Shown one piece after another: positions 1 through 64,000 of a stretch of DNA of 64,000 nt. The stretch comes from Polytrichum commune (lineage: Eukaryota > Streptophyta > Polytrichopsida > Polytrichales > Polytrichaceae), in NCBI GenBank assembly GCA_950295325.1, contig OX485806.1:33232001-33296000 (forward strand), read 5' to 3'. How positions within the stretch are numbered: the stretch's first letter is position 1; each line of letters starts with the position of its first letter. Under the pieces are notes generated by a model. It ran no database searches. It saw nothing but the letters and a program-made list of their open reading frames with translations, and was not told where the DNA came from. The translations under genes and the position numbers were made by a program.

Positions 1-223
1 ATTTAATCTTGAGATTAAAATAATAATTTAAACAATTTTTTTTTAAAAAACACAATGGCTCGAGATTGAGGCTATCCGGTTATTAACCACATGTATTGGT
101 TTCCTCGAATCTAGGAAACCCTAACAAGTGAATGCAATAACATCTACTTACATTGTGCACTCTCAGATAGCTCCACTAGAATTGAAAAAGAAAACACTAG
201 GTACATACATTGAAATTATATTA

Positions 224-290
224 CTCCCTTTGTCCCAAAATGATTGTCCTACCCCTCGGAGTTTATATCCCAAAATGATGGGGCCTATTA
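224..290 (+). mobile_element. Stowaway-like MITE end (fragment)
   Basis: A TA dinucleotide at 222-223 is followed by CTCCCTTTGTCCCAAAATGA, a close match to the terminal inverted repeat typical of Stowaway (Tc1/mariner-type) MITEs. A second, inverted-looking segment follows at about 270-290, but no clean 3' terminus is visible, so this is probably a truncated copy. A more complete relative lies at 51550-51836. Confidence 0.45.
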
Positions 291-428
291 CAATGTAAAA
301 CTAAGAAAAAATTTAGCCAAATGTTGATTCTTATTATAACAATCCAAAATGTATATGTGTGCAACCAAATATGTTTCCAAACATATTTTGTCATAAATTA
401 TATGGTGAATATTGCAATGGCATTAATA

Positions 429-3428
429 CTAACACTCAACAATGTCAGCCAGCTCAAGTAGTCACATGACCTCCTTGTAGTTGTATGTTGGAGCATGAAT
501 GAACTTGTTGTTGTCGTAATCTACCTTGCATAAGAATTTGAACACGAAGTAAATGTGTTTGCAGGTTACCCATTTACCTTTCTTTCCTAAAGCCTAAGAA
601 GACATCTTCATGAAGTCTAGGCAAGTGCACGATGGGATGTTGCCAATTGTTACACAATAAGCATTGTCCTCCTTTGAGACAATGTTGATGATAACTCCAA
701 ATCATGGATAAGGAATGGCAATCACTCCAACAACACAATATTCGTCCATGAATCCAGTGCTCTTCCAATTGTTTTTGTGATTGGCCATTGGTGTTATTGG
801 ATTTCATTGCATTGTCTTAGCAAATGTTGAAGTTGGGCGGAAGTCCGGGTTGAAGGCTTGTAAAAATGTGACCGAGGGATGGGGAGTTTTGCAATTGTTG
901 AAAGCCTACAACAAGGAGACAATGCTTCCCTCTGCTACATTGGAATTCGACATCCTCCAGCGCCAACACCTCATCCCTCAACAAATTGGTGCCTATCTTC
1001 ATAGGCCACATGTTGGGTACTATAGGCCAATTCAACACATTCCTTTTCTTGTTGCCACTCACACAACATTTGATGTCATCATGGTAGAACCAAAGTTCAC
1101 ATTCCACATTGTTGGTGGAGCGGAATTCCTTCAACCCTTCATACATTGGTGCAAGGGTGCCATGTTTGTATGTTTTGACTTTTCCATCGTACAAAGTTCA
1201 TGTATTGGCCTATATTGCCCAACATCTTTTGGTAGATTTGGGTGGCAATCTTGCTATGCGCGACTGTGAAGGAGGGCACCCCGTCTCAAGCACCAATATG
1301 GTATGAGCCACACCAATTTCTTCTGCATTCAATGATTTCTTTAGGCGTTAACGAGTTGCTTGAGTCTTAGGGCGAGGAATGGAATAGTTAACCTTATTGG
1401 GTCAATGGAAGACGCAATCAACACTAGGTGGCAAGTCCAATGTTCATTTGATAGAACCAAACAACTCTGACCCCTCAAATGCACAATACTGGATGTTAAG
1501 TTTCTCTACCCTTAAATAACACCTCCTGCATCCACTAGTAGCTTTGGATATACGCTTATGGCAACAACCTTCAATTTCAAGGACACTAAATTTGAACCCT
1601 TGCCATTGGAACCCATTTTTAGTTGTGCTATGTAATTTGCAATCTACAAGAACACTCATATCAAAATATCCACTATCACTTTGTATATGCAAGTTATTTT
1701 GTTCCTTGACTATTGGACCAATTGTTGCGCACCATTTTGGCAAGGTTGCAAGTTGTATCTTTGCACACTCATTTATGATCATATCATGAATGCATAATTC
1801 TTGTTAAAATGGGATGCAAAACACTAAAAAAAACTATGGAATACAACATATTAACAACAACCAATGAATACAATTTGATAACCAAACATAAACATGGAAC
1901 AATTACTCACCAATAACATGTGACCACTCCATTGTCTAAATTGGAAATACCAAAACCCTAACCACTCAAAAAGTCCAAACAACCACTTTTGCAGCGCCAA
2001 AGGACAAATACCACATGATTGATATTTTGTATTTGTATCATCCTTTGTTTTGGTGTCTTTGTAATTTTTGCAAATTTTATTGTGTTGAAATTGCAAGGAT
2101 GCCTTCATATACTTTTGTGTTACCTTATCCAAGTTGGCGGACCAGTGGTTAAGACAAGTGCGCTCACGGGCAACCATGGGCAAACTTGGATCACCGTCAC
2201 TATAAATCTTTCTCAAACCATTCCAATTGGCTTGGGCACTTTCAAGGGCTTCATGAAACCCTTGAAACACATACTTGACACACCATTCTCTAACATAATA
2301 ACATTCAAGTTCTCCCAAAACAATGTTTGTGTTATTGCATCTTTGGAATGCATGTCACAACTCATTATTGTAAGCACCTTACAATATTTACTATCATACA
2401 CATGACATGTCATCATTGTCCAACCTTTCAACAATTTGACATGGTCAAACATTATCCATGAATCCCCCATGCCCCCTTCCACCTACAGACACTTCACCAA
2501 CTCCATACGACTACCTGTGAGGTCTACTGACATATTCAAGACAAATACTTTGTATTTGGATTACCCTGAGAAATGACTTGCATGGACGAACTTGAAACTA
2601 GAGTGGTCTTTGAGCGCCGTGATACTATTCATGATACCCATCCCACTATGTACAAAACACTTTGACTCGGAACAAAAATTTAATAGTCTCATGACACCAT
2701 TGTGGTGAACTTGTCCATAACAACTTCTAATGATGTTCCTTGAAGGTAATGGCTTTGACATTGAGATGGAGTTGTTTTTTTTTAAATGCCATAAATTGTT
2801 TATTGGCTGCCATTACAATGTCATTACAATTTTCATTGCCTCATTAGCAACACACTAGTATGGGATGTTCAAAGACTCGCAACATGCACCATGTGAAACA
2901 TGGTGATTATGGACCCCTAGGTGATTGCAAGCCCTACATATCCATGGGGTTGTGAAATTACATAAATGATGTGTGCATTGCACACTTCAACACATATTGG
3001 TGCAGAATGACGTATCTTGCATTCAAACTTAGAGTTCTATGGGGCCAAAATATCAACTAAAAATGGTAGAATCATCGATCCAACCCACTCACTACAATTT
3101 TGAACACTAACATTACAATGAAGGTAGTCGCAGAAGTTGTTTGGGCATTGGAGATGACCAATGCATGTGGAGCGATGAAATGTTAAACCAAAATCACTTT
3201 GGATATTTGATGTCCTTGTAGTGCACCAAGGATTTTCATTATAAATGTGTCCAATCTTCGTCTATAGGAAGTAGGATGTTGGTTCCAAAGGGTTTGTTGG
3301 GCTTGATATTTAATTTCCAAATTGGTACCATGTATGTCACAAACATATTTGTTCAATGAGAGTGAGTTGGTGTTCCGATACCATCCTTGCACATAATACT
3401 TAAGATGTTGGCTATTCAACGTGGTCAT
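429..3428 (-). pseudogene. Degenerate SWIM-domain (MULE/FAR1-like) transposase, copy 1
   Basis: A decayed transposase reads from about 3428 down to a stop at 429 through several frames. Pieces in order are about 3428-3183, 2761-2561, 2482-2213 (WIMFDHVKLLKGW...CHVYDSKYCKVLTI), 2318-1851 (QANWNGLRKIY, then TCLNHWSANLDKVTQKYMKA), 1782-1444 (ending in EGSELFGSIK), 1194-817 and about 660-429. The last piece holds a SWIM zinc finger: CTC, 20 residues including one internal stop, then CKH, close to the end of the ORF. A SWIM finger behind a DDE-type catalytic region is the layout of MULE/FAR1-type transposases. Frameshifts (for example near 2240) and stops show that it is dead. A homologous copy lies on the opposite strand at 26388-28770. 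The assignment to the Mutator superfamily is an inference, because no terminal repeats were found. Confidence 0.6.
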
Positions 3429-3597
3429 TAGGTCCAGGTAGTTTTAGAGTTGTTGGTCTCTCAGAGTCTCAAATGCAAACTTCCATTATTCAGTTGACAA
3501 ATGAATCATGTGCATCTATGGTTTAATTGTATACCAAGTCTATCAATAATGAAGCTAGAGCCAAATGATGATACCGTTTTGGTGGTATCCATAAGAT

Positions 3598-3921
3598 GTG
3601 GAAGAGTGTAGGAGGGATGTGGATATGATTGTGGACAAAATTATGGAAGCGGATGGGGGGGATGAAATTAGGGCCACGGATGGAGATACAGAGGTCAAGG
3701 TAGGGGAGGAGGATGTCAATGCGGGGAAGAAGAAGCCCAAGGTTGGAAAGAGGGTGCTGAAGGTCACCGTACAGCGGAGGTGGATGGTGCAGTGTGAGGG
3801 CAAGGAATGGGACTTGCTCAACAAAGAGGCATCCACTGCAACGGCAAAGGCAAGAGACGACCAAGTAAGCTTGTTGGTACCCTTACTTAGATTGGCTTTG
3901 ACTTTGTACCTCGTTGTGTAG
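3598..3921 (+). CDS. Small ORF of unknown function
   Basis: A 107-codon ORF encodes an acidic N-terminal half (IVDKIMEADGGDEIRATD) followed by a Lys/Arg-rich stretch and a WMVQCEGKEWDLLNKEA segment. It is locally richer in G and C than its surroundings, which suggests a relic of coding sequence rather than chance. I recognise no family. The dead transposase ends just upstream at about 3430 on the other strand. It may be a fragment of a host exon or of a transposon. Confidence 0.2.
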   Translation: MEECRRDVDMIVDKIMEADGGDEIRATDGDTEVKVGEEDVNAGKKKPKVGKRVLKVTVQRRWMVQCEGKEWDLLNKEASTATAKARDDQVSLLVPLLRLALTLYLVV

Positions 3922-4169
3922 TAAGCCTCCTATGTCATACCTCGTAATGGGATTGTTGTACCCAAATCTTACCTTGTTGGATACATGGGGTAGCTATACC
4001 TCGAACCTTACTTGCTAGATACCTCAAACCTAACCTACTAGATACCCCAAATCTTCCATGTTCAATACCTCAAGATGCCTTACCTCAGACCTTTCCTTGG
4101 TGCATACCTTGGAATGTTATATATGTTCACCTTGTAGTAACCTACATAATCCTAATGTTGCTAAATTAC

Positions 4170-4845
4170 TCCGCCTTCATGGTGTGTGTTTGTTTTGGAG
4201 GGCTCTAGTGTGGTGGCCAACCTTTCAATCACCAAACAAGGAGAATATGTGAGCACAAGAGTGCACAAGCAAAATTTTGCAAGAATTCAAGTACAAAAAA
4301 ATGAACAAAAAACGAACAAAAAATGGAGCCAAATTTTGGAATTCTTGAGCATTTTTAGCCCTCTCGTGTACCCAATTTTTTATTGTGATATGGGTGAGGA
4401 GCTAGCCACAACCCCAAACCCCTCAAGCATCAACCTTAGTCGTTGTTGATGTGGCTTTGTGCATGGCTAGTTACATGCCAAGATGACCAGGACCAAGTTT
4501 ACAAGCTGCTGATGTGGCTTCAAGCCTAGCTTGGGAGTGCCAAGGTGGCCTAACCCCCCCCCCCCTCTTTCTTTGATTACTCAACCTTGATAGTGTGGAT
4601 GTGTATTGCAAGGTTCTAGGGTGGTGCCCAACCTCTCAACCACGTCACAAGCAAAAAATTGTAAGAACCATAGTGCACAAAAAAATGAGAAAAAACAAGC
4701 CTAAATGACAAATTTCAAACATTTGCTCGTTTTTATTTGATTTTTTGGGCATTTTCAACCATTTGGTGCACCCATTTTGTTAATTTTAGGTGGTTGAGGG
4801 GCTAGCCACCACCCCAGAACCCTCAAGCACCAATCTTAATGATTG
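4170..4845. repeat. Diverged tandem duplication, unit ~410 bp
   Basis: Two diverged copies of one segment follow each other at about 4170-4460 and 4590-4845. Both read a 'GG(C/T)TCTAG.GTGGTG.CCAACCT.TCAA.CAC' start, an A-rich 'GTACAAAAAAATGA..AAAA' middle, and an end with 'GAGG.GCTAGCCAC.ACCCC...CCTCAAGCA'. No coding capacity is evident. A run of ten or more C residues lies at about 4555-4565. Confidence 0.5.
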
Positions 4846-5062
4846 TTGTTGTGGCTTCATGCCCAACTGGAAGTTGCCAAGGTGGCTAAAGCCCAATCCC
4901 TTATCGCCACTAATGTGGTTACATGCCAAGACTTAGGGTTGCCAAGGTGGCGTAAGCCCAACCTTGGTGGCTACTGATGTGGCTTCATGCTTGGACTTAA
5001 GGTTGCCAAGGTGGCCAATGTCCAATCATTTGTCGTTGTTGTTGTGCTTCATGCTTGGACAT
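4846..5062. repeat. Tandem repeat, ~64-bp unit, about three copies
   Basis: The motif GTTGCCAAGGTGGC recurs at 4873, 4938 and 5002, a period of 64-65 bp. Each copy is followed by a TGTGG(C/T)T(T/A)CATGC segment. A further diverged copy (GTGCCAAGGTGGCCTAACC) sits near 4536. This is a local, non-coding minisatellite. Confidence 0.6.
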
Positions 5063-5903
5063 GTGGCTACAAGTAATCTAGAAGAAAAAACTAAACAAAT
5101 TAACCTTGGGGGAATATGGGCACTTTCCCAATATCCCAAATTTTTATTAAATTTGAATATTGTAGTATTTCATTATAGTTGAACATTTGGTTGTGTTCTT
5201 TTGACATGATGACATTGATACTTTCCCTCCAAGACCGTAATAAGGAGGATTGGATAATGCAAATGACATTGCTTCACACATGTAGACATTAAAGTACCCC
5301 CTACAAACTTATAGGGGGTGTTAGATCTGAGTTGGGGCAGCCCCCCATAGTTTTTTTACAATTTCTAAACCCGACCAGAAATTGTTGCCCGCCCCACCCA
5401 ACTTCGAAAAAAACTTTGCCCTTGCATTCTTGAAGGCCACTTGACTAAAAATCCCATATTGGGTGCAAATCACCTTCAAGGTCTAAAATCCAATATATAT
5501 GTGCACTTCCAATTAGTAAATAAGCAACTGATTGGAATTTCATTCCATAAGTGAAACCATCAATGAAACACGTAAATAATTTGGAGGTCACAAACATTAC
5601 AAAATCCTCATTAACATTGAGGTTATAATTTATGTGACTTACTATTTGAAATTGTCTTTGTCATTCTAAAATGAAACTTAAATTAGTGTGTTGACTTAGT
5701 ATGTATACTTTATAATATTTTAGGTGATGCCTTCTACCTTCACAAATATTCATACGCATTCAAACTAATTAAGTGTGATGAAATTGAAACTAATATGAAG
5801 GTGGAGAAATTGCAATTGATTACCACAACTCTAGTTGAAGGCAAATTCAAAGCATGATGGTTGTGTTGGTGGAATTCTTATCAAATGTTCTAAAAGTCTC
5901 TTC
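5063..5903. other. No gene recognised
   Basis: AT-rich sequence without a convincing ORF or repeat. It ends at the 5' LTR of the Ty3/gypsy-type element. The five bases before that LTR, TCTTC, match the five after the 3' LTR (TCTTG) at four positions. Confidence 0.5.
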
Positions 5904-6295
5904 TGTCACGTGAGGTGACATCGGGGGCTAAGTTACGTCAATTTAGGAGTAAATGGACTCCATTAGGAGTCCTAGTTAGTTGTTCATCCACTCCATGGAT
6001 GAACTCCACATAGGATTGGGGTTGTATGGAGAGGAAGGCCTCTTGACTTGCCATTGTTGTCAAGTCAAGTCTTGTGAGTGTGTTTTGAGAGAGAGAGAGC
6101 TTGTTGTTGCTTTCTCATGGCTTTGGTGTAGTAGATTATGAGTAAAGCCTTTGCATTCTTTCTCCACCACTTGCACTCTTGGATTCTCCCTTCGTGGAGT
6201 GAGAGATAGTTTGACTCTTGTGTGTGAATTTTAGAGTTTCTTAAGCTTTGTAAGGAGACATTTTAGTTTCTTAAGCTTGGAGAGAGAAACTCTTA
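5904..6295 (+). repeat. 5' LTR of the methyltransferase retroelement
   Basis: 392 bp, beginning TGTCACGTG and ending CTCTTA. By hand alignment it matches 15316-15745 with six substitutions, one 1-bp indel and one 39-bp length difference. It contains the palindrome GGACTCCATTAGGAGTCC, a TATA-like TTGTATGGA at about 6022-6030, and CATTGTTGTCAAGT at 6052-6065, the candidate transcript start and self-primer. The end is set by loss of similarity to the 3' copy and by the putative primer-binding site that follows. Confidence 0.8.
6022..6030 (+). promoter_or_regulatory. Possible TATA-like element in the LTR
   Basis: TTGTATGGA lies about 28 bases before the LTR-internal primer sequence at 6052. This is the spacing expected if transcription starts there. 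The match to a TATA box is weak. Confidence 0.3.
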
Positions 6296-6296
6296 T

Positions 6297-6310
6297 ACTT
6301 GACAACAATG
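6297..6310 (+). other. Putative self-priming primer-binding site
   Basis: ACTTGACAACAATG follows the LTR end by one base. It is the perfect 14-nt reverse complement of CATTGTTGTCAAGT at 6052-6065 inside the LTR. In Tf1/sushi-group elements the transcript's own 5' end folds back to prime minus-strand synthesis at a site directly behind the 5' LTR, and this arrangement fits. No tRNA-complementary site (such as TGGTATCA) is found at this position. Confidence 0.6.
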
Positions 6311-6621
6311 TTCAAATTTTTCATTTTTGGTTGTATTTCTGAGCTAGAATGGCCCAGTAATGAGAGCAAATGAGTGATACAAGTGTTTGAAAGCTTAGTT
6401 CGTCATTTCTTGCAATCCTCAAGAAGATTTTCAGAGAAATCTTCCCATTTTTCTTTTGTTGTCTCTTGTATTTTCTTCAATTGTTGATGTTTGAATCTTG
6501 AGATTCCATTTAGTTTCAAGATTCTCAAGTCACATTTTCTTGCTTGCAAATTGTGAAGCAAAGTTTAATTTAAATACAAACATAAACCACAATCAAAATC
6601 CGATTTAGTTTTAATTTTTGT

Positions 6622-6647
6622 TGAGCTCCGGACGGATCCGGAGCTCA
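6622..6647 (+). other. Strong hairpin in the retroelement leader
   Basis: TGAGCTCCGGA and TCCGGAGCTCA form an 11-bp perfect inverted repeat with a CGGA loop. GGAGCTCC(T/A) motifs recur just downstream (about 6658-6680), followed by a GC-rich stretch in an otherwise AT-rich leader. Position between primer site and gag would suit an RNA packaging or dimerisation signal, but that is speculation. Confidence 0.5.
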
Positions 6648-6732
6648 CCGGACCCTCTTGGAGCTCCTGGAGCTCCAATTCTGAACCCCGGGGGCGGGCG
6701 GGCGCCAGCCTGGCCCCCCCTTTCAAGGTAAG

Positions 6733-7028
6733 CCTTGAATTAATTAGGTTAGTTAATTAATTAGTTAATTAGGTTAGTTAGTTAGTTAATTAATTAGGCT
6801 AATTAAGTTAGTTAACTTAATTAGTTAATTAAGTTAGTTAACTTAATTAGTTAATTAAGTTAGTTAACTTAATTAGTTAATTAGGTTGGTTAATTAAATT
6901 AGTTAATTAAATTAGGTTAGCTTAATTAGGTTATGTTAGCTTAATTAGGTTATGTTCATTAGTTTAAGTTAATTAAGTTAGGTTGAGTTAAATTAAATTA
7001 ATTAAGTCAATTCATTTAAGTTAATTAT
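6733..7028 (+). repeat. TTAATTAG-type low-complexity array in the leader
   Basis: About 290 bp built almost only from TTAGTTAATTA, GGTTAGTTAA and AAGTTAGTTAACTTAA variants. It sits between the LTR and gag of the Ty3/gypsy-type element and contains no ORF. It grades into a T-rich tract at about 7028-7140. Confidence 0.8.
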
Positions 7029-7217
7029 GTTTATTTTTTTATTATGTTTATTTTGTTTATTTTTTTGTTTATGGTTTTGGTTTTTGTTTTTGTTTTGTTT
7101 TGTTTAATTAAAACAATTATTTTATTTTATTTTATTTTATTCACATTTTTACTTTCACCTTTCAAACTTGGCATCCAATTCTCACAAACTTTGAGGTTCA
7201 AATTTGGGGGCATACTA

Positions 7218-7490
7218 GCTCCGATTGGAGTGAAATTTGAGCCTATCTTGTGTGAAATTTGCCAAGGAATCCAATGGTGTAATTGGATTGTTGATTGGAA
7301 TTCAAAATCATTGCTGAAATTATTAATTTTAACGCTGATTTTTGTTTTTGGGAGCAAATTAACTCTGATTGGAGTGAAATTTGAGCCTAATTTGTGTGAA
7401 ATCTTCCTAGGAGTCCATTGGTGCACTTAGTTTGATGATTGGAGTCCATAATCACCTTGGAAATGAGCATTTCCAACGCTGATTTTTAAT
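7218..7490 (+). repeat. 144-bp tandem duplication in the leader
   Basis: GATTGGAGTGAAATTTGAGC occurs at 7223 and again at 7367. Each copy ends in a segment with AACGCTGATTTTT. This doubles a piece of untranslated leader directly upstream of gag. Confidence 0.6.
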
Positions 7491-7642
7491 TTTAATTACC
7501 AATCTCAAACCTTTGCACAATTTTGGAATTCTGGAGGCATATACATTTGGCATTTGGCAAGGGATTGCCATTTAGATAGCCCGCAACAGGTGCAGGTTGC
7601 CATTACCTTGTAGATAGTTGCAGGTACTCAAGTGATTATTTT

Positions 7643-8329
7643 ATGGTGCAAACTAAGAGCCGATATTATCGATCTCCATCACCAGATTACTTGGAGGACG
7701 TGCATACCACAAATCTTGAGCCAGAGGTAGATACCAACGAGGCTTTTGAGCCTATTTCGGCGTTGGACACTACTAGTAGGCTTCGGATTTGGAGTGTCGG
7801 CATGTTCGACGAAATGGAGGACGATCGCCACAATTCAGTGCGTGATCGGTTTTCAGGTCGAGTTGGGGGCATTTCCTTGCCCGATTGGAAACTCCGGTTT
7901 CGTACCTGGATTAAGGAGAAACGCCAAAGGTCTTCCAATTTCAATGATTGGTATGCCTTTGAACTTCTGCCTCAGCATTTGGAGTATGAGGCACTCCAAA
8001 CTTATGAACGCTGGACAGAGGGTCATCAGCGACAACTTCGGGAGGTGGAGCAGTATTGGGAGGCTCGGGTTGAGCTCATTTCAGCCCTTAAGGATGGGGC
8101 GGTTGCTACCTTAGCTCCACCCACCTTAAAGGAGGAGGAATCGCCGGCGGAGTCTAAGGACACGGAACTGGCACTTGGGCCAATGGTGGCTAGTAGTAGC
8201 ACGGCAACCCTTTCACGGGTGGCACGTGCTACACAGGCAGCATTGACGGCTGTTGGTCCACCACCTCCGTTTAATACCCTTACTGAATTTGTCGCACATT
8301 TGGAAGTGGAGTATGGTGGGTTTCGGTGA
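7643..8329 (+). pseudogene. gag: Gag, N-terminal part (retroelement)
   Basis: A 228-codon ORF opens the polyprotein. The ATG at 7643 is the first one after the long leader. It includes a helical, charged region (SLPDWKLRFRTWIKEKRQRS, then QTYERWTEGHQRQLREVEQY) typical of plant Ty3/gypsy Gag, then an Ala/Pro-rich linker. It ends at a TGA (8327-8329). The same frame continues directly with a MQRIQDFRREKDDIPRTMY segment, so the stop interrupts one original Gag. Gag would form the virus-like particle in the cytoplasm. Confidence 0.75.
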
Positions 8330-8335
8330 GACCAG

Positions 8336-9877
8336 ATGCAGCGCATCCAGGATTTCCGCCGAGAGAAGGATGATATTCCACGGACCATGTATACGCGACT
8401 CGCGAGATTTGCTGTGGAGTCGGGAGGTGTTTTTGCTGAGAGTCAGCTTGTTAAAATCTTTTTGTCTAAGATTGACAAGCGGCTACTTGAGTTGGCATCA
8501 CCTCGGATTATCCTCGACTACGAGGGCCGAGCTACGCTTGCACAAGCGTTTGCCGTGGTTGCGAGATGTGATCGGGCTCTTTGCCAACATGATGCCACAG
8601 ATATGGTATCTTGGATGACAGAGAGTCCGAAACCAAGAAGAATTGTCACAGCTACTAGTAGTTTAGCTGAGACTCAACCCGTCAAGGAGCAAAAGATTTT
8701 GCATTGTTGGGGTTGTGGAGAAGCTGGTCATTCGAAGAATGATCCCAATTGTCCTAAGAAGAAGAAAACTCAGCCTTTGGGAAAATTAAAACAAAAGATG
8801 GAACCAGTAAAGGCAGGGGATAATTCTAAGAAGAGACAATTGAAATGTAACCATTGTGGTGGCACTAATCACGATGTGGATCATTGTTTCCAACTTCATC
8901 ATGAGATGCGGCCTGCCAGTTATGTCACTGGAAAGTCTCCAAGGGAGCATAGTCTTGAGGCTAAGGTGGCAGAGCTTGAGCAAAAGCTCAAATCTTCTGC
9001 ATCTTTTGCTCAAATTTCTGAGCCGCATGTGGGTGGTGGCACCTCGGGTTCGGACATGTATATGTTTGGAGCAGATGGAGAGGTGGTGGCGGCGGCTTCT
9101 ACTCGCTCACAAACATTGGCAGATGCGGTGGCTTCCACGAGTGGTGGTAGCAACGAGGTGCTACATCCTCGCCATGCTGGACCAGCTGATCAAATTGGTC
9201 AAGCACGTTTACCTCTTTCATTTGGATTGGTAGACATCACTGTTGTTGGGGCTAAAAACCCTGTACCTTTGAGAGATGGGGATTCCATCTCGAAGGATGT
9301 TACGCAGGCATTGGCATATAAAATTCTCCATATGCCAATTTTCTCGGGTTCGGAGTTTATGGCTTCGGATTTCAAGCCTGCTGCAGTTTTTCATTTAGCT
9401 GGGAGAATGTTAGAAGGTAAGGTGGATTTACCATCCCTTCAAGTATCCCAAGCTGTGGTTGACGTACCTGTGGCTGAGGAGGTGGAGGACTTAGCCAATT
9501 TGCGAGCGAGTCTTGCGGATGCGGCGATCATTGCTTTTGGTAAGCAAACTGATATTCCTCCAGCATCAATTTCAGCAGTGGATACGTCATTTTCGAATTA
9601 TGCGTCGGGAGCGGCATATTTTGCAGACATTTCTGCAAGGCCTGCTCGCGAACGGCATAATTTACAACCTGGAGTTGTACGGCTGATGAACGACAAATCT
9701 TTGTTTGTCGTTTCACGCACGGATATGCCCACTATCCGTGCTACACCACTGAGAGTTATGATGGATTCCGGTGCTCAACCGGTTATGATTGGCAAAGGAC
9801 TTGCTGACAGTCTTGGATTGACGCCAACAAGCTTGGATCCTTGTCCATTCACTTGTTACTTCAGTAGGGGGCACTGA
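8336..9877 (+). pseudogene. Gag C-terminus with two zinc knuckles, then protease N-part
   Basis: 513 codons in the same frame as the upstream Gag piece. After the capsid-like region come two CCHC zinc knuckles: CWGCGEAGHSKNDPNC from about residue 124 (an unusual six residues before the last Cys) and CNHCGGTNHDVDHC from about residue 171. A coiled-coil-like segment (EAKVAELEQKLKSS) follows. The aspartic protease active site DSGAQPVMIG is at about residue 477. The frame is lost near 9860 by an indel, and the protease continues in the next frame. The zinc knuckles would bind the element RNA, and the protease would cut the polyprotein. Confidence 0.8.
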
Positions 9878-9911
9878 ACGTGCAACAGGTTACACCAAGG
9901 CACCTCTACGT

Positions 9912-10631
9912 TTGATTTTTCATGTGGGGGCAGGGCCTACTTACACTCATTTGTCAATGAAGTGTGTTGTTACTAATGCTACCAATTATGATATATTTGT
10001 TGGTCAGCAAGCTCTTTACCCATTTGGCTTTGGTTTGGATAATTGGACGGAAGAGGCATGGATTAGACCGGGATGGTCCACTGGAGATGGCAGGAAGGTA
10101 TTTATTCCCGTCACATTTGCAGCCACTGCTATGACTATGGTTGCGGAGGCAATGTTTGGTTGCAATGGTTCAGTTGCAGATTTGGCTTGTGCTCCAGTTT
10201 TATTGGAGGAAACAATGGACTATACTTGTAATGCGGCAGAACAACAATTTTTACCATCTTTTCAAATTCCTGCTCGACATTTCAAGGATCCACCTCCACC
10301 ATGGCGAACTCCTAAGGAGTTATCCGACCATTGTCAACACATTGTAGCGGATTTGGAGCTTGGAGAGGCACCCCCAACTTCATCCTCATTTTCTTTTGCT
10401 CAACCCATTCGTTGGCAACCATCACCTGAAGGTATTGTCCTTGTGGAGATCTTTGGAGGCATTGGCACAGGTTTGGCGGCAGTGTTGGAAGCTGGAATTA
10501 CAGTTTGGCGATATATTCATGTGGACAATGGGTATGCAACCAACAGAGCCGTCCGACACCACATCCAACAATTATTGTTGAGATACCCCGCACAATTGTC
10601 AGCCTCTGCCATTCATGGATGTTGTGGTTAA
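9912..10631 (+). pseudogene. Protease C-part and methyltransferase N-part
   Basis: The frame actually opens upstream of 9912 (readable back to about 9865, SVGGTERATGYTKAP), because a frameshift joins it to the preceding ORF. The first part completes the retropepsin (NYDIFVGQQALYPFGF resembles the hydrophobic-Gly motif of Ty3 proteases). From about residue 170 a C5 DNA methyltransferase begins: VLVEIFGGIGTGLAAVLEAG is motif I (AdoMet binding; F181 is the usual Phe), and YIHVDNGYATNRAVRHH is the motif II region with Asp in place of the usual Glu. The ORF ends at a TAA (10629-10631), and the same frame goes on without a shift. Confidence 0.8.
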
Positions 10632-10649
10632 CTTCCTCAAGATGTCACT

Positions 10650-11447
10650 ATGATTAGTGATGAGGATTTGAGAAGGTTGGGCCACGTGGATTTGATTATT
10701 GCAGGATGGCCTTGTGAAGGCCATTCGCGGGCAGAAACTGGCCAGGGATTGGATGATCCTAGGTCTAGTTTGTTTGCGGATTTGATGCGATTGACGCAAT
10801 GGTGGTTTACCCACCAATCAACTCCGCCAGGGTACATTTTCGAAAATGTACCATTATTGGGTGATACCCGGCACAAATTGGTGAAGGATGGTGAGTACAT
10901 TAACCAAATTCTGGGTATTCCAACATTTCTGGATGCTGCATCTTTGGGATCCTTTGTTTATCGGCCTCGTTGGTTTTGGACCAACTTGGTATCACCTCGG
11001 GTGCTTTCAGCGGCGATTGCCCGCATTCCTCGCCTTATGGATCGCAAGGTGGATGACATTTTAGATGATCATCGTGTTTCCTTGGCAGTTACCAAGGATG
11101 ACACCTTGTCATTTGCATTAATTAACAAGGTGGGCATTCCGAGAGGTGCACTACTTACTTTTGTGACATATCCACAGTCTTTTGCATTTCGATCTCGTGG
11201 ACCTGGCATGGTTTGGGATTAAAAATCCCAAACTTATGAGGAGCCTACGGCAGATGAGCGGGAACGTGCCATGGGTTTTCTAATATGTACCACGGCTGCT
11301 CACGGGCTTCAGGAAGGTCAGAGACGTTTCCTATTGGGGCAAGCTATGGATCTTAATAGCATTGTGTAGATAATTGGAATTTGTCTTGCTGCCCAACAAC
11401 GTATGGATGACCAATTGCTTACTCTGAGGGCAGAGAACAATGGTTAG
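10650..11447 (+). pseudogene. C5 DNA cytosine methyltransferase, catalytic part (Dnmt3-like)
   Basis: Continues the frame of the preceding piece. The catalytic motif IV is DLIIAGWPCEGHSRA (nucleophile Cys at residue 22 of this ORF, nt 10713). GYIFENVPLLGD is motif VI (ENV). YRPRWFWTNL is motif VIII and resembles the Dnmt3/DRM motif RARYFWGNL. After a TAA at 11220 the frame still reads TADERERAMGF and FLLGQAMDLNSIV, matching the C-terminal motifs IX-X, then meets TAGs at 11367 and 11445. Motif order I-IV-VI-VIII-X is Dnmt3-like, not the rotated order of plant DRM enzymes. The protein would transfer methyl groups to cytosine C5. PCE replaces the more common PCN/PCQ. It lies between protease and RT in the same polyprotein frame. 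Confidence 0.8.
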
Positions 11448-11453
11448 GGGGCA

Positions 11454-11738
11454 ATGAAGCCGCAATCCAAGGATCACATTGAGGTCAATGACACCGAGGA
11501 ATTATTTCCTTTGAAACTTCATGTTGCGGAAGAGCTTCGAGCCCAACGTGTTTGTTCGGCTTTGGCCCAAGAGTTTGGGAAGTTGGAGGCCCATAAAATG
11601 TTTTCACTTTTATTTCTTGGTGATACTTCATATTTGGGTAGCTATTTAGCTACACAAACTGATTGTAGTGGAGAGGATACGCATTTGGATTCAAGTGCAG
11701 ATGATGGGGGCAAAGGTGTTGCCCTCTCCACGGACTAG
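11454..11738 (+). pseudogene. Linker between methyltransferase and RT
   Basis: 94 codons in the same frame as the methyltransferase and the RT, bounded by TAGs at 11445 and 11736. It has an acidic, Ser-rich end (EDTHLDSSADDGGKG) and no recognisable domain. It includes LHVAEELRAQRVCSALAQEF, likely helical. It is probably a spacer or processing region of the polyprotein. Confidence 0.55.
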
Positions 11739-11750
11739 CAATCACAGGTT

Positions 11751-12530
11751 GTGCTGGCACCAAGTGGCAATCCTTCTATGAAGAAGGAAACCACGGAGTT
11801 TGACGATTGGCCAATTGAAGTGGGGCCAAAGCTTACTGGTGCCGAAGCACGAAAGGTACGGGCATTTATTCGCTCTTACCGTAATTGTTTTGCCTTTAGT
11901 CTTCATGATCTTGAAGGATATAAAGGTAAACCTGTTCGTATTCAACTCGAGGACGACCACCCTATTTTCAGACGGCCGTACAGACTTAGTACATCTGAAA
12001 GGTTGGGTGTTCAAACTCGATGTCAAGAGTTATTGGCAGCGGAATTGATTGAACTCTCCAATGGAGAGTATGCTTGTGTCACGGTTATGCCGTCAAAGAA
12101 GGATATCTTTGGCAACTGGACGGAAAAACGGATATGTGGTGATTATCGTCCAGTCAACCGCAAGACCAAGTCGGATCGATATCCAATGCCGATATCGGAG
12201 GAATTGTTTGATGCACTGGGATTTTCTAGAATCTTCAGCACTCTGGATTTGAGGCCTGGTTATCACCAATTACCTTTGTTGTTGGGTGATCGGGTGAAGA
12301 CCGCATTTTGGGGAATTGATAAAGATGGCAAGGATCAACTTTATCATTGGAAATTTCTGCCATTTGGTCTCAAGAATGCACCAGTTGAATTTCAGCAGGT
12401 GATGGATCAATTATTGGTTGGTTTGCCGTTTGCTAGATGTTACATTGATGATGTTATCATCTTTAGTAATAGTCCACAGGATCATGTGAGACATTTGCAA
12501 GCAGTATTTGAACGACTTCAACGGTGGTGA
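11751..12530 (+). pseudogene. Reverse transcriptase, palm/fingers
   Basis: Ty3/gypsy RT motifs in order: FRRPYRLSTSERLGVQ, KRICGDYRPVNRKT, RIFSTLDLRPGYHQL, LPFGLKNAPVEFQQVMD and the catalytic YIDDVIIFS (YIDD at residues 231-234). The ORF ends at a TGA (12528). About 20 bp further an extra A in a run of five A shifts the frame, after which the RT connection domain reads on in the next ORF. It copies element RNA into DNA in the virus-like particle. Confidence 0.9.
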
Positions 12531-13416
12531 CTCCGTTTACATCATGGAAAAATGTAAGTTTTTCCAGGATCAATTGCCCTATTTAGGCCACATGATTGTT
12601 CCTGGCGGTCTTGGTGTGCAACAGGCAAAGGTGGATGCTTTGCACAAAATTCCCGCACCTAGTGATGTACCACGGCTTCATGCATTTCTAGGATTGGCAA
12701 ATTATTATAGGAGGTTTGTCAAAAACTTTAGTTTGATTGCCAAACCTCTTAACATTCTCACGGGGAAAGACCAACCATGGATTTGGAGTCGGGAACAACA
12801 ACAGGTATTTGATACATTGAAGCAGAGGCTCGGTTCAGCGCCAGTGCTTCGACGCCCGGATGTGTCTAAAGCTTTTCAATTGCACACGGATTGGAGTGCA
12901 GTGGGATTGGGAGCGGTATTGACACAGAAAGATGAAGAGGAAAAAGAATATGTGGTGGCTTATGCATCTAAAAGCAATAATAGTGCTGAATCTAATTATT
13001 ATTCTTATGAAGGCGAGGCCTTGGCGGCCGTTTGGGCCATTGCACATTTTCGACCTTATTTGCATGGGCAAAAGTTTACTTTGGTGATTGATCATCAGTC
13101 TTTAAAATGGCTTATGAAATCAGATAAGCTCACCGGGAAACTTGCTAGGTGGACATTGTTACTTCAGGAATATGATTTTGAAGTTGTTCATCGAGCAGGA
13201 ATTGCCAACTTGGATGCAGACGGATTGTCTCGCAATCCAAGTCCTTCAGATGAGGATTTAACTGGAACCATATGGCATGGAGATTGTGATCGTGAGGCAA
13301 TGCTGGGTTGGCATGCTGCCACATATCTCACAATGATGTCGGGATTGGCTGCTGAGATCCTTGTAGAAGAACAAGATGAGGAGGTTGATAAATCTCTCGT
13401 TCTTAGTGATGTGTAG
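12508..13416 (+). pseudogene. RT thumb/connection and RNase H
   Basis: True similarity begins at about KCKFFQDQLPYLGHMIVPGG (near 12550), behind the frameshift. The first codons of this ORF overlap the RT frame and are not meaningful. The region HAFLGLANYYRRFVKNFSLI is the RT connection typical of Ty3/gypsy. RNase H follows with the acidic set LHTDWSAVG, GEALAAVWA and LVIDHQSL, and ends with HRAGIANLDADGLSR. The frame meets a TAG at 13414 and continues into the integrase. RNase H removes the RNA strand of the hybrid. Confidence 0.9.
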
Positions 13417-13431
13417 GAAGACCAGACGGTC

Positions 13432-14697
13432 TTGTACAAACTTCAACAAGGGATATTTCTTCTTGGACTATCTGCTATGGAGCGAGATAGAATTAGTCAC
13501 CGGATAACAAGGTTTCGTTGGGCAAACAGCTTGTTATTTCGTGTATGGCCGAACGGAACGAGGCGCATCGTTCCAAGGCCAGATAAAAGAGTTTCTTTGG
13601 TACGGCAAGTGCACGAGGAGCTTGGACATTTTGGAGTGCGAAGGACGCACTCTATGTTGCGCAACCAATATTGGTGGACTGGTATGTATCAACAGGTTGC
13701 CGCTTATGTTTCTCGGTGTGAAGTATGTGACCGGGTCATGTCAAGTTTTAATACTTTATCACCTCAACTTCAGCCTTTACCTATTATGGGCTTGGGATAT
13801 CGTTGGTCTTTGGATTTTGCCGGACCGCTTACTATCACTCTACGTGGTTCCAAGTATGTGCTTGTGATGGTGGAGCATTTTAATAAGTGGATTGAACTCG
13901 TGGTTCTTCCCCAAAATTCCTCAGAATTGGCGGCTATGGCATTTCTTGATCGAGTTTTGGCACGGTTTGGAGCACCTGCAGAGGTGTTGACGGACCAAGG
14001 GAGAGAATTCCTTGGATCTTTCGAGGCTTTGTGTACCAAGGCTTTGATTGATCATCGGACAACTTCTAGAGATCATCCTGAGGCAGATGGCTTAGCTGAA
14101 CGAGTTGTTCAGACGGTTAAGCGCGGTTTGCGGAAGTATAGATTGCTTCATGGCAACCATCGCGATTGGGACTTGATGTTACCATGGATAGCAATGGGTT
14201 ATCGTTTCAGCATGCAAGCATCTTTGGCATCCTATAGTCCTTACCAACTCTTGTATGGACGGGAACCAATTTTACCTAGCTCGGTGCGAGAGAAATTGGC
14301 TCCCGTGGTAAACTTGGATGATCCAGATGTATGGACTCAATGTCTTCATGACCGAGCAACGTTCTTCCAAAAGGCCATGCCTATGGCTATGGAGAACTTA
14401 AATATTGCTCAACATCGTGATACATTACGGTGTGCCCGGATCCGCAGTGGAGCTTATCGACCTCAGGTTCGTAGATTTTCCAATGGGGATTATGTTTACT
14501 TGCAACGGGAGGCGCCTACGACATTGGATGTCAAGGCTGGGCGCACGATTTTGCGGGTAAAAGATGTCTTGCCAAATGGTATATTATTGCTTGAAGGCAA
14601 GGATGGACGGGAATGTCGTGAGCATTCAAAGAATTGTGCTCCATATCACCTTCCCATCGACGGCTCTGTGCCTCCCGAGTTGGCGGTTGTACCATAG
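13432..14697 (+). CDS. Integrase (Ty3/gypsy)
   Basis: 421 codons in frame with the RNase H piece. The zinc-binding domain HEELGHFGVRRTH...CEVC is followed by the rve core with DDE residues in WSLDFAGPL, VLTDQGREF and GLAERVVQTVKRGL. The C-terminal part reads YVYLQREAPTTLDVKAGR, and ends CREHSKNCAPYHLP. There is no chromodomain. The ORF ends with TAG at 14695, and a PHD finger is in frame directly behind it. It inserts the cDNA into the host chromosome. The ATG at 13432 is only the first after the upstream TAG; the protein would be released by proteolysis. Confidence 0.9.
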   Translation: MYKLQQGIFLLGLSAMERDRISHRITRFRWANSLLFRVWPNGTRRIVPRPDKRVSLVRQVHEELGHFGVRRTHSMLRNQYWWTGMYQQVAAYVSRCEVCDRVMSSFNTLSPQLQPLPIMGLGYRWSLDFAGPLTITLRGSKYVLVMVEHFNKWIELVVLPQNSSELAAMAFLDRVLARFGAPAEVLTDQGREFLGSFEALCTKALIDHRTTSRDHPEADGLAERVVQTVKRGLRKYRLLHGNHRDWDLMLPWIAMGYRFSMQASLASYSPYQLLYGREPILPSSVREKLAPVVNLDDPDVWTQCLHDRATFFQKAMPMAMENLNIAQHRDTLRCARIRSGAYRPQVRRFSNGDYVYLQREAPTTLDVKAGRTILRVKDVLPNGILLLEGKDGRECREHSKNCAPYHLPIDGSVPPELAVVP

Positions 14698-14883
14698 GGT
14701 CTGCCTTGTTATGTTTGTGGAGAGAAGAAAGGATCTGCAACAATGTTATTGTGCGACCAATGTCAACGTGGATGGCACATGGCATGTTTGACACCTCCCA
14801 TTTTTACTCTTCCTTTTGGCAATTGGGTTTGTCCTCGTTGTCGGAAAGCCTCTCATTCCGTGGCCGTTAATGGTCATGATTGA
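14698..14883 (+). CDS. PHD finger at the polyprotein C-terminus
   Basis: 61 codons without a start, in frame with the integrase and separated from it by a single TAG. The residues form a C4HC3 PHD finger: CYVC, then CDQC after 11 residues, H after QRGW, MAC, and finally CPRC. WHMACLTPP and NWVCPRC are very typical of histone-tail-reading PHD fingers. It ends at TGA 14881-14883. It occupies the place where chromoviruses carry a chromodomain and could target integration or the methyltransferase to certain chromatin. That role is an inference. The stop may be a mutation of this copy or a readthrough site. Confidence 0.75.
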   Translation, partial: GLPCYVCGEKKGSATMLLCDQCQRGWHMACLTPPIFTLPFGNWVCPRCRKASHSVAVNGHD

Positions 14884-15208
14884 GAATTTTGTGGATGTTA
14901 CCACATGTTTTAGTGGTGAAGTTGTTATTTAGTTGGTTGGAAATTTTATGGAATTAAGACCACATTGAAAGAGTTATCCAAGAATTCAACATTAATTGTC
15001 GAAGGCGATTAAGGATGGGGCTCACATTGCACCCAGCCTACAGTTCTTGGATTACTTTGTCAATCACGAGTTTAATTCCTTCGATTACTACTACCCAATT
15101 AAATATGTATAGATGTAGCAACAACTTCATCATGTTCAACAACTCTACCGATGAGTGTGTTTGTTCCTAGCCGATTGGAGGGGCTCCTTATCTACTAGTG
15201 GGGGCACT
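14884..15208 (+). other. 3' untranslated region of the element with a polypurine-like tract
   Basis: No ORF. AGTGGGGGCAC at 15197-15207 resembles the polypurine tract that primes plus-strand synthesis. However, it directly precedes the TGAAGAGGTGG sequence at 15209 and not the 3' LTR copy at 15316. Confidence 0.45.
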
Positions 15209-15313
15209 TGAAGAGGTGGTTGTTTAGCATTTTAGTTTGCTATTTTATTTTGCTAATTGATGTTGACAACGACACTCGATCTGTTGTGTTTAACGATCTT
15301 AGTTTACACGACA
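15207..15313 (+). repeat. 107-bp direct repeat, copy 1 (partial LTR?)
   Basis: CTTGAAGAGGTGGTTG to TTTACACGACA. It is repeated at 15747-15853 with a few differences (for example TTGTTTAGC/TTGCTTAGC and ATCTGTTGTG/ATATGTTGCG). The two copies bracket the 430-bp LTR. This copy follows a polypurine-like tract, as the beginning of a 3' LTR would. Confidence 0.75.
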
Positions 15314-15315
15314 AC

Positions 15316-15745
15316 TGTCACGTGGGGTGATATCGGGGCTAAGTTACGTCAATTTAGGAGTAAATGGACTCCATTAGGAGTCCATGTGTGTTGGGATGAG
15401 TAACGGACTCCATTAGGAGTCCTAGTTAGTTGTTCATCCACTCCATGGATGAACTCCACATAGGATTGGGGTTGTATGGAGAGGAAGGCCTCTTGACTTG
15501 CCATTGTTGTCAAGTCAAGTATTGTGAGTGTGTTTTGAGAGAGAGAGAGCTTGTTGTTGTTTTCTCATGGCTTTGGTGTAGTAGATTATGAGTAAAGCCT
15601 TTGCATTCTTTCTCCACCACTTGCACTCTTGGATTCTCCCTTCGTGGAGTGAGAGATAGTTTGACTCTTGTGTGTGAATTTTAGAGTTTCTTAAGCTTTG
15701 TAAGGAGACATTTTAGTTTCTTAAGCTTTGAGAGAGAAACTCTCA
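15316..15745 (+). repeat. 3' LTR of the methyltransferase retroelement
   Basis: 430 bp from TGTCACGTG to CTCTCA, the partner of 5904-6295. It is longer by a 39-bp segment that contains a second GGACTCCATTAGGAGTCC palindrome. The self-primer sequence is present here too, at 15502-15515. No polypurine tract directly precedes it. Confidence 0.8.
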
Positions 15746-15748
15746 TCT

Positions 15749-16036
15749 TGAAGAGGTGGTTGCTTAGCATTTTAGTTTGCTATTTTATTTTGCTAATTGA
15801 TGTTGACAACGACACTCGATATGTTGCGTTTAACGATCTTAGTTTACACGACACTTCGTTTTTTAGTTGGTGACGTGAAAGAAAGTGTGTTAGATTATTG
15901 GCTCCAAAGACCTCTTTATGGGCTCAAGTATTGTCAATTTCTTCATAATAATTGAAATATGTACGTTGTATTTGCTAAATATATTTTACACAATCTATTT
16001 TTTTCACTCTTAGCCTCACAATTGGAACAAACAACA
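15749..16036 (+). mobile_element. Candidate second LTR with a Met-tRNA-type primer site behind it
   Basis: The segment starts TGAAGAGGTGG and ends ACAACA. It is followed by ATT and TGGTATCA (16040-16047), the first eight bases of the primer-binding site complementary to initiator tRNA-Met. The following sequence looks like a retroelement leader with a short ATGAGCAGTAGAAAG start at about 16104, but soon loses coding sense. This suggests the 5' end of another, truncated LTR element abutting the Ty3/gypsy-type element. Its first 105 bp equal 15209-15313. Confidence 0.45.
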
Positions 16037-16047
16037 ATTTGGTATCA

Positions 16048-17331
16048 TGATAGTAATAAGGTCAAGGTAGTGGGGTAATGTAGACTAGAAGGTGTAGCTA
16101 ACATGAGCAGTAGAAAGAATTTCAATAGAGCTACGGACTTTCTCAATTACATTATTGCATAAACCCAAATTATAAAAGTAAATGTATCATGGACACGTGG
16201 ACAAGAAAAGACGAAAGTCTTTGCAATTCTCAATAGAGGAGTTGACTAAACTAGGATCAATTATTGATGCTTCTGCATCTACATGTGATTGTTTATAAAT
16301 GTAAATTTCAATCATTGAATATTATCTCTATGTTTGTGTGGATTGCTCATGCATATATTCATGCTTGTTGGTGTAGTAACGATACTTCATCACATTCGAG
16401 AGAAGCTCCGCCATATTTAATGTCATCTTGGCACTGTCGCACAATACTCTATCCTCGCCTCATAGTGGTGGCAAAGATGATCTCCCTCAGTGATGATGAG
16501 GTCCTTATTCGGAAAGTTTTCATGAAATTCCAAAAGAGTATGTAAGTTTGCCATTTTTTCATATTTGTTTGATTTTGGAGTCATTCATCGTGTTATCTCC
16601 AATAAGGAATCTTGACCATTTCAGATTTTTAAAACGAAAATGTGATGTCGCCTCCCACTTACATAATTATCCCATTACATGAAAAGACGGTCACAAATGG
16701 TTGTTGATCTAACCTCAACACCATCACACTATAGTAGGGTGTCGGTTGTGATCGTTGCATCATGCCATTTGTAAATTTCGAGGTGAAAGAGGGTATTGAA
16801 CATGTTTGTGACAAACATGAGGAGGAGGGATTGGAAGACAATAAGGGTAGTAATGGAGCTTCTATGCATGGTTCCACGTTGACTACATTGATTGTGCTCA
16901 TTACTTTGTGGACATTGATATGAGCGAGTAATTTCCTAGTATCCAAAAACTCCATTTTCCAAAATTCCCATAATGCCTCCATTGATTTATTTCTCAAACC
17001 TTCATGAATTCTAGAAATACAGTCTAGAGCATGCTCGATACTTGGAATGTGCTTGCATTTTTTTTCTTCCAAGAAATTGAATGTTGAATCTAACGACAAT
17101 GTTAAAAATCATCTCCAAACTCTCAACTTGTGGTTGTTGATTTTAATAGTATAGTAAAGCATTTATTAGGTTGATTGCATTTTGTGTGAACATTCTACTC
17201 GTACTATTTTAAACAAATATGTTACTATTTATGTCACAATACCATGGTTATAGGATATCTAGTGGGTGTATCTCCAAATACTTTGCCAAACTCACTGTCC
17301 ATCTCTCCCCGTCCTCAAACCATATCCACTA
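16048..17331. other. Possible retroelement remnant; one minus-strand ORF
   Basis: A 146-codon minus-strand ORF at 17099-16659 (MSLDSTFNFLEEKKCKHIPS...) is the only longer frame. I do not recognise it, and it may be part of a decayed transposon. Otherwise the stretch is AT-rich and without signals. Confidence 0.25.
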
Positions 17332-17731
17332 CACTAAATAGGTAGATTAGTGTTGGAAACACTAATAGTCGACGAAAACACTAAATCTCAATTGTCTTCA
17401 TAGTGTTAGAACACTAAATGTCAACTCTAACACTATTTGTACCAATTAGTAACTTTGAATATTTACAAAAGCGCATTTAGTGTTAGATGACATTTTTTGT
17501 AGATCTTCAAATGAAGAATTGGAGGTAGAATATGTGAGCCTCATAGAAAATGTAATATGTTAGGAATTTGATATTACAAAATTTAAACTTAATGGAACTC
17601 AACTTTGACAATGCAAAATAAAGACAAAGGAAATTGTAACACTAATTGTACTTTCAAGTGACCTTTAATGTTTTGGGTAACTATTGGCTCTAACACTAAT
17701 CTTCATCTAACACTAATCTACCTATTTAGTG
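17332..17731. mobile_element. 400-bp MITE with perfect terminal inverted repeats
   Basis: The ends CACTAAATAGGTAGATTAG... and ...CTAATCTACCTATTTAGTG are perfect inverse complements over 23 bp (26 bp if flanking CTA/TAG is counted). TA lies on both sides (17330-17331 and 17732-17733), as expected for a TA target duplication. There is no ORF. The interior repeats the motif AACACTA many times. This is a non-autonomous DNA transposon, probably Tc1/mariner-like by its TA duplication. Confidence 0.8.
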
Positions 17732-17906
17732 TAGCTAGGGTGACCAACTACTAACTATTATTAATGATTATTGGCTATTGATGTAGTGTCTACTCCCTGC
17801 AAAGGTTCACGTAATTTTACATCTAATGTCATTGTCCTTTAGGACATGGCTATGGATGTTCCACAAACATATACTATTTTCACTACAACTACCTCTAGAG
17901 ACCAAA

Positions 17907-17957
17907 GTTCTTCTTATTCTTCTTCTTCTTCTTCTTCATCATCATCATCATCATCAA
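17907..17957 (+). repeat. (TTC)n(ATC)n microsatellite
   Basis: A run of TTC/TCT triplets passes directly into ATC triplets. A short ORF here is Ser/His-rich only because of the repeat. Confidence 0.9.
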
Positions 17958-18059
17958 TATATTTGGGAAACAACCAATATATGTACACCAATAGCTCAGG
18001 AAGATGGGTAGGAGCCGGTTGGTTGATACAATTTTCCTGCCTATAAATGACTAGCAGGA

Positions 18060-18173
18060 CCAAGTCATGTATAACACACTAAACGATCAGACGGACTCAA
18101 TGGGAATCGAACCCGGACCGTCTAAGTGTAGTACAAACATCCTCCCTCAACCAACCGAGGAAACATGACTTGG
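18060..18173 (-). mobile_element. tRNA-derived SINE-like or pseudo-tRNA sequence
   Basis: On the minus strand GGTTCGATTC (18113-18104) matches the Pol III B box. GGTTGGTTGAGGGAGG lies about 40-55 bases before it and can serve as a degenerate A box. The whole is bracketed by an 11-bp perfect inverted repeat, CCAAGTCATGT at 18060 and ACATGACTTGG at 18163. It does not fold into a normal tRNA, so a SINE head or a tRNA relic is likelier than a functional tRNA. Confidence 0.45.
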
Positions 18174-18174
18174 C

Positions 18175-20920
18175 AACCACCAACACAACAAACCACAACT
18201 TATACTATAACACAAACGTAATTACTTGCTAACAACTACGGTGGGTTACTCTTATTTGTCTTCCGGTTACTATAGTGTCCATCCTCGAAAGGGGAGAGTA
18301 GTACTGTCCAAATTTCCCCTTGTCTGGCGGGCATCGGGTCATTTGACAGTACGAACGGACACTTCATTCACGCCGGCCCCTATAAATTTGGACCGGAGTT
18401 TCTATCTATCTATCTTTGGGAAACAACTAAGAACAATGATTAACCATGTAGTAAAATCTACAATGGTCTCAAGACATTGTTGGAGTGCGACATTGAAGTA
18501 TTCAAACTCTGATTATTGGGCTAGAAAACACTTGTGAAAACTACGCAAAATAAATGTCATGTGCAATCCCCCAAGGTCACATGCATGGTCATGCATTGGC
18601 ATCGCTAAAAAACTTTTGTCACATTAAAGACAACCATGGTAATCTATGCTTGGGTTCCAAAGAGACCACCTATGAAAATAGGAACTCCCCTTAAAATTTA
18701 CATCATAACCTCATTTTAGGGTTACGTATGAGCTTGACATGTGTGCAAGGAAGAAGTCTATGTCATTCATGTCAATCTTCAGCTGACTCTTCTGTGTAAG
18801 GGGTGTAAACCGTTGTTAGTGAGGTATACAAGTAAATGCATGGTATCAGTAGTCAACATTAGTAACAACATCAAAAAAACCTACACGTGGGAATAAAAAT
18901 TATAATACCAATCAAATATTGACATTTGGTGGGTACATCAAGGTGAGGAAATCTTTGTATATCCAATTTATTATTTGGGTCAACACCTTTTTAACCCATA
19001 TTAATAATAGAATGAGTTTGACTAGATATGAAAGTCTTTGAATGATGTGCAAACTTCAGTGATATCAAAAATAGAATTACCATCAAATGCACATTCCCCT
19101 AATCGTATCAAGAAATATGAATTCCTCGTTATTGATACATGAAAAACAATACCAATCCAACATTGGTGTAAACAATAGACTTTATAATGACTATAAATAG
19201 ATTGAGAAGTCAAACTTTTGCTTCCCTTTGAGTGAACCTCATGTGGACAAGGTGTTTGCATTCAACTTTTATTTCATAAGAAGGGATGTACCTAGCTTAG
19301 TACTCGTGTTACCTATTTCATTCTACAAGGCCACCATTAAGTTCATTTTCATGTTCGTTACTTATATCATGGGGTTAGACATAACTTGGACATAACAAAA
19401 AAGGTTAGATAAATGTTCTTGTGTTGTACATAGGTTGGAAATCGTTTGTTCCTAGTTTATGGTCAATTTGCAAAATTTTGAGGGTAAATGTATCTTGAAA
19501 TTCTTAACCCACAAATACTTTAATCATTATAATAATAGTTGAGTGTTTCGTCTTTACATTGGATGAATGAAATCTTTGTAAGTTACTTTGTGTGGGGATG
19601 AATAAATATGTACCCTTGTAGCAAGACAACAAGCCACGGCTATTATACTTACCAGAGAGTCACATCACAATGTGTATTCATGTTCTTTGATTTCAAACTA
19701 CCTTATGCTCCAAAAATGTTTTAGTAGGTGTTAAGAGAACCATAAGCATGTGCAATTGAGTGTGAATATTTATATAGCATGCAAAAGATGGTTGCAAAAA
19801 TGACCATTCTCGTTACAAGTCATACATTTCATTAAATATACATTTGAAAACTAGAATTTTGGAATCAGGTGAGAAGTCACATAAGGATGTTAGCAATATC
19901 ATTATCTTAGTATTGAACCACAATTTGTCAATCGTTATTGTAGAATAAAAATATATATATGATATAACATCATTCACTAGTAAGACATTGCGCCGTGGGG
20001 ATAGGAATCGTGCAAGGATAATGCCCCATTCTTGTTCACCTTTACAAAATGAATCATATTCAACTTGAGAATTGTTCTATTTCTAGAAGGAAACCAACAA
20101 CTTGTTGGGCCCTTGGGCTTGGCCTACCAATATTTAAATCATGTTTTTATTCAAATTGAGTTTCATTTTTGTAAATTAACTAGCTCTCATGCATCACATG
20201 GAGCCTGGCCTATACTGGCCAAGTTAGATAGAGTACTAAATCTTGTGGGCACATAATTGTGCCTCTTTGATGCTTGTTGCTAATTTGGCATGGGGCCTAC
20301 CACTTACCCTTTTGGAAAAGGGTGTTGAGGGGCCTCTTTTAGTAATGTAATCCTACAAAATATTGAAAATCTAGTGAGAAATCATATATGGATGTTAGTA
20401 GTATCATTACCTTGGCAATGACCCTTGTTCATCAATAACACAAACTAAACAAAACAAAACCCTGCAATATCATGAAGCCTCGAGGATGAATTATTGGAAG
20501 TTAAACCTTTGATATGATAGCAACAAAGCCAATTGTATATTGTGTTTTCAACACTTTGAACTTGTGGTGAGACTATTGAAAATATTTGATGTAACTTTAT
20601 GAAAAACTTTCATGTAGATAAATAACTAATTGTATATTAACTTTAGTGGTGAACTAGCCTCACTCCTACAATATCTATCCAATGAAGAATGATTTGCATC
20701 CACACTTGTCAATGAGTCCATTTAAGGGTTAAGATATAATTGATATTTCCTCAAGATATTCACAAGTCGTTCCAAAGATTATAGACATGCTATGCTATAA
20801 TAAGAATATGTGTCATAGGATATATTTGGATGTACATATCATATATATGTATGTATATGTGTGTGTGTGCGTGCATGCATGCTCACTCCATGTTGCATTT
20901 CATTTACAATGGGCATAAGG
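18175..20920. other. No gene recognised
   Basis: AT-rich sequence with only short ORFs (60-103 codons) lacking family features. I see no clear repeat structure in it. Confidence 0.5.
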
Positions 20921-20923
20921 GAA

Positions 20924-20973
20924 TTTTTTTAAAAAAAAAAAAAAAAAACTAACTAACTAACTAACTAACTAAC
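20924..20973 (+). repeat. T7A18 tract followed by (CTAA)n
   Basis: A homopolymer switch from T to A is followed by about six CTAA units. A degenerate TATG/GT-rich stretch lies just before it (about 20835-20880). Confidence 0.85.
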
Positions 20974-22400
20974 ATCGATGCATGTTATAATTGATGGGAA
21001 TGAGTCCTTGTTGTTATGATGCTCATGGGTTTCCCCGTGATGTCGGGTAGAAAGGATATAGCATTTATGTTTAAAGTCTATTTGTAAAAGGCTCTAGCAT
21101 ATGGTCAAACAATGAGAAAATCTTCGGTTTGTTGCCAACTTTGTTGCCAAGTATTATTCTCGCCTAATTGACATCAACCGTGGCAAAGTCCCGGGAATAA
21201 ATTTGGCAATTAACTTGTTCACTAGCTAATTAGGAGGTTCAAGGTTTTGAACATGTCTTTGAAGTTGTTGTACGCCATCCACCCCCTTTGGCATGTGGTC
21301 AACTGCTCATTTTGATTGTTCTTTCTCCATGGTGTCCCCTCTCCCACATGTAGGTGCGTGTTTGAGCATGTGACTTCAACTTTTGTATATTACTCTTTAA
21401 TTTATCGAGTAATAGTGCATGAAAAGTTAAGGCAACATAGCGGTTGGAATGAGGCAGAGGCGAGGAGGCATGCTCATGTTTGAAGGGCTAGAAGGTGATA
21501 GGAGGATTTGAGGCAACAAAAGGCGAGGGTAAGGCGAAGGCAAGAGGAGGGTGAGGAGGTGTCATATGGTTTAAGACATTGGAGGGTGAGAAAGCGGTGG
21601 AGGCAAGAAGAGGATGAGCGTGATGATGTCCCCTCTCTCACATGTAGGTGCGTGTTTGAGCATGTGACTTCAACTTTTATGCAACATTATATCACACTCA
21701 AGAGATCCAAGTGCCTAAGCTAAAGATAGTCACCTTCCAAGGTGATTATGCAATTCTAATATGACCGATCCAATAGCCTAAGCAAAAGATAGTAGCCCTC
21801 CAAGGTGAGCAACCGTGGAATGAGCAACCCAAGGGGCTACTAGATTTAGCTTAGGTTTTTGGATGTCTTGAGCTTGGCGTTCAAGGTCCATTATGTGATG
21901 TACCTTACTGATACCTTGGTTAAGAGATTTGTTGATTAACAATTGATTAATGATGACTAAATATAGTTTGTTGTGGTTAGCATGTGAGTAGATGGTGACA
22001 AAATTAATACCATTAGGTAGTTCATAAACTAAATCATTGCCACTAACTCTGATTTTTTGGTGGCATTGGGAACTTCACTGCACGTACTGAGAATGATGAT
22101 ACACTATGTGGGAATCTCATAATTGATACATGACAAAGAACCACTTCTTTACTCCTCCCTGCCCAATCCCCCATTTCCAAAGAAGGCGTATTCAATCTAT
22201 TGCGTGGTATGGAATTGAGGCATCAAGGGTGTAGGTAGACATGAGACATACTTTCAATGGCAATTTTGAAAATGAAAATATAACATTGGTTTTTTGTCAA
22301 GATTAATTTTAAGCTTGAATTTCCTTATGGTGTGCATGTTTTGACCATATCACGATAGGGTGTGTTTCCTTCCTTTTGGGAGATGGGTTCTATTTGTGTA
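20974..22400. other. No gene recognised; small internal duplication
   Basis: The phrase TGTCCCCTCTC(C/T)CACATGTAGGTGCGTGTTTGAGCATGTGACTTCAAC occurs twice, near 21334 and near 21628. It brackets a purine-rich stretch that yields an Arg/Glu-rich 71-codon ORF (21508-21723) of doubtful meaning. A G-run lies at about 22410-22425. Confidence 0.4.
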
Positions 22401-22553
22401 GGGGAGAGGGGGGGGGGGGGGGAGGTTGGCCATGTGGTAGTGGTGTAGGGGATTTGGTGGGGGGTTGATGGGGGTTTGGTTTTGGTCAAAATTTACGTTT
22501 GTTGAAGATTAAGTATGTTAGGCATTCTATGGCGTTCATGTGTATGGAATTCA

Positions 22554-22907
22554 TTAGATTCTTGAATGTGGGGGTATGGAGATATTAAGGTTTTTTAGTT
22601 TTGTTATGGATTGTTGGTGTATGGCTCCGCATACTCTTGCCATGATTGTTATAACAGGGTTGGCGTTCCACCCTTGTTGTTTGATTGTGTTTATTAGTGC
22701 GTCGTAGATTTGATGTTTGGTTTCAATGGCCATGTTGGGAAACATGTCGTGGCAATATGTGATATTTACCAGTTGTATTTTATTGCGGGGTTTGGATTTA
22801 GTGGGGGGGTGTTGTTTTTTGGGGCGCCTATTATGCATGGGATGTCCGGTCTTAATTTTGCCATGCATTGGCATGGAATGTTGTAGCATGTGCATGGTAG
22901 GATCCAA
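22554..22907 (-). pseudogene. Possible LINE ORF fragment, copy 1
   Basis: A 117-codon minus-strand ORF contains QIYDALINTIKQQGWNANPV followed by ITIMARVCGAIHQQSITKLK. The pattern '...L...GW...(I)..ARG.IH..S...L..L.I' recalls the segment behind the RT in some LINE ORFs. A related piece is at 62150-61890 (-). The strand is C/A-rich here. The LINE assignment is tentative; the similarity between the two fragments is clear. Confidence 0.35.
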
Positions 22908-23232
22908 TATGGTATGGTTATTTTGAGGGGTTGGTTGTCGAGGGTTTTGACATTAGCTAGTGTGAAAAATCTTGTTAATTTTATTGGCTTGCAAAGGTTG
23001 TATTAGGAGATGTACTTCTTTGTTATGGTGAGTTATCCTTAGGTCTTAGATATGTTGGTTAGTGCAATGGGATAGGAGGTGTGGCCATGTGTCCCTAGCA
23101 TTGTTGAGACATACTGAGCAATTGGGATTTGTGTGTGTGAAGGGCCAAAATACGTTTTATTTCTAGTGATTAGCTTTGTATTGTGTGTATCTAAACCTAA
23201 GTGTTTGGATGATTTGGGTGTCTGTGATATTG

Positions 23233-24205
23233 TGTCTCACACCTCTCCATGAGGAGTGCCCGCAACACCATGGGCACAAGCGGGACCCCGGAGTGACACC
23301 CAAAACTTGTAACGTCACATGTGAGAGGGCCCAAGTGATCCTAGTGTGGGTGAGTGCCCCGGGCGTTAAGAACGCCTCCCACTCATGGAGACTAAGAGTC
23401 ACAAGAGTAAGGCCATGAGCATTGAGTAGCTTATGACATCTGGATTCTATAATGCTCAAGAACTCCGTGAGCGGAGGTGTGAGCTAGGAGATATGGCAAT
23501 TTGAGTGGGGCATTGCCTAAGGACGTCGCCCAACACTCCAAGGGGCGTTGTGGTAGAACAACAGCAACATAGGAGTGGCGCCCAAGACCGTTGAGTTTGA
23601 ATAGCCATAACTACCGCAATACTTGCTTGAATGGGGCAAGTGAGGAGTCTATTGGCATTTACGCAAAGAGTGGATATCAATGGACTGGTTGCTTGATATA
23701 ATTGGATATTCGACAACAAAGTTATGGAGGTTTGAAGCTGCTGGGGGATTCCAACCCCAACGGCTAAGGGAGAGAGACAAAAGGTTACTTGACAGTGGGG
23801 TAAGGGCCTTGCCCAAAGTCCTAGAGGCTTGTATGGGGAAGGCGGCGTTGCCGACCGACCCCGCCCGCGGTAGAACGGCGTGGCCTCCATTGGCATTGGC
23901 CCAACGTGGGGGCAAAGTTGCCAAGTATGCTTCATGTTGTTGTAGTGTTGCTCCGGCAACGCGATGATCAACTCAAGATTGGACTTTCATGAATGAAAGT
24001 CTGCACCTAATCATTGGCTACCTACTAAGGGGAGAATCCCGAATGCATGTGTAGGAGGGTTTGGTAACCAAGCTATGAGCTTTGAGGTTGGTATGGGAAG
24101 CTAATCATGTGTGTGTGTGGGATGTGCAGGGTTAATGCTCGTGACACTTGCTAGAGTTTCAAAACGGTGAAGATAAGTTAAGGGGAGCTAGCAAAGGTCG
24201 CAACA
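23233..24205. mobile_element. Solo LTR, family S, copy 1 (973 bp)
   Basis: It starts TGTCTCACACC and ends GGTCGCAACA (TG...CA). TATTG stands directly before it (23228-23232) and directly after it (24206-24210), a perfect 5-bp target duplication. A second copy in the same orientation occupies 54852-55816. Neither carries internal coding sequence, so both are solo LTRs left by LTR-LTR recombination. ORFs inside it are not genes. Confidence 0.88.
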
Positions 24206-24210
24206 TATTG

Positions 24211-26387
24211 GGTGTCTTCTAGAAGCACTTTGATAATTTATGATCGATTTGGTCGTTGGATAGCAATTTGTTAACGTATGGAAAATTTAGGTTTGGCTAT
24301 AGCAATTTCTTGTTTGCGGTGGGTTTTTTTTATGAAGTTTTGTAGGTTGTGCATTGCCCATTGTGGGTGGTAGAGAGGATTGCTATCATGTGAGCAGTAA
24401 CACATGAGCAATGAGTAAATAAATGGTTTTGGTAATAGGTCCCCTTCCATCCTAAAATCGTGGTATTTATACACAACTAATGACATTCTTATACACAATA
24501 AACTGAGTGGGATCCATAATAAATTGAATGGGTTGATGAATATTTAAATATATTGTTAAACTCAACAATTACAAGCTTGGCATGAGGGGATGAAATAAAT
24601 CAAATGTTGTTCAAAGATTCAACTTCTACTTCCTTAAACACATGCAAACACATATCAAATATTGAGCATGCTCTATGATTTTTCAAGATTGCAATAAGGG
24701 TTGAGAAACAAATTGTTGTAGGCATTAAAAAAACAAAGAGAAAACAAATTTGGACATAGATGGAAGTACAAGAGTAAATTGCTCACACAAATAAATGTGC
24801 ATTGATCCAACAATCCACTTTATTCAAATCCAACTATATCCAATCCAATCATATCAAATCCCGTCGAACATATGTAATGGATGGGATTGTCAACTAACTT
24901 AATGTTATTTAACTAGTTTAGCCTACTAAACGAGATCATTACACTTACCCACCCCGTCATCTACGTAAGGGTTGCGAGCAATTTGTCTTGATCAATGATT
25001 AGGAATATGCAATGTTGACTCGGCCATCATTTGAGCAACCCTCTCTGCACATATAGACAGAGCCTTTGGAATGTGAGAGGAAATCATATTTTTCCTTTTT
25101 ATGCAAAATAAAATCATAGAACTCGGTGTTCAACCACACATTTCAAAGCTTTAAAGGTGAAATTGATATGATGCAAGGGCAAACTCGTCATCTACATACT
25201 CAAACGGTTTTGTCTTGCAAGCTTCTTGACATGCTCTTCATCAAATTCAATGAAGGCATCATGGGAAATAGATCCACTAGAAACAAGGGTTGGTTTTTCT
25301 TCACCCCCATTGTGCGGAACCCACCACATCCTTCAAATTCCTTTAGAGCGTAACACATGCTTCACATTCATTGCCTTGTATTAGCAAACTTCAAATACGT
25401 GGATTACACTAGGGAAATTTTGAAAAGACAATAAAAATTAAATCTTTCTTGGTGGTTATGTTATGTCTTTCCCTTCACTATCTAAGGACTCTCGCACAAT
25501 TTTTCTCAACCATTTGATTACATAAACTCCAAAAATTTCAAGTCGAAGCATCGTCCGATGTTGTTGTGTCTATTGTCCTTTTTGGTTTTTCCGTCAAATT
25601 TGAGAACATATGTGGTGCCATCTATAGTGCTCTTTAATATTCTATACAATCGTTTGTCCATTTTGGACCTTTCCAATTTTTTTGTCCTAGAGTATTTCTC
25701 TATCTTGTTCTTCATGTCACATCGCCTAGTGATAACATTTTAAGAATGAACATGCATAAACTATTTGATTTAGATACACTTGAAAGTCCAAAGAGCCTTT
25801 TTTTCCCAAAGCATTGTGGTTTGTGTTGTGAATGAGCTTATGTTTATCTTCCCCACTACCTCTAATAAATATAGATAGATAGATAGAGTTCAAGGACGTG
25901 GGTATATGCTTCATTGATCTTTAATACACTCTTACGATATTGCTAATGCATGGCCCATATCACTGTTTTTGTTTTTTCATCGTTTTGTTTAGGTTACCCC
26001 AAACCTAAATTTCACAAAACTAGTAGTGGTTGTAATAGTGCACTTTGACCCTTTCATAGTTTGCATTTCCCAATGTAGTTGACACATTGTTTTCAAACCT
26101 TGGAACTTTTAATTGGTGGGTCCTCCAATTAGTCATGCAATCACAATGCAATGTCAACTAATTTGCACAATACATAAAGGTCATTTGGTGATTCTACCCA
26201 TTCTTCACATCATTTCAATCCATTCCACATGGCTAGCATTTGAGCTCATCGATTGTTTGTGTCCTTCACTTTGCCTCCTCAAGACATTGGCCATGTGATT
26301 ATTTTGGAGGACTTACTTCGTTTGCAGTACAACCTTTACATTGGAAACATGTACGTCAAATAGCAGCTCTACGGCGAAGATGAAAAT
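24211..26387. other. No gene recognised
   Basis: AT-rich. A minus-strand ORF at 25715-25518 (KMDKRLYRILKSTIDGTTYV) and short neighbours might be transposon remains, but I cannot name a family. A short GATA/TCTA-type run lies at about 25868-25888. Confidence 0.35.
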
Positions 26388-28770
26388 TTGTCCGAAACAT
26401 TTTTGGTGCAAAAAAACATGAGCGAGGCATTTTTGGGTCCCGGTTCATTTAGGATTACATGTTTTTCGAATTCCCAAATGCAAACATTTGACATCATTAC
26501 GACAAATGAGCATGGCACATCCACTGTCCAAATACCTAGTAACACCGATGTCGAATTGGAGCCTAGTGATAACAATATCATAGCCATGTCAGATTCTGAT
26601 GACAATGTTTGAACGGTAGTCAAATTTTCGGACACATCACCTTTTCCTTGTAAAATTAAGACTCCTACTCCAATCAATGAATCCGTAGATGTTGATAAAT
26701 CCCCTTACAATCCACTTTGCATGAGGTTGGCTCAACATGGAAATCCACCTTTTCATCTTGGTTCATCCTCTTTAGGATTGAATATTGTCAAGGCATTGAC
26801 ATTGATAAAGTCTAGGAGAGGGTCTAAATCCAATCTTACCACCATTGACTTTGACAGCATAATTGTGTATGAAGTCAAATACTCACCATCATCTTATGAT
26901 GGCGATGTTTTGTTTGTATTGCCCCTTGTGTCAATGGGTTTTCCTAATGCGTATGGATGTTTCATAAATGGTATGGACAAGATGTGTGATGGACACCCTT
27001 GGTGTGTCATAAAAATAACAAGTATCCAAAATGATTTTGAATTCTTATTTAGGCGACTGTTTTGTGCCAGTCATCTCTAGTGCACAAACAACTATTGTGA
27101 TTACATGTATCGCAATCATGAAGTTCGTAACAACAACAAATGAATTGGATTGACTCCTAAACCATTATTTGTGGCTGATGTGGCCCCTGCAAAATCTAAT
27201 TTGGAGTGTAAGGTATGTTATTCCACACTAATTTTCATTGTTTTGTGCCATGCTCACATAATGTATGTCCACTCTACACTCCTAAGATGTAGAGGACTTG
27301 TATTCATTTGAGTGTGCACGACCGCTCTGTTTCTAATGATATATGATGTGAGTCATTGGACATGGTTTACCAATGCATTGCTAATGAGGTCACAAAACTC
27401 TCACTGCCAAAAATTCCACTATAGTGATGGCAACAACACAAACAATTATTGGTAGATTACTTGTTAGATCCACATCAAATGGTGAAGGTCGTCACCTCGC
27501 AAGTTTGTCATTAGAAGTGGTTATGGATAAATTCAATACTCTTGCCTCTATGAATCGACGTAATTTTGTGTTAGGTTCAAAGCATTTTGTTCATAGTGGA
27601 ATGGGTACCATGGATAGCCTCAAATATCATATTAATTGGAATGTGGTCAGGAAGATCTATGGGGATGATGACTCGACTTGGCCAATGGTCGGCCTTGTCT
27701 TTTTTATTGGTCACAAAGCTTGAATAAGGTGATGCATAAGTATATCAAAGCATCTTCGTGGTTGCAAAACTATGCAAGGATTACAAGGATGTGAAAACAA
27801 TGAACAATGCCAAAACTAAATTTCATGTAATTCAGTCACGGTGGTTGTCATTTGGCGTTGCCAAAGAAGAAAACATCCTAGGTTTTTCAAAGTGGTTGGA
27901 TTTCTGGCACTTCCGTTACAAACAATGGGGTGGTCATATGATAATTACAAGTAGATTACCAATTTGTACTTTGCAATGTGATGATATTTTGAATATCTTA
28001 GAAAAACATGCAATACACTTCAATTTGTGTGGTTTTTGTAGGATATGACAATGATGAACACGCAAAAATGCCAACGTGTAATCTTGCATAGTCAGTGCAC
28101 AAAAAATAGCTCCAATAGTTTGGCAACAAGGTAACATGCTTGCACAAAGTGACGATGGACGGTTTGATTTGTGCGTTCGTGCATATTGCAAATTACATGT
28201 TGTGGTTGATAGGTGGATCTACTGATAAAAGCCTCGATTTAACGTCCTTGAAGTTGAAAGTTGCAGCCATGTGTGGAGATCCCAAACTTATCATAGTTGC
28301 CATAAAATCTTATCCTAGTGCAGAAGATCTTAACACTAGGAATCGTGCTTTGGAAGGCATAGAGTTGTTTGGGTCCACCAAACGGAAGCCCGACTTGCCA
28401 CCTGGTGATGATTGCGACTCACATTGACCCAACAAATTGAACTACTCAATTCCTCATCCTAACACTCTAGCAAAAAAAACATGTGTTGAGGAATCCTTGA
28501 ATTTTGTTGAGCATGGTGTGGCTCATGCCATATCTATTTTAGAAATTGATTGTCATGCTTCTTAGTGGCACATCGCCACATTGCCCCCCAACTCAACCAA
28601 AAAATGTTTGGCAATGCAAGCCAAACATGGACTTTGTGCAATGTCGAAGTCGGAACTAGAAAACATGGCACCCCTGCTCATACATACAAGGGTATGAGGA
28701 AGGAGTGGTATTTGCTTCACCAACAATGTGGAATACAAGTTTTGGTTTTGCCATGATGAAATTTCTTGGG
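26388..28770 (+). pseudogene. Degenerate SWIM/MULE-type transposase, copy 2
   Basis: This is the plus-strand relative of the 429-3428 element. Shared segments include GSKHFVHSGMGTMDSLK (near 27574), NWNVVRKIYGDDDSTWPMVG (near 27638), CKDYKDVKTMNNAKTKFHVI (near 27773), WLDFWHFRYKQWGGHM (near 27896), EGIELFGSTKRKP (near 28354) and RKHGTPAHTYKGMRKEW (near 28658). Upstream pieces (26388-26612 and 26721-27080) may be the N-terminal region. Several frameshifts and stops break it, and the SWIM finger seen in copy 1 is missing, because similarity ends near 28770. It is non-functional. The two copies stand in opposite orientation. Confidence 0.55.
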
Positions 28771-28789
28771 TTATGCCTATAATTAAAAG

Positions 28790-31080
28790 TTTGTTTGGTG
28801 CCTTATGCGGATATTGATTAGGTATATGTTATTTAGGCTATTTGTGAAGGTGTGTGTGTCTAATTGGGTTAATGTCAAGGCTTTGATGGCTAGGAATATG
28901 GTGCTTAATTATGGTCTAAGGATGTTTGGGTAGCTTGGAGTCTTTGTACTATCCAGAGGTTGTTATTAGGATTGTAGACTCTGAAGCCGACTATGTTTCC
29001 TATCATGTGACTTTTTTTTTCTTTTTTTTGGGGGGGGTGGTGGTGGTGGTGGTGAAGGACCCGTATGTGTATATACATTGTGGTGGGTTGTATATGAGTG
29101 TGTGGGTGGTTTTGTAGTTGTCTGATAGTTGGGTTGGTTTCCTTTATGTGGGTGGTATATATGTTTGTGGGGCGAGGCACCATTGGTTTGAGAAACTTAT
29201 GGTGTAGTTTGTGGGGGTTAGGTTGGTACGGTGGGTATCTATGTGTATGTTATGGGCTCTTAGTAGTATTGTTTTCATGTCATTGGGGGTGTTGTGCCTT
29301 GGGGGCTATGTTGGTTGTGCACACATACGATGGATGTGAGGAGTAGTTATGTTTGGTGTTAGTATTTGGGCCATTATGGGGTGGGTAAGAGAAATGAGTG
29401 AGTGAATGGTTGCTATGGTGTGTACGTTAGTGTAGTCTTTGTGTGTGATTTGTTGTGGTGACCAATTGTTGTGATAATTTATGATGATTTTCATGTTATT
29501 GTGGTTTTTTTGGATGCCATGCGTGCCCAATGTATGGTTTCCATGGTAGTATTGTGGTCCATTGAGTGGGCTAGACCTCGGCTAGCCCATTTAGATGATT
29601 TTGTATGTCCTAATGAACCAAAGATGATGTCTCGGTTATGTTTTGAGTGCCAGTGTTGTAATTGTGTTGGGCATGTGAGTGGGGAGGAGTAATAATAGTG
29701 GGTGAGCTTGAAGGTGTTTATGAGTAGTTTGGTGATGACGGGGTGGAGTGTGTGATGTTGGTTGATTGGGTGGATTGTTTTGGGTTTTTTCCTTGGGAGG
29801 ATGGAGACATATCTTTGGAAGAACCACAAAAGTTATGTGTCAAAGTCTTGTGGTGGCAGTTGTAGGAATTGGTTAAGTGTGGTGGGTTATTTTGCGAGGA
29901 TATTGTCCATAGCATTGGAGTCTTTATGTGGTGATTGTGGCCATGTAATTTCCTTTGTGGCCATATATGTGGGAATCCTCTCCTTGTATTTGTATAGTGG
30001 GTTTAATGGTAATGATGTGTTTATTGGGTTCCATTCTTGGGTTTGGAGAGTGAGGTTGGTATTAATTTTAAGGGGTAATTGTATAAAACAATTGTTTTTG
30101 GATCGATGTTGGTTGAGGCAATCTTTGTACGTGGTTACTATTTGTTGGACGTGTTTGTTGTTGTGGAAGGTGTTAAAGAACATTATGTTGTGGCTCAACA
30201 TACTTTTGTAATGATGGAATAACTCCTCTTCAATTCTCCATTGTGTGTGTGTGTGTGGGGGGGGGGTATCTATTGGAGTTTGCCATTTACATAGGTAGTG
30301 CATTTTAATGGATTGGGTCCCCCATTTGTCTTTCCTAATTGTGTTTATGAAATCTATGATACAATGTATATGTCTTCCTAAGTATGGCTCTTCACATGCG
30401 CGTGGTTAGTTTGGCATGTTGATGTGAGCGGGGTGTAGGGGTGTGTGGGAATAGTGTGTGGGCTAGTTAGAGGGCTCCTTTCATTGATTTGGGTAGGTGT
30501 TTGTGTTTTGTGTTTTGTGTGGAATTTCTTTGGCGGTTTGGGTCGGGTTTTGTATATGGATCAGGGTGGTCATGCTATACATGTAAAGTTTATTTAGGTT
30601 TGGCATCAATTTCTTTTTATGGGCTTATGGGAGTGTGGCATAGTTCGGGTTGGTGTGCCATATGGTTTCAAGTGGGGTGTTGTGTATGGGTAAAATTTTA
30701 TTTGTGGTGTCTATGTGGATTTTGAATTCCCTTTCAAGCATGAATAATGTGCAAGCTATTGATATTTAGCATATGCTTGGTATTTTAGTTTGGGAAGGCT
30801 TAAATAACTTCCGTACTTGGTTGTGATATGTTTGATGAGGCCTTGGTATATGACACCCAAGTGTCGAGGTTGTTTAGGGCTTGGAGGAGTTGTTGTCCAA
30901 TGTTGTTGAGGTAATTTGGTAGTAATGAGGTTGTGTTGATACCAAAGTCTTCATTGGATAAGTGGATGAGGATGTTGGCTATGCTTTTTGGAAGTTTTGC
31001 ATATACCTTTTGTAAGTTTGTTGATAATTTTGTCTAGTTTTTTGATGTTTGATTTAGAAGACGTTTTTTTTTCTGACAAT
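28790..31080 (-). other. G/T-rich relic, C/A-rich on the minus strand
   Basis: The plus strand is strikingly G+T-rich (long GTGG and TTGTG runs). The minus strand contains open stretches such as 30303-29887 (NPLYKYKERIPTYMATKEIT...), rich in His, Thr, Asn and Pro. Composition resembles the 22.4-23.1 kb region. It could be the upstream part of the same LINE-like family, but I see no diagnostic motif. Confidence 0.3.
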
Positions 31081-31084
31081 AAAA

Positions 31085-31757
31085 ATATATGCTCACAACC
31101 TCCGGTGATTTAGTCCAGAACACTTACACAAGTTGCCATATTCCCCAAAAAAACATAGCGAATCTTCATGTGATGTTGAATTAAGGGCATTGAGGTACAT
31201 TAAATAGTAAAAAGGTATGTCCGCAACCTCTGGCCGTCTAATCCCAAACACTTGCATCAAATCCTACATTCCGCAAAAAAACACAAGTTATTTTTGGGCA
31301 GTGTTGAATTGAGGACACCAAGGATGCGTTGTTTGATGATTAAAAAAAAAGGTACATTTGGTCACCTAGTTTGAGATACCATGACATGATGCCATATTCT
31401 GAACAAGAAAAACATTACAATCCTCGGTCGGTGTTGAGTTGAGACATTAAAAGTGTAGGTGGATATGGAATGGAACACGGGTTTGGATACCAAGAACATA
31501 TGCTCACAACCTCGGGTCACTTGGTCCGAAACACTCAATCCACCACATGAAATGCCATATTCCGAAAAGGGCATAACAAGTCTCCATGCGGTGCCGAATT
31601 GGAAGATATCAAGGGTGTGTGAGATGGGGAAAAAGGCGTGTCGGCAACATGTGGTCACCTAGTCCGAAACATGTACATGAGATGCCATTATGTATATTCC
31701 GAACAAGGAAGGCATAACAAGTCTCCAGGCGGTGTTAGTCCAATTGAGACATCAAAG
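31085..31757 (+). repeat. Five diverged ~135-bp tandem repeats upstream of PP4R3
   Basis: Each unit has a 'GC(T/A)CACAACCTC.GGTCAC.TAGTCC.AAACACT' opening, an 'ATGCCATATTCCGAA...AACAA' middle and a 'CTCC..G(C/T)GGTGTTGAATTGAGACATCAA' end. The opening recurs near 31096, 31224, 31360, 31506 and 31645, so the period is about 128-141 bp. Copies differ by many substitutions. The array ends just before a GC-rich promoter-like region. Confidence 0.75.
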
Positions 31758-31784
31758 GCTGCAGATAATTGGGCACTCCCTTTC

Positions 31785-32540
31785 ACGTGTGTTGGAACCC
31801 CGGCGAATCGGGCAACGGGCAGGGCAAAGGCGGGTATGAAGAGGGTAGAAGGCGGGTATGAAGCGGGTAAGGTGGCGGGTAGAAGGCGGTGCGGGCGAAA
31901 AAGGGAAGCGGGGTCGCGAGCGGGGCAGGCAGGAGGCAAAGGCAAGGAGAGAAAGGGAGGGAGCGAAGGAGTGGCCATGACCTGCGGAGGCCTCGCCATA
32001 GCCAGCGCGTCCCGACATCGCACATCATCATCAGCCACCATCATCAAAGGCAGGGCGGCCCCGCTCACCACCACCACCATCCGCCTTCCCGCCTCGCGCT
32101 GCCGCTCCCAACGACCGCGTGGCCGCCCGATTTGGTGCCGATTGGGGGCGGAACGAGGCCCGACAGCAGCAAGGGTTACGATTACGAAGTGTGTGATAGA
32201 CTTCGCAGCAGCAGCGGGGCATACTTCCAGGGCGTCGTCATCGTGGACTCCGTGGCCGTGCGGCGAAGCTGGTGCGGGAGTGTGTGTGGCCTGCCGCGCA
32301 GCGGTTCCTCAGGGAGCCCGGTGCTGAGGGTAGGGTAGGGTTTGCTTTGGTCTGCTTTGCTTTGGTGTGGAGCGAACGGAAGGGGGAGGGGGGAACGAGG
32401 GAAGGGATTTGGAGCGGTTGGAGACTTGGCAGCCACGGTACAGTGTGGAAGGAGCCGTGGACGCGAGAGCCTGGTTGAGGTAGGTTGCCCGCGGGGCGAC
32501 GAGAGAGAGAAAGAGAGAGAGCGAGCTCTAGGGTTTATGT
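31785..32540 (+). promoter_or_regulatory. GC-rich promoter/5'-leader region of the PP4R3 gene
   Basis: A CpG-rich island in an AT-rich window. It contains a GAGA tract (32501-32520) and the telo-box-like TAGGGTTT (32529-32536), features common around transcription starts of plant housekeeping genes. A second GA tract lies at about 32699-32736. Long ORFs on both strands are expected from the composition and show no protein family. The distance to the coding start (about 2.6 kb) implies a 5' UTR intron or an unrecognised upstream exon. Confidence 0.5.
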
Positions 32541-35176
32541 ATGTATGTGGGAGTCTTCCATATTCATGTCGTGAGGTTGCTTTGTGTGTGTGTGGGAGGG
32601 AGAGTTTTGTGTGTAGCAGATTTTTGCTGTCTTGTGTGGCTGGGAGAGAAAGGTTCAGGGGTAAGAGAGAGCTTCAGGGGTGGTGTTGGGGTTGGAAGTG
32701 GAGAGAGAGCGAGAGAGCGAGAGAGAGAGAGAGAGGTGGCCGATTTGTTGTGGAAAGAGTTCTTGGTTCTTCTATGGGTGGGGTTAGATTATTGTTGTGA
32801 GGAGTGATAATCACCAGGTCGTAAAGCCATAGGGGAGCATTCTGCAGGTTTAGAGAGACTTGTTAGGGTGTAACTAGACATAATCATCATGGCATGGGCA
32901 TGGGCATGGGAACCCTATCTGACAGAAGAAGCGGTGCCTCGAAGGAGCCTCTCTCAGTAACACCAAGAAATAAATTCAGGTGTGGAGTTTCATGCAACGC
33001 AGCAATTGTGTAGGGTGGGAAGCTCAGTTGGTTGTTCTTGTGAACGCAGAGGTTGGGGGAAAGGAACCAGGAGGCACAAGTGAAAACGGCATGAAGAAGA
33101 CCACAGACCCCACTCTGGGCTTCCCATTGCATGTGTGAAGGAAGAATGTGTTTTAAATGCATTGGGAGTTGCAGGACAGCAAAGCTGTGAATGCTGTGTG
33201 TCATTTCTAAATAGGATAAACGACCAACGGAGGTTTCAAGGGAGCAAGGGTTAGGGTAGCTTGGAGGTGGTGGTGAATCCGCCAGTGAAGTGGTTTCAAG
33301 GTACTAGATGGAAATGGGAGGTTTCAAGGTCGTATGACAACAGTCATGGTTCCGTTCAGCTGAATATGAACATCGGGGTTTGAGGAACGGGTTTGAATGG
33401 AGTTTAGTAAGTTGAGGAAGCGACGAGTTATATAGATGGCACTGGGCAGAAGGTTTAGAGTACAGGAAGACGCCATCAAATTAGTCCCACGCCCCTGACT
33501 GTATGTGGAAATGTGGCGTAGGTGGCTTATTAGTGCGATGAGGTGATGGTTAATATTGGCGACAATGCGTTTGATGGGATTCTTCGTTTAATGTGGTTAA
33601 AGCTTTGTGACGAAATTCCAGCAGAGAGGATGTTGTTTGTATAGCCCTGTCAGTGCAAGTATCGCAGTGCTGGCTGGCTGGCTACGAGTAATGGCAGAGG
33701 TGGACACAGAGCTTGGGTTTCAGCCCAGGCGACAGGAAGAGTGCAAGCCACCATTGTAAATTGATTGTATAACCTGAGGTAGTAACTTGCTGGAGAATAA
33801 ATTGTCAGCTCAAGGCTTGCTGTGGGACCCTTTTTTCTTTCTTTCTGTGGGCGGATTTGCAATTAAAATTCATAACGTTTGAACCCTGTACTGGAGGGAG
33901 CATACATGACCGATTTACGAAGAAGCCCAAACCACATGGATTTCAACTATCTTCAGGTACTGTACCCCCTCTTGTAACAAAACCTCATTGTACCTCTTTT
34001 CGTTGCTCAATAGTAAGTCAGTAAACTGCAAAGAATCTGTCATTGGGGTATGTTCCAGTGTGAGTGAAGCTTCTGTAATTTTTTCTTTTTGTGGATTACT
34101 CAAGAATTGTCAAGGATATTGTAGTATAAGATAGAAGTATGGGGTTCTATAGTCGTTTGAGTTCCTGTCATTGTGGCCTTGCAAACTGTAACTGATGCTG
34201 TTAATTTTCATACCTTCATTGCAAAGATTTTGATAGAGTTGCTGATCAAAAATTTCAGTTCAGCAGAATTTGTGGGACCGGTTTCATGCTTCATACACAC
34301 ATTCTTGTGCGTTTAGAAGCTGAAATTATGTGAGGATTGCATATTTCCTCTACAGAAGTTGTCAGAAACATCCAAGAATCTAATGGGGCACAGTCGTAGT
34401 TGAACTTTCCAGGGTCTTCAAAGGTCTTGGTAGTGGCTACTGTCAAAATTATCACCTGCAGTCTTGGCGGCTTGAGTGAACCCTAGTAATGATTCTAGAT
34501 GGCAACTGTAATCTAAAGTTGCAGGAAGTAGCTCTATTCTGATCTTCTGGAAAGATGCTATGAGAGATCCTATGAGAGAAGAACAAAAGTGTGTGGTATC
34601 GTAAAGCTAGAGCTAAAACGTCCGTAAATTAGCACCCATCTAATTTTCCCAACTTATTACTTATTATTTGGAGGGTCTAGTGATGACAGTTATGACATTT
34701 TATTCAGAAAGAAACTGTTCTGTTAAGTCCACAGAGGCTGAATTGTCTAAAATTTTTAGACAATGAATTTTTAGACAGGTACTAGCATGCTGAGCTTCAA
34801 TACAATTTTAGTCACATTAGACTTTGATGTAAATAAAACAGTCAATGTTTTTAGGCTTCACACTGAAATGAAAAGTGAAGAATCTGGAATTTTAATATCT
34901 AGGCCTTCTATCTCGAGAATAGTTTTTGTATTCTAGTTCCATGACCAGGTGCTTGGTGGGTTTCATACGCTTGGTAATACGTACAGTTTGGGATTCCTGC
35001 AGTTTTTTCAGTTTTAAACAGTGACGTAAAATCATGAAGCTCTGTCAGACAATGGACCCCTTATTTGCGCAATAGTATTCTTTTAACATTCTCATGGTTT
35101 GGAAGTTTTGAAGTAAATCTCTGCTCACATCTTTGGCCTCCTTTAAAGGAGGGCCTTCTGATAGCTCTCTGTTGGT
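32541..35176 (+). other. Probable 5' UTR and 5' UTR intron(s) of PP4R3
   Basis: No coding signal in keeping with the gene. An in-frame TAG at 35162-35164 lies just upstream of the ATG, so translation cannot enter from here without splicing. A GAGGTAGGT near 32476 is one possible donor, but splicing cannot be fixed from the sequence alone. Confidence 0.4.
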
Positions 35177-38100
35177 ATGCAGCGAGTGAAGGTTTACCGT
35201 CTCAATGATGAAGGTAAATGGGACGACAAGGGCACCGGTCATGTGTCTGTTGAGTATCTAGAGGTAATCTTCACCCCTGACATGAAACTTCACAGATTCT
35301 CACCCGATTTGGAAAAAGAGAAGCATCAATGTCATTAAATTATGGTCCTCAAAATCATCTGGATGAACATTTTTGTGTAAACCCTACCTCATTCCCTGGC
35401 TGAGATTCTCAAGGATTTTAGGTCGTGTATATTTATCCCTTTTGAATCTTCTCAGATGTATCTGTTTCTCCTGCTGGTGGATTTCACATTTGGGAGCAGG
35501 ATAGTGAGCCAATAAGCTATGGAAATGCCATTGGTCACAGCCACTCTCTAGCACGGTGGCAGAGTCCCGAAACCCAGGTGGTTTTAGAATCTACATCCAG
35601 TCAAAATTTTCTTCAAGCATCAAGTGTCAAAATACTTCAAACACGTTGTTTGTTTTGTTTTGTTTTGTTGGAGATTTAATACAAGGACCACCTAGTTTAG
35701 GCTTGCATGGGACTCCAAATGGCAACATAGGAACCTTCTGAGGACATGGTTCTGCAAACCAGGGGTCAATCTGGGTGTTCTTGTTCATGGATTTTGAGGT
35801 AATTGGAATAGGCCTGATTTTATCCTAAAGCTTTTGGCACTTCATCAAAAGTACATTCTGAGCAAAGAAAACGGTTTCGAAGAAGCACACATTAAATGAG
35901 GTTTGGAGTGGCATTAAAGCTCTTTTATTGTCCTCCTACATCTGTGTTTCACGGAGTTTGTAGGTATACTTCAATTGTGAATGTTTGGAGGACTTTTTTC
36001 CTTCAACATGTAGTAGGGATTTTGAGGGTCAGGCGAGCATATCTGTCGTGATTTTTGTTGATATTTTTATTGATAGAGAGTTTAGCGGTGTGGATACTGT
36101 ATGCAATAGGACTCATAAGGCAGCTCAACTTTACAGAAATAGTCCTGAGATAAGTGGAATTGGGGGCTATAGCACATTATTGCTGCCCAGGATAAAGCTC
36201 TCATTAGTCTTGAGTACCTTCCTCAATACTGGCGAGAATACAGTATGTAGTAGGATCCACATTTCCAGACTTGTCTAGTTTACCTAGTGCGGAATGAAGA
36301 AAGAGTTGGGATCTATAGCACATGATTACTTACTGCCCTGGATGAAGCCCTCATTAGTCTTACATACAGTATTGTGATGTCAAAAGTTAATTTTACAAAA
36401 TGTAAGTACTTGACATATGTTGTTTCATTGGATCCTGAATGTTGGTTGCTTGGGTTACTGCAGCGCTCTGATGCAGTAGGTTTAGTGGTTATTGATGAGG
36501 AGGACAATCAAACCTTACTGGTCCATCGCATATCAGCTGATGATATATACAGACGCCAAGAAGGTGTGTATTTGTGTATTACAAATTGGACATCATGACT
36601 TTGTGTTGGAGTTGATTATTAAGCCTAGTTGTCGATGTTTGACTTAATATGGGGCATTCTTTGTATCAATTATTGTTTTGTTAGGGTCCTCCAGGTGTTG
36701 TTGCCATATTGAGGACTGCTATATGTTTGTTTTTGTAACTTGCTCTGCAACTAAAGTTTGTTTTTTGCAGACACAATCATATCATGGACAGACCCTGAAG
36801 TGGCTACAGATTTGGCCCTCAGTTTCCAAGAGACAATGGGTTGTTCGTTCATATGGTAAGTCCAGAACACTTCCAAGAAATCTAAGTCTCATTTTGGGTC
36901 TAGTTGATCTTATACACGCCTGCTTTCCTGGACGCAGTGTGGTGATGAGTGAATACTTGTGCCATCTTAGGAGTATGAGGCTCGAGGATCCTCAGTAGTT
37001 ACAACCAAGAGAACTGCGGGAGACCCTCGGCACTGGTGCTTCTATATTGGCAACTCCGAAGCATAGAATGTTGAACATAATAACTGGAACTTGATTATAT
37101 TTCAAAATCAAGTTCGAAAGCACAGGAAGTGAGATTATTGTGGGAAGTGGACTTTGTCATGTGTACCTATGAAGTTATTTGGTGTAGGTTATGAGGACAC
37201 TTGGTATGTATGAGGCGAAATTTCTTGAAGTTCCCCTTGACATCTTCAAATATGGGCCAGTAAAAGGTAGTACTGTCTTCAATGTTATGCGCGGTTTGGG
37301 TGGCTTGTATCTGCTGGCTGCTCAAGTTGAATACTATGAATACTATGAATGTATTCATAGTATAGCAGTTTATTCTAAATTACATATACTCTACAAGCAC
37401 AATTTGTGTGCTTACAGTATGATGATTTGTCAATGCCTACAGGGACCAAATATGCAGTGTGCAACGATCAATACATTTCCCGTCTGTGGGAGGTAAGATC
37501 CCAAGTGTGATTATACTCTCTGTTTGCAAATAATCTGTTGGCTTTCATCCTTATAGCAGCTTTCACCCTGTCCTGCATGTATGGACTTGCATTGTAGGTG
37601 GCTTCAGAATTTCAATCTGAAATTGTTGTTGAGGTGGAACTTTGTGTTGGATTGTATTTTTGTGCTTTGCTTCTACATTTGGGAGGGGAAATACTTGACT
37701 TGTCTCTTTAGTTGGAGTTATATTTTGCTTGACTATGCAGGTCTAGACAGTAATTCACGTCCAGTGGGTGATGACTTAGAGCATTCTGGCACTTCTCAAG
37801 ATGATGGTAAGCCAGCTGTAAATTATTATTAGGAAATTTGTCGTTAGTTTGCAATTGAGTATGCTCTATTTGCTTGTAATAAAAGAAATTGCACCAGCCA
37901 GCAACTGTCAGATGAATAATCTCTCAAGGAATGTATTATTCTAGATGCTAGATGCTGCATTTCTTTATGCAAACATTTTTTGACAGATGATGCGTTTCGT
38001 GAAGGTGGAGGTTCCGAATTACTCGAGCTTCCTCCAGTGGAAATGTCTACTCTTCCTCTGATAGCCAAGGTTTGTTCCAACCAGAGGGAACTTCTTGTTT

Positions 38101-41100
38101 ACTTTATCTGGTCACATTCTCATTTGGATGTGTTTTCTGTGTTGAAATTCAGAGGGGTGATGTGCTGTGTCATACTTATATAAGAATATATCTTCTCTAC
38201 TTGTATGTGTGATTTCCACTTTGTCAGTCTTGTTTCCATCACTTTGTGCATCTTTTATTGTGCAATTCATGGCTGTAGTGATTTTTTGATTTTGCTAGTC
38301 AAGCATGTATGCGTCCATAAGTCTCTCCAATGTGGAAGGATAGGTCGTGTGTAGGGCACAAATGGAGATGAACTTCAAAGTCCTGCGGTCTGGGGATGTT
38401 GTCTTTGCAGTTTGTGCTCTTCCTCACCCTTCAATTTTAAGTGCATCAGTAACACTGCTTCAAAACCTTGGTGCAGACTATTGCAGAAGTTCTACCATTT
38501 GATCGTGACAGGGTGGCAATCATGGTTGCACGGGATGTAAGTTAACAGCTGTGAACTTTTACTATCGTAGTGAGCGCTTGTATGGAATATGGGACATTGA
38601 AGCCCTATGCATTATTTTATCAACACCATTCTTGTTTTGTGCTTAAGACTGGTATCGAGGATTATGTTGACATTGATCTGGGTTGCTTCTTTTTCAGCAG
38701 GGTTACATCCGCAAGCTGGTGCAACTGTTTCGCACCTGTGAAGATCTTGAGAATGGTGAAGGTCTGCGTTGGATGTACAAAATAGTGAAGGGAATCAGTA
38801 AGTACATTTACTCCTGGCTTATGTCCTTGTGTCCTCATTTCTATTTTGGGTGTGGATTCAGTATCTTGTGATCAAGTAAACGAAGGCAGCAGGGAAGTGG
38901 TGTTCACATGTCTTCACTAAGGACTTCTGTTCTAGAGGTGGGAATGCAGGAGGTGATTCACACTTTAGAAAGTATATATTCTGATGCAGATTGTCATTTG
39001 TCTGCAGTCTCTCTCAACGATGGGCATATCTTTGACACCATATTTGGTGATGAGTACATAATGGACATTGTTGGAGCTTTGGAATGTGAGTTCACAAAGT
39101 CTGCTTCTCTGTTTTATTGCATTCTCTGCTGTAAAAGGGGAAGTCATGGTCGCTTGAAAATTCTGTACTTATTGTTGATGGTCTTGGGCATGGTGGTGTC
39201 TTATTTATGTAGTACTTATATGTCATACTTTTGCAGTCAAGTTGATTGTGTTTACTTTACCCTTGTACACTTTTGGTGCACTTAGCCTCAATTTCATGTT
39301 TCTTCTACATGGTAGCCATTTGTTTAGCGAGCAGTGCTTCTTCAGTTCAACTTCAGGTGCGCTACCTACAGAACCTAACAGTTATGGTGAGTCATTGTGC
39401 TCAGATGATCCGGAGCTCACTACAAGTCAAGATCACCGCAAATTCTTAAAGGAGCAAGTCACTTTCAAAGAGGTATGTAGAGGCATTTGTTGGCTTTGTC
39501 CCTAGAGCAGAGCTTTTGGTTTGCTTTGATTTCTCACCCATAAGTTTTGCCCCTGGATGAATGTCTTGTGGGAGTTTGAGAGTCAGGATGCAAACCTTCA
39601 TGTGCATTCCATGTGGATGAAACTAAGTTAACTCAAGTTAACTAGAGATCCTTGTAAGAGACTAAGCTAACTCCCACTCTTAAGGTAAGGCATAAGGGGA
39701 GCTCTAAACGAGGAGAGGTTGAGAGCAAGACACATAGAAATTAAATCATTATTCCATTGGGCAGGGCCTTACGTGCTTAGCACCCTGTTACTAATAAGTT
39801 TCTCCTGTGGTTCTTAAAGTCTTGACAAAGTCATAGACATCCTATGTATAGGGAATCATGTTTATGCACTTTCCTAATATGTGTCATTGGAGTAATATCA
39901 GAGAGCAACTTATGACTGCTTGGGCAGTGTTTCTATACACTTTCAGGCCCTGCTGAAGGTTGACCAGTGTTGAAATGCAAGATACTTTATGTTTCAGACT
40001 GGGAGCTAATAGTTAATTTTTTCACTTGTAAAAGCAGGCTGTTCCTATTCATGACCCAACAGTTTTGTCAAAGATTCATCAGACCTATCGTATTGGCTAC
40101 ATCAAGGTTAGTAGCAGCCTTCCTGACTCTGCATTCTTCCAGAGTAGGTTAAGAATTTACTAGGTGTGCTACAATACGTGTTATATATCTCATATTTTGT
40201 GGAATCTCATATGCCCAGTGGATTTTGTTCAGTTTAAATGTACAACTAGTCTTCTGAAATTGTGTCTATGTATACAGGATGTGATATTGCCCAGAGTGTT
40301 GGATGACCAAACATTTGCCACAATCAACTCAATCATGCTTTTCAACAATGTTTCAGTAAGTCTTGTTGTTTGATAATCATGAGTGGAATATTGTTTCAGT
40401 TTCAGTGTTTGTTCTCCAAGTGCGCAACTTGTACATTCTGATTGTAGGATTTCTGCAACATCTCCTATAAGCTTGTCATTTTCTGCATCTTCGACTTTCA
40501 GATTGCCCTTTTGGTTGGTCATTGATATAATGAATCATGTTAGCTCTTTGGAACCTGGGAGTTTGATTAGATTAACTTTCTTCTACTTGAGCAAAACTGG
40601 AAGGCTAATGTAGATTCATCTCTGTACACAGGTTGTGTCTTCTCTACAGAATGACAGTGCTTTTTTGTCAGAGCTCTTTGCAAGGCTTAAGTCACCTGAA
40701 ACACCAGAGAAGAACAAGCGTGACTTGGTTAGTTGCAAGTGCCTATTTCCATTTTCATTATCATCCCAGGTCCACTAGTCTGGCAAGTGGTCGTTTTCTA
40801 GACTTCATCCTTTGAAGCTTCTGACATTATAGTGTTGCAAGAGTTCAGTGGTTCTCACATATTTTTTCTCCAGGTGTTTTTTGTCCAGGAGTTTTGCAAC
40901 TTGAGTAAACATCTTCAGCCTGTAGTTCGAAGTCAGCTCTTCAGGTGTGTTGGGAAACAACTGAAGCTGTTGCTCGTCTGCTTGACAAAGATACAATTTA
41001 AAAAAAATCAGAGGCTCAGATATTTGTTTTCATTTGCTGCATGATTTCATGCTTTTCTGCTGTTGGTTAGGGCTTTTGAGCTCATTAAGAGAAAGACCGA

Positions 41101-44100
41101 GTCCTTATTGCAGGATTAATGTCTAGGCCAGCTAGGGTTTTGTGCGATTTAGTGAGTTTTATGTGTAATAATAGCATTTTGTGTAACTTCGTCTGTATCT
41201 CTGTACATATCCTCATATTGTTGAAGCACTATTCATTGCAGTGCACTTGTCAAAGAGGGATTGTTTGACATCGTGAAGGACATTCTCAAGGATGTGGAAG
41301 AAAGCGTCCGATTAAGCGGGTATTATATGTCATCTTGTAACAGCTCTCTTCAAACTTCTAGCACTGCACTAAGTTAATGTCTTTTTTAAACTTGTGTATT
41401 GAATGAACTTCAAAGGTCAGAAAATCAGTCTATTCCATTATTGACTGTTCACATAGTTGGTGACTTGGTACTAGGACTGACTTGGTGAGATTATTGACAG
41501 GTGTGATATCTTGATCGTGGTCTTGAACCATGACCCAGCCTTATTACGTTCCTTTTTGGTCAATCAAACGTCGCACACATTATTCAGTGAACTGGTACGT
41601 AGGAATTATTTTTATGAGTATTTTCATTGCATTTGGTCTTACAAGTATCGTGGCATTTTGATACTTATTCAACAAAATGAGGCTTTGCTTACATGGTGTT
41701 GCACACTTGAAGTTGAGCTCCAGGTTTTAATACGAGTGGTTTATTTTCATTATAAAGTTATTTTTTTTCTTCCTTTCCTGGAGTTTTACAACTTTGCACC
41801 TGTTATCAATTCTCATCAATCTTGGCTGTACCTCAGTTATTTAGTCATTTTGCGGTGTGAGCAGACGAAAAGGGTAGATGTAAGGTGTCACAATGGTAGG
41901 AAAGTCTATGTTTCTGAGAGTTGTCAACTGATGCTGAAGGAATCAATGAAGATTTGTACAAGATGAATTGGATTATTGAAGTATAGGATTTTCAATTGTA
42001 CAGGTGGAAGGGATGTTGACTCCCAGTGAAGGTGGTCTGCAAGCACAGCTTTTGGAAATCATGCGAATGCTTCTAGACTCTGAGACCATGGACACAGTAC
42101 GTTCTCGTGGTGCCGTGAGTGTCCAATGTCTTATCCTCTATTCGATTTTGGCTTCCTTGGTTTATGTATTGATTTTATTGTGGGTAGTTCTTGCTTTTAG
42201 TAAAATGCAAATTGGATATGTTCCATCGATTTAATCTGGAACCTCTATCAGGGCTATGTGCTTCTGGATTTCCTCTAGTGATCTGTATGTATGACACTAT
42301 GACAGGCTGTTTGATTTGTTATAGAAGGTTGGATACTATTTGAAAATTTGGATGCAGAGCAAGTAGCTGAACAGACGTGTTGGAATGTGTTGAATACAGC
42401 CACCACAAGCTGAGAAAAGTATGTTCTTGGAGATATTCTATGAGAAGTACATGGATCGGATGGTGCAAGTTCTCACAGATGGCTGTCCAACCGAATCAGG
42501 GAGTGCAGAGTCTCCCAAGGATCTCTCCAGTGATACTGGAAAGCAACCCAAACCAACTGTTTCACCAGAAATTCTTGGGAATATTTGTGAGCTGATGTGT
42601 TTTTGTGTCCAACATCATCGCTTTAGAATCAAGTGAGTCCTGAATCACATTATTCAAACCCATGGCCCACATCTTCCTTTGAATTCTTGTATTTGGTGGA
42701 AGTAAATTGTTGTCCACATTGATTCTACACAAACTCATACATGATAGTTGGTTGGCCTCAAAAACTGAATACTGTATAACTGGGGTTTTGGTCTGCATTG
42801 AACGCTTTCATTACCAGTATGTGACATGCTGTCACCTTTGAACAGGTACTATGTAATGAGGAATCAAGTTGTGGAGAAAATTTTGAAGTTAACTCGCAGA
42901 AAGGAAAAGTACTTGGTTGTAGCCGCTGTGCGATTTCTTCGGATATGCATCTCTTTGAAGGTTAGTTATATGGAAGTATTCTAAACCACCTCTCAATCAA
43001 TGTTGGATTCTACAGTCTTGACCATTTCTTAGGACTCTGGTAGATACTATGGAACAATTTATGGACAAGGCAGGTAAAAAGTATCAAGTGGTCCATGTAA
43101 AATTTGAAAGTATTGTATTCTACTTATTTTTGTACTCTTACCCACTTGATGCCTCCACTAAAACCCTAGGATAACTGAATAGGATAAGGAACCGTGCTTT
43201 TTGGAATTGTGTACATTACTGACATTGGGTGCTGTACAAGACATGTAAGCACTTATCGATTCAGACATTTTTATAGCCTAAATCCCTGTCTTAACTTATT
43301 GTCTGTTTCTGATGGACCACAGGATGAATTCTACTATCGGTACATAGTGAAGCACAACTGTTTTGAACCCATTATAGCATCTTTTGTGGCCAACGGCAAC
43401 CGTTATAACCTCCTGAATTCAGCTGTATTGGAGCTCATTGATTTCATCCGCAAAGTAAGTTGCCTACTCACTTTGTCCTGGAGTGTCATATGCAGGGGTT
43501 ATTATACATAGGCAGCCGCAAAATTTATGGCTACTTTTAACACAGCAGTTGAAGCTGATTGCAGAATTTATGAGATTAATAACTTGTGTATTGTTTTCTT
43601 TTTGGCCCAGTAGATTTTCATCTTTCAGATTGTTTTGAGAATTGTGTACCACACTTTGTCTCAATGTAGTCTGATAGTCTCCCAGCAATATGGCTATTGG
43701 AAACTGTACACTGGGATTATAGTTTTTCATGTTCCTGAACCTGTATTTGTGTGTCAACGGCAGTTTGTAAAGTCTGTTTATCAAAGACAAAAAGTGGGGA
43801 GGTCTATTTTTATAAAGGAATTGATGTCAAGTTTTCTGGGTCGCAGGAGAGCATACAGATTCTTATTTTGCATTTAGTTGAAAGATATTCATCAAAATTG
43901 GAGTCAATTGATTACGTGGATACTTTCCGGGCACTGAAGTTGAAGTATGAACAGGTATGTTCTTTCCTGTATTTCCTGACACTTTGTCTGGTCAGGCTTA
44001 GTGTCATACTGGCCTTTTGTCAGCTGTATGTGTGAGTTCTAATAAAAAATGTTCTTCCTAACCTCCTTAGATATGTTACAGGGGGCTTGCAAGACTACAT

Positions 44101-46176
44101 AAACCTTTATATTGACAGCTGACTTTCATAATGCAGTTGTTGGAAGCTCCTCCTCCTAGCACAAGGGATGCAGTGCCAGCTGTTACTAGTGGAGGCTCCG
44201 ACCATGGTTCCCGCAGTATGCGGGACAGGCACAATCACGCAGGTCTACCTGATAGTCGGAAAAGAAAAGACGAACGTGCTTTGGACAAAGATGAAGAGGA
44301 CTACTTCAATGAGGACAGGTAAAAATTACAGATTGTTCACAATAAAGGAGGGTACTGTATTGGTAGTAAAACTCACCGGTTTCATCATTGATGCAGTTGA
44401 GAGTAGGGGCAGGTGCTTTTAGTTAGATCTGATGGTGGCTGTAACAGATAAAGTAACTAGAGCTGTTCCAGTGAGTTCCTTCGAAGAATTGTCCATGGCT
44501 AATGTGGTGCACTAATTTATTTCTACAGCGATGATGAAGAGGATACAGCAACCGCCAGAGTGAGCACATCTTCAAGTCCTCAAGCAACAAAGGCTGTCTT
44601 ATTAAATGGCAGTGCAGTAGGGGATGCCCCTTTCAGGTTGCCATTTTCAACTAGTGCCCACTTCTTTTGTCAAACTTTATATGACTAGCCATACAGGTTT
44701 TACCTAAATGGGGACACTTGAGATGCCATTCATTGCTTTTGTGATTTCCATGACCATCGTTTAGTTTCTTTCCAGATTTTACGCTTCTAGGCTGTGTCAT
44801 GATCCCTTCCAGAATAATTTGAATAGGTTGTGTAGGAGAAATACTTACATCGCATTTGTGTACACTTGAGGTTCATATTTACTCTAGATCGCTGTCCTCT
44901 ATGGGTAGTTAAGCAGAAGGGCTTTCATGGGATTCTTGTCCCGAGGTATTTTTGGTCAACAAGATAGATATTATTCTTACATCTTTGCTCAAATGTTGCT
45001 GTTCTAGTCTGTCTGCTGCAATATGAGCATGTTTGTGTCCCAATTTTTATCCACTAAAGATCCCTGTTCTTTATATCCAGGGGAAGCACCTTTGGACTGG
45101 TTGATTATGATGATGAGGATGAGGACATGCCTGCAGCATTAGGGATCAATGGGAAAGATACAGGTGGGGTGTTTGAGAAGAAGTCTGACAACTTACTCCC
45201 AACAATCCCACTTGCAGACCCGATTTGGCCCGAAGTGGAGGATGTGTCCCTTGCAAAACGGAAACTGCCTCTTGCTCCGTCCTTGGAGGATACTGATGCA
45301 ACTGCTTTGAAGAGGCAAAAGCCAGAGGAAGGCCGGGCAAATGAACACTCCGTCAACGAGGCAAGCCTTTCCAGGATTGATGATTCTCAAGGAGTCGGGC
45401 CCTCTTCGAGTGGGGAGGTCTTAGGATTCACGGAGTCTGCAAGGGACCTCCCTCCAGTTTTAGCATGCTCTGAGTTACCTACTCCCCCCAACAACGCCAA
45501 GGTTCAGCGTTTTGAGGATTCAAAACCAGAGGTACTGTCTAGTAAGGAGGGAGAAACTGATCCCAAGATGTCAGAGACAGGCCAGCTGGCAGTTTCGAGT
45601 CTAGACCATGCTGGAAATGGAGGTTCCCAGAACGACACAGATGCAACAACTGGTGTGGATGCTGAACCATCCAACCGAACCACCAACATGGCTCCTTCAG
45701 ACCCGGTTTCAGTACCTGTTAGCAGTGAGACTGATGGGGCCTCCAAGTCTGCAGTTGTGAAACCCAGTAGCCATGTAGATGATGAGGTCTCAGCTCCAAC
45801 TGCTTCTTGTGGAGTTGTTGATGGTCACGATGATGACAGTAGAGAAACGATGAAAGGGGCAGGCATGAACGGGGTGGCAGACACTCCTCCATCAGGGGAT
45901 ATGGATTGCAAGGTGGTGGCCGACGGGGCTCCAACTGACAATGGTGTTGGTGGGTGCTCTGGCGATGACGCTTGTAATGGAACTGCCACTGAAGGCTCAG
46001 AGAGGGTAGGCCATGGGACTATCTCCAGCAAAGGTAGCAGTGGGAGTAATAGTGGGCTTTCACAACAACATAATGTGAGCGTAGTAGGTAGCGAAGGCAA
46101 CAAACTGACCAGCTTAGGTACTGATGTCATGAGGGGTGTGACTCCTACATCTCCGGGATCGTACTCTGTTCGATAG
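35177..46176 (+). CDS. PP4R3: PP4 regulatory subunit 3 (PP4R3/SMEK), 24 exons, 1108 aa
   Basis: This is the substrate-directing subunit of protein phosphatase 4. In Arabidopsis the SMEK1/PP4 complex dephosphorylates HYL1 in microRNA processing; other relatives act in DNA-damage recovery. Exon 1 starts [20 protein letters not shown], almost identical to plant SMEK. Residues 1-105 form the PH/EVH1-like domain (SFQETMGC, then [14 protein letters not shown]). The SMEK/armadillo core follows ([17 protein letters not shown] near 146; [33 protein letters not shown] near 595) to about 647. A 461-residue tail is acidic and Ser/Gly-rich, with a RKRK basic patch near 688 and a DYDDEDED stretch. All exon junctions are GT-AG and phases agree, giving 1109 codons with the stop. 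The start is the first ATG after an in-frame TAG; Arabidopsis SMEK has some extra N-terminal residues. Confidence 0.93.
35177..46176 (+). other. PP4R3: Exon map of the PP4R3 coding region
   Basis: Exons (first-last base): 35177-35263, 36464-36563, 36771-36855, 37443-37492, 37741-37806, 37987-38069, 38477-38536, 38701-38797, 39008-39085, 39405-39472, 40038-40106, 40278-40355, 40632-40727, 40874-40944, 41242-41319, 41501-41594, 42004-42096, 42400-42632, 42846-42960, 43323-43454, 43847-43954, 44137-44318, 44529-44636, 45081-46176. They were set by homology and phase. Uncertain points: exon 17 has two in-phase donors (42097 GTACGT or 42115 GTGAGT, six residues more), and exon 8 has a CAGCAG acceptor. 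The largest coding-region intron is the first (1.2 kb); most are 170-450 bp. Confidence 0.85.
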
Positions 46177-46745
46177 CATGGTCTTATTTTTTGCAACCAC
46201 TGGTATATAGCCTTTCTTGAGCTCTTATCTGATGTTGTACTCTCGCCACCACCTGTCTTTTATCAAATTTTCCTCTCCTACGCTATTCTTACCACTCTCT
46301 TCTCATCTCCTTTTCACTCTCTCCTATCTCCTGCTCTTGGATTTCTTTTGAGCGCCATAATGGGAATAGATCACTGAGCACCCTAGTCAACAACCCTGCA
46401 TTTGAGACCAGTCCGGTTTCTCTTCATGGGGTGACCACCTGGAACTACTGACCACTGCTACTGACACAGTCAAGGCAGCCTGAAAATCCTGCCTGGGCGT
46501 CTTCTTATTCCTACCGTCACAGTAGTAAAAAAACCTTTGCAAGGTCCAATAGAAGAAGAAACTACTATCTCCACCTGTGTGTTTTGCGGCTCATCCTTTG
46601 CTTTTAGGTCCTTCCTCAAAGACCAGGTTGTCGGAATCTGCGGATTTTTGAAACTGCTCTTAGCTCTCTTCTCCTGCATCATTTTTCTCTCCATGGTTCC
46701 CTGTACATTTTCCATATGTTTTCCTTTACAGCAATAAACATGTAC
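46177..46745 (+). terminator. 3' UTR and polyadenylation signal of PP4R3
   Basis: AATAAA at 46733-46738 lies about 560 bp behind the stop codon and is followed by a T/G-rich stretch (CATGTACATTGTTGC). The UTR is C/T-rich at 46240-46340. Later cleavage, up to about 47300, is possible. Confidence 0.5.
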
Positions 46746-48139
46746 ATTGTTGCACCTGCCTTGGATCTGTCATTTGTGTGTTAACAGAATCAATCAACTC
46801 CACTTCCCACAACTGGGAGATGGTGCTTGCACCTTTGCAATGGCATGGGACTTCGTCATTTAGACAGGCAGCACTGTAACCCTGCCTCCTTTTGTAGACC
46901 TGTTTGGTTGGATTCCTACTCCCTGAACATTCTTACCTGAATTTAGGCATGTCAGATGGTGTCCTTCCTTCTGAGGGGCTCCAGCGTGTGGAATCTGTTT
47001 TATTTTTATTGATTGCTCAATTTTTTGTGGAGGATATGTTCCACCAGCAGTTCCCAAGATCCCCTCGTGACAGATCCTGAATCTCCAAATCCCGCTGCGC
47101 GTATTCAATTTCCACATCAAGGACGATGGACGCATGGAATATCACGACGTGGAGCTGCTGCTGGCACGGCGGAGCCTACCTAGAATGTGAACAGATGCAT
47201 GTAGTGTGACTCGATTCACGGACAAACTGTGTAATTGTAAAAGGTGAAACATCCTGCCTTCTACAATCAAACAGTTAATATCAGCTCTTTTAATTTTCCA
47301 TTTTTCTATACTCATTAGTAATGCCTGGATGGAAACTCATAGATGTCGCATGTGTGGGAAGGAACTACTGTACCGTCTCCTTACAAATTATGTTTCATAT
47401 TGTTTATTGTGAGGTATGTGGGCCTGATGTGGTCAGTCTCCTTAACCCCTCACAGGTGGAAGCAAAATCTTCTTAAAATTGCATTAATCAGTTCAGTCTA
47501 ATTCAGAAGTTTATTAACAAAAATCGGCACCTCTTATGGTGGATTAGAACGTGTGGATGGAAGCATTGCAAAGTACGGATAGTTCACACAATTTTTCAGT
47601 TGTCCATGTATCTAGAATTAAAAGAAGTTCCGCTACTATTGTCGAGTAGCAAGCAAACTCTTCATTGGAAACCTAAATGACGTGCGTGGGTCACTATGAA
47701 ATAAAACCCCTTACATACGAGAAGTTTATATAGAAGAACAAATGTATACGTACTAACAACATGCTAGAATATGGACTCATGTATTTAAACTAGGCTTTTC
47801 AGTTTAATGTGATAGATGCCTCCACTACATATACAAAATAAAAATCTTGAATTAAATTAGCTTGTATTACATATATGATCCACTTTCACTTTCCAATGAC
47901 AAAGTCATTGAAGGTTTTTTTTATCCATACCAACGATTGCATCAAACAAAGAAAGACAAGAGCATAATAACTTAGCCACAATTTAAAGAGCAAAACTTAA
48001 GGGAACCCTTAAGCGCTCCAAGGCCAAGAGTTTGTAAACTAAGAAAAATTGAAAAATGCAAATGCAAACCCTAACAAGAATGGACAAGATGGTCATTGAG
48101 GACTATTACCATATGACAACGCATTGAAAACGTGAACAC
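46746..48139. other. Intergenic, no gene recognised
   Basis: Possible extended 3' UTR to about 47300, then AT-rich sequence without ORFs of note. Confidence 0.4.
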
Positions 48140-48580
48140 TCTCATTGGTGGAAAAGGCGGAGCTGGTCCAAGTTCGCTTCACACTACACTTGAGGGACCA
48201 GTGGCGGAGTATGTGAATGCAAGATGGATGTAAAGTCTACACGGATTCCTACACGGCACCAAATGCATCATGTTTCATGGTCACTCGGATTATTCAATAC
48301 CCGTCTCTTGGAGGTAGGCCTAACAGAAAACCGAGAGACCATGGCACTCCGAAAGCTCACAACCGTTGGTTTATTCTATTCTATCATGTGTGAGGGCCCG
48401 CGTGAATAGAAATTCATTGAAATAGCATTTGGTTGAGGGCCCAGTCACATATGACTTCACACCACACTCGAGGGTCCGTGACCACACCGCATGATGTTGG
48501 AGGTGTGTTGGGACGGCCTTTGGACACTTTCTTTTGGGCTCACAATTTCATGGTCATGGCTCTTGGCTCGTGTGTGAAGG
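48140..48580 (+). repeat. Dispersed repeat D, copy 1
   Basis: A segment beginning CACTCTCATTGGTGGAAAAG and ending near TCATGGCTCTTGGCTCGTGTG recurs in the same orientation at 63388-63782. Similarity is high over about 300 bp (for example GGAGGTAGGCCTAACA and CACAACCGTTGGTTTATTC). Copy 1 has an extra stretch near 48480-48530. No coding potential is evident. It may be part of an unidentified transposon or LTR. Confidence 0.65.
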
Positions 48581-48849
48581 GGCGCTGCTGAGTAAGGGCA
48601 ACCTAGGACGCTCTCGGTGATGGTGGGGCCTAAGTTAAGTGAGAAAGAAACCGAAGAATCCAAAGGTCGACCCACGACCCTTACAAGTCAAAGATCCAGA
48701 ATATTTTGCCATCCACTTGGTTGGTCCTTTTCAAGGCCATTGTCCTTTCCCATCCAAAAGTGCACCTTCAGTCCGGACTCTATAAGTACTAATAAGAACT
48801 AAGGTTGCCTTTGTGCATGAGCCCCAATGATGAATGGGGGAAAAACCGA

Positions 48850-49025
48850 GTGCTATTTACAATTCAACCAAACGAGTTTGAGAAATGACCGGTTGAAGTC
48901 CAAGACTTGAGGAATCTTACCCACCATTGTTGAGGAATCTATGGAATATACCCCAAACTAATAAAGAGAAACCGAAAGATGGTCAACATGTAACCGGTTG
49001 GACTTGGAAACACTAGGATTTTGTT
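48850..49025 (-). repeat. CCGGTT-rich repeat, inverted copy
   Basis: On the minus strand this reads GTTTCCAAGTCCAACCGGTT...GGTATATTCCATAGATTCC...CTTCAACCGGTCATTTCTC. The same text occurs on the plus strand at 51905-52105 and 52447-52645. It is a three-copy family with one inverted member. Confidence 0.65.
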
Positions 49026-49039
49026 CAAAAATCTCTCCA

Positions 49040-51540
49040 AACACTACACAATCCTACCATTGGAGATGGAGATCTGGCCATGGAGAATGGAGAGGGGGAA
49101 TTATCACATACAAGTGTACCTCGTAGCCATCCAACATCAAAACTTGCCTTGCTTACAGGTTTGTTGTCAGTTCATCTCAAATGACGTGGACTAGACTAAT
49201 TTGAGGTGTTCAAGGCCGATTTCGGTGTGAATTGACTTTAGACAGCAACATGTGGGATGCATACAAATTCATGGATGTTATGCTGGATGGAAAAAAAGGT
49301 ACACTCGCATGCGATAATTCCCTCTCTCCATGGAGAATCGGCTTCCTCTCACTTGGGGCCATTCATGATTGGGGTACTACTTTTGGGACAAAGAAATTAA
49401 GGACTATGTCGCATTGGATCTTGGCGTTTATTACGATTTACTATTATTTGATCAATAAATTTTAAATAAAAAAGTAGATAGGTCATAGGACTTGTAAAGA
49501 GGTCATATGACTTGTTTGGGCCATATCAATAGCAATTTCATTATTGAAGTGTACATCGAAGGTGAATTATTTCTTGTTTTCCATCCTAGTACCTTGGTGT
49601 AAGTATCATGTGTCCATACATTTATTTTTTTAATGTCCAATTCTAATGCTAAACGTTCCTTTCTCATGTAGCCATGTTATTGTGTACTGCTGGCCATGTT
49701 TGGTGTCATATGTAAAGCTATACAATTTGTATGCAATACATTTTTAGTTCTATTGGTACACAATTGAACGATAACTGTGAGGAAAAAAATTGGGATCATT
49801 TTAATTAATTTTTGTTGTTCTTTTCATTCCTTGATCCTAAGGTCAACAATTTTGACAACACCCATGGATGTCCGTTAAGGAATCAAAATGATATCTTAGA
49901 TTACCTTATTCCTTGTAAATTAACTTTGTCGGTGTACTCAATATGGAATATTAAATGTAGGTATGATCCAAAATATGCTCCACAATACAAATCTAAGCAC
50001 ACCAACTATGTAAAGTTATCTAATTTATTCCTTTAACCGTTACACACCCAAAAGTGGTACCCCAACCATGAATGCCCCCACTTGTTTGTAAGATGGTGCA
50101 TGACATTCTACTAGGAAGATTGAACCATCTTTATTGTATGTGGGTGTTATTCGCTTGCTTATCTTAATTGGACTCCTACATTTGATTGGTGTGTGGTTAT
50201 ATGAGGATCAAGGAACAAACACCATGAAGACACATGTTTACAATAAGATTGAATTAAGTCTTTAGATTTTACTATCTACTCCACATTCAAGAGTAAACAC
50301 ATTTGGGAGAATGTATGTGTTCAGTTAAGGAATCAACAAACATGCCCTTCTGATAGTCATAACTAAGCCAGGAGAGGTCATGTTTAATGCTCACTAAGAT
50401 GATTGTCTGACATGATAGTATGTGTATTAGGGACACTTTAAACCGCATGGACAATGGGGTAGCCATTTGTCCTCAAGTTTATCCAATAAATGTTTTTTTT
50501 AATTATTATTTGTTTATATAAAAAAGGTTTGTGGAAAGATTTCCCAATTTTTTTGTGAAACAACACGAGGCACTCTGCTTGCCTCCAAGAATTTTGGGAA
50601 AATGTCTTTGATCAAGGCAATAGCTTGTGCCACATGTACTCATTGAGGGCTTGTGTGGTAATCCCAAAAGCATCGGAAATTTTGGTACAAAAGTAAGGTT
50701 TCCCCTAAACTAGTTGCACTTATAAACAACCGGTCGCAATTGATGGTTTTGAGGATTAGTGAGGGCTTGGCTACTCATAGATTCAATGTAACATAGAGGA
50801 GGCTAATGTGGACACCTCCAACTATGTGGAATCATCCAGGCGATGGAATTGAACATTAGAAGCTTGAGCATGTTAGCAATTGTGAATCAAGACCAAAGAA
50901 TTTGAAGTCGTTGAAATCGAAGTTGAGGAAGGTGTTGATCTAGTTGCTCTAGAATCAAAGATTCTCTATTTCCCAATGTGGTATTATATGAGGGAAACCT
51001 TTTATTGTTCAATGTTGTGCAAGGGGATAACATCAATAGTAGATTCTACATGGGCCATTTGCCAATGAAAACCAAGTTGAAATGCCAATAGTGGTTGTGT
51101 CATGTCTCTAAAGTGGTCACATGTGAGATAATATGTTGCTGAATTGTTTTTTTCATTATAAAATGCCCATAATCTAAGTTGGTCGGCACCTCGCAACCAC
51201 ATGTTGCCTCCTAATTTGCCGATCTCGGGCACAAAAACCAAGTGTGCCATAGCTCAGTGGATAACACTCCTCATTATGGAGGATGGTGGGTGTTGTTTGA
51301 CTTTTGTGAAGATGACTAACCCAAACATCATCAATGTGGCGGCTAAATCATCATATATTACTCACCCACCGAATTAAAACGACTGTACCGCCGATTAAGA
51401 GCCAAAAATAGGTGTCTGACCAAGGAACCTAACTGAATTAACCTCATGTACCTCCATGCACGTAGCACCGCGTGTTATTGAGTACATTGCGATCATTTGA
51501 TAACCAACCTTAATTTTTTTGGGGGGAGGAACAACCTCCT
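49040..51540. other. No gene recognised
   Basis: AT-rich with short ORFs only (for example 49232-49465). A tRNA A-box-like sequence, TAGCTCAGTGGATAAC, occurs at about 51252, but no matching B box follows, so no tRNA is called. Confidence 0.4.
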
Positions 51541-51549
51541 AATTTGGTA

Positions 51550-51836
51550 CTCCCTTCGTCCTAAAATATTTGTCCATGTTCCTAACTTTGGCGAGATTAA
51601 GGCCCGCTGATCATTGACTGAGTAGTTGTAAGTATGACTCTTAAAATAAAAAACAACAGCTACTCCGAAACGCCTCCCGAAGTTGCGGTGTCGAAAGACT
51701 TCTTGATGATGAAAGTTTGGCGTGAAAATATTTGACTTTGAGCCTCAAATTTCTAGCTCGGCAGATACCCCGGACAATCATTTTGGGACAAAAAAAAAAT
51801 CCGGGAGGTATGACAATCATTCTGACATAGAAGAAG
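51550..51836. mobile_element. Stowaway-like MITE
   Basis: TA (51548-51549) precedes CTCCCTTCGTCCTAAAATAT. The distal end contains the inverted counterpart GGACAATCATTTTGGGAC and CCGGGAG (about 51770-51808), then a second inverted-looking end GACAATCATTCTGACATAG up to 51836 with TA behind it. The true 3' end is either near 51808 or at 51836. There is no ORF. The terminal sequence is that of Stowaway (Tc1/mariner) elements. Confidence 0.6.
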
Positions 51837-51904
51837 TATTGTAGACTTTATGTTGCCCAAGGAACGTGCTTCTGTATCCTGGAAGATTTTCAGGCATGAT
51901 CAAT

Positions 51905-52105
51905 CGAGATCCTAATGTTTCCAAGTCCAACCAGTTACATGTTGACATCTAAGCTTTCAATTATTCTTTATTAATTAGGGGTATATTCCATAGATTCCTC
52001 TAAAATGGTGGGTAATTTTCCCAAAGTCTTGAACTTCAACCGGTTATTTCTCGAACTCAACTGGTTCATTTGTAAGTAGCTCCGGTTCTTCCCATTCATT
52101 GATGC
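51905..52105 (+). repeat. CCGGTT-rich repeat, direct copy 1
   Basis: GTTTCCAAGTCCAACCAGTTACATGTTG to CAACTGGTTCATTTG. Related to 52447-52645 in the same orientation and to 48850-49025 inverted. Confidence 0.65.
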
Positions 52106-52191
52106 GCTCTCATGATCATTATGAATGGGTTCACAAAGATCCAAGATCATCTAACCTTACTCTAGCAAAAGGTTCATTACAGGAACTGCTA

Positions 52192-52409
52192 CACTGATTA
52201 TCCCGATTAGTGCATGTCACTATTCGGAGTTATCCAAGGCTTAAGTTTTTAACGAGGATGCAAATGTTTTACCATGCAAAGTCATTGTTGTTCTATACTG
52301 TCTGAACAACCTCTTCAAACTTTCGTTAGTAAAAGTTGAACTTTTGAGTAAGATGTTATTGCACTGCGTAACTCCGACTACTAACACACACTAATTGGGA
52401 TAATCAGTG
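52192..52409. mobile_element. 218-bp MITE with 21-bp terminal inverted repeats
   Basis: The ends CACTGATTATCCCGATTAG(TG) and (CA)CTAATTGGGATAATCAGTG are inverse complements at 20 of 21 positions, and weaker pairing continues inwards (CGGAGTTA / TAACTCCG). TA lies before it, but TC behind it, so the duplication is imperfect. It shares termini with the longer element at 62720-63244. Confidence 0.7.
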
Positions 52410-52446
52410 TCATCGTGTGTCCAGGGTCGATATTTGGGCATAATTG

Positions 52447-52645
52447 CTCAAAATCCTTGTGTTTCCAAGTCCCACCGGTTACATGTTGTGATCTTCCGGT
52501 GTTTCTTTGATAAATTGAGGTGTATTCCATGGATTCCTCTAAACTGATGGATTGTTTTCCTGGAATCTCGAACTTTCAATCGGTTATTTCTCAAACTCAA
52601 CCGGTTCATCTACAACTAGCAGTCGGTTCTCTCCGTTCACTGATC
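52447..52645 (+). repeat. CCGGTT-rich repeat, direct copy 2
   Basis: GTTTCCAAGTCCCACCGGTTACATG to CAACCGGTTCATCTACAACT. Together with 51905-52105 it brackets the 218-bp MITE. Confidence 0.65.
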
Positions 52646-52649
52646 AGTG

Positions 52650-53515
52650 TAGTTTGCGAATTGCAATCTTGGCTTTCAATGTCGCGAAGCAAGTCGACCA
52701 TCGGCAAGCTGCAAGACACGGAATTTTGCCCTCGTTGGCTGGCCACAATGCCAACATACAATCGGCGATGCCAGCTTCTTGCATCAACTGCATAGGTAAG
52801 TGTCGGGGTAAGTGCACTCTTGTGATCTGTCTCATAAATTGTTGCAGGGTCTCGGGTCGCAAGTCTAGCATGTCTTCAAAATCCGGTGAAGTACACGTCC
52901 AACTTCTCACCAGGGACAAATTCCATCGAATGCAGCAGGCCCCGTGCCTCGTGCTCTCGGTCAATGGGAGTGAATGTTCTGATGGCAATCTCTCGAAGTT
53001 CACCCCTAAACACTTCATCATGTAACTAGGTTTCGAGCAGGTCCTAGACATCCGCTGTCAACATTCTCCTGAGTTTATTGCACTTGTGGACGTCGTTGGC
53101 ATTGTAGGCTATAGCTATAACCTCGAACGTTTTGAGGTACAAGCTCAAGGGCGGCACTCTCCCAACGTCGCCAGCTTTGGCTTCCCTTTTTTAACGTCGC
53201 TCCTCCTTCAGTGATCCCCCCAATAACCTTGGCGTAGCTTCCCCACGATTGTTCACCAACTCAGGCGTTGTCTCCGTCCATTTGCTGGCCTACATGAGTG
53301 CGGATTTGCTGCACGTATTCTACGAATACAGATTTCACTTGCATAATTTGCTCTATGAAGATGAGTTCCACGAGTTATCTTGGTGTAAGGACCAACAAGG
53401 CCTCTTGAAGTTTCTCCAAAACTTCCTCTGTGACCTCTGCGGCCTCTCCTCGTTTGTCCTCCTCGGAATTCCCCAAAGATGGTTTGTCTACCTTCTCATT
53501 GTCGCTTGAATCCAT
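52650..53515 (-). pseudogene. Retrotransposon gag relic
   Basis: The minus strand starts with an ATG at 53515 and reads MDSSDNEKVDKPSLGNSEED, an acidic helix (EEVLEKLQEALLVLTPR), a TAA, then LVELIFIEQIMQVKSVFVEY, a TGA, and GSYAKVIGGITEGGATLKK. Further on, in another frame, LSLYLKTFEVIAIAYNANDV and HSMEFVPGEKLDVYFTGFED (about 52960-52880) resemble Gag capsid sequence. The region is richer in G and C than its surroundings, as expected of old coding DNA. Stops and frameshifts make it a relic. No RT follows. Confidence 0.4.
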
Positions 53516-53519
53516 CACA

Positions 53520-54846
53520 AACATCCCTTGTGAATTTGGTGTTTAGCCCTGGCAGGTGGTTCTTGGAGCATATATCTTGCCTTTCCATCACCACATGCGG
53601 GGTGATTCCTTTGGGATAAAGGAGGGAAACCCACATCTCGTTGAGATCTCCATGTCTCTTTGAAACAAAAATCCTCTGCCAAACAGAGCTGATCCTCTTT
53701 CGATCAACGCCAAAGCCGATCCTCTTCCCTCACGTTGGTTCTTGCATGCCTTTCTCCTGTCCTTGCGAGATCTCCCTGATGACCAATCTCCAAGCTATCG
53801 CCTCCAACCTTCATGTTTTCCCCTTCTCGGCGTCCTTGGGAACCTTCAATCGTCAAAATCCAGTGGCGAGCATTTCCTCACGACAATCCCCCGCATCTCC
53901 ACCAAGATTCTGAGATTGTTAGTTTCCTAGCCTTGACCAATGACGTTGAGTAGTGGGATGAAAGCCTCGTTGAAGGCCACGGGATTGTGCTTGTGACGTG
54001 AGCACGAATAGATAGGCGAACAAAACTATAATGAGTTACTCCGAAAAGAAGAGATAAATAAGAGGCATGATCCACCCATTCATGAGCTATTTCTCCTTCA
54101 ATGGAACTACGAGGTGCATTCCGGTTCCCAAGACTTATGTTCAAGTGCATTGCCAAGACATTTAGGGCCACTTTACACTATAGACCCATGAAGTCGGACC
54201 ATGAAAGATGGCCTTTTCCCATGGTCCGATTTGATGGTCCAACTTCCATGGTCCGTTTTCTTACAAAATCAATTTACAAAGCTTTTGGGCCCCTCAGTAG
54301 GTGTCAATTGAATGTGGACCAAGAGGATTGACCATGCATCAAAAAGTGAATGTGCCCACTTTTTTAATATATGTCCAAAAAAGGGCAATCTTGGAAGAAG
54401 AAAAAATCCAGTTTAACCATCCTTTTTTCTTCTTTTGTCTTCATCTTCTCTTTCCCCCAAAAAAAATCATTTAAAACATCATTATATTAACAATATGTCT
54501 CTACCATGGGTTTGCCTTTTTCTACCAGAGCACCTCTTTTGCCTCTTCCACCGCAAAACTCATTGGACCATGTCGATGGATAATGTAGGCCTTAAAATAT
54601 GTCTTTTGGGGACCTCGAACTCCATGGTCACTATGACATTTTTCCCTTGGTGTAAACTAAAGTGGTCCCGCGACAAGTTCAACAACCAATCACAGATTTT
54701 ACAGACCCTTGGGATGACTTCATGGTTCATGATGTAAACATCCCTTTAATTAGAGAGAATTTGTGGGGTGAGAATGAGACCCTCTATCTTCATGTGCAAG
54801 CACATGTTCTACTTTATATAATGTATCATCTTCCTCGAAGATTGGT
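53520..54846. other. No gene recognised
   Basis: Moderately GC-rich to about 53950, possibly upstream (leader or LTR) sequence of the gag relic. After that it is AT-rich and without signals. Confidence 0.35.
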
Positions 54847-54851
54847 GGAGA

Positions 54852-55816
54852 TGTCGCGCACCACTCCATGAGGAGCGTGCGCAACTCCATGAGTACAAGG
54901 GGGACCCCGGCTTGACACCCTGGACTTGTGGTGCCATAGGTGAGAGGGCCCAAGTGATTCTAGTGTGGGTAAGGGCCCCAGGCGGTGAGAACGCCTCCCA
55001 CCCACGAAGATTAGGAGGCACAAGGCCATGAGCATTGGTTAGCTTATGGCGTCTGGATTCTAGAATGCTCAAGAATCATCTAATTGGAGGTGTGAGCTAG
55101 GACATATGGCAATTTAAGTGGGGCGTTGCTTAGGGGCAGTGCCCATCATTCCAGGGGGCGATATGGTGGGACAATAATGACTTGGGAGTGATGCCCAAGA
55201 TTGCCGAGGTTAGAAGAGTCATAACTTCCGCATCACTTGCCTGAATGGTGCAAATGATGAGTCCATCGGCATTCACGCAAAGAGGAGATGTTGATGAACT
55301 AGTTGCTTTATAAAATCAGAGATTAGACAACGAAGTTATGGAGGTTTGAAGTTGTTGGGGGCTCCAACCCTAGCAACTAAAGAAAAATGTCTGAGAGACA
55401 AAATGTTGCTTGACAGTGAGGTAGGAGCCCTGCCCAAAGTCCTAGAGGCTTATATGGGGAGGCGGTGTTGCCAAACGTTCCCACCTGTTGCAGAACAGCA
55501 CGGCCTTCATGGACGTTGGCCCAATGTGGGGGCAAAGTTGACAAGTATGGTTGTTGTAGTGTTGCTATGGCAACGCGATGATCAACTCAAGATTGAACTT
55601 TCAATGAAAGTCCGCACCTAACCATTGGCTACGTACTAAGAGCAGAGTCCCGAATGCATGTGTAGGAGGGTTTGGTTACTAAGTTATGAGCTTGGAAATT
55701 GATATGTGGAGCTAACCATGCGCGTGTGTGGGATGTGTAGGGTTAACGCTCGTGACACCTGCTAAAGTTGCGAAACGGTGAAGCTAAATTAAGGGGAGCT
55801 AGTAAGGGTTGCGATA
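54852..55816. mobile_element. Solo LTR, family S, copy 2 (965 bp)
   Basis: It starts TGTCGCGCACCACTCC and ends GGGTTGCGATA. The 5-mer GGAGA stands directly before (54847-54851) and directly after it (55817-55821), a perfect target duplication. Same orientation as 23233-24205 and similar over the whole length. The final CA of the family reads TA here. Confidence 0.88.
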
Positions 55817-55821
55817 GGAGA

Positions 55822-56900
55822 TGTACCTTGCCATTGGTTGTGTACAACCGAAGAAGTCACACCTGAAAGACACCATGAATGTTAAATGTGCATTGTAGTT
55901 GCACACAACATGTTATGACCCCTATCCTCTTGGTTATCCGAAACGGACCAACCCACCTTCGTAGTAATTGTATAGCACATGGGACCTTCAACTTAATATT
56001 GGAAATGTTGACTACACTAAATATGATATTTAGTGTCATATGGTGGCTTTTCCGATGACACTTCTTATAAATAAATTTATAAATATTGTCATGGATGATG
56101 GATAAGTTCATCCGTTGGCCCAAATCCTACCTTCTTGCCAACAACTTGTGATGAAATATTGTCATTGAGGACATATGGCGTGCCTTGGTGGCACTTCTAC
56201 TCTGACATATAGCAGTGACCTTGATGAGTTGATTAATCATTAGAAAGTTGGTGGCAAATCTTGTGGACTCGGACATCTTCAATCCCAAATTAGGCGAGTA
56301 AATAAGGGAGACCACTGCATTACATTTATGGCCTAGATGCATTTGACAATGTCTTTTGCATCTTGGCTTCATCAAGTTTTGGTTGATCAACAGAGAGACC
56401 AACGCGGGGCTACACACTATGGTGGAATGGGGGAACTCTACGATAGTTGTATATCCAAGATATAGTGCATCGACCAAATGACAACGTCATGCTTATGGGT
56501 CCAACTGAATGACAATGATGGGACCATATTGAAAGGTTCCGAAAGAAGAGGTTAAAGTTGTCGTGGTCTTTGGAATGGTTCATGTTAGAATTGCACAATA
56601 AAAATGTGCAACACAAGTGTGAGGCCAAACCCACCACCCTTAAGCGTCCTAGTCCGGGTGATGGTTTTGAGAATCACATGTGTCATACCAAAGCTCGTGG
56701 TAACATGGAATGTACTTCCATCTCAACAAGCTCCCAACTCACTTGAAATCATGATGTTTTATTAATGCTAGTCTCTTGAATAGGTAGAGCATTGGCCTTC
56801 TCAAGGATTGACCAACTACTACACTTAACCTTACTAAGTCCCCTACAAGTTTCTATGAATTCTACTAATTCCACTAATCCTTCTACTAATTCCCACACAA
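55822..56900. other. No gene recognised
   Basis: Overlapping minus-strand ORFs of 75-116 codons at 56637-55857 show no family features. They might be transposon remains. Confidence 0.3.
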
Positions 56901-56924
56901 CTCTATTTCTAAAATTTAATTTTA

Positions 56925-57180
56925 TGAGAGAAACAACAAGAGGGAGAGAGAGAGAGAAAGAGAGGGGAAGGGAGAGGGTAAGGGGGCCTTGTATGAACCT
57001 CTCCCCTTTGCCCACACTCCCCTCTCAATACAACATGCTCATGTGCCCACACACACGTGTGCACCCACACGTGCAAGATGGAAGAGCGTGAAGGAAGAGA
57101 GAGTGAATAGGAACACAAGTGAATGAAAAAGTTGAGAGAAATGAATATATAGGGGAAGGGAAGGGGTGAGCACCCCTCAA
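56925..57180 (+). repeat. GA-rich tract and short CA-rich segment
   Basis: A run of AGGGAGAGAG units at about 56939-56985, followed by CACACACGTGTGCACCCACA at about 57048-57067. Low complexity, no gene. Confidence 0.7.
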
Positions 57181-57199
57181 AGCTCAAGATAAGCCCCTC

Positions 57200-60100
57200 G
57201 ATCCTCTCCTACTTCGTAGACTCTTATCCTATCCGCTAAGCCTTCAACTCCTAAACCAACAAGATGGATCCCAATTCAAATATTTAAACTCAAGGAGCTC
57301 CCCTTGGTCCACCACATGCTACACTCACCTAACCAAAGAACTTCCTTCATGCCGCTAAGCTTCTAATTAATTACACCACATAAGCCTAAGGCCTAAACAT
57401 AACTTCACACCAAGCCTCACTCTTTTTATATTTTTGAGAATAATCATAAAACATCAAAATGTAACTCCTAATGGTTTCAAAGGATTAATAACACATGTGG
57501 GCACCATTTTGGGCTCACAACAAGGATATTACCGTAAACAACATTGTACTCCATTGGGAGTTGGATGGAAGCTTGGAGATTGGGATGTGCAATTGGGGGT
57601 GCAGATTGCACACAAATGAGAGTGTTGAATCATTGTGGCATGCGGAAACCAAAGAGGCCAAGGAAATATTCAAAAAAAAGAAATGGTCGGTGGCATCAGA
57701 GTTGTTAGAGTTCAAAGTAGGATACATCAAGATCCGCTTAAATATTACACCAAGGAGACTAAGAGTTATACGGTTAGCAAACTTGCACGACAACTTTGTA
57801 ACCATGGTCATGACCCAATTCTCTATGTCAGGAAGGGTCATCAACTGCCCTTACGTCAAATCCACACCATGCAAAATCAACCTCACACCACAACCATCTG
57901 CACCCTCTCTCTTGGACATTCTATAAAAATAGACATAAACTCAAGATGCAAAAACTTAACCACAAGCAACTCCCTAACTACCGACAAGACTCCTCACATG
58001 CAGAAAAACCAAGCATCCATCCATCCAACCAACAATGCCCAACGAAACCAAAACACAGTGTAAATATTTGGTGTGTGCTGAAGCACTACCTCAATCAAGA
58101 TATAGCGGTTTCTTGCAACATGTAAATATTTAGAGTGACATTGGGAGTTATGAACTTGGAACTTTATATTCCCCTTTACACGTGACTTTATCAAATAACC
58201 AAAGTATTTCCTAAAAATTGGGTAAAGCTCCCTTGGTTATAGCGGAAGCATCTGGCTATCCCAATGCACCTACAAGAACTTGCTCTGGAGATTTTCAAGT
58301 AGGTTTTAGTTAAGTAGTTTTCACACATGTTCATTGTTTTATCTACCAAACAATGAATGTTGGGTAGTTTTTGTCCCATCCCTGAATGCCTTACTACTCA
58401 CCTATCTTACCATCTGTTTTTGTTAATGGAGGTCCTCGTGCGCTCATAGCTGAGATTAAAAAGCCACCAATCACAAGGGCGGGAGGCAACACTTTTAAAG
58501 GTCCTATATTCTTGCCTCATGTCCAGGTACCGATGGGAGGGTCAGTGCTTGAGGCTTAAAACCTCCACTTTTAAGCCATGCCACATCATTTGCCAACTAG
58601 GCTCGGCACTAGATAATGTCGATGGTGTGAAGGTTGGGTTTTCATAACCAACTTTTAGTCTTAGCTAAAGTCAGGTGGGAAGGGCGCATAAGTCATAAGT
58701 GCCCACCTGTAAAAGGGGGTTATAGCTTGCGGGCAAAGAAGCTCTCCATTCATGCTTGCTCCACCAGGAGCCGCCGCTTATATCTAGCTGTCTATCATAT
58801 GTAAATGATACCACTTAATGGAAAGACTTTGAGCAATAATTTGAATAAGTGGAAAGTTGCCATGCTCAAAGTGAGATAACAAGGGGGGGGGGGGTAAATG
58901 GTATCAATAAATGGAAATTCATGACAAGCCACATGATTGCTTGACAACCCATTGGCTTACAAAAGAAGAGCTCAAACTATGAACAATTTTGACCGACATC
59001 CACAAGGTAGATGAAGAAGATGAGCATGTAAAACATGACCAAGACCTTTTGATGATCATTCCACATTGGATCCATGGGGACACCACCTAGGTGTCCATGT
59101 ATTGTTCAAATTTTTCAAGTTCAGGCGTCGAGTGTAAGGTAGACAAGCTTGTTACGGTTACTTCCAAGCGGTTTGACCTCTTACGATGTGCAATAAGATT
59201 ATAAAAATAATCCAATGCAATGTCAATCGTATGCAGTCCCAATGTCATTAGAATTAGATTAAGGTCACTAAAACTCCATTTTATGATTACTTTTCAAATG
59301 ACACATATGCGATCCTCTTCTTAAGTGGTTGTGTAAGTGACCCTAAAATGGTTAGTGTGGAGTGGGTGTTGAGCATTCACTTTTTGGCTATCCCAACCAA
59401 TGAGCAGTTGTACTAATCCTTAAAATAATAGTATAAGTGTTCAATTTAGGAGAGTATTGAACCACTTTTGTACCCAAAAACATGTCTTTGAATCAGGTTG
59501 GTGTTTGAATACCTTGTAAAGTGGACTTGAGTGAGTGAGCTCATAGTAAGAGGCCCCTTTCTTCTAGCTCTCGACCACTCTAGAATAGTGAAAAGGCCCA
59601 AAACCAACAATAACTTGTTAACATTCTATTGCCACATAGTTACAAAACCATGTACATGGCAATGTTTTTCATGCCACCTCATCCAAGGTGGAACGATTGG
59701 ATTAGATATTGAATGCAAAAGGACTTGTTGTGGACTGTAGCAAGGTGTCCTTGTGCTACCTATTGAGTTGAGGGAGCGTTGAGATAAATACACGAGGAGC
59801 TTGTTACAGGACAACACATAAGGTAGAAAACAAAAAATGATGGACGACTACTACTGATGCATTGGAGTAGGAGTAGAATGATTCTTGTGTGGCCGCAAAA
59901 TGGCTAATTGCAAAAGTAGTGGCTTGAAAAGGGTGCAATGATTGGTTGGACAGGTCTTGTTTCACACCACTTGGGATCACTTTTGGGTGTCATTGATTGA
60001 ACCATTTTGTGTGCATTCGTGTGCAAAGTAGGATATTTTGATGCTCAAATTAGGGAGACTCCACAATACAAGTAGGGGGTATGACTTACTTGCCTCTTTG

Positions 60101-60880
60101 AGGGAACATAACTAACTATTAATAAGGGAAACGAAGAAACAACTTGCATTCCTCATCACCTCCTCCATCTCTGAGAAAATGTTGCACAACTTTCAGGCCG
60201 CTCTTTCAAGCTGAATTAGCTTATTTTCACCATTTAATTGTTTTTCTACGTTATACAATATCAAACGTAACAATGACCATGTCGTGAGGGCCACTTGCTA
60301 TGGCTTATATTCATCATGCTTGTGTCCAATAAGATGCGCCAAGTCAATAGGATTTGAGATGGTCATAGCTACAAATACACACACATAATTTTATTTTTAC
60401 TTTAAAACCATTGACATGTGTCATGGTACTATCAATTCCAATATGATCAAAATTCCAATACCCTAATAGATCCCCAATGGGGTCCTGATCGGGAATAGGT
60501 GATTTGACTCTAGAAATCCTAGATTGGATCTACCAAGTTTGACATATAAAGAGAACAACTACTTTTAAGGCCGAGGCATCCATAGTCGACCATGTCTATT
60601 TAACTGCTCACTAGGGTCATGCAATGCCAACATGGATGAGATTCATACGTTTTGGACGAACGGAGTTGAAGTTTATGTGGTGGCGGCTTGTGATTGATTA
60701 CCTTCATAAGAGTTTTGACGACTGTCGTAGCCAAGCATTAGAATTTAGATGAGCCATTATGGGTTACCCCTATAGACCGACTATGTGCTACCCTAACTTT
60801 ACCGCTCCAAAATTTGTAGCAATTTCCATGTTCATGAAAAATTAGTTTAACCTTTTTATTTTATTTTATTTTTTGAGACA
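57200..60880. other. No gene recognised
   Basis: Overlapping plus-strand ORFs at 57495-57926 and 57635-58063 look like chance frames in A/C-rich sequence. A G-run lies at about 58885-58894. I see no repeats with clear boundaries. Confidence 0.4.
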
Positions 60881-61000
60881 AAAGGCCGACAGGCCAACGC
60901 CAAAGCACAGGAGGCAGTTGACCATCTAGCAAGTTATTCTGTCAAGTAGAGACGAGATTTCACAGCCAAGATTCGAACCACCAACCCCATTCCTTGAGAT
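60875..61000 (-). mobile_element. tRNA-derived SINE-like fragment
   Basis: On the minus strand GGTTCGAATC (60979-60970) is a perfect Pol III B-box core. The sequence continues to a T/A-rich tail near 60860-60875. No intact A box is visible at the right distance, so this is likely a truncated SINE. Confidence 0.35.
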
Positions 61001-61889
61001 TTGGGATTTGAGTTAACTTTTTTACATTCTTCTTAGAATTTGTTCCTCTTTGCAAGAATAGAGATTCCCCACTACTACTCCTCCTACTCAGATGCAAATT
61101 CTCTGCAAATTCTCTTATTTTATCGGCTATAGATTCCTCAACCTCACACTCTTAACCAAAAAAATAAACAACTAATTGATATTTTGATGAAGGTACGGGC
61201 CTTGTTTTGATGACATTTGAGCCATACTATATACACAGTGCCCACATTTTCACTGTATAACATTTTATTTGTCTTTCAAGCTACTAAACGCAGCTAAAAA
61301 TAAACGCTATCTATCCCGAAATAATTACTACCGGAAACCATGCAAGATTCCGTGTATTGCCGGAAAACAAACCGGGTTTCATGGAGACAAATTGAAGGGA
61401 AAAAACATATTCTTTCAACTCCCACAAAAAGGTTGCGGCACGATGACAAGTTGACAAACTATTGTTGTCGAAACTCATGCGCTAAATTTAGTGGACACTT
61501 TGAAAAGTTTACATGCGTGGTCAAAATAAGTAGTAATGCGACTATGAGTAAATACTCACGTGATAATGATAACAAGTTCCTTTTTTAAAGGTACACGGGT
61601 TTTCTTCACTTTGTTTTTACTTGTTCTCTATTTACTATCGATCGGCTTTACATCTTCAAATTTGTGGTGCATTTGGCCTTCTGTCTCAACAAAAAAATTA
61701 AAAATTAAAAAAATTTGTGGTGCATTAGCAGAAAGAAAAGAAAGAAAAATTACGCCCGTATCTTCATACCAGCATGAAAGTGAGCCCGTTGGTCTAGTGT
61801 TGATCACGGTATTCCGTGATGCAACATAAGCTTTAATGCCTCCATTAGGAGGTGGGCTCTGGGATTATCTAAAATTTGTCTAAATTTTA

Positions 61890-62150
61890 TTATGGTGGGG
61901 GGACATGTGATTGTTTGTTGTCTAGTTTTCTTTTGTTTAGAATTAGGTAGGTGAGATATTTGATGGCGTTATGGTGTAAACTTTTCATGAGGTTTTTGAT
62001 ATTAGCTTTTGGGATTTTTAAGTTGTTCAACTTTTCAATGGAGTGTTCGTGTATGGCTCCTCTTACACCTGCTGTGATGGTTATGAGGGGGTGGTCACTG
62101 AGAGTTTCAAGATAGTGTTCTAACAATGTACAATACAATTTTATTTGCAT
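61890..62150 (-). pseudogene. Possible LINE ORF fragment, copy 2
   Basis: An 86-codon minus-strand ORF contains HPLITITAGVRGAIHEHSIE and HHNAIKYLTYLILNKRKL. The first motif aligns with NPVITIMARVCGAIHQQSIT in the fragment at 22907-22554. Both are on the minus strand in G/T-rich (plus) DNA. The family is uncertain. Confidence 0.4.
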
Positions 62151-62719
62151 GTAACAAAAATGTAATGTTGTCGTTCAATTATGGGTTAACGTCGATTTAT
62201 GTCAAAATTTTAATATTTTGATTAATGATACAATTTACAAACAAAATGAAGTGTATTGTAAAAGAAAATTATGGCATAGATTATGTTTACCTACAAGGTC
62301 TTGAAAAATACCTCAAAGTACCATTTTATCTATTGATAGGCTGCCAATTATTTAATAAATTTAGATACATAGCCCATCTTTAATTAACCCCCGACCGCAT
62401 GTGGTTTACAAAAGTATATAGCTTGTGATCTTCCCATGAATAGGTGCCACCATAAGATCTAGGGTTTTGGGCCAAAAAGTCATAGTCAAAGTGTTTTTGC
62501 CATTGTATTTGTTAGGTTTTGATGAATATACATTCTACCATACCATTTTACAACACCTGAAGTTATTACTATTGTCACACCATCGAGGATGATTCTCAAA
62601 GTTGCAACCTCAAGCTTCAAACCACCTTAGAGCACGCATCAAATTTCGTGAAATGTATGGTAAATGAACATGTATTTGTGAATTTAGTAACACTCAATAA
62701 AGAAATTTAGGCATCTCTA

Positions 62720-62865
62720 CACTGATTATCCCAATTAGTGAGGGAGGGCTAGTAGTGCGTGTGGGAAATTGGTGAAGGCAATACTAAATTTCTATATGGT
62801 ATGAAATTAGTGCTACCAAAAGTCCTAGGAAGCATTGTTCATCCCACACAATATATTGACAAGCA

Positions 62866-62897
<32 letters not shown>

Positions 62898-62931
62898 AGT
62901 CTCTCTCTCTCTCTATATATATATATATAAG

Positions 62932-62963
<32 letters not shown>

Positions 62964-63244
62964 AGTCTCTGTATATATATATATATAAAAGTCTCTATAA
63001 GTACCTTAGAGCATGCACTGATTTTCTTAAAATGTATAGTAAATGAACATGAACTCATGAATTTGGTATCACTCATGAAAAAAATTCAACCCTCATTAAT
63101 TTTGAGATTTTTTACAAAATAGTGAGTGTTTTGAGAATTAGTACCATATGGACTAGTTGGGATAATCGATTTAATCTTGAGAATTGGCAAAATAGTGCAT
63201 GTTTCCGGAATTAGGACCATGCGCACTAAATGGGGTAATCAGTG
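62720..63244. mobile_element. 525-bp MITE sharing termini with the 52-kb element
   Basis: The ends CACTGATTATCCCAATTAG(TG) and (CA)CTAAATGGGGTAATCAGTG are inverse complements at 19 of 21 positions. TA occurs on both sides (62718-62719 and 63245-63246). It contains a TA/CT microsatellite and an internal terminus-like sequence ACTAGTTGGGATAATCGAT at about 63152, which suggests that two copies or a deletion product were fused. Confidence 0.65.
62865..62999 (+). repeat. Alternating (TA)n/(CT)n microsatellite
   Basis: Blocks of TATATA alternate with GTCTCTCTCT three to four times in a higher-order unit of about 30-35 bp. ORFs across it are repeat artefacts. Confidence 0.95.
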
Positions 63245-63387
63245 TAGGGCGCTTCACATAGGTCCCAAGTCTCAAGTCCCAATTCACTTGAGGTCAATGT
63301 GTGCAATCTCAGCTGTTGAGAGCATGGAAGTTGGGACTTACCACTTCACACACAAGACTGAGAGCCCATGACCATTGCACTTCAAGC

Positions 63388-63782
63388 ACTCTCATTAATG
63401 GAAAAGGCGGAGCCGTCCATGTTCACTTCACACTACACTTGAGGGGACCAACGGAGTATGTCAATGCAACATGGATGTAAAGTCTACATGGATTCCCACA
63501 TGGCATCGAATAGATCATGTTTCATGATCACTTGGACTATTCTCAAGAACTACCTCTTGGAGGTAGGCCTAACACAAAACCGGGAGACTGCAATACTCCA
63601 AATGCTCACAACCGTTGGTTTATTCTATTTTATCATGTGTGAGGATCCGCATGAATAGAAATCCATTGAAATAGCATTTGGTTGAGGGCCCGGTCACATA
63701 TGACTTCGCACTACACTCGAGGATGTCTTGGGACAATCTTTGCACTCTCACAATTTCATGGTCACAGCTCTTGGCTCGTGTG
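63388..63782 (+). repeat. Dispersed repeat D, copy 2
   Basis: Second copy of 48140-48580 in the same orientation, starting CACTCTCATTAATGGAAAAG. It lacks an internal stretch near the 63720 end. Similarity fades at about 63782. Confidence 0.65.
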
Positions 63783-64000
63783 TCTTTCCTATGTCCCAAA
63801 TATGACATGGATGCCTACATGACAACACTTTTTGGGGGTGAGGCTTGGGACTTGTGCTGAGAATCGGGTCAAGCTAACAGCTAGATCCAACTCTTAACAC
63901 AAGTCCCGCGAATATTTTTGCACAATATAACCAAGATCTGACTTTAATGATAATCAACCATACTCCAATGGTGTCTTGAGGCTCAAAAGCCAGGACTTTG

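What the first reader, a model, noticed from the sequence alone, without database searches (positions are those of the whole stretch)
10420..11447. A C5 DNA methyltransferase is built into a Ty3/gypsy polyprotein, between protease and RT
Seen: motifs I (FGGIGTG), IV (GWPCEGHS), VI (FENVP), VIII (RPRWFW) and X (LLGQAMDLN) occur in order in a frame that continues upstream into the protease and downstream into the RT. Known: retrotransposons with captured cytosine methyltransferases have been described in the alga Klebsormidium and the dinoflagellate Symbiodinium. Inference: the element may methylate its own copies, or host DNA near them, so as to pass as silent chromatin or to limit damage. This would be such a capture in what appears to be a land plant.
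Basis: partly seen in the sequence, partly recalled or inferred. Interest (0 to 1): 0.95.

Follow-up and report, generated by a model that had tools for sequence, protein, structure and literature searches.

The report
Jumping gene carrying a DNA methylase
In what is probably a moss-like land plant, a young, many-copy jumping gene carries its own DNA-methylating enzyme, encoded together with its coat protein, which lets one ask why a genomic parasite would carry the very tool that hosts use to silence it.

Summary
Confirmed and extended. Window 5904-15853 is a Ty3/gypsy-type retrotransposon between 4-bp target duplications (CTTC), with a Dnmt3-type C5-methyltransferase (MTase, 10419-11366). 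This copy is broken, but its genome (407.8 Mb, seven large contigs) gave 150 scored MTase matches in two subfamilies, some with full open frames; 3 of 8 dated copies have identical end repeats. The MTase is a kept part: 94 of 98 integrase matches have it just upstream; the catalytic Cys is kept in 94 of 101 relatives; pN/pS is 0.24 against a distant relative, and 0.32-0.41 within the genome against about 1 for its linkers. Correction: the frame does not run into RT. ORF1 (Gag-protease-MTase) ends at UAG-CARYYA, the tobacco-mosaic-virus type leaky stop, seen in 40 of 41 same-genome loci (one unreadable) and in a distant relative; ORF2 is RT-RNaseH-integrase-PHD. Repeats run A-coding-B-A-B, as reported for KnitGypsy-Dnmt3 of Klebsormidium, the closest known element. 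New here: probable land-plant host, spread through bryophytes, MTase at Gag dosage before a leaky stop, a terminal PHD finger, and end repeats nearly free of CAG/CTG sites. What the MTase does (marking the element's own DNA) is inferred, not shown.

The parts
5900..5903 (.). target-site duplication, left copy (CTTC)
   Evidence: perfect 4-bp duplications in 9 of 10 copies with both ends seen
5904..6300 (+). end repeat R1, left copy, begins TGTCACG (right boundary approximate)
7578..11735 (+). ORF1, Gag-protease-MTase, broken in this copy (stops at 8327, 10629, 11220, 11367, 11445; frame change near 9822-9877)
   Evidence: start taken from the 1386-aa open frames of other copies
8705..8890 (+). 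two Gag zinc-knuckle-like motifs (CWGC..., CNHC...)
   Evidence: read by eye; positions of their starts
9764..9775 (+). aspartic protease active-site motif DSGA
   Evidence: (PF13650 8.3e-4, below cut-off)
10419..11366 (+). Dnmt3-type C5-cytosine methyltransferase domain, motifs I-X in linear order
11736..11744 (+). UAG CAATCA, leaky-stop (UAG-CARYYA) context between ORF1 and ORF2
11739..12530 (+). reverse transcriptase (IDD at 12444)
   Evidence: PF00078 1.4e-20
12490..13416 (+). RNase H region
   Evidence: PF17917 1e-36
13417..14694 (+). DDE integrase (H2C2 zinc finger and core)
   Evidence: PF17921 5.7e-18, PF00665 1.1e-12
14698..14880 (+). C-terminal PHD finger of ORF2 (an in-frame stop at 14695 precedes it in this copy)
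   Evidence: PF00628 1.3e-11
15197..15207 (+). polypurine-tract-like AGTGGGGGCAC directly before R2
15208..15313 (+). repeat R2, internal copy, ends ACACGACA
15314..15315 (.). 2-nt spacer of the R2-R1 junction GACA-AC-TGTC (GC in the other copies seen)
15316..15747 (+). end repeat R1, right copy
15748..15853 (+). repeat R2, terminal copy, ends GACA
15854..15857 (.). target-site duplication, right copy (CTTC)

Best explanation
An autonomous Ty3/gypsy-type retrotransposon family with a captured, maintained Dnmt3-type methyltransferase. ORF1 is Gag-protease-MTase; ribosomes mostly stop at UAG-CARYYA, so the MTase is made at Gag dosage and would be packed into the particle; a few per cent read through and add RT-RNaseH-integrase-PHD. 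I think the MTase methylates the element's double-stranded DNA (in the particle or just after integration), so that a new copy starts life marked like resident chromatin, and that the PHD finger steers the integrase to nucleosomes with an unmodified H3 tail, i.e. inactive chromatin. Integration is at the GACA-nn-TGTC junction inside the repeat unit, which gives the A-coding-B-A-B repeats. Shown by sequence: anatomy, leaky-stop context, selection on the MTase, copy number, recency, end structure and target duplications. Inferred: read-through rate, packing, methylation of its own DNA, PHD target.
For: MTase: PF00145 6.2e-10; nearest solved enzymes DNMT3A/B/C (1.4e-8 with one relative, 2e-7 with a profile), ahead of M.HhaI (1.2e-5; 5.1e-4) and DRM (1.4e-3; about 0.03-0.1), with no DNMT1 or CMT listed up to E=1. 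Kept catalytic residues among relatives: Cys 94 of 101, ENV Glu 106 of 124, motif VIII second Arg 108 of 129. Selection: pN/pS MTase 0.24 (0.20-0.30), RT+RNaseH 0.15, integrase 0.095, PHD 0.19, Gag 0.40, linker 0.39 between window and L001; within the genome MTase 0.41, its core 0.32, upstream linker 1.04, post-MTase 0.93 (21 stop-free of 30 copies). Intact relative L001: 1162-aa ORF1 part, UAG CAATCA, then a 1047-aa ORF2 in the same frame. Stop context: CAATCA in 29 of 30 loci, one not alignable; 12 of 12 further loci, one a repeat of an earlier one, fit CARYYA, six of them as CAATTA or CAGTTA; hence 40 of 41 distinct loci. CARYYA is the TMV-type read-through context (PMC4132726, passages). 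PHD: 55 of 57 related integrase proteins that reach that position carry PF00628. Fixed domain: 94 of 98. Target duplications perfect in 9 of 10. Retrotransposon Dnmt3 enzymes of SymbioDIRS methylate CG de novo in yeast (PMC5890265, text read).
Against: No methylation data here. The KnitGypsy-Dnmt3 enzyme itself gave no activity in yeast, called inconclusive by its authors (PMC5890265). The coding body is less CG-depleted (o/e 0.70) than the surroundings (0.30-0.51), and differences between paired repeats show no CG or CHG excess (4 CG, 1 CHG, 30 CHH, 1 undefined; p 0.53 and 0.39), so there is no mutational footprint of self-methylation beyond the host's. MTase is less constrained than RT and integrase. 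The predicted MTase model is weak (pLDDT 62). Synonymous sites between window and L001 are near saturation.
Confidence: 0.5

Rival explanations
1. The MTase acts on host DNA or host regulation (at insertion sites, or by disturbing host silencing), not on the element's own DNA.
For: It is made at Gag dosage, more than cDNA marking would need (inferred from the stop context); the PHD finger on the integrase could bring particle proteins to chromatin.
Against: The MTase lies on the Gag-protease side of the leaky stop, not on the integrase-PHD side, so most MTase is not physically joined to the chromatin reader.
Confidence: 0.17
2. Self-restraint: the element methylates its own resident copies so that transposition stays low and the host survives.
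For: Raised as one option in PMC5890265 (discussion).
Against: 3 of 8 dated copies have identical repeats and 15 of 150 MTase matches lie in full 1386-aa open frames: the family is expanding recently; the repeats lack CWG sites rather than being rich in targets.
Confidence: 0.13
3. The domain is kept for another task (RNA methylation, nucleic-acid chaperone in the particle, or shielding cDNA from host nucleases or deaminases).
For: Gag-linked position; motif I second glycine varies (G 25, S 15 of 50); PMC5890265 discusses RNA methylation and protection of cDNA.
Against: Cys, Glu and Arg of the C5 mechanism are kept in most relatives, against a purely structural task.
Confidence: 0.15
4. A decayed passenger or an assembly accident in one copy, of no importance to the family.
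For: The window copy itself has several stops and frame changes.
Against: 94 of 98 copies with the domain, open frames in many, selection on it within and between genomes.
Confidence: 0.02

Closest known systems
KnitGypsy-Dnmt3 of Klebsormidium nitens (PMC5890265; parts 1-4 of 7 and passages read)
   Same: Gypsy domains, Dnmt3-type MTase in the element's coding region with purifying selection, DIRS-like repeat order with Gypsy domains; K. nitens integrase-PHD proteins match the window integrase at 51-55% identity
   Different: There the MTase is described in the Pol polyprotein ORF; here it sits with Gag and protease before a UAG-CARYYA stop. No leaky stop, PHD finger, target duplication or CWG loss is mentioned in the parts I read. 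Host here is a probable land plant with a far larger copy number. MTase sequences could not be compared directly.
SymbioDIRS-Dnmt3 and SymbioLINE-Dnmt of Symbiodinium (PMC5890265)
   Same: retrotransposon-borne C5-MTase; DIRS type with A-coding-B-A-B repeats
   Different: tyrosine recombinase or LINE machinery, other hosts, separate captures
Chromoviruses (Ty3/gypsy with a C-terminal chromodomain on integrase; recalled)
   Same: chromatin-reading domain at the integrase C-terminus
   Different: PHD finger in place of the chromodomain, plus MTase, leaky stop and split repeats
Plant DNMT3 genes (PMC6453930, passages)
   Same: Dnmt3-type domain with linear motif order
   Different: host genes have the MTase at the N-terminus with a C-terminal DUF3444 and no retroelement domains

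Membership tests
Ty3/gypsy LTR retrotransposon | order protease - RT - RNase H - integrase | tested here: met
Ty3/gypsy LTR retrotransposon | two plain direct LTRs at the ends | tested here: not met
   R1-coding-R2-nn-R1-R2 split repeats instead, in the window and in all 7 family copies with both ends seen, and 2 of 2 in the second subfamily; a retrotransposon of Gypsy descent, not a plain LTR element
Ty3/gypsy LTR retrotransposon | DDE integrase with short target-site duplication | tested here: met
   PF00665; perfect 4-bp duplications in 9 of 10
KnitGypsy-Dnmt3 kind | Gypsy domains with a Dnmt3-type MTase | tested here: met
KnitGypsy-Dnmt3 kind | DIRS-like repeat order A-coding-B-A-B | tested here: met
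KnitGypsy-Dnmt3 kind | MTase in the Pol ORF together with RT | tested here: not met
   a conserved UAG separates MTase and RT
KnitGypsy-Dnmt3 kind | MTase closest to the K. nitens element MTase | not testable with these tools
   no K. nitens MTase among the 120 listed of 497 relatives; longer proteins are outside the search's length limits
DIRS elements | tyrosine recombinase | tested here: not met
   Pfam shows DDE integrase and no phage integrase domain in the pieces scanned
Dnmt3 methyltransferases | closest to DNMT3 among solved C5-MTases; linear motif order (not permuted as in DRM) | tested here: met
Dnmt3 methyltransferases | groups with host Dnmt3 genes in a tree with Dnmt1, CMT, DRM | tested here: inconclusive
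   only mouse DNMT3C and one bacterial enzyme, both on long branches, could be put in the tree
Dnmt3 methyltransferases | de novo methylation activity | not testable with these tools
   needs expression

The most novel reading that the evidence does not exclude
A land-plant retrotransposon lineage that swaps one silencing mark for another: it makes a Dnmt3-type de novo methylase at Gag dosage to mark its own DNA, while its promoter-bearing repeats have lost nearly every CWG site, the substrate of the host's chromomethylase loop; a PHD finger places it in inactive chromatin, and a DDE integrase inserts it through a circle-like GACA-nn-TGTC junction inside the repeat. Capture would be old, before the split of bryophytes, since Sphagnum, Marchantia, Calypogeia and Closterium proteins carry the same MTase family.
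Probability: 0.2. Interest if true: 0.92.

Novelty: new variant of a known kind. Interest (0 to 1): 0.76.

Why it matters
Retrotransposons with captured cytosine methylases were known from an alga and a dinoflagellate, and a 2019 article states that they are absent from land plants such as tracheophytes (PMC6338049, passages). Here is a high-copy, recently active family in a probable land-plant genome of good assembly, with relatives in genomes of Sphagnum, Marchantia and Calypogeia. Its copies span identical to 3% diverged repeats, so whether a parasite marks its own DNA, and whether that helps or restrains it, can be measured by long-read methylation calls on young and old copies.

Tried and rejected
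Tried without result: viral-contig scans with six protein queries and one DNA pattern (no relative); Rfam and tRNA scans of the window (none); structure of the MTase (pLDDT 62, not used as evidence); naming the host (a plant-like PP4R3 gene and seven large contigs are all there is; the test with a land-plant family did not complete). Rejected on the way: 'left LTR truncated' and 'LTR starts after the polypurine tract', given up when both ends, target duplications and other copies showed the split-repeat order; 'MTase and RT in one frame'; 'CG depletion of the element'. My own PHD pattern was faulty (0 of 120) and was replaced by the Pfam column (ids typed by hand). In one search minus-strand loci were not turned; redid it. 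In one search the strand of the MTase match was not checked, only its side. P0147 was labelled Klebsormidium in the tree although its listed name is cut off before the organism.

Full report
THE THING ITSELF. Pfam finds, on the + strand of the window, an aspartic protease (8.3e-4, below cut-off), a C5-cytosine DNA methylase (PF00145, 6.2e-10), RT (1.4e-20), RNase H (1e-36), integrase (5.7e-18 and 1.1e-12) and a PHD finger (1.3e-11), in that order from 8330 to 14880. The methylase motifs I, IV, VI, VIII and X lie at 10452, 10704, 10839, 10962 and 11331 in one frame. This copy is broken: stops at 8327, 10629, 11220, 11367, 11445, 13414 and 14695 and frame changes near 9822-9877 and 12490-12530.

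ENDS. The element is 5904-15853. It starts TGTCACG and ends ACACGACA, between two copies of CTTC. Its repeats are not plain LTRs but R1-coding-R2-AC-R1-R2. I fetched the two ends of 10 other copies. Both ends were in the fetched stretches in 7; in 3 one end was not. All 7 have the same repeat order, and 6 of 7 have a perfect 4-bp target duplication (the seventh 3 of 4). Of 3 copies of a second subfamily, 2 could be read at both ends and both have perfect duplications (read by eye from the printed flanks). With the window this is 9 of 10. A purine tract (AGTGGGGGCAC; AGGGGGGGCA in the second subfamily and similar in L001) stands directly before the internal R2. The internal R2-R1 junction reads GACA-nn-TGTC, with GC as spacer in all 9 family right ends seen, AC in the window: it is the two element ends brought together with 2 nt between. 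I infer that integration uses this junction of a circular or two-repeat DNA, so that what would be the LTR (R2-nn-R1) is split.

AGE AND NUMBERS. The window lies at C4:33232001-33296000 of a genome of 407.8 Mb in 64 contigs; seven contigs hold 406.1 Mb. The MTase piece has 150 scored matches of 500 candidates, a lower bound: 133 at 85-100% identity and 17 at 63-65%. 15 of the 150 lie in a full 1386-aa open frame without stops in the match; 19 of 98 integrase matches lie in a full 1047-aa frame. PF00145 gives 123 matches over the cut-off. Repeat pairs are identical in 3 of 8 dated copies (7 plus the window); the others are 0.993, 0.991, 0.981, 0.980 (window) and 0.969.

IS THE DOMAIN FIXED? Of 98 integrase matches (90-100% identity, the best of 2591 candidates), 87 have an MTase match 1.0-7.5 kb upstream. 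I fetched upstream DNA of the other 11: 7 have the MTase with small breaks, 4 do not within the stretch. Those 4 have an MTase match on the same strand 9.8, 13.1, 13.5 and 39.9 kb upstream, which looks like later insertions splitting the copy; one of them is also the locus (L018) in which the stop context could not be aligned. So 94 of 98, and no clear copy without it. The selection of the best-matching integrases biases this towards the same family; more distant integrase elements were not examined.

SELECTION. Between the window and L001, a relative in which synonymous sites are near saturation (pS about 0.7-0.8), pN/pS is 0.24 (0.20-0.30) for the MTase, 0.15 for RT plus RNase H, 0.095 for integrase, 0.19 for PHD, 0.40 for Gag and 0.39 for the protease-MTase linker. 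Among 21 stop-free of 30 copies in the genome, the MTase gives 0.41, its core 0.32, a short upstream linker 1.04 and the stretch after the MTase 0.93. Among 154 listed database relatives, where the position is covered, the catalytic Cys is kept in 94 of 101, the ENV Glu in 106 of 124, motif VIII second Arg in 108 of 129 and motif X Gly in 63 of 63; the second motif I Gly varies (G 25, S 15 of 50). The window has Glu where 91 of 100 have Gln next to the catalytic Cys.

THE LEAKY STOP. L001 is a 9285-bp contig in a bin called Synechococcales from a soil-crust sample name; its ends repeat 127 bp, as when a many-copy element is assembled into a circle. I take it as a misbinned eukaryotic element. 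It has a 1162-aa frame (open at the contig end; protease and PF00145 6.8e-12), a UAG, and in the same frame a 1047-aa frame with RT, RNase H, integrase and PHD (4.3e-10). Window and L001 both read UAG CAATCA. In the genome, 29 of 30 loci read UAG CAATCA, one being unalignable. Of 12 further loci (one a repeat of an earlier one) all 12 have a UAG-CARYYA at that place: six CAATCA, four CAATTA, two CAGTTA. So 40 of 41 distinct loci, and the changes stay within the consensus. At least 13 of 154 database relatives end at this place. CARYYA after a stop promotes read-through of the TMV stop and of others in plant viruses (PMC4132726, passages). Hence the MTase belongs to Gag-protease-MTase, and RT-integrase-PHD is the read-through product (inferred; not measured).

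WHICH METHYLASE. The best solved match of one relative is DNMT3A (1.4e-8), then 3B, M.HhaI (1.2e-5), M.HaeIII, one other bacterial type (5.5e-5) and a DRM (1.4e-3). A profile gives DNMT3C/3A/3B first (2e-7), M.HhaI 5.1e-4, DRM 0.03-0.1, with a weak second match at motif X. No DNMT1 or CMT is listed up to E=1 in either. The motif order is linear, unlike DRM. In a tree of 108 of 154 relatives, window, L001, DNMT3C and one bacterial enzyme, window and L001 share a 15-row group (99/96), and the rows named Sphagnum troendelagicum, Marchantia polymorpha, M. paleacea and Calypogeia fissa lie in its 63-row sister group (98/93); Closterium is outside; the bootstrap had not settled and DNMT3C and the bacterial enzyme sit on long branches. 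The surroundings of these named proteins were not seen, so that they too lie in retroelements is inferred from family membership. One relative is filed under a bacterial MAG (P0171), probably misbinned.

THE INTEGRASE AND ITS PHD. Of 337 integrase relatives at E<=1e-20, 120 were listed; 66 carry PF00628, and of the 57 that reach the position 55 do. Named hosts are Klebsormidium nitens (51-55% identity), Calypogeia fissa, Riccia sorocarpa and Tetrabaena socialis. A quick tree puts window next to L001, with Klebsormidium outside in two places. So the PHD finger is old in this lineage; the MTase may be a later addition. The window PHD matches CHD4, PHF12, PHF21A, DPF, KDM5 and UHRF1 fingers best; from recall, several of these read the unmodified H3 tail.

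METHYLATION TRACES. CG observed/expected is 0.70 in the element's internal part, 0.62 in the MTase, against 0.30-0.51 around it: no loss beyond the host's. But R1 is CG-poor (0.24-0.28) and holds no CHG site where about 17 are expected, in both window copies. For CAG/CTG, 13 of 14 R1 repeats of 7 other copies hold none and one holds one (14 to 25 expected), including copies with identical repeats; second-subfamily R1 hold 1, 1, 0, 0 against 14-15. Simulated sequences never reached 0 (0 of 5000), while 3 of 67 overlapping 400-bp intergenic windows did. Intergenic DNA here is CHG-poor in general (o/e 0.30-0.53), the PP4R3 gene is not (1.02), and the reverse-order control is 0.83-1.03 except 0.70 in one short stretch; L001's repeats are at 0.26. 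The copies share descent, so this is one or two lines, not 20 events. Either long passage through CHG-methylated states or selection to lose chromomethylase sites would do it. Differences between paired repeats (36 transitions, 11 transversions) show no CG or CHG excess.

HOST. The window holds an intron-rich PP4R3 gene at about 35165-46173 whose wording looks plant-like to me (recall). With bryophyte relatives and seven large chromosomes a moss is likely; n=7 recalls Polytrichaceae, a guess. No call names the host.

WHAT IS KNOWN. PMC5890265 (parts 1-4 of 7 and passages) describes KnitGypsy-Dnmt3 with the same repeat order and Gypsy domains, MTase in the Pol ORF, Ka/Ks below 0.2, and no activity in yeast (inconclusive). 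PMC6338049 (passages) states that such transposons are not in land plants such as tracheophytes. PMC12344493 (passages) repeats streptophytes and dinoflagellates. Seven full-text searches on the subject listed no report from a land plant; the library lacks most subscription papers. I file this as a new variant of the KnitGypsy-Dnmt3 kind: it works like it and shares its build, but its MTase is in the Gag-protease frame, and direct descent could not be tested.

Noticed in passing
window 5904-6300, 15316-15747; R1 of other copies (L033-L052, L078-L081): End repeats R1 hold almost no CAG/CTG sites (0 in 15 of 16 family repeats, 0-1 in 4 second-subfamily repeats, about 14-25 expected), even in copies with identical repeats.
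   Followed up: partly
window 15290-15340: The internal repeat junction GACA-nn-TGTC equals the two element ends joined with 2 nt; it suggests that a DDE integrase inserts a circle-like DNA, giving DIRS-like repeats without a tyrosine recombinase.
   Followed up: partly
window 1-5900 and 15860-34000: Intergenic DNA is strongly depleted in CHG (o/e 0.30-0.42) while the PP4R3 gene is not (1.02) although the gene is CG-poor (0.34).
   Followed up: no
L001 (CADCWO010000201.1) and protein P0171: Eukaryotic retroelement DNA binned into bacterial MAGs (Synechococcales; Ca. Obscuribacterales), whose MTase could be mistaken for a bacterial restriction enzyme.
   Followed up: partly
window 35165-46173: Intron-rich PP4R3 (SMEK) gene on the + strand.
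   Followed up: partly
window 23233-24201 and 54852-55812; 48137-48473 and 63387-63722; 6740-6930: Other dispersed repeats (80-86% alike) and a TTAATTAG-type simple array in the element's 5' noncoding part.
   Followed up: no
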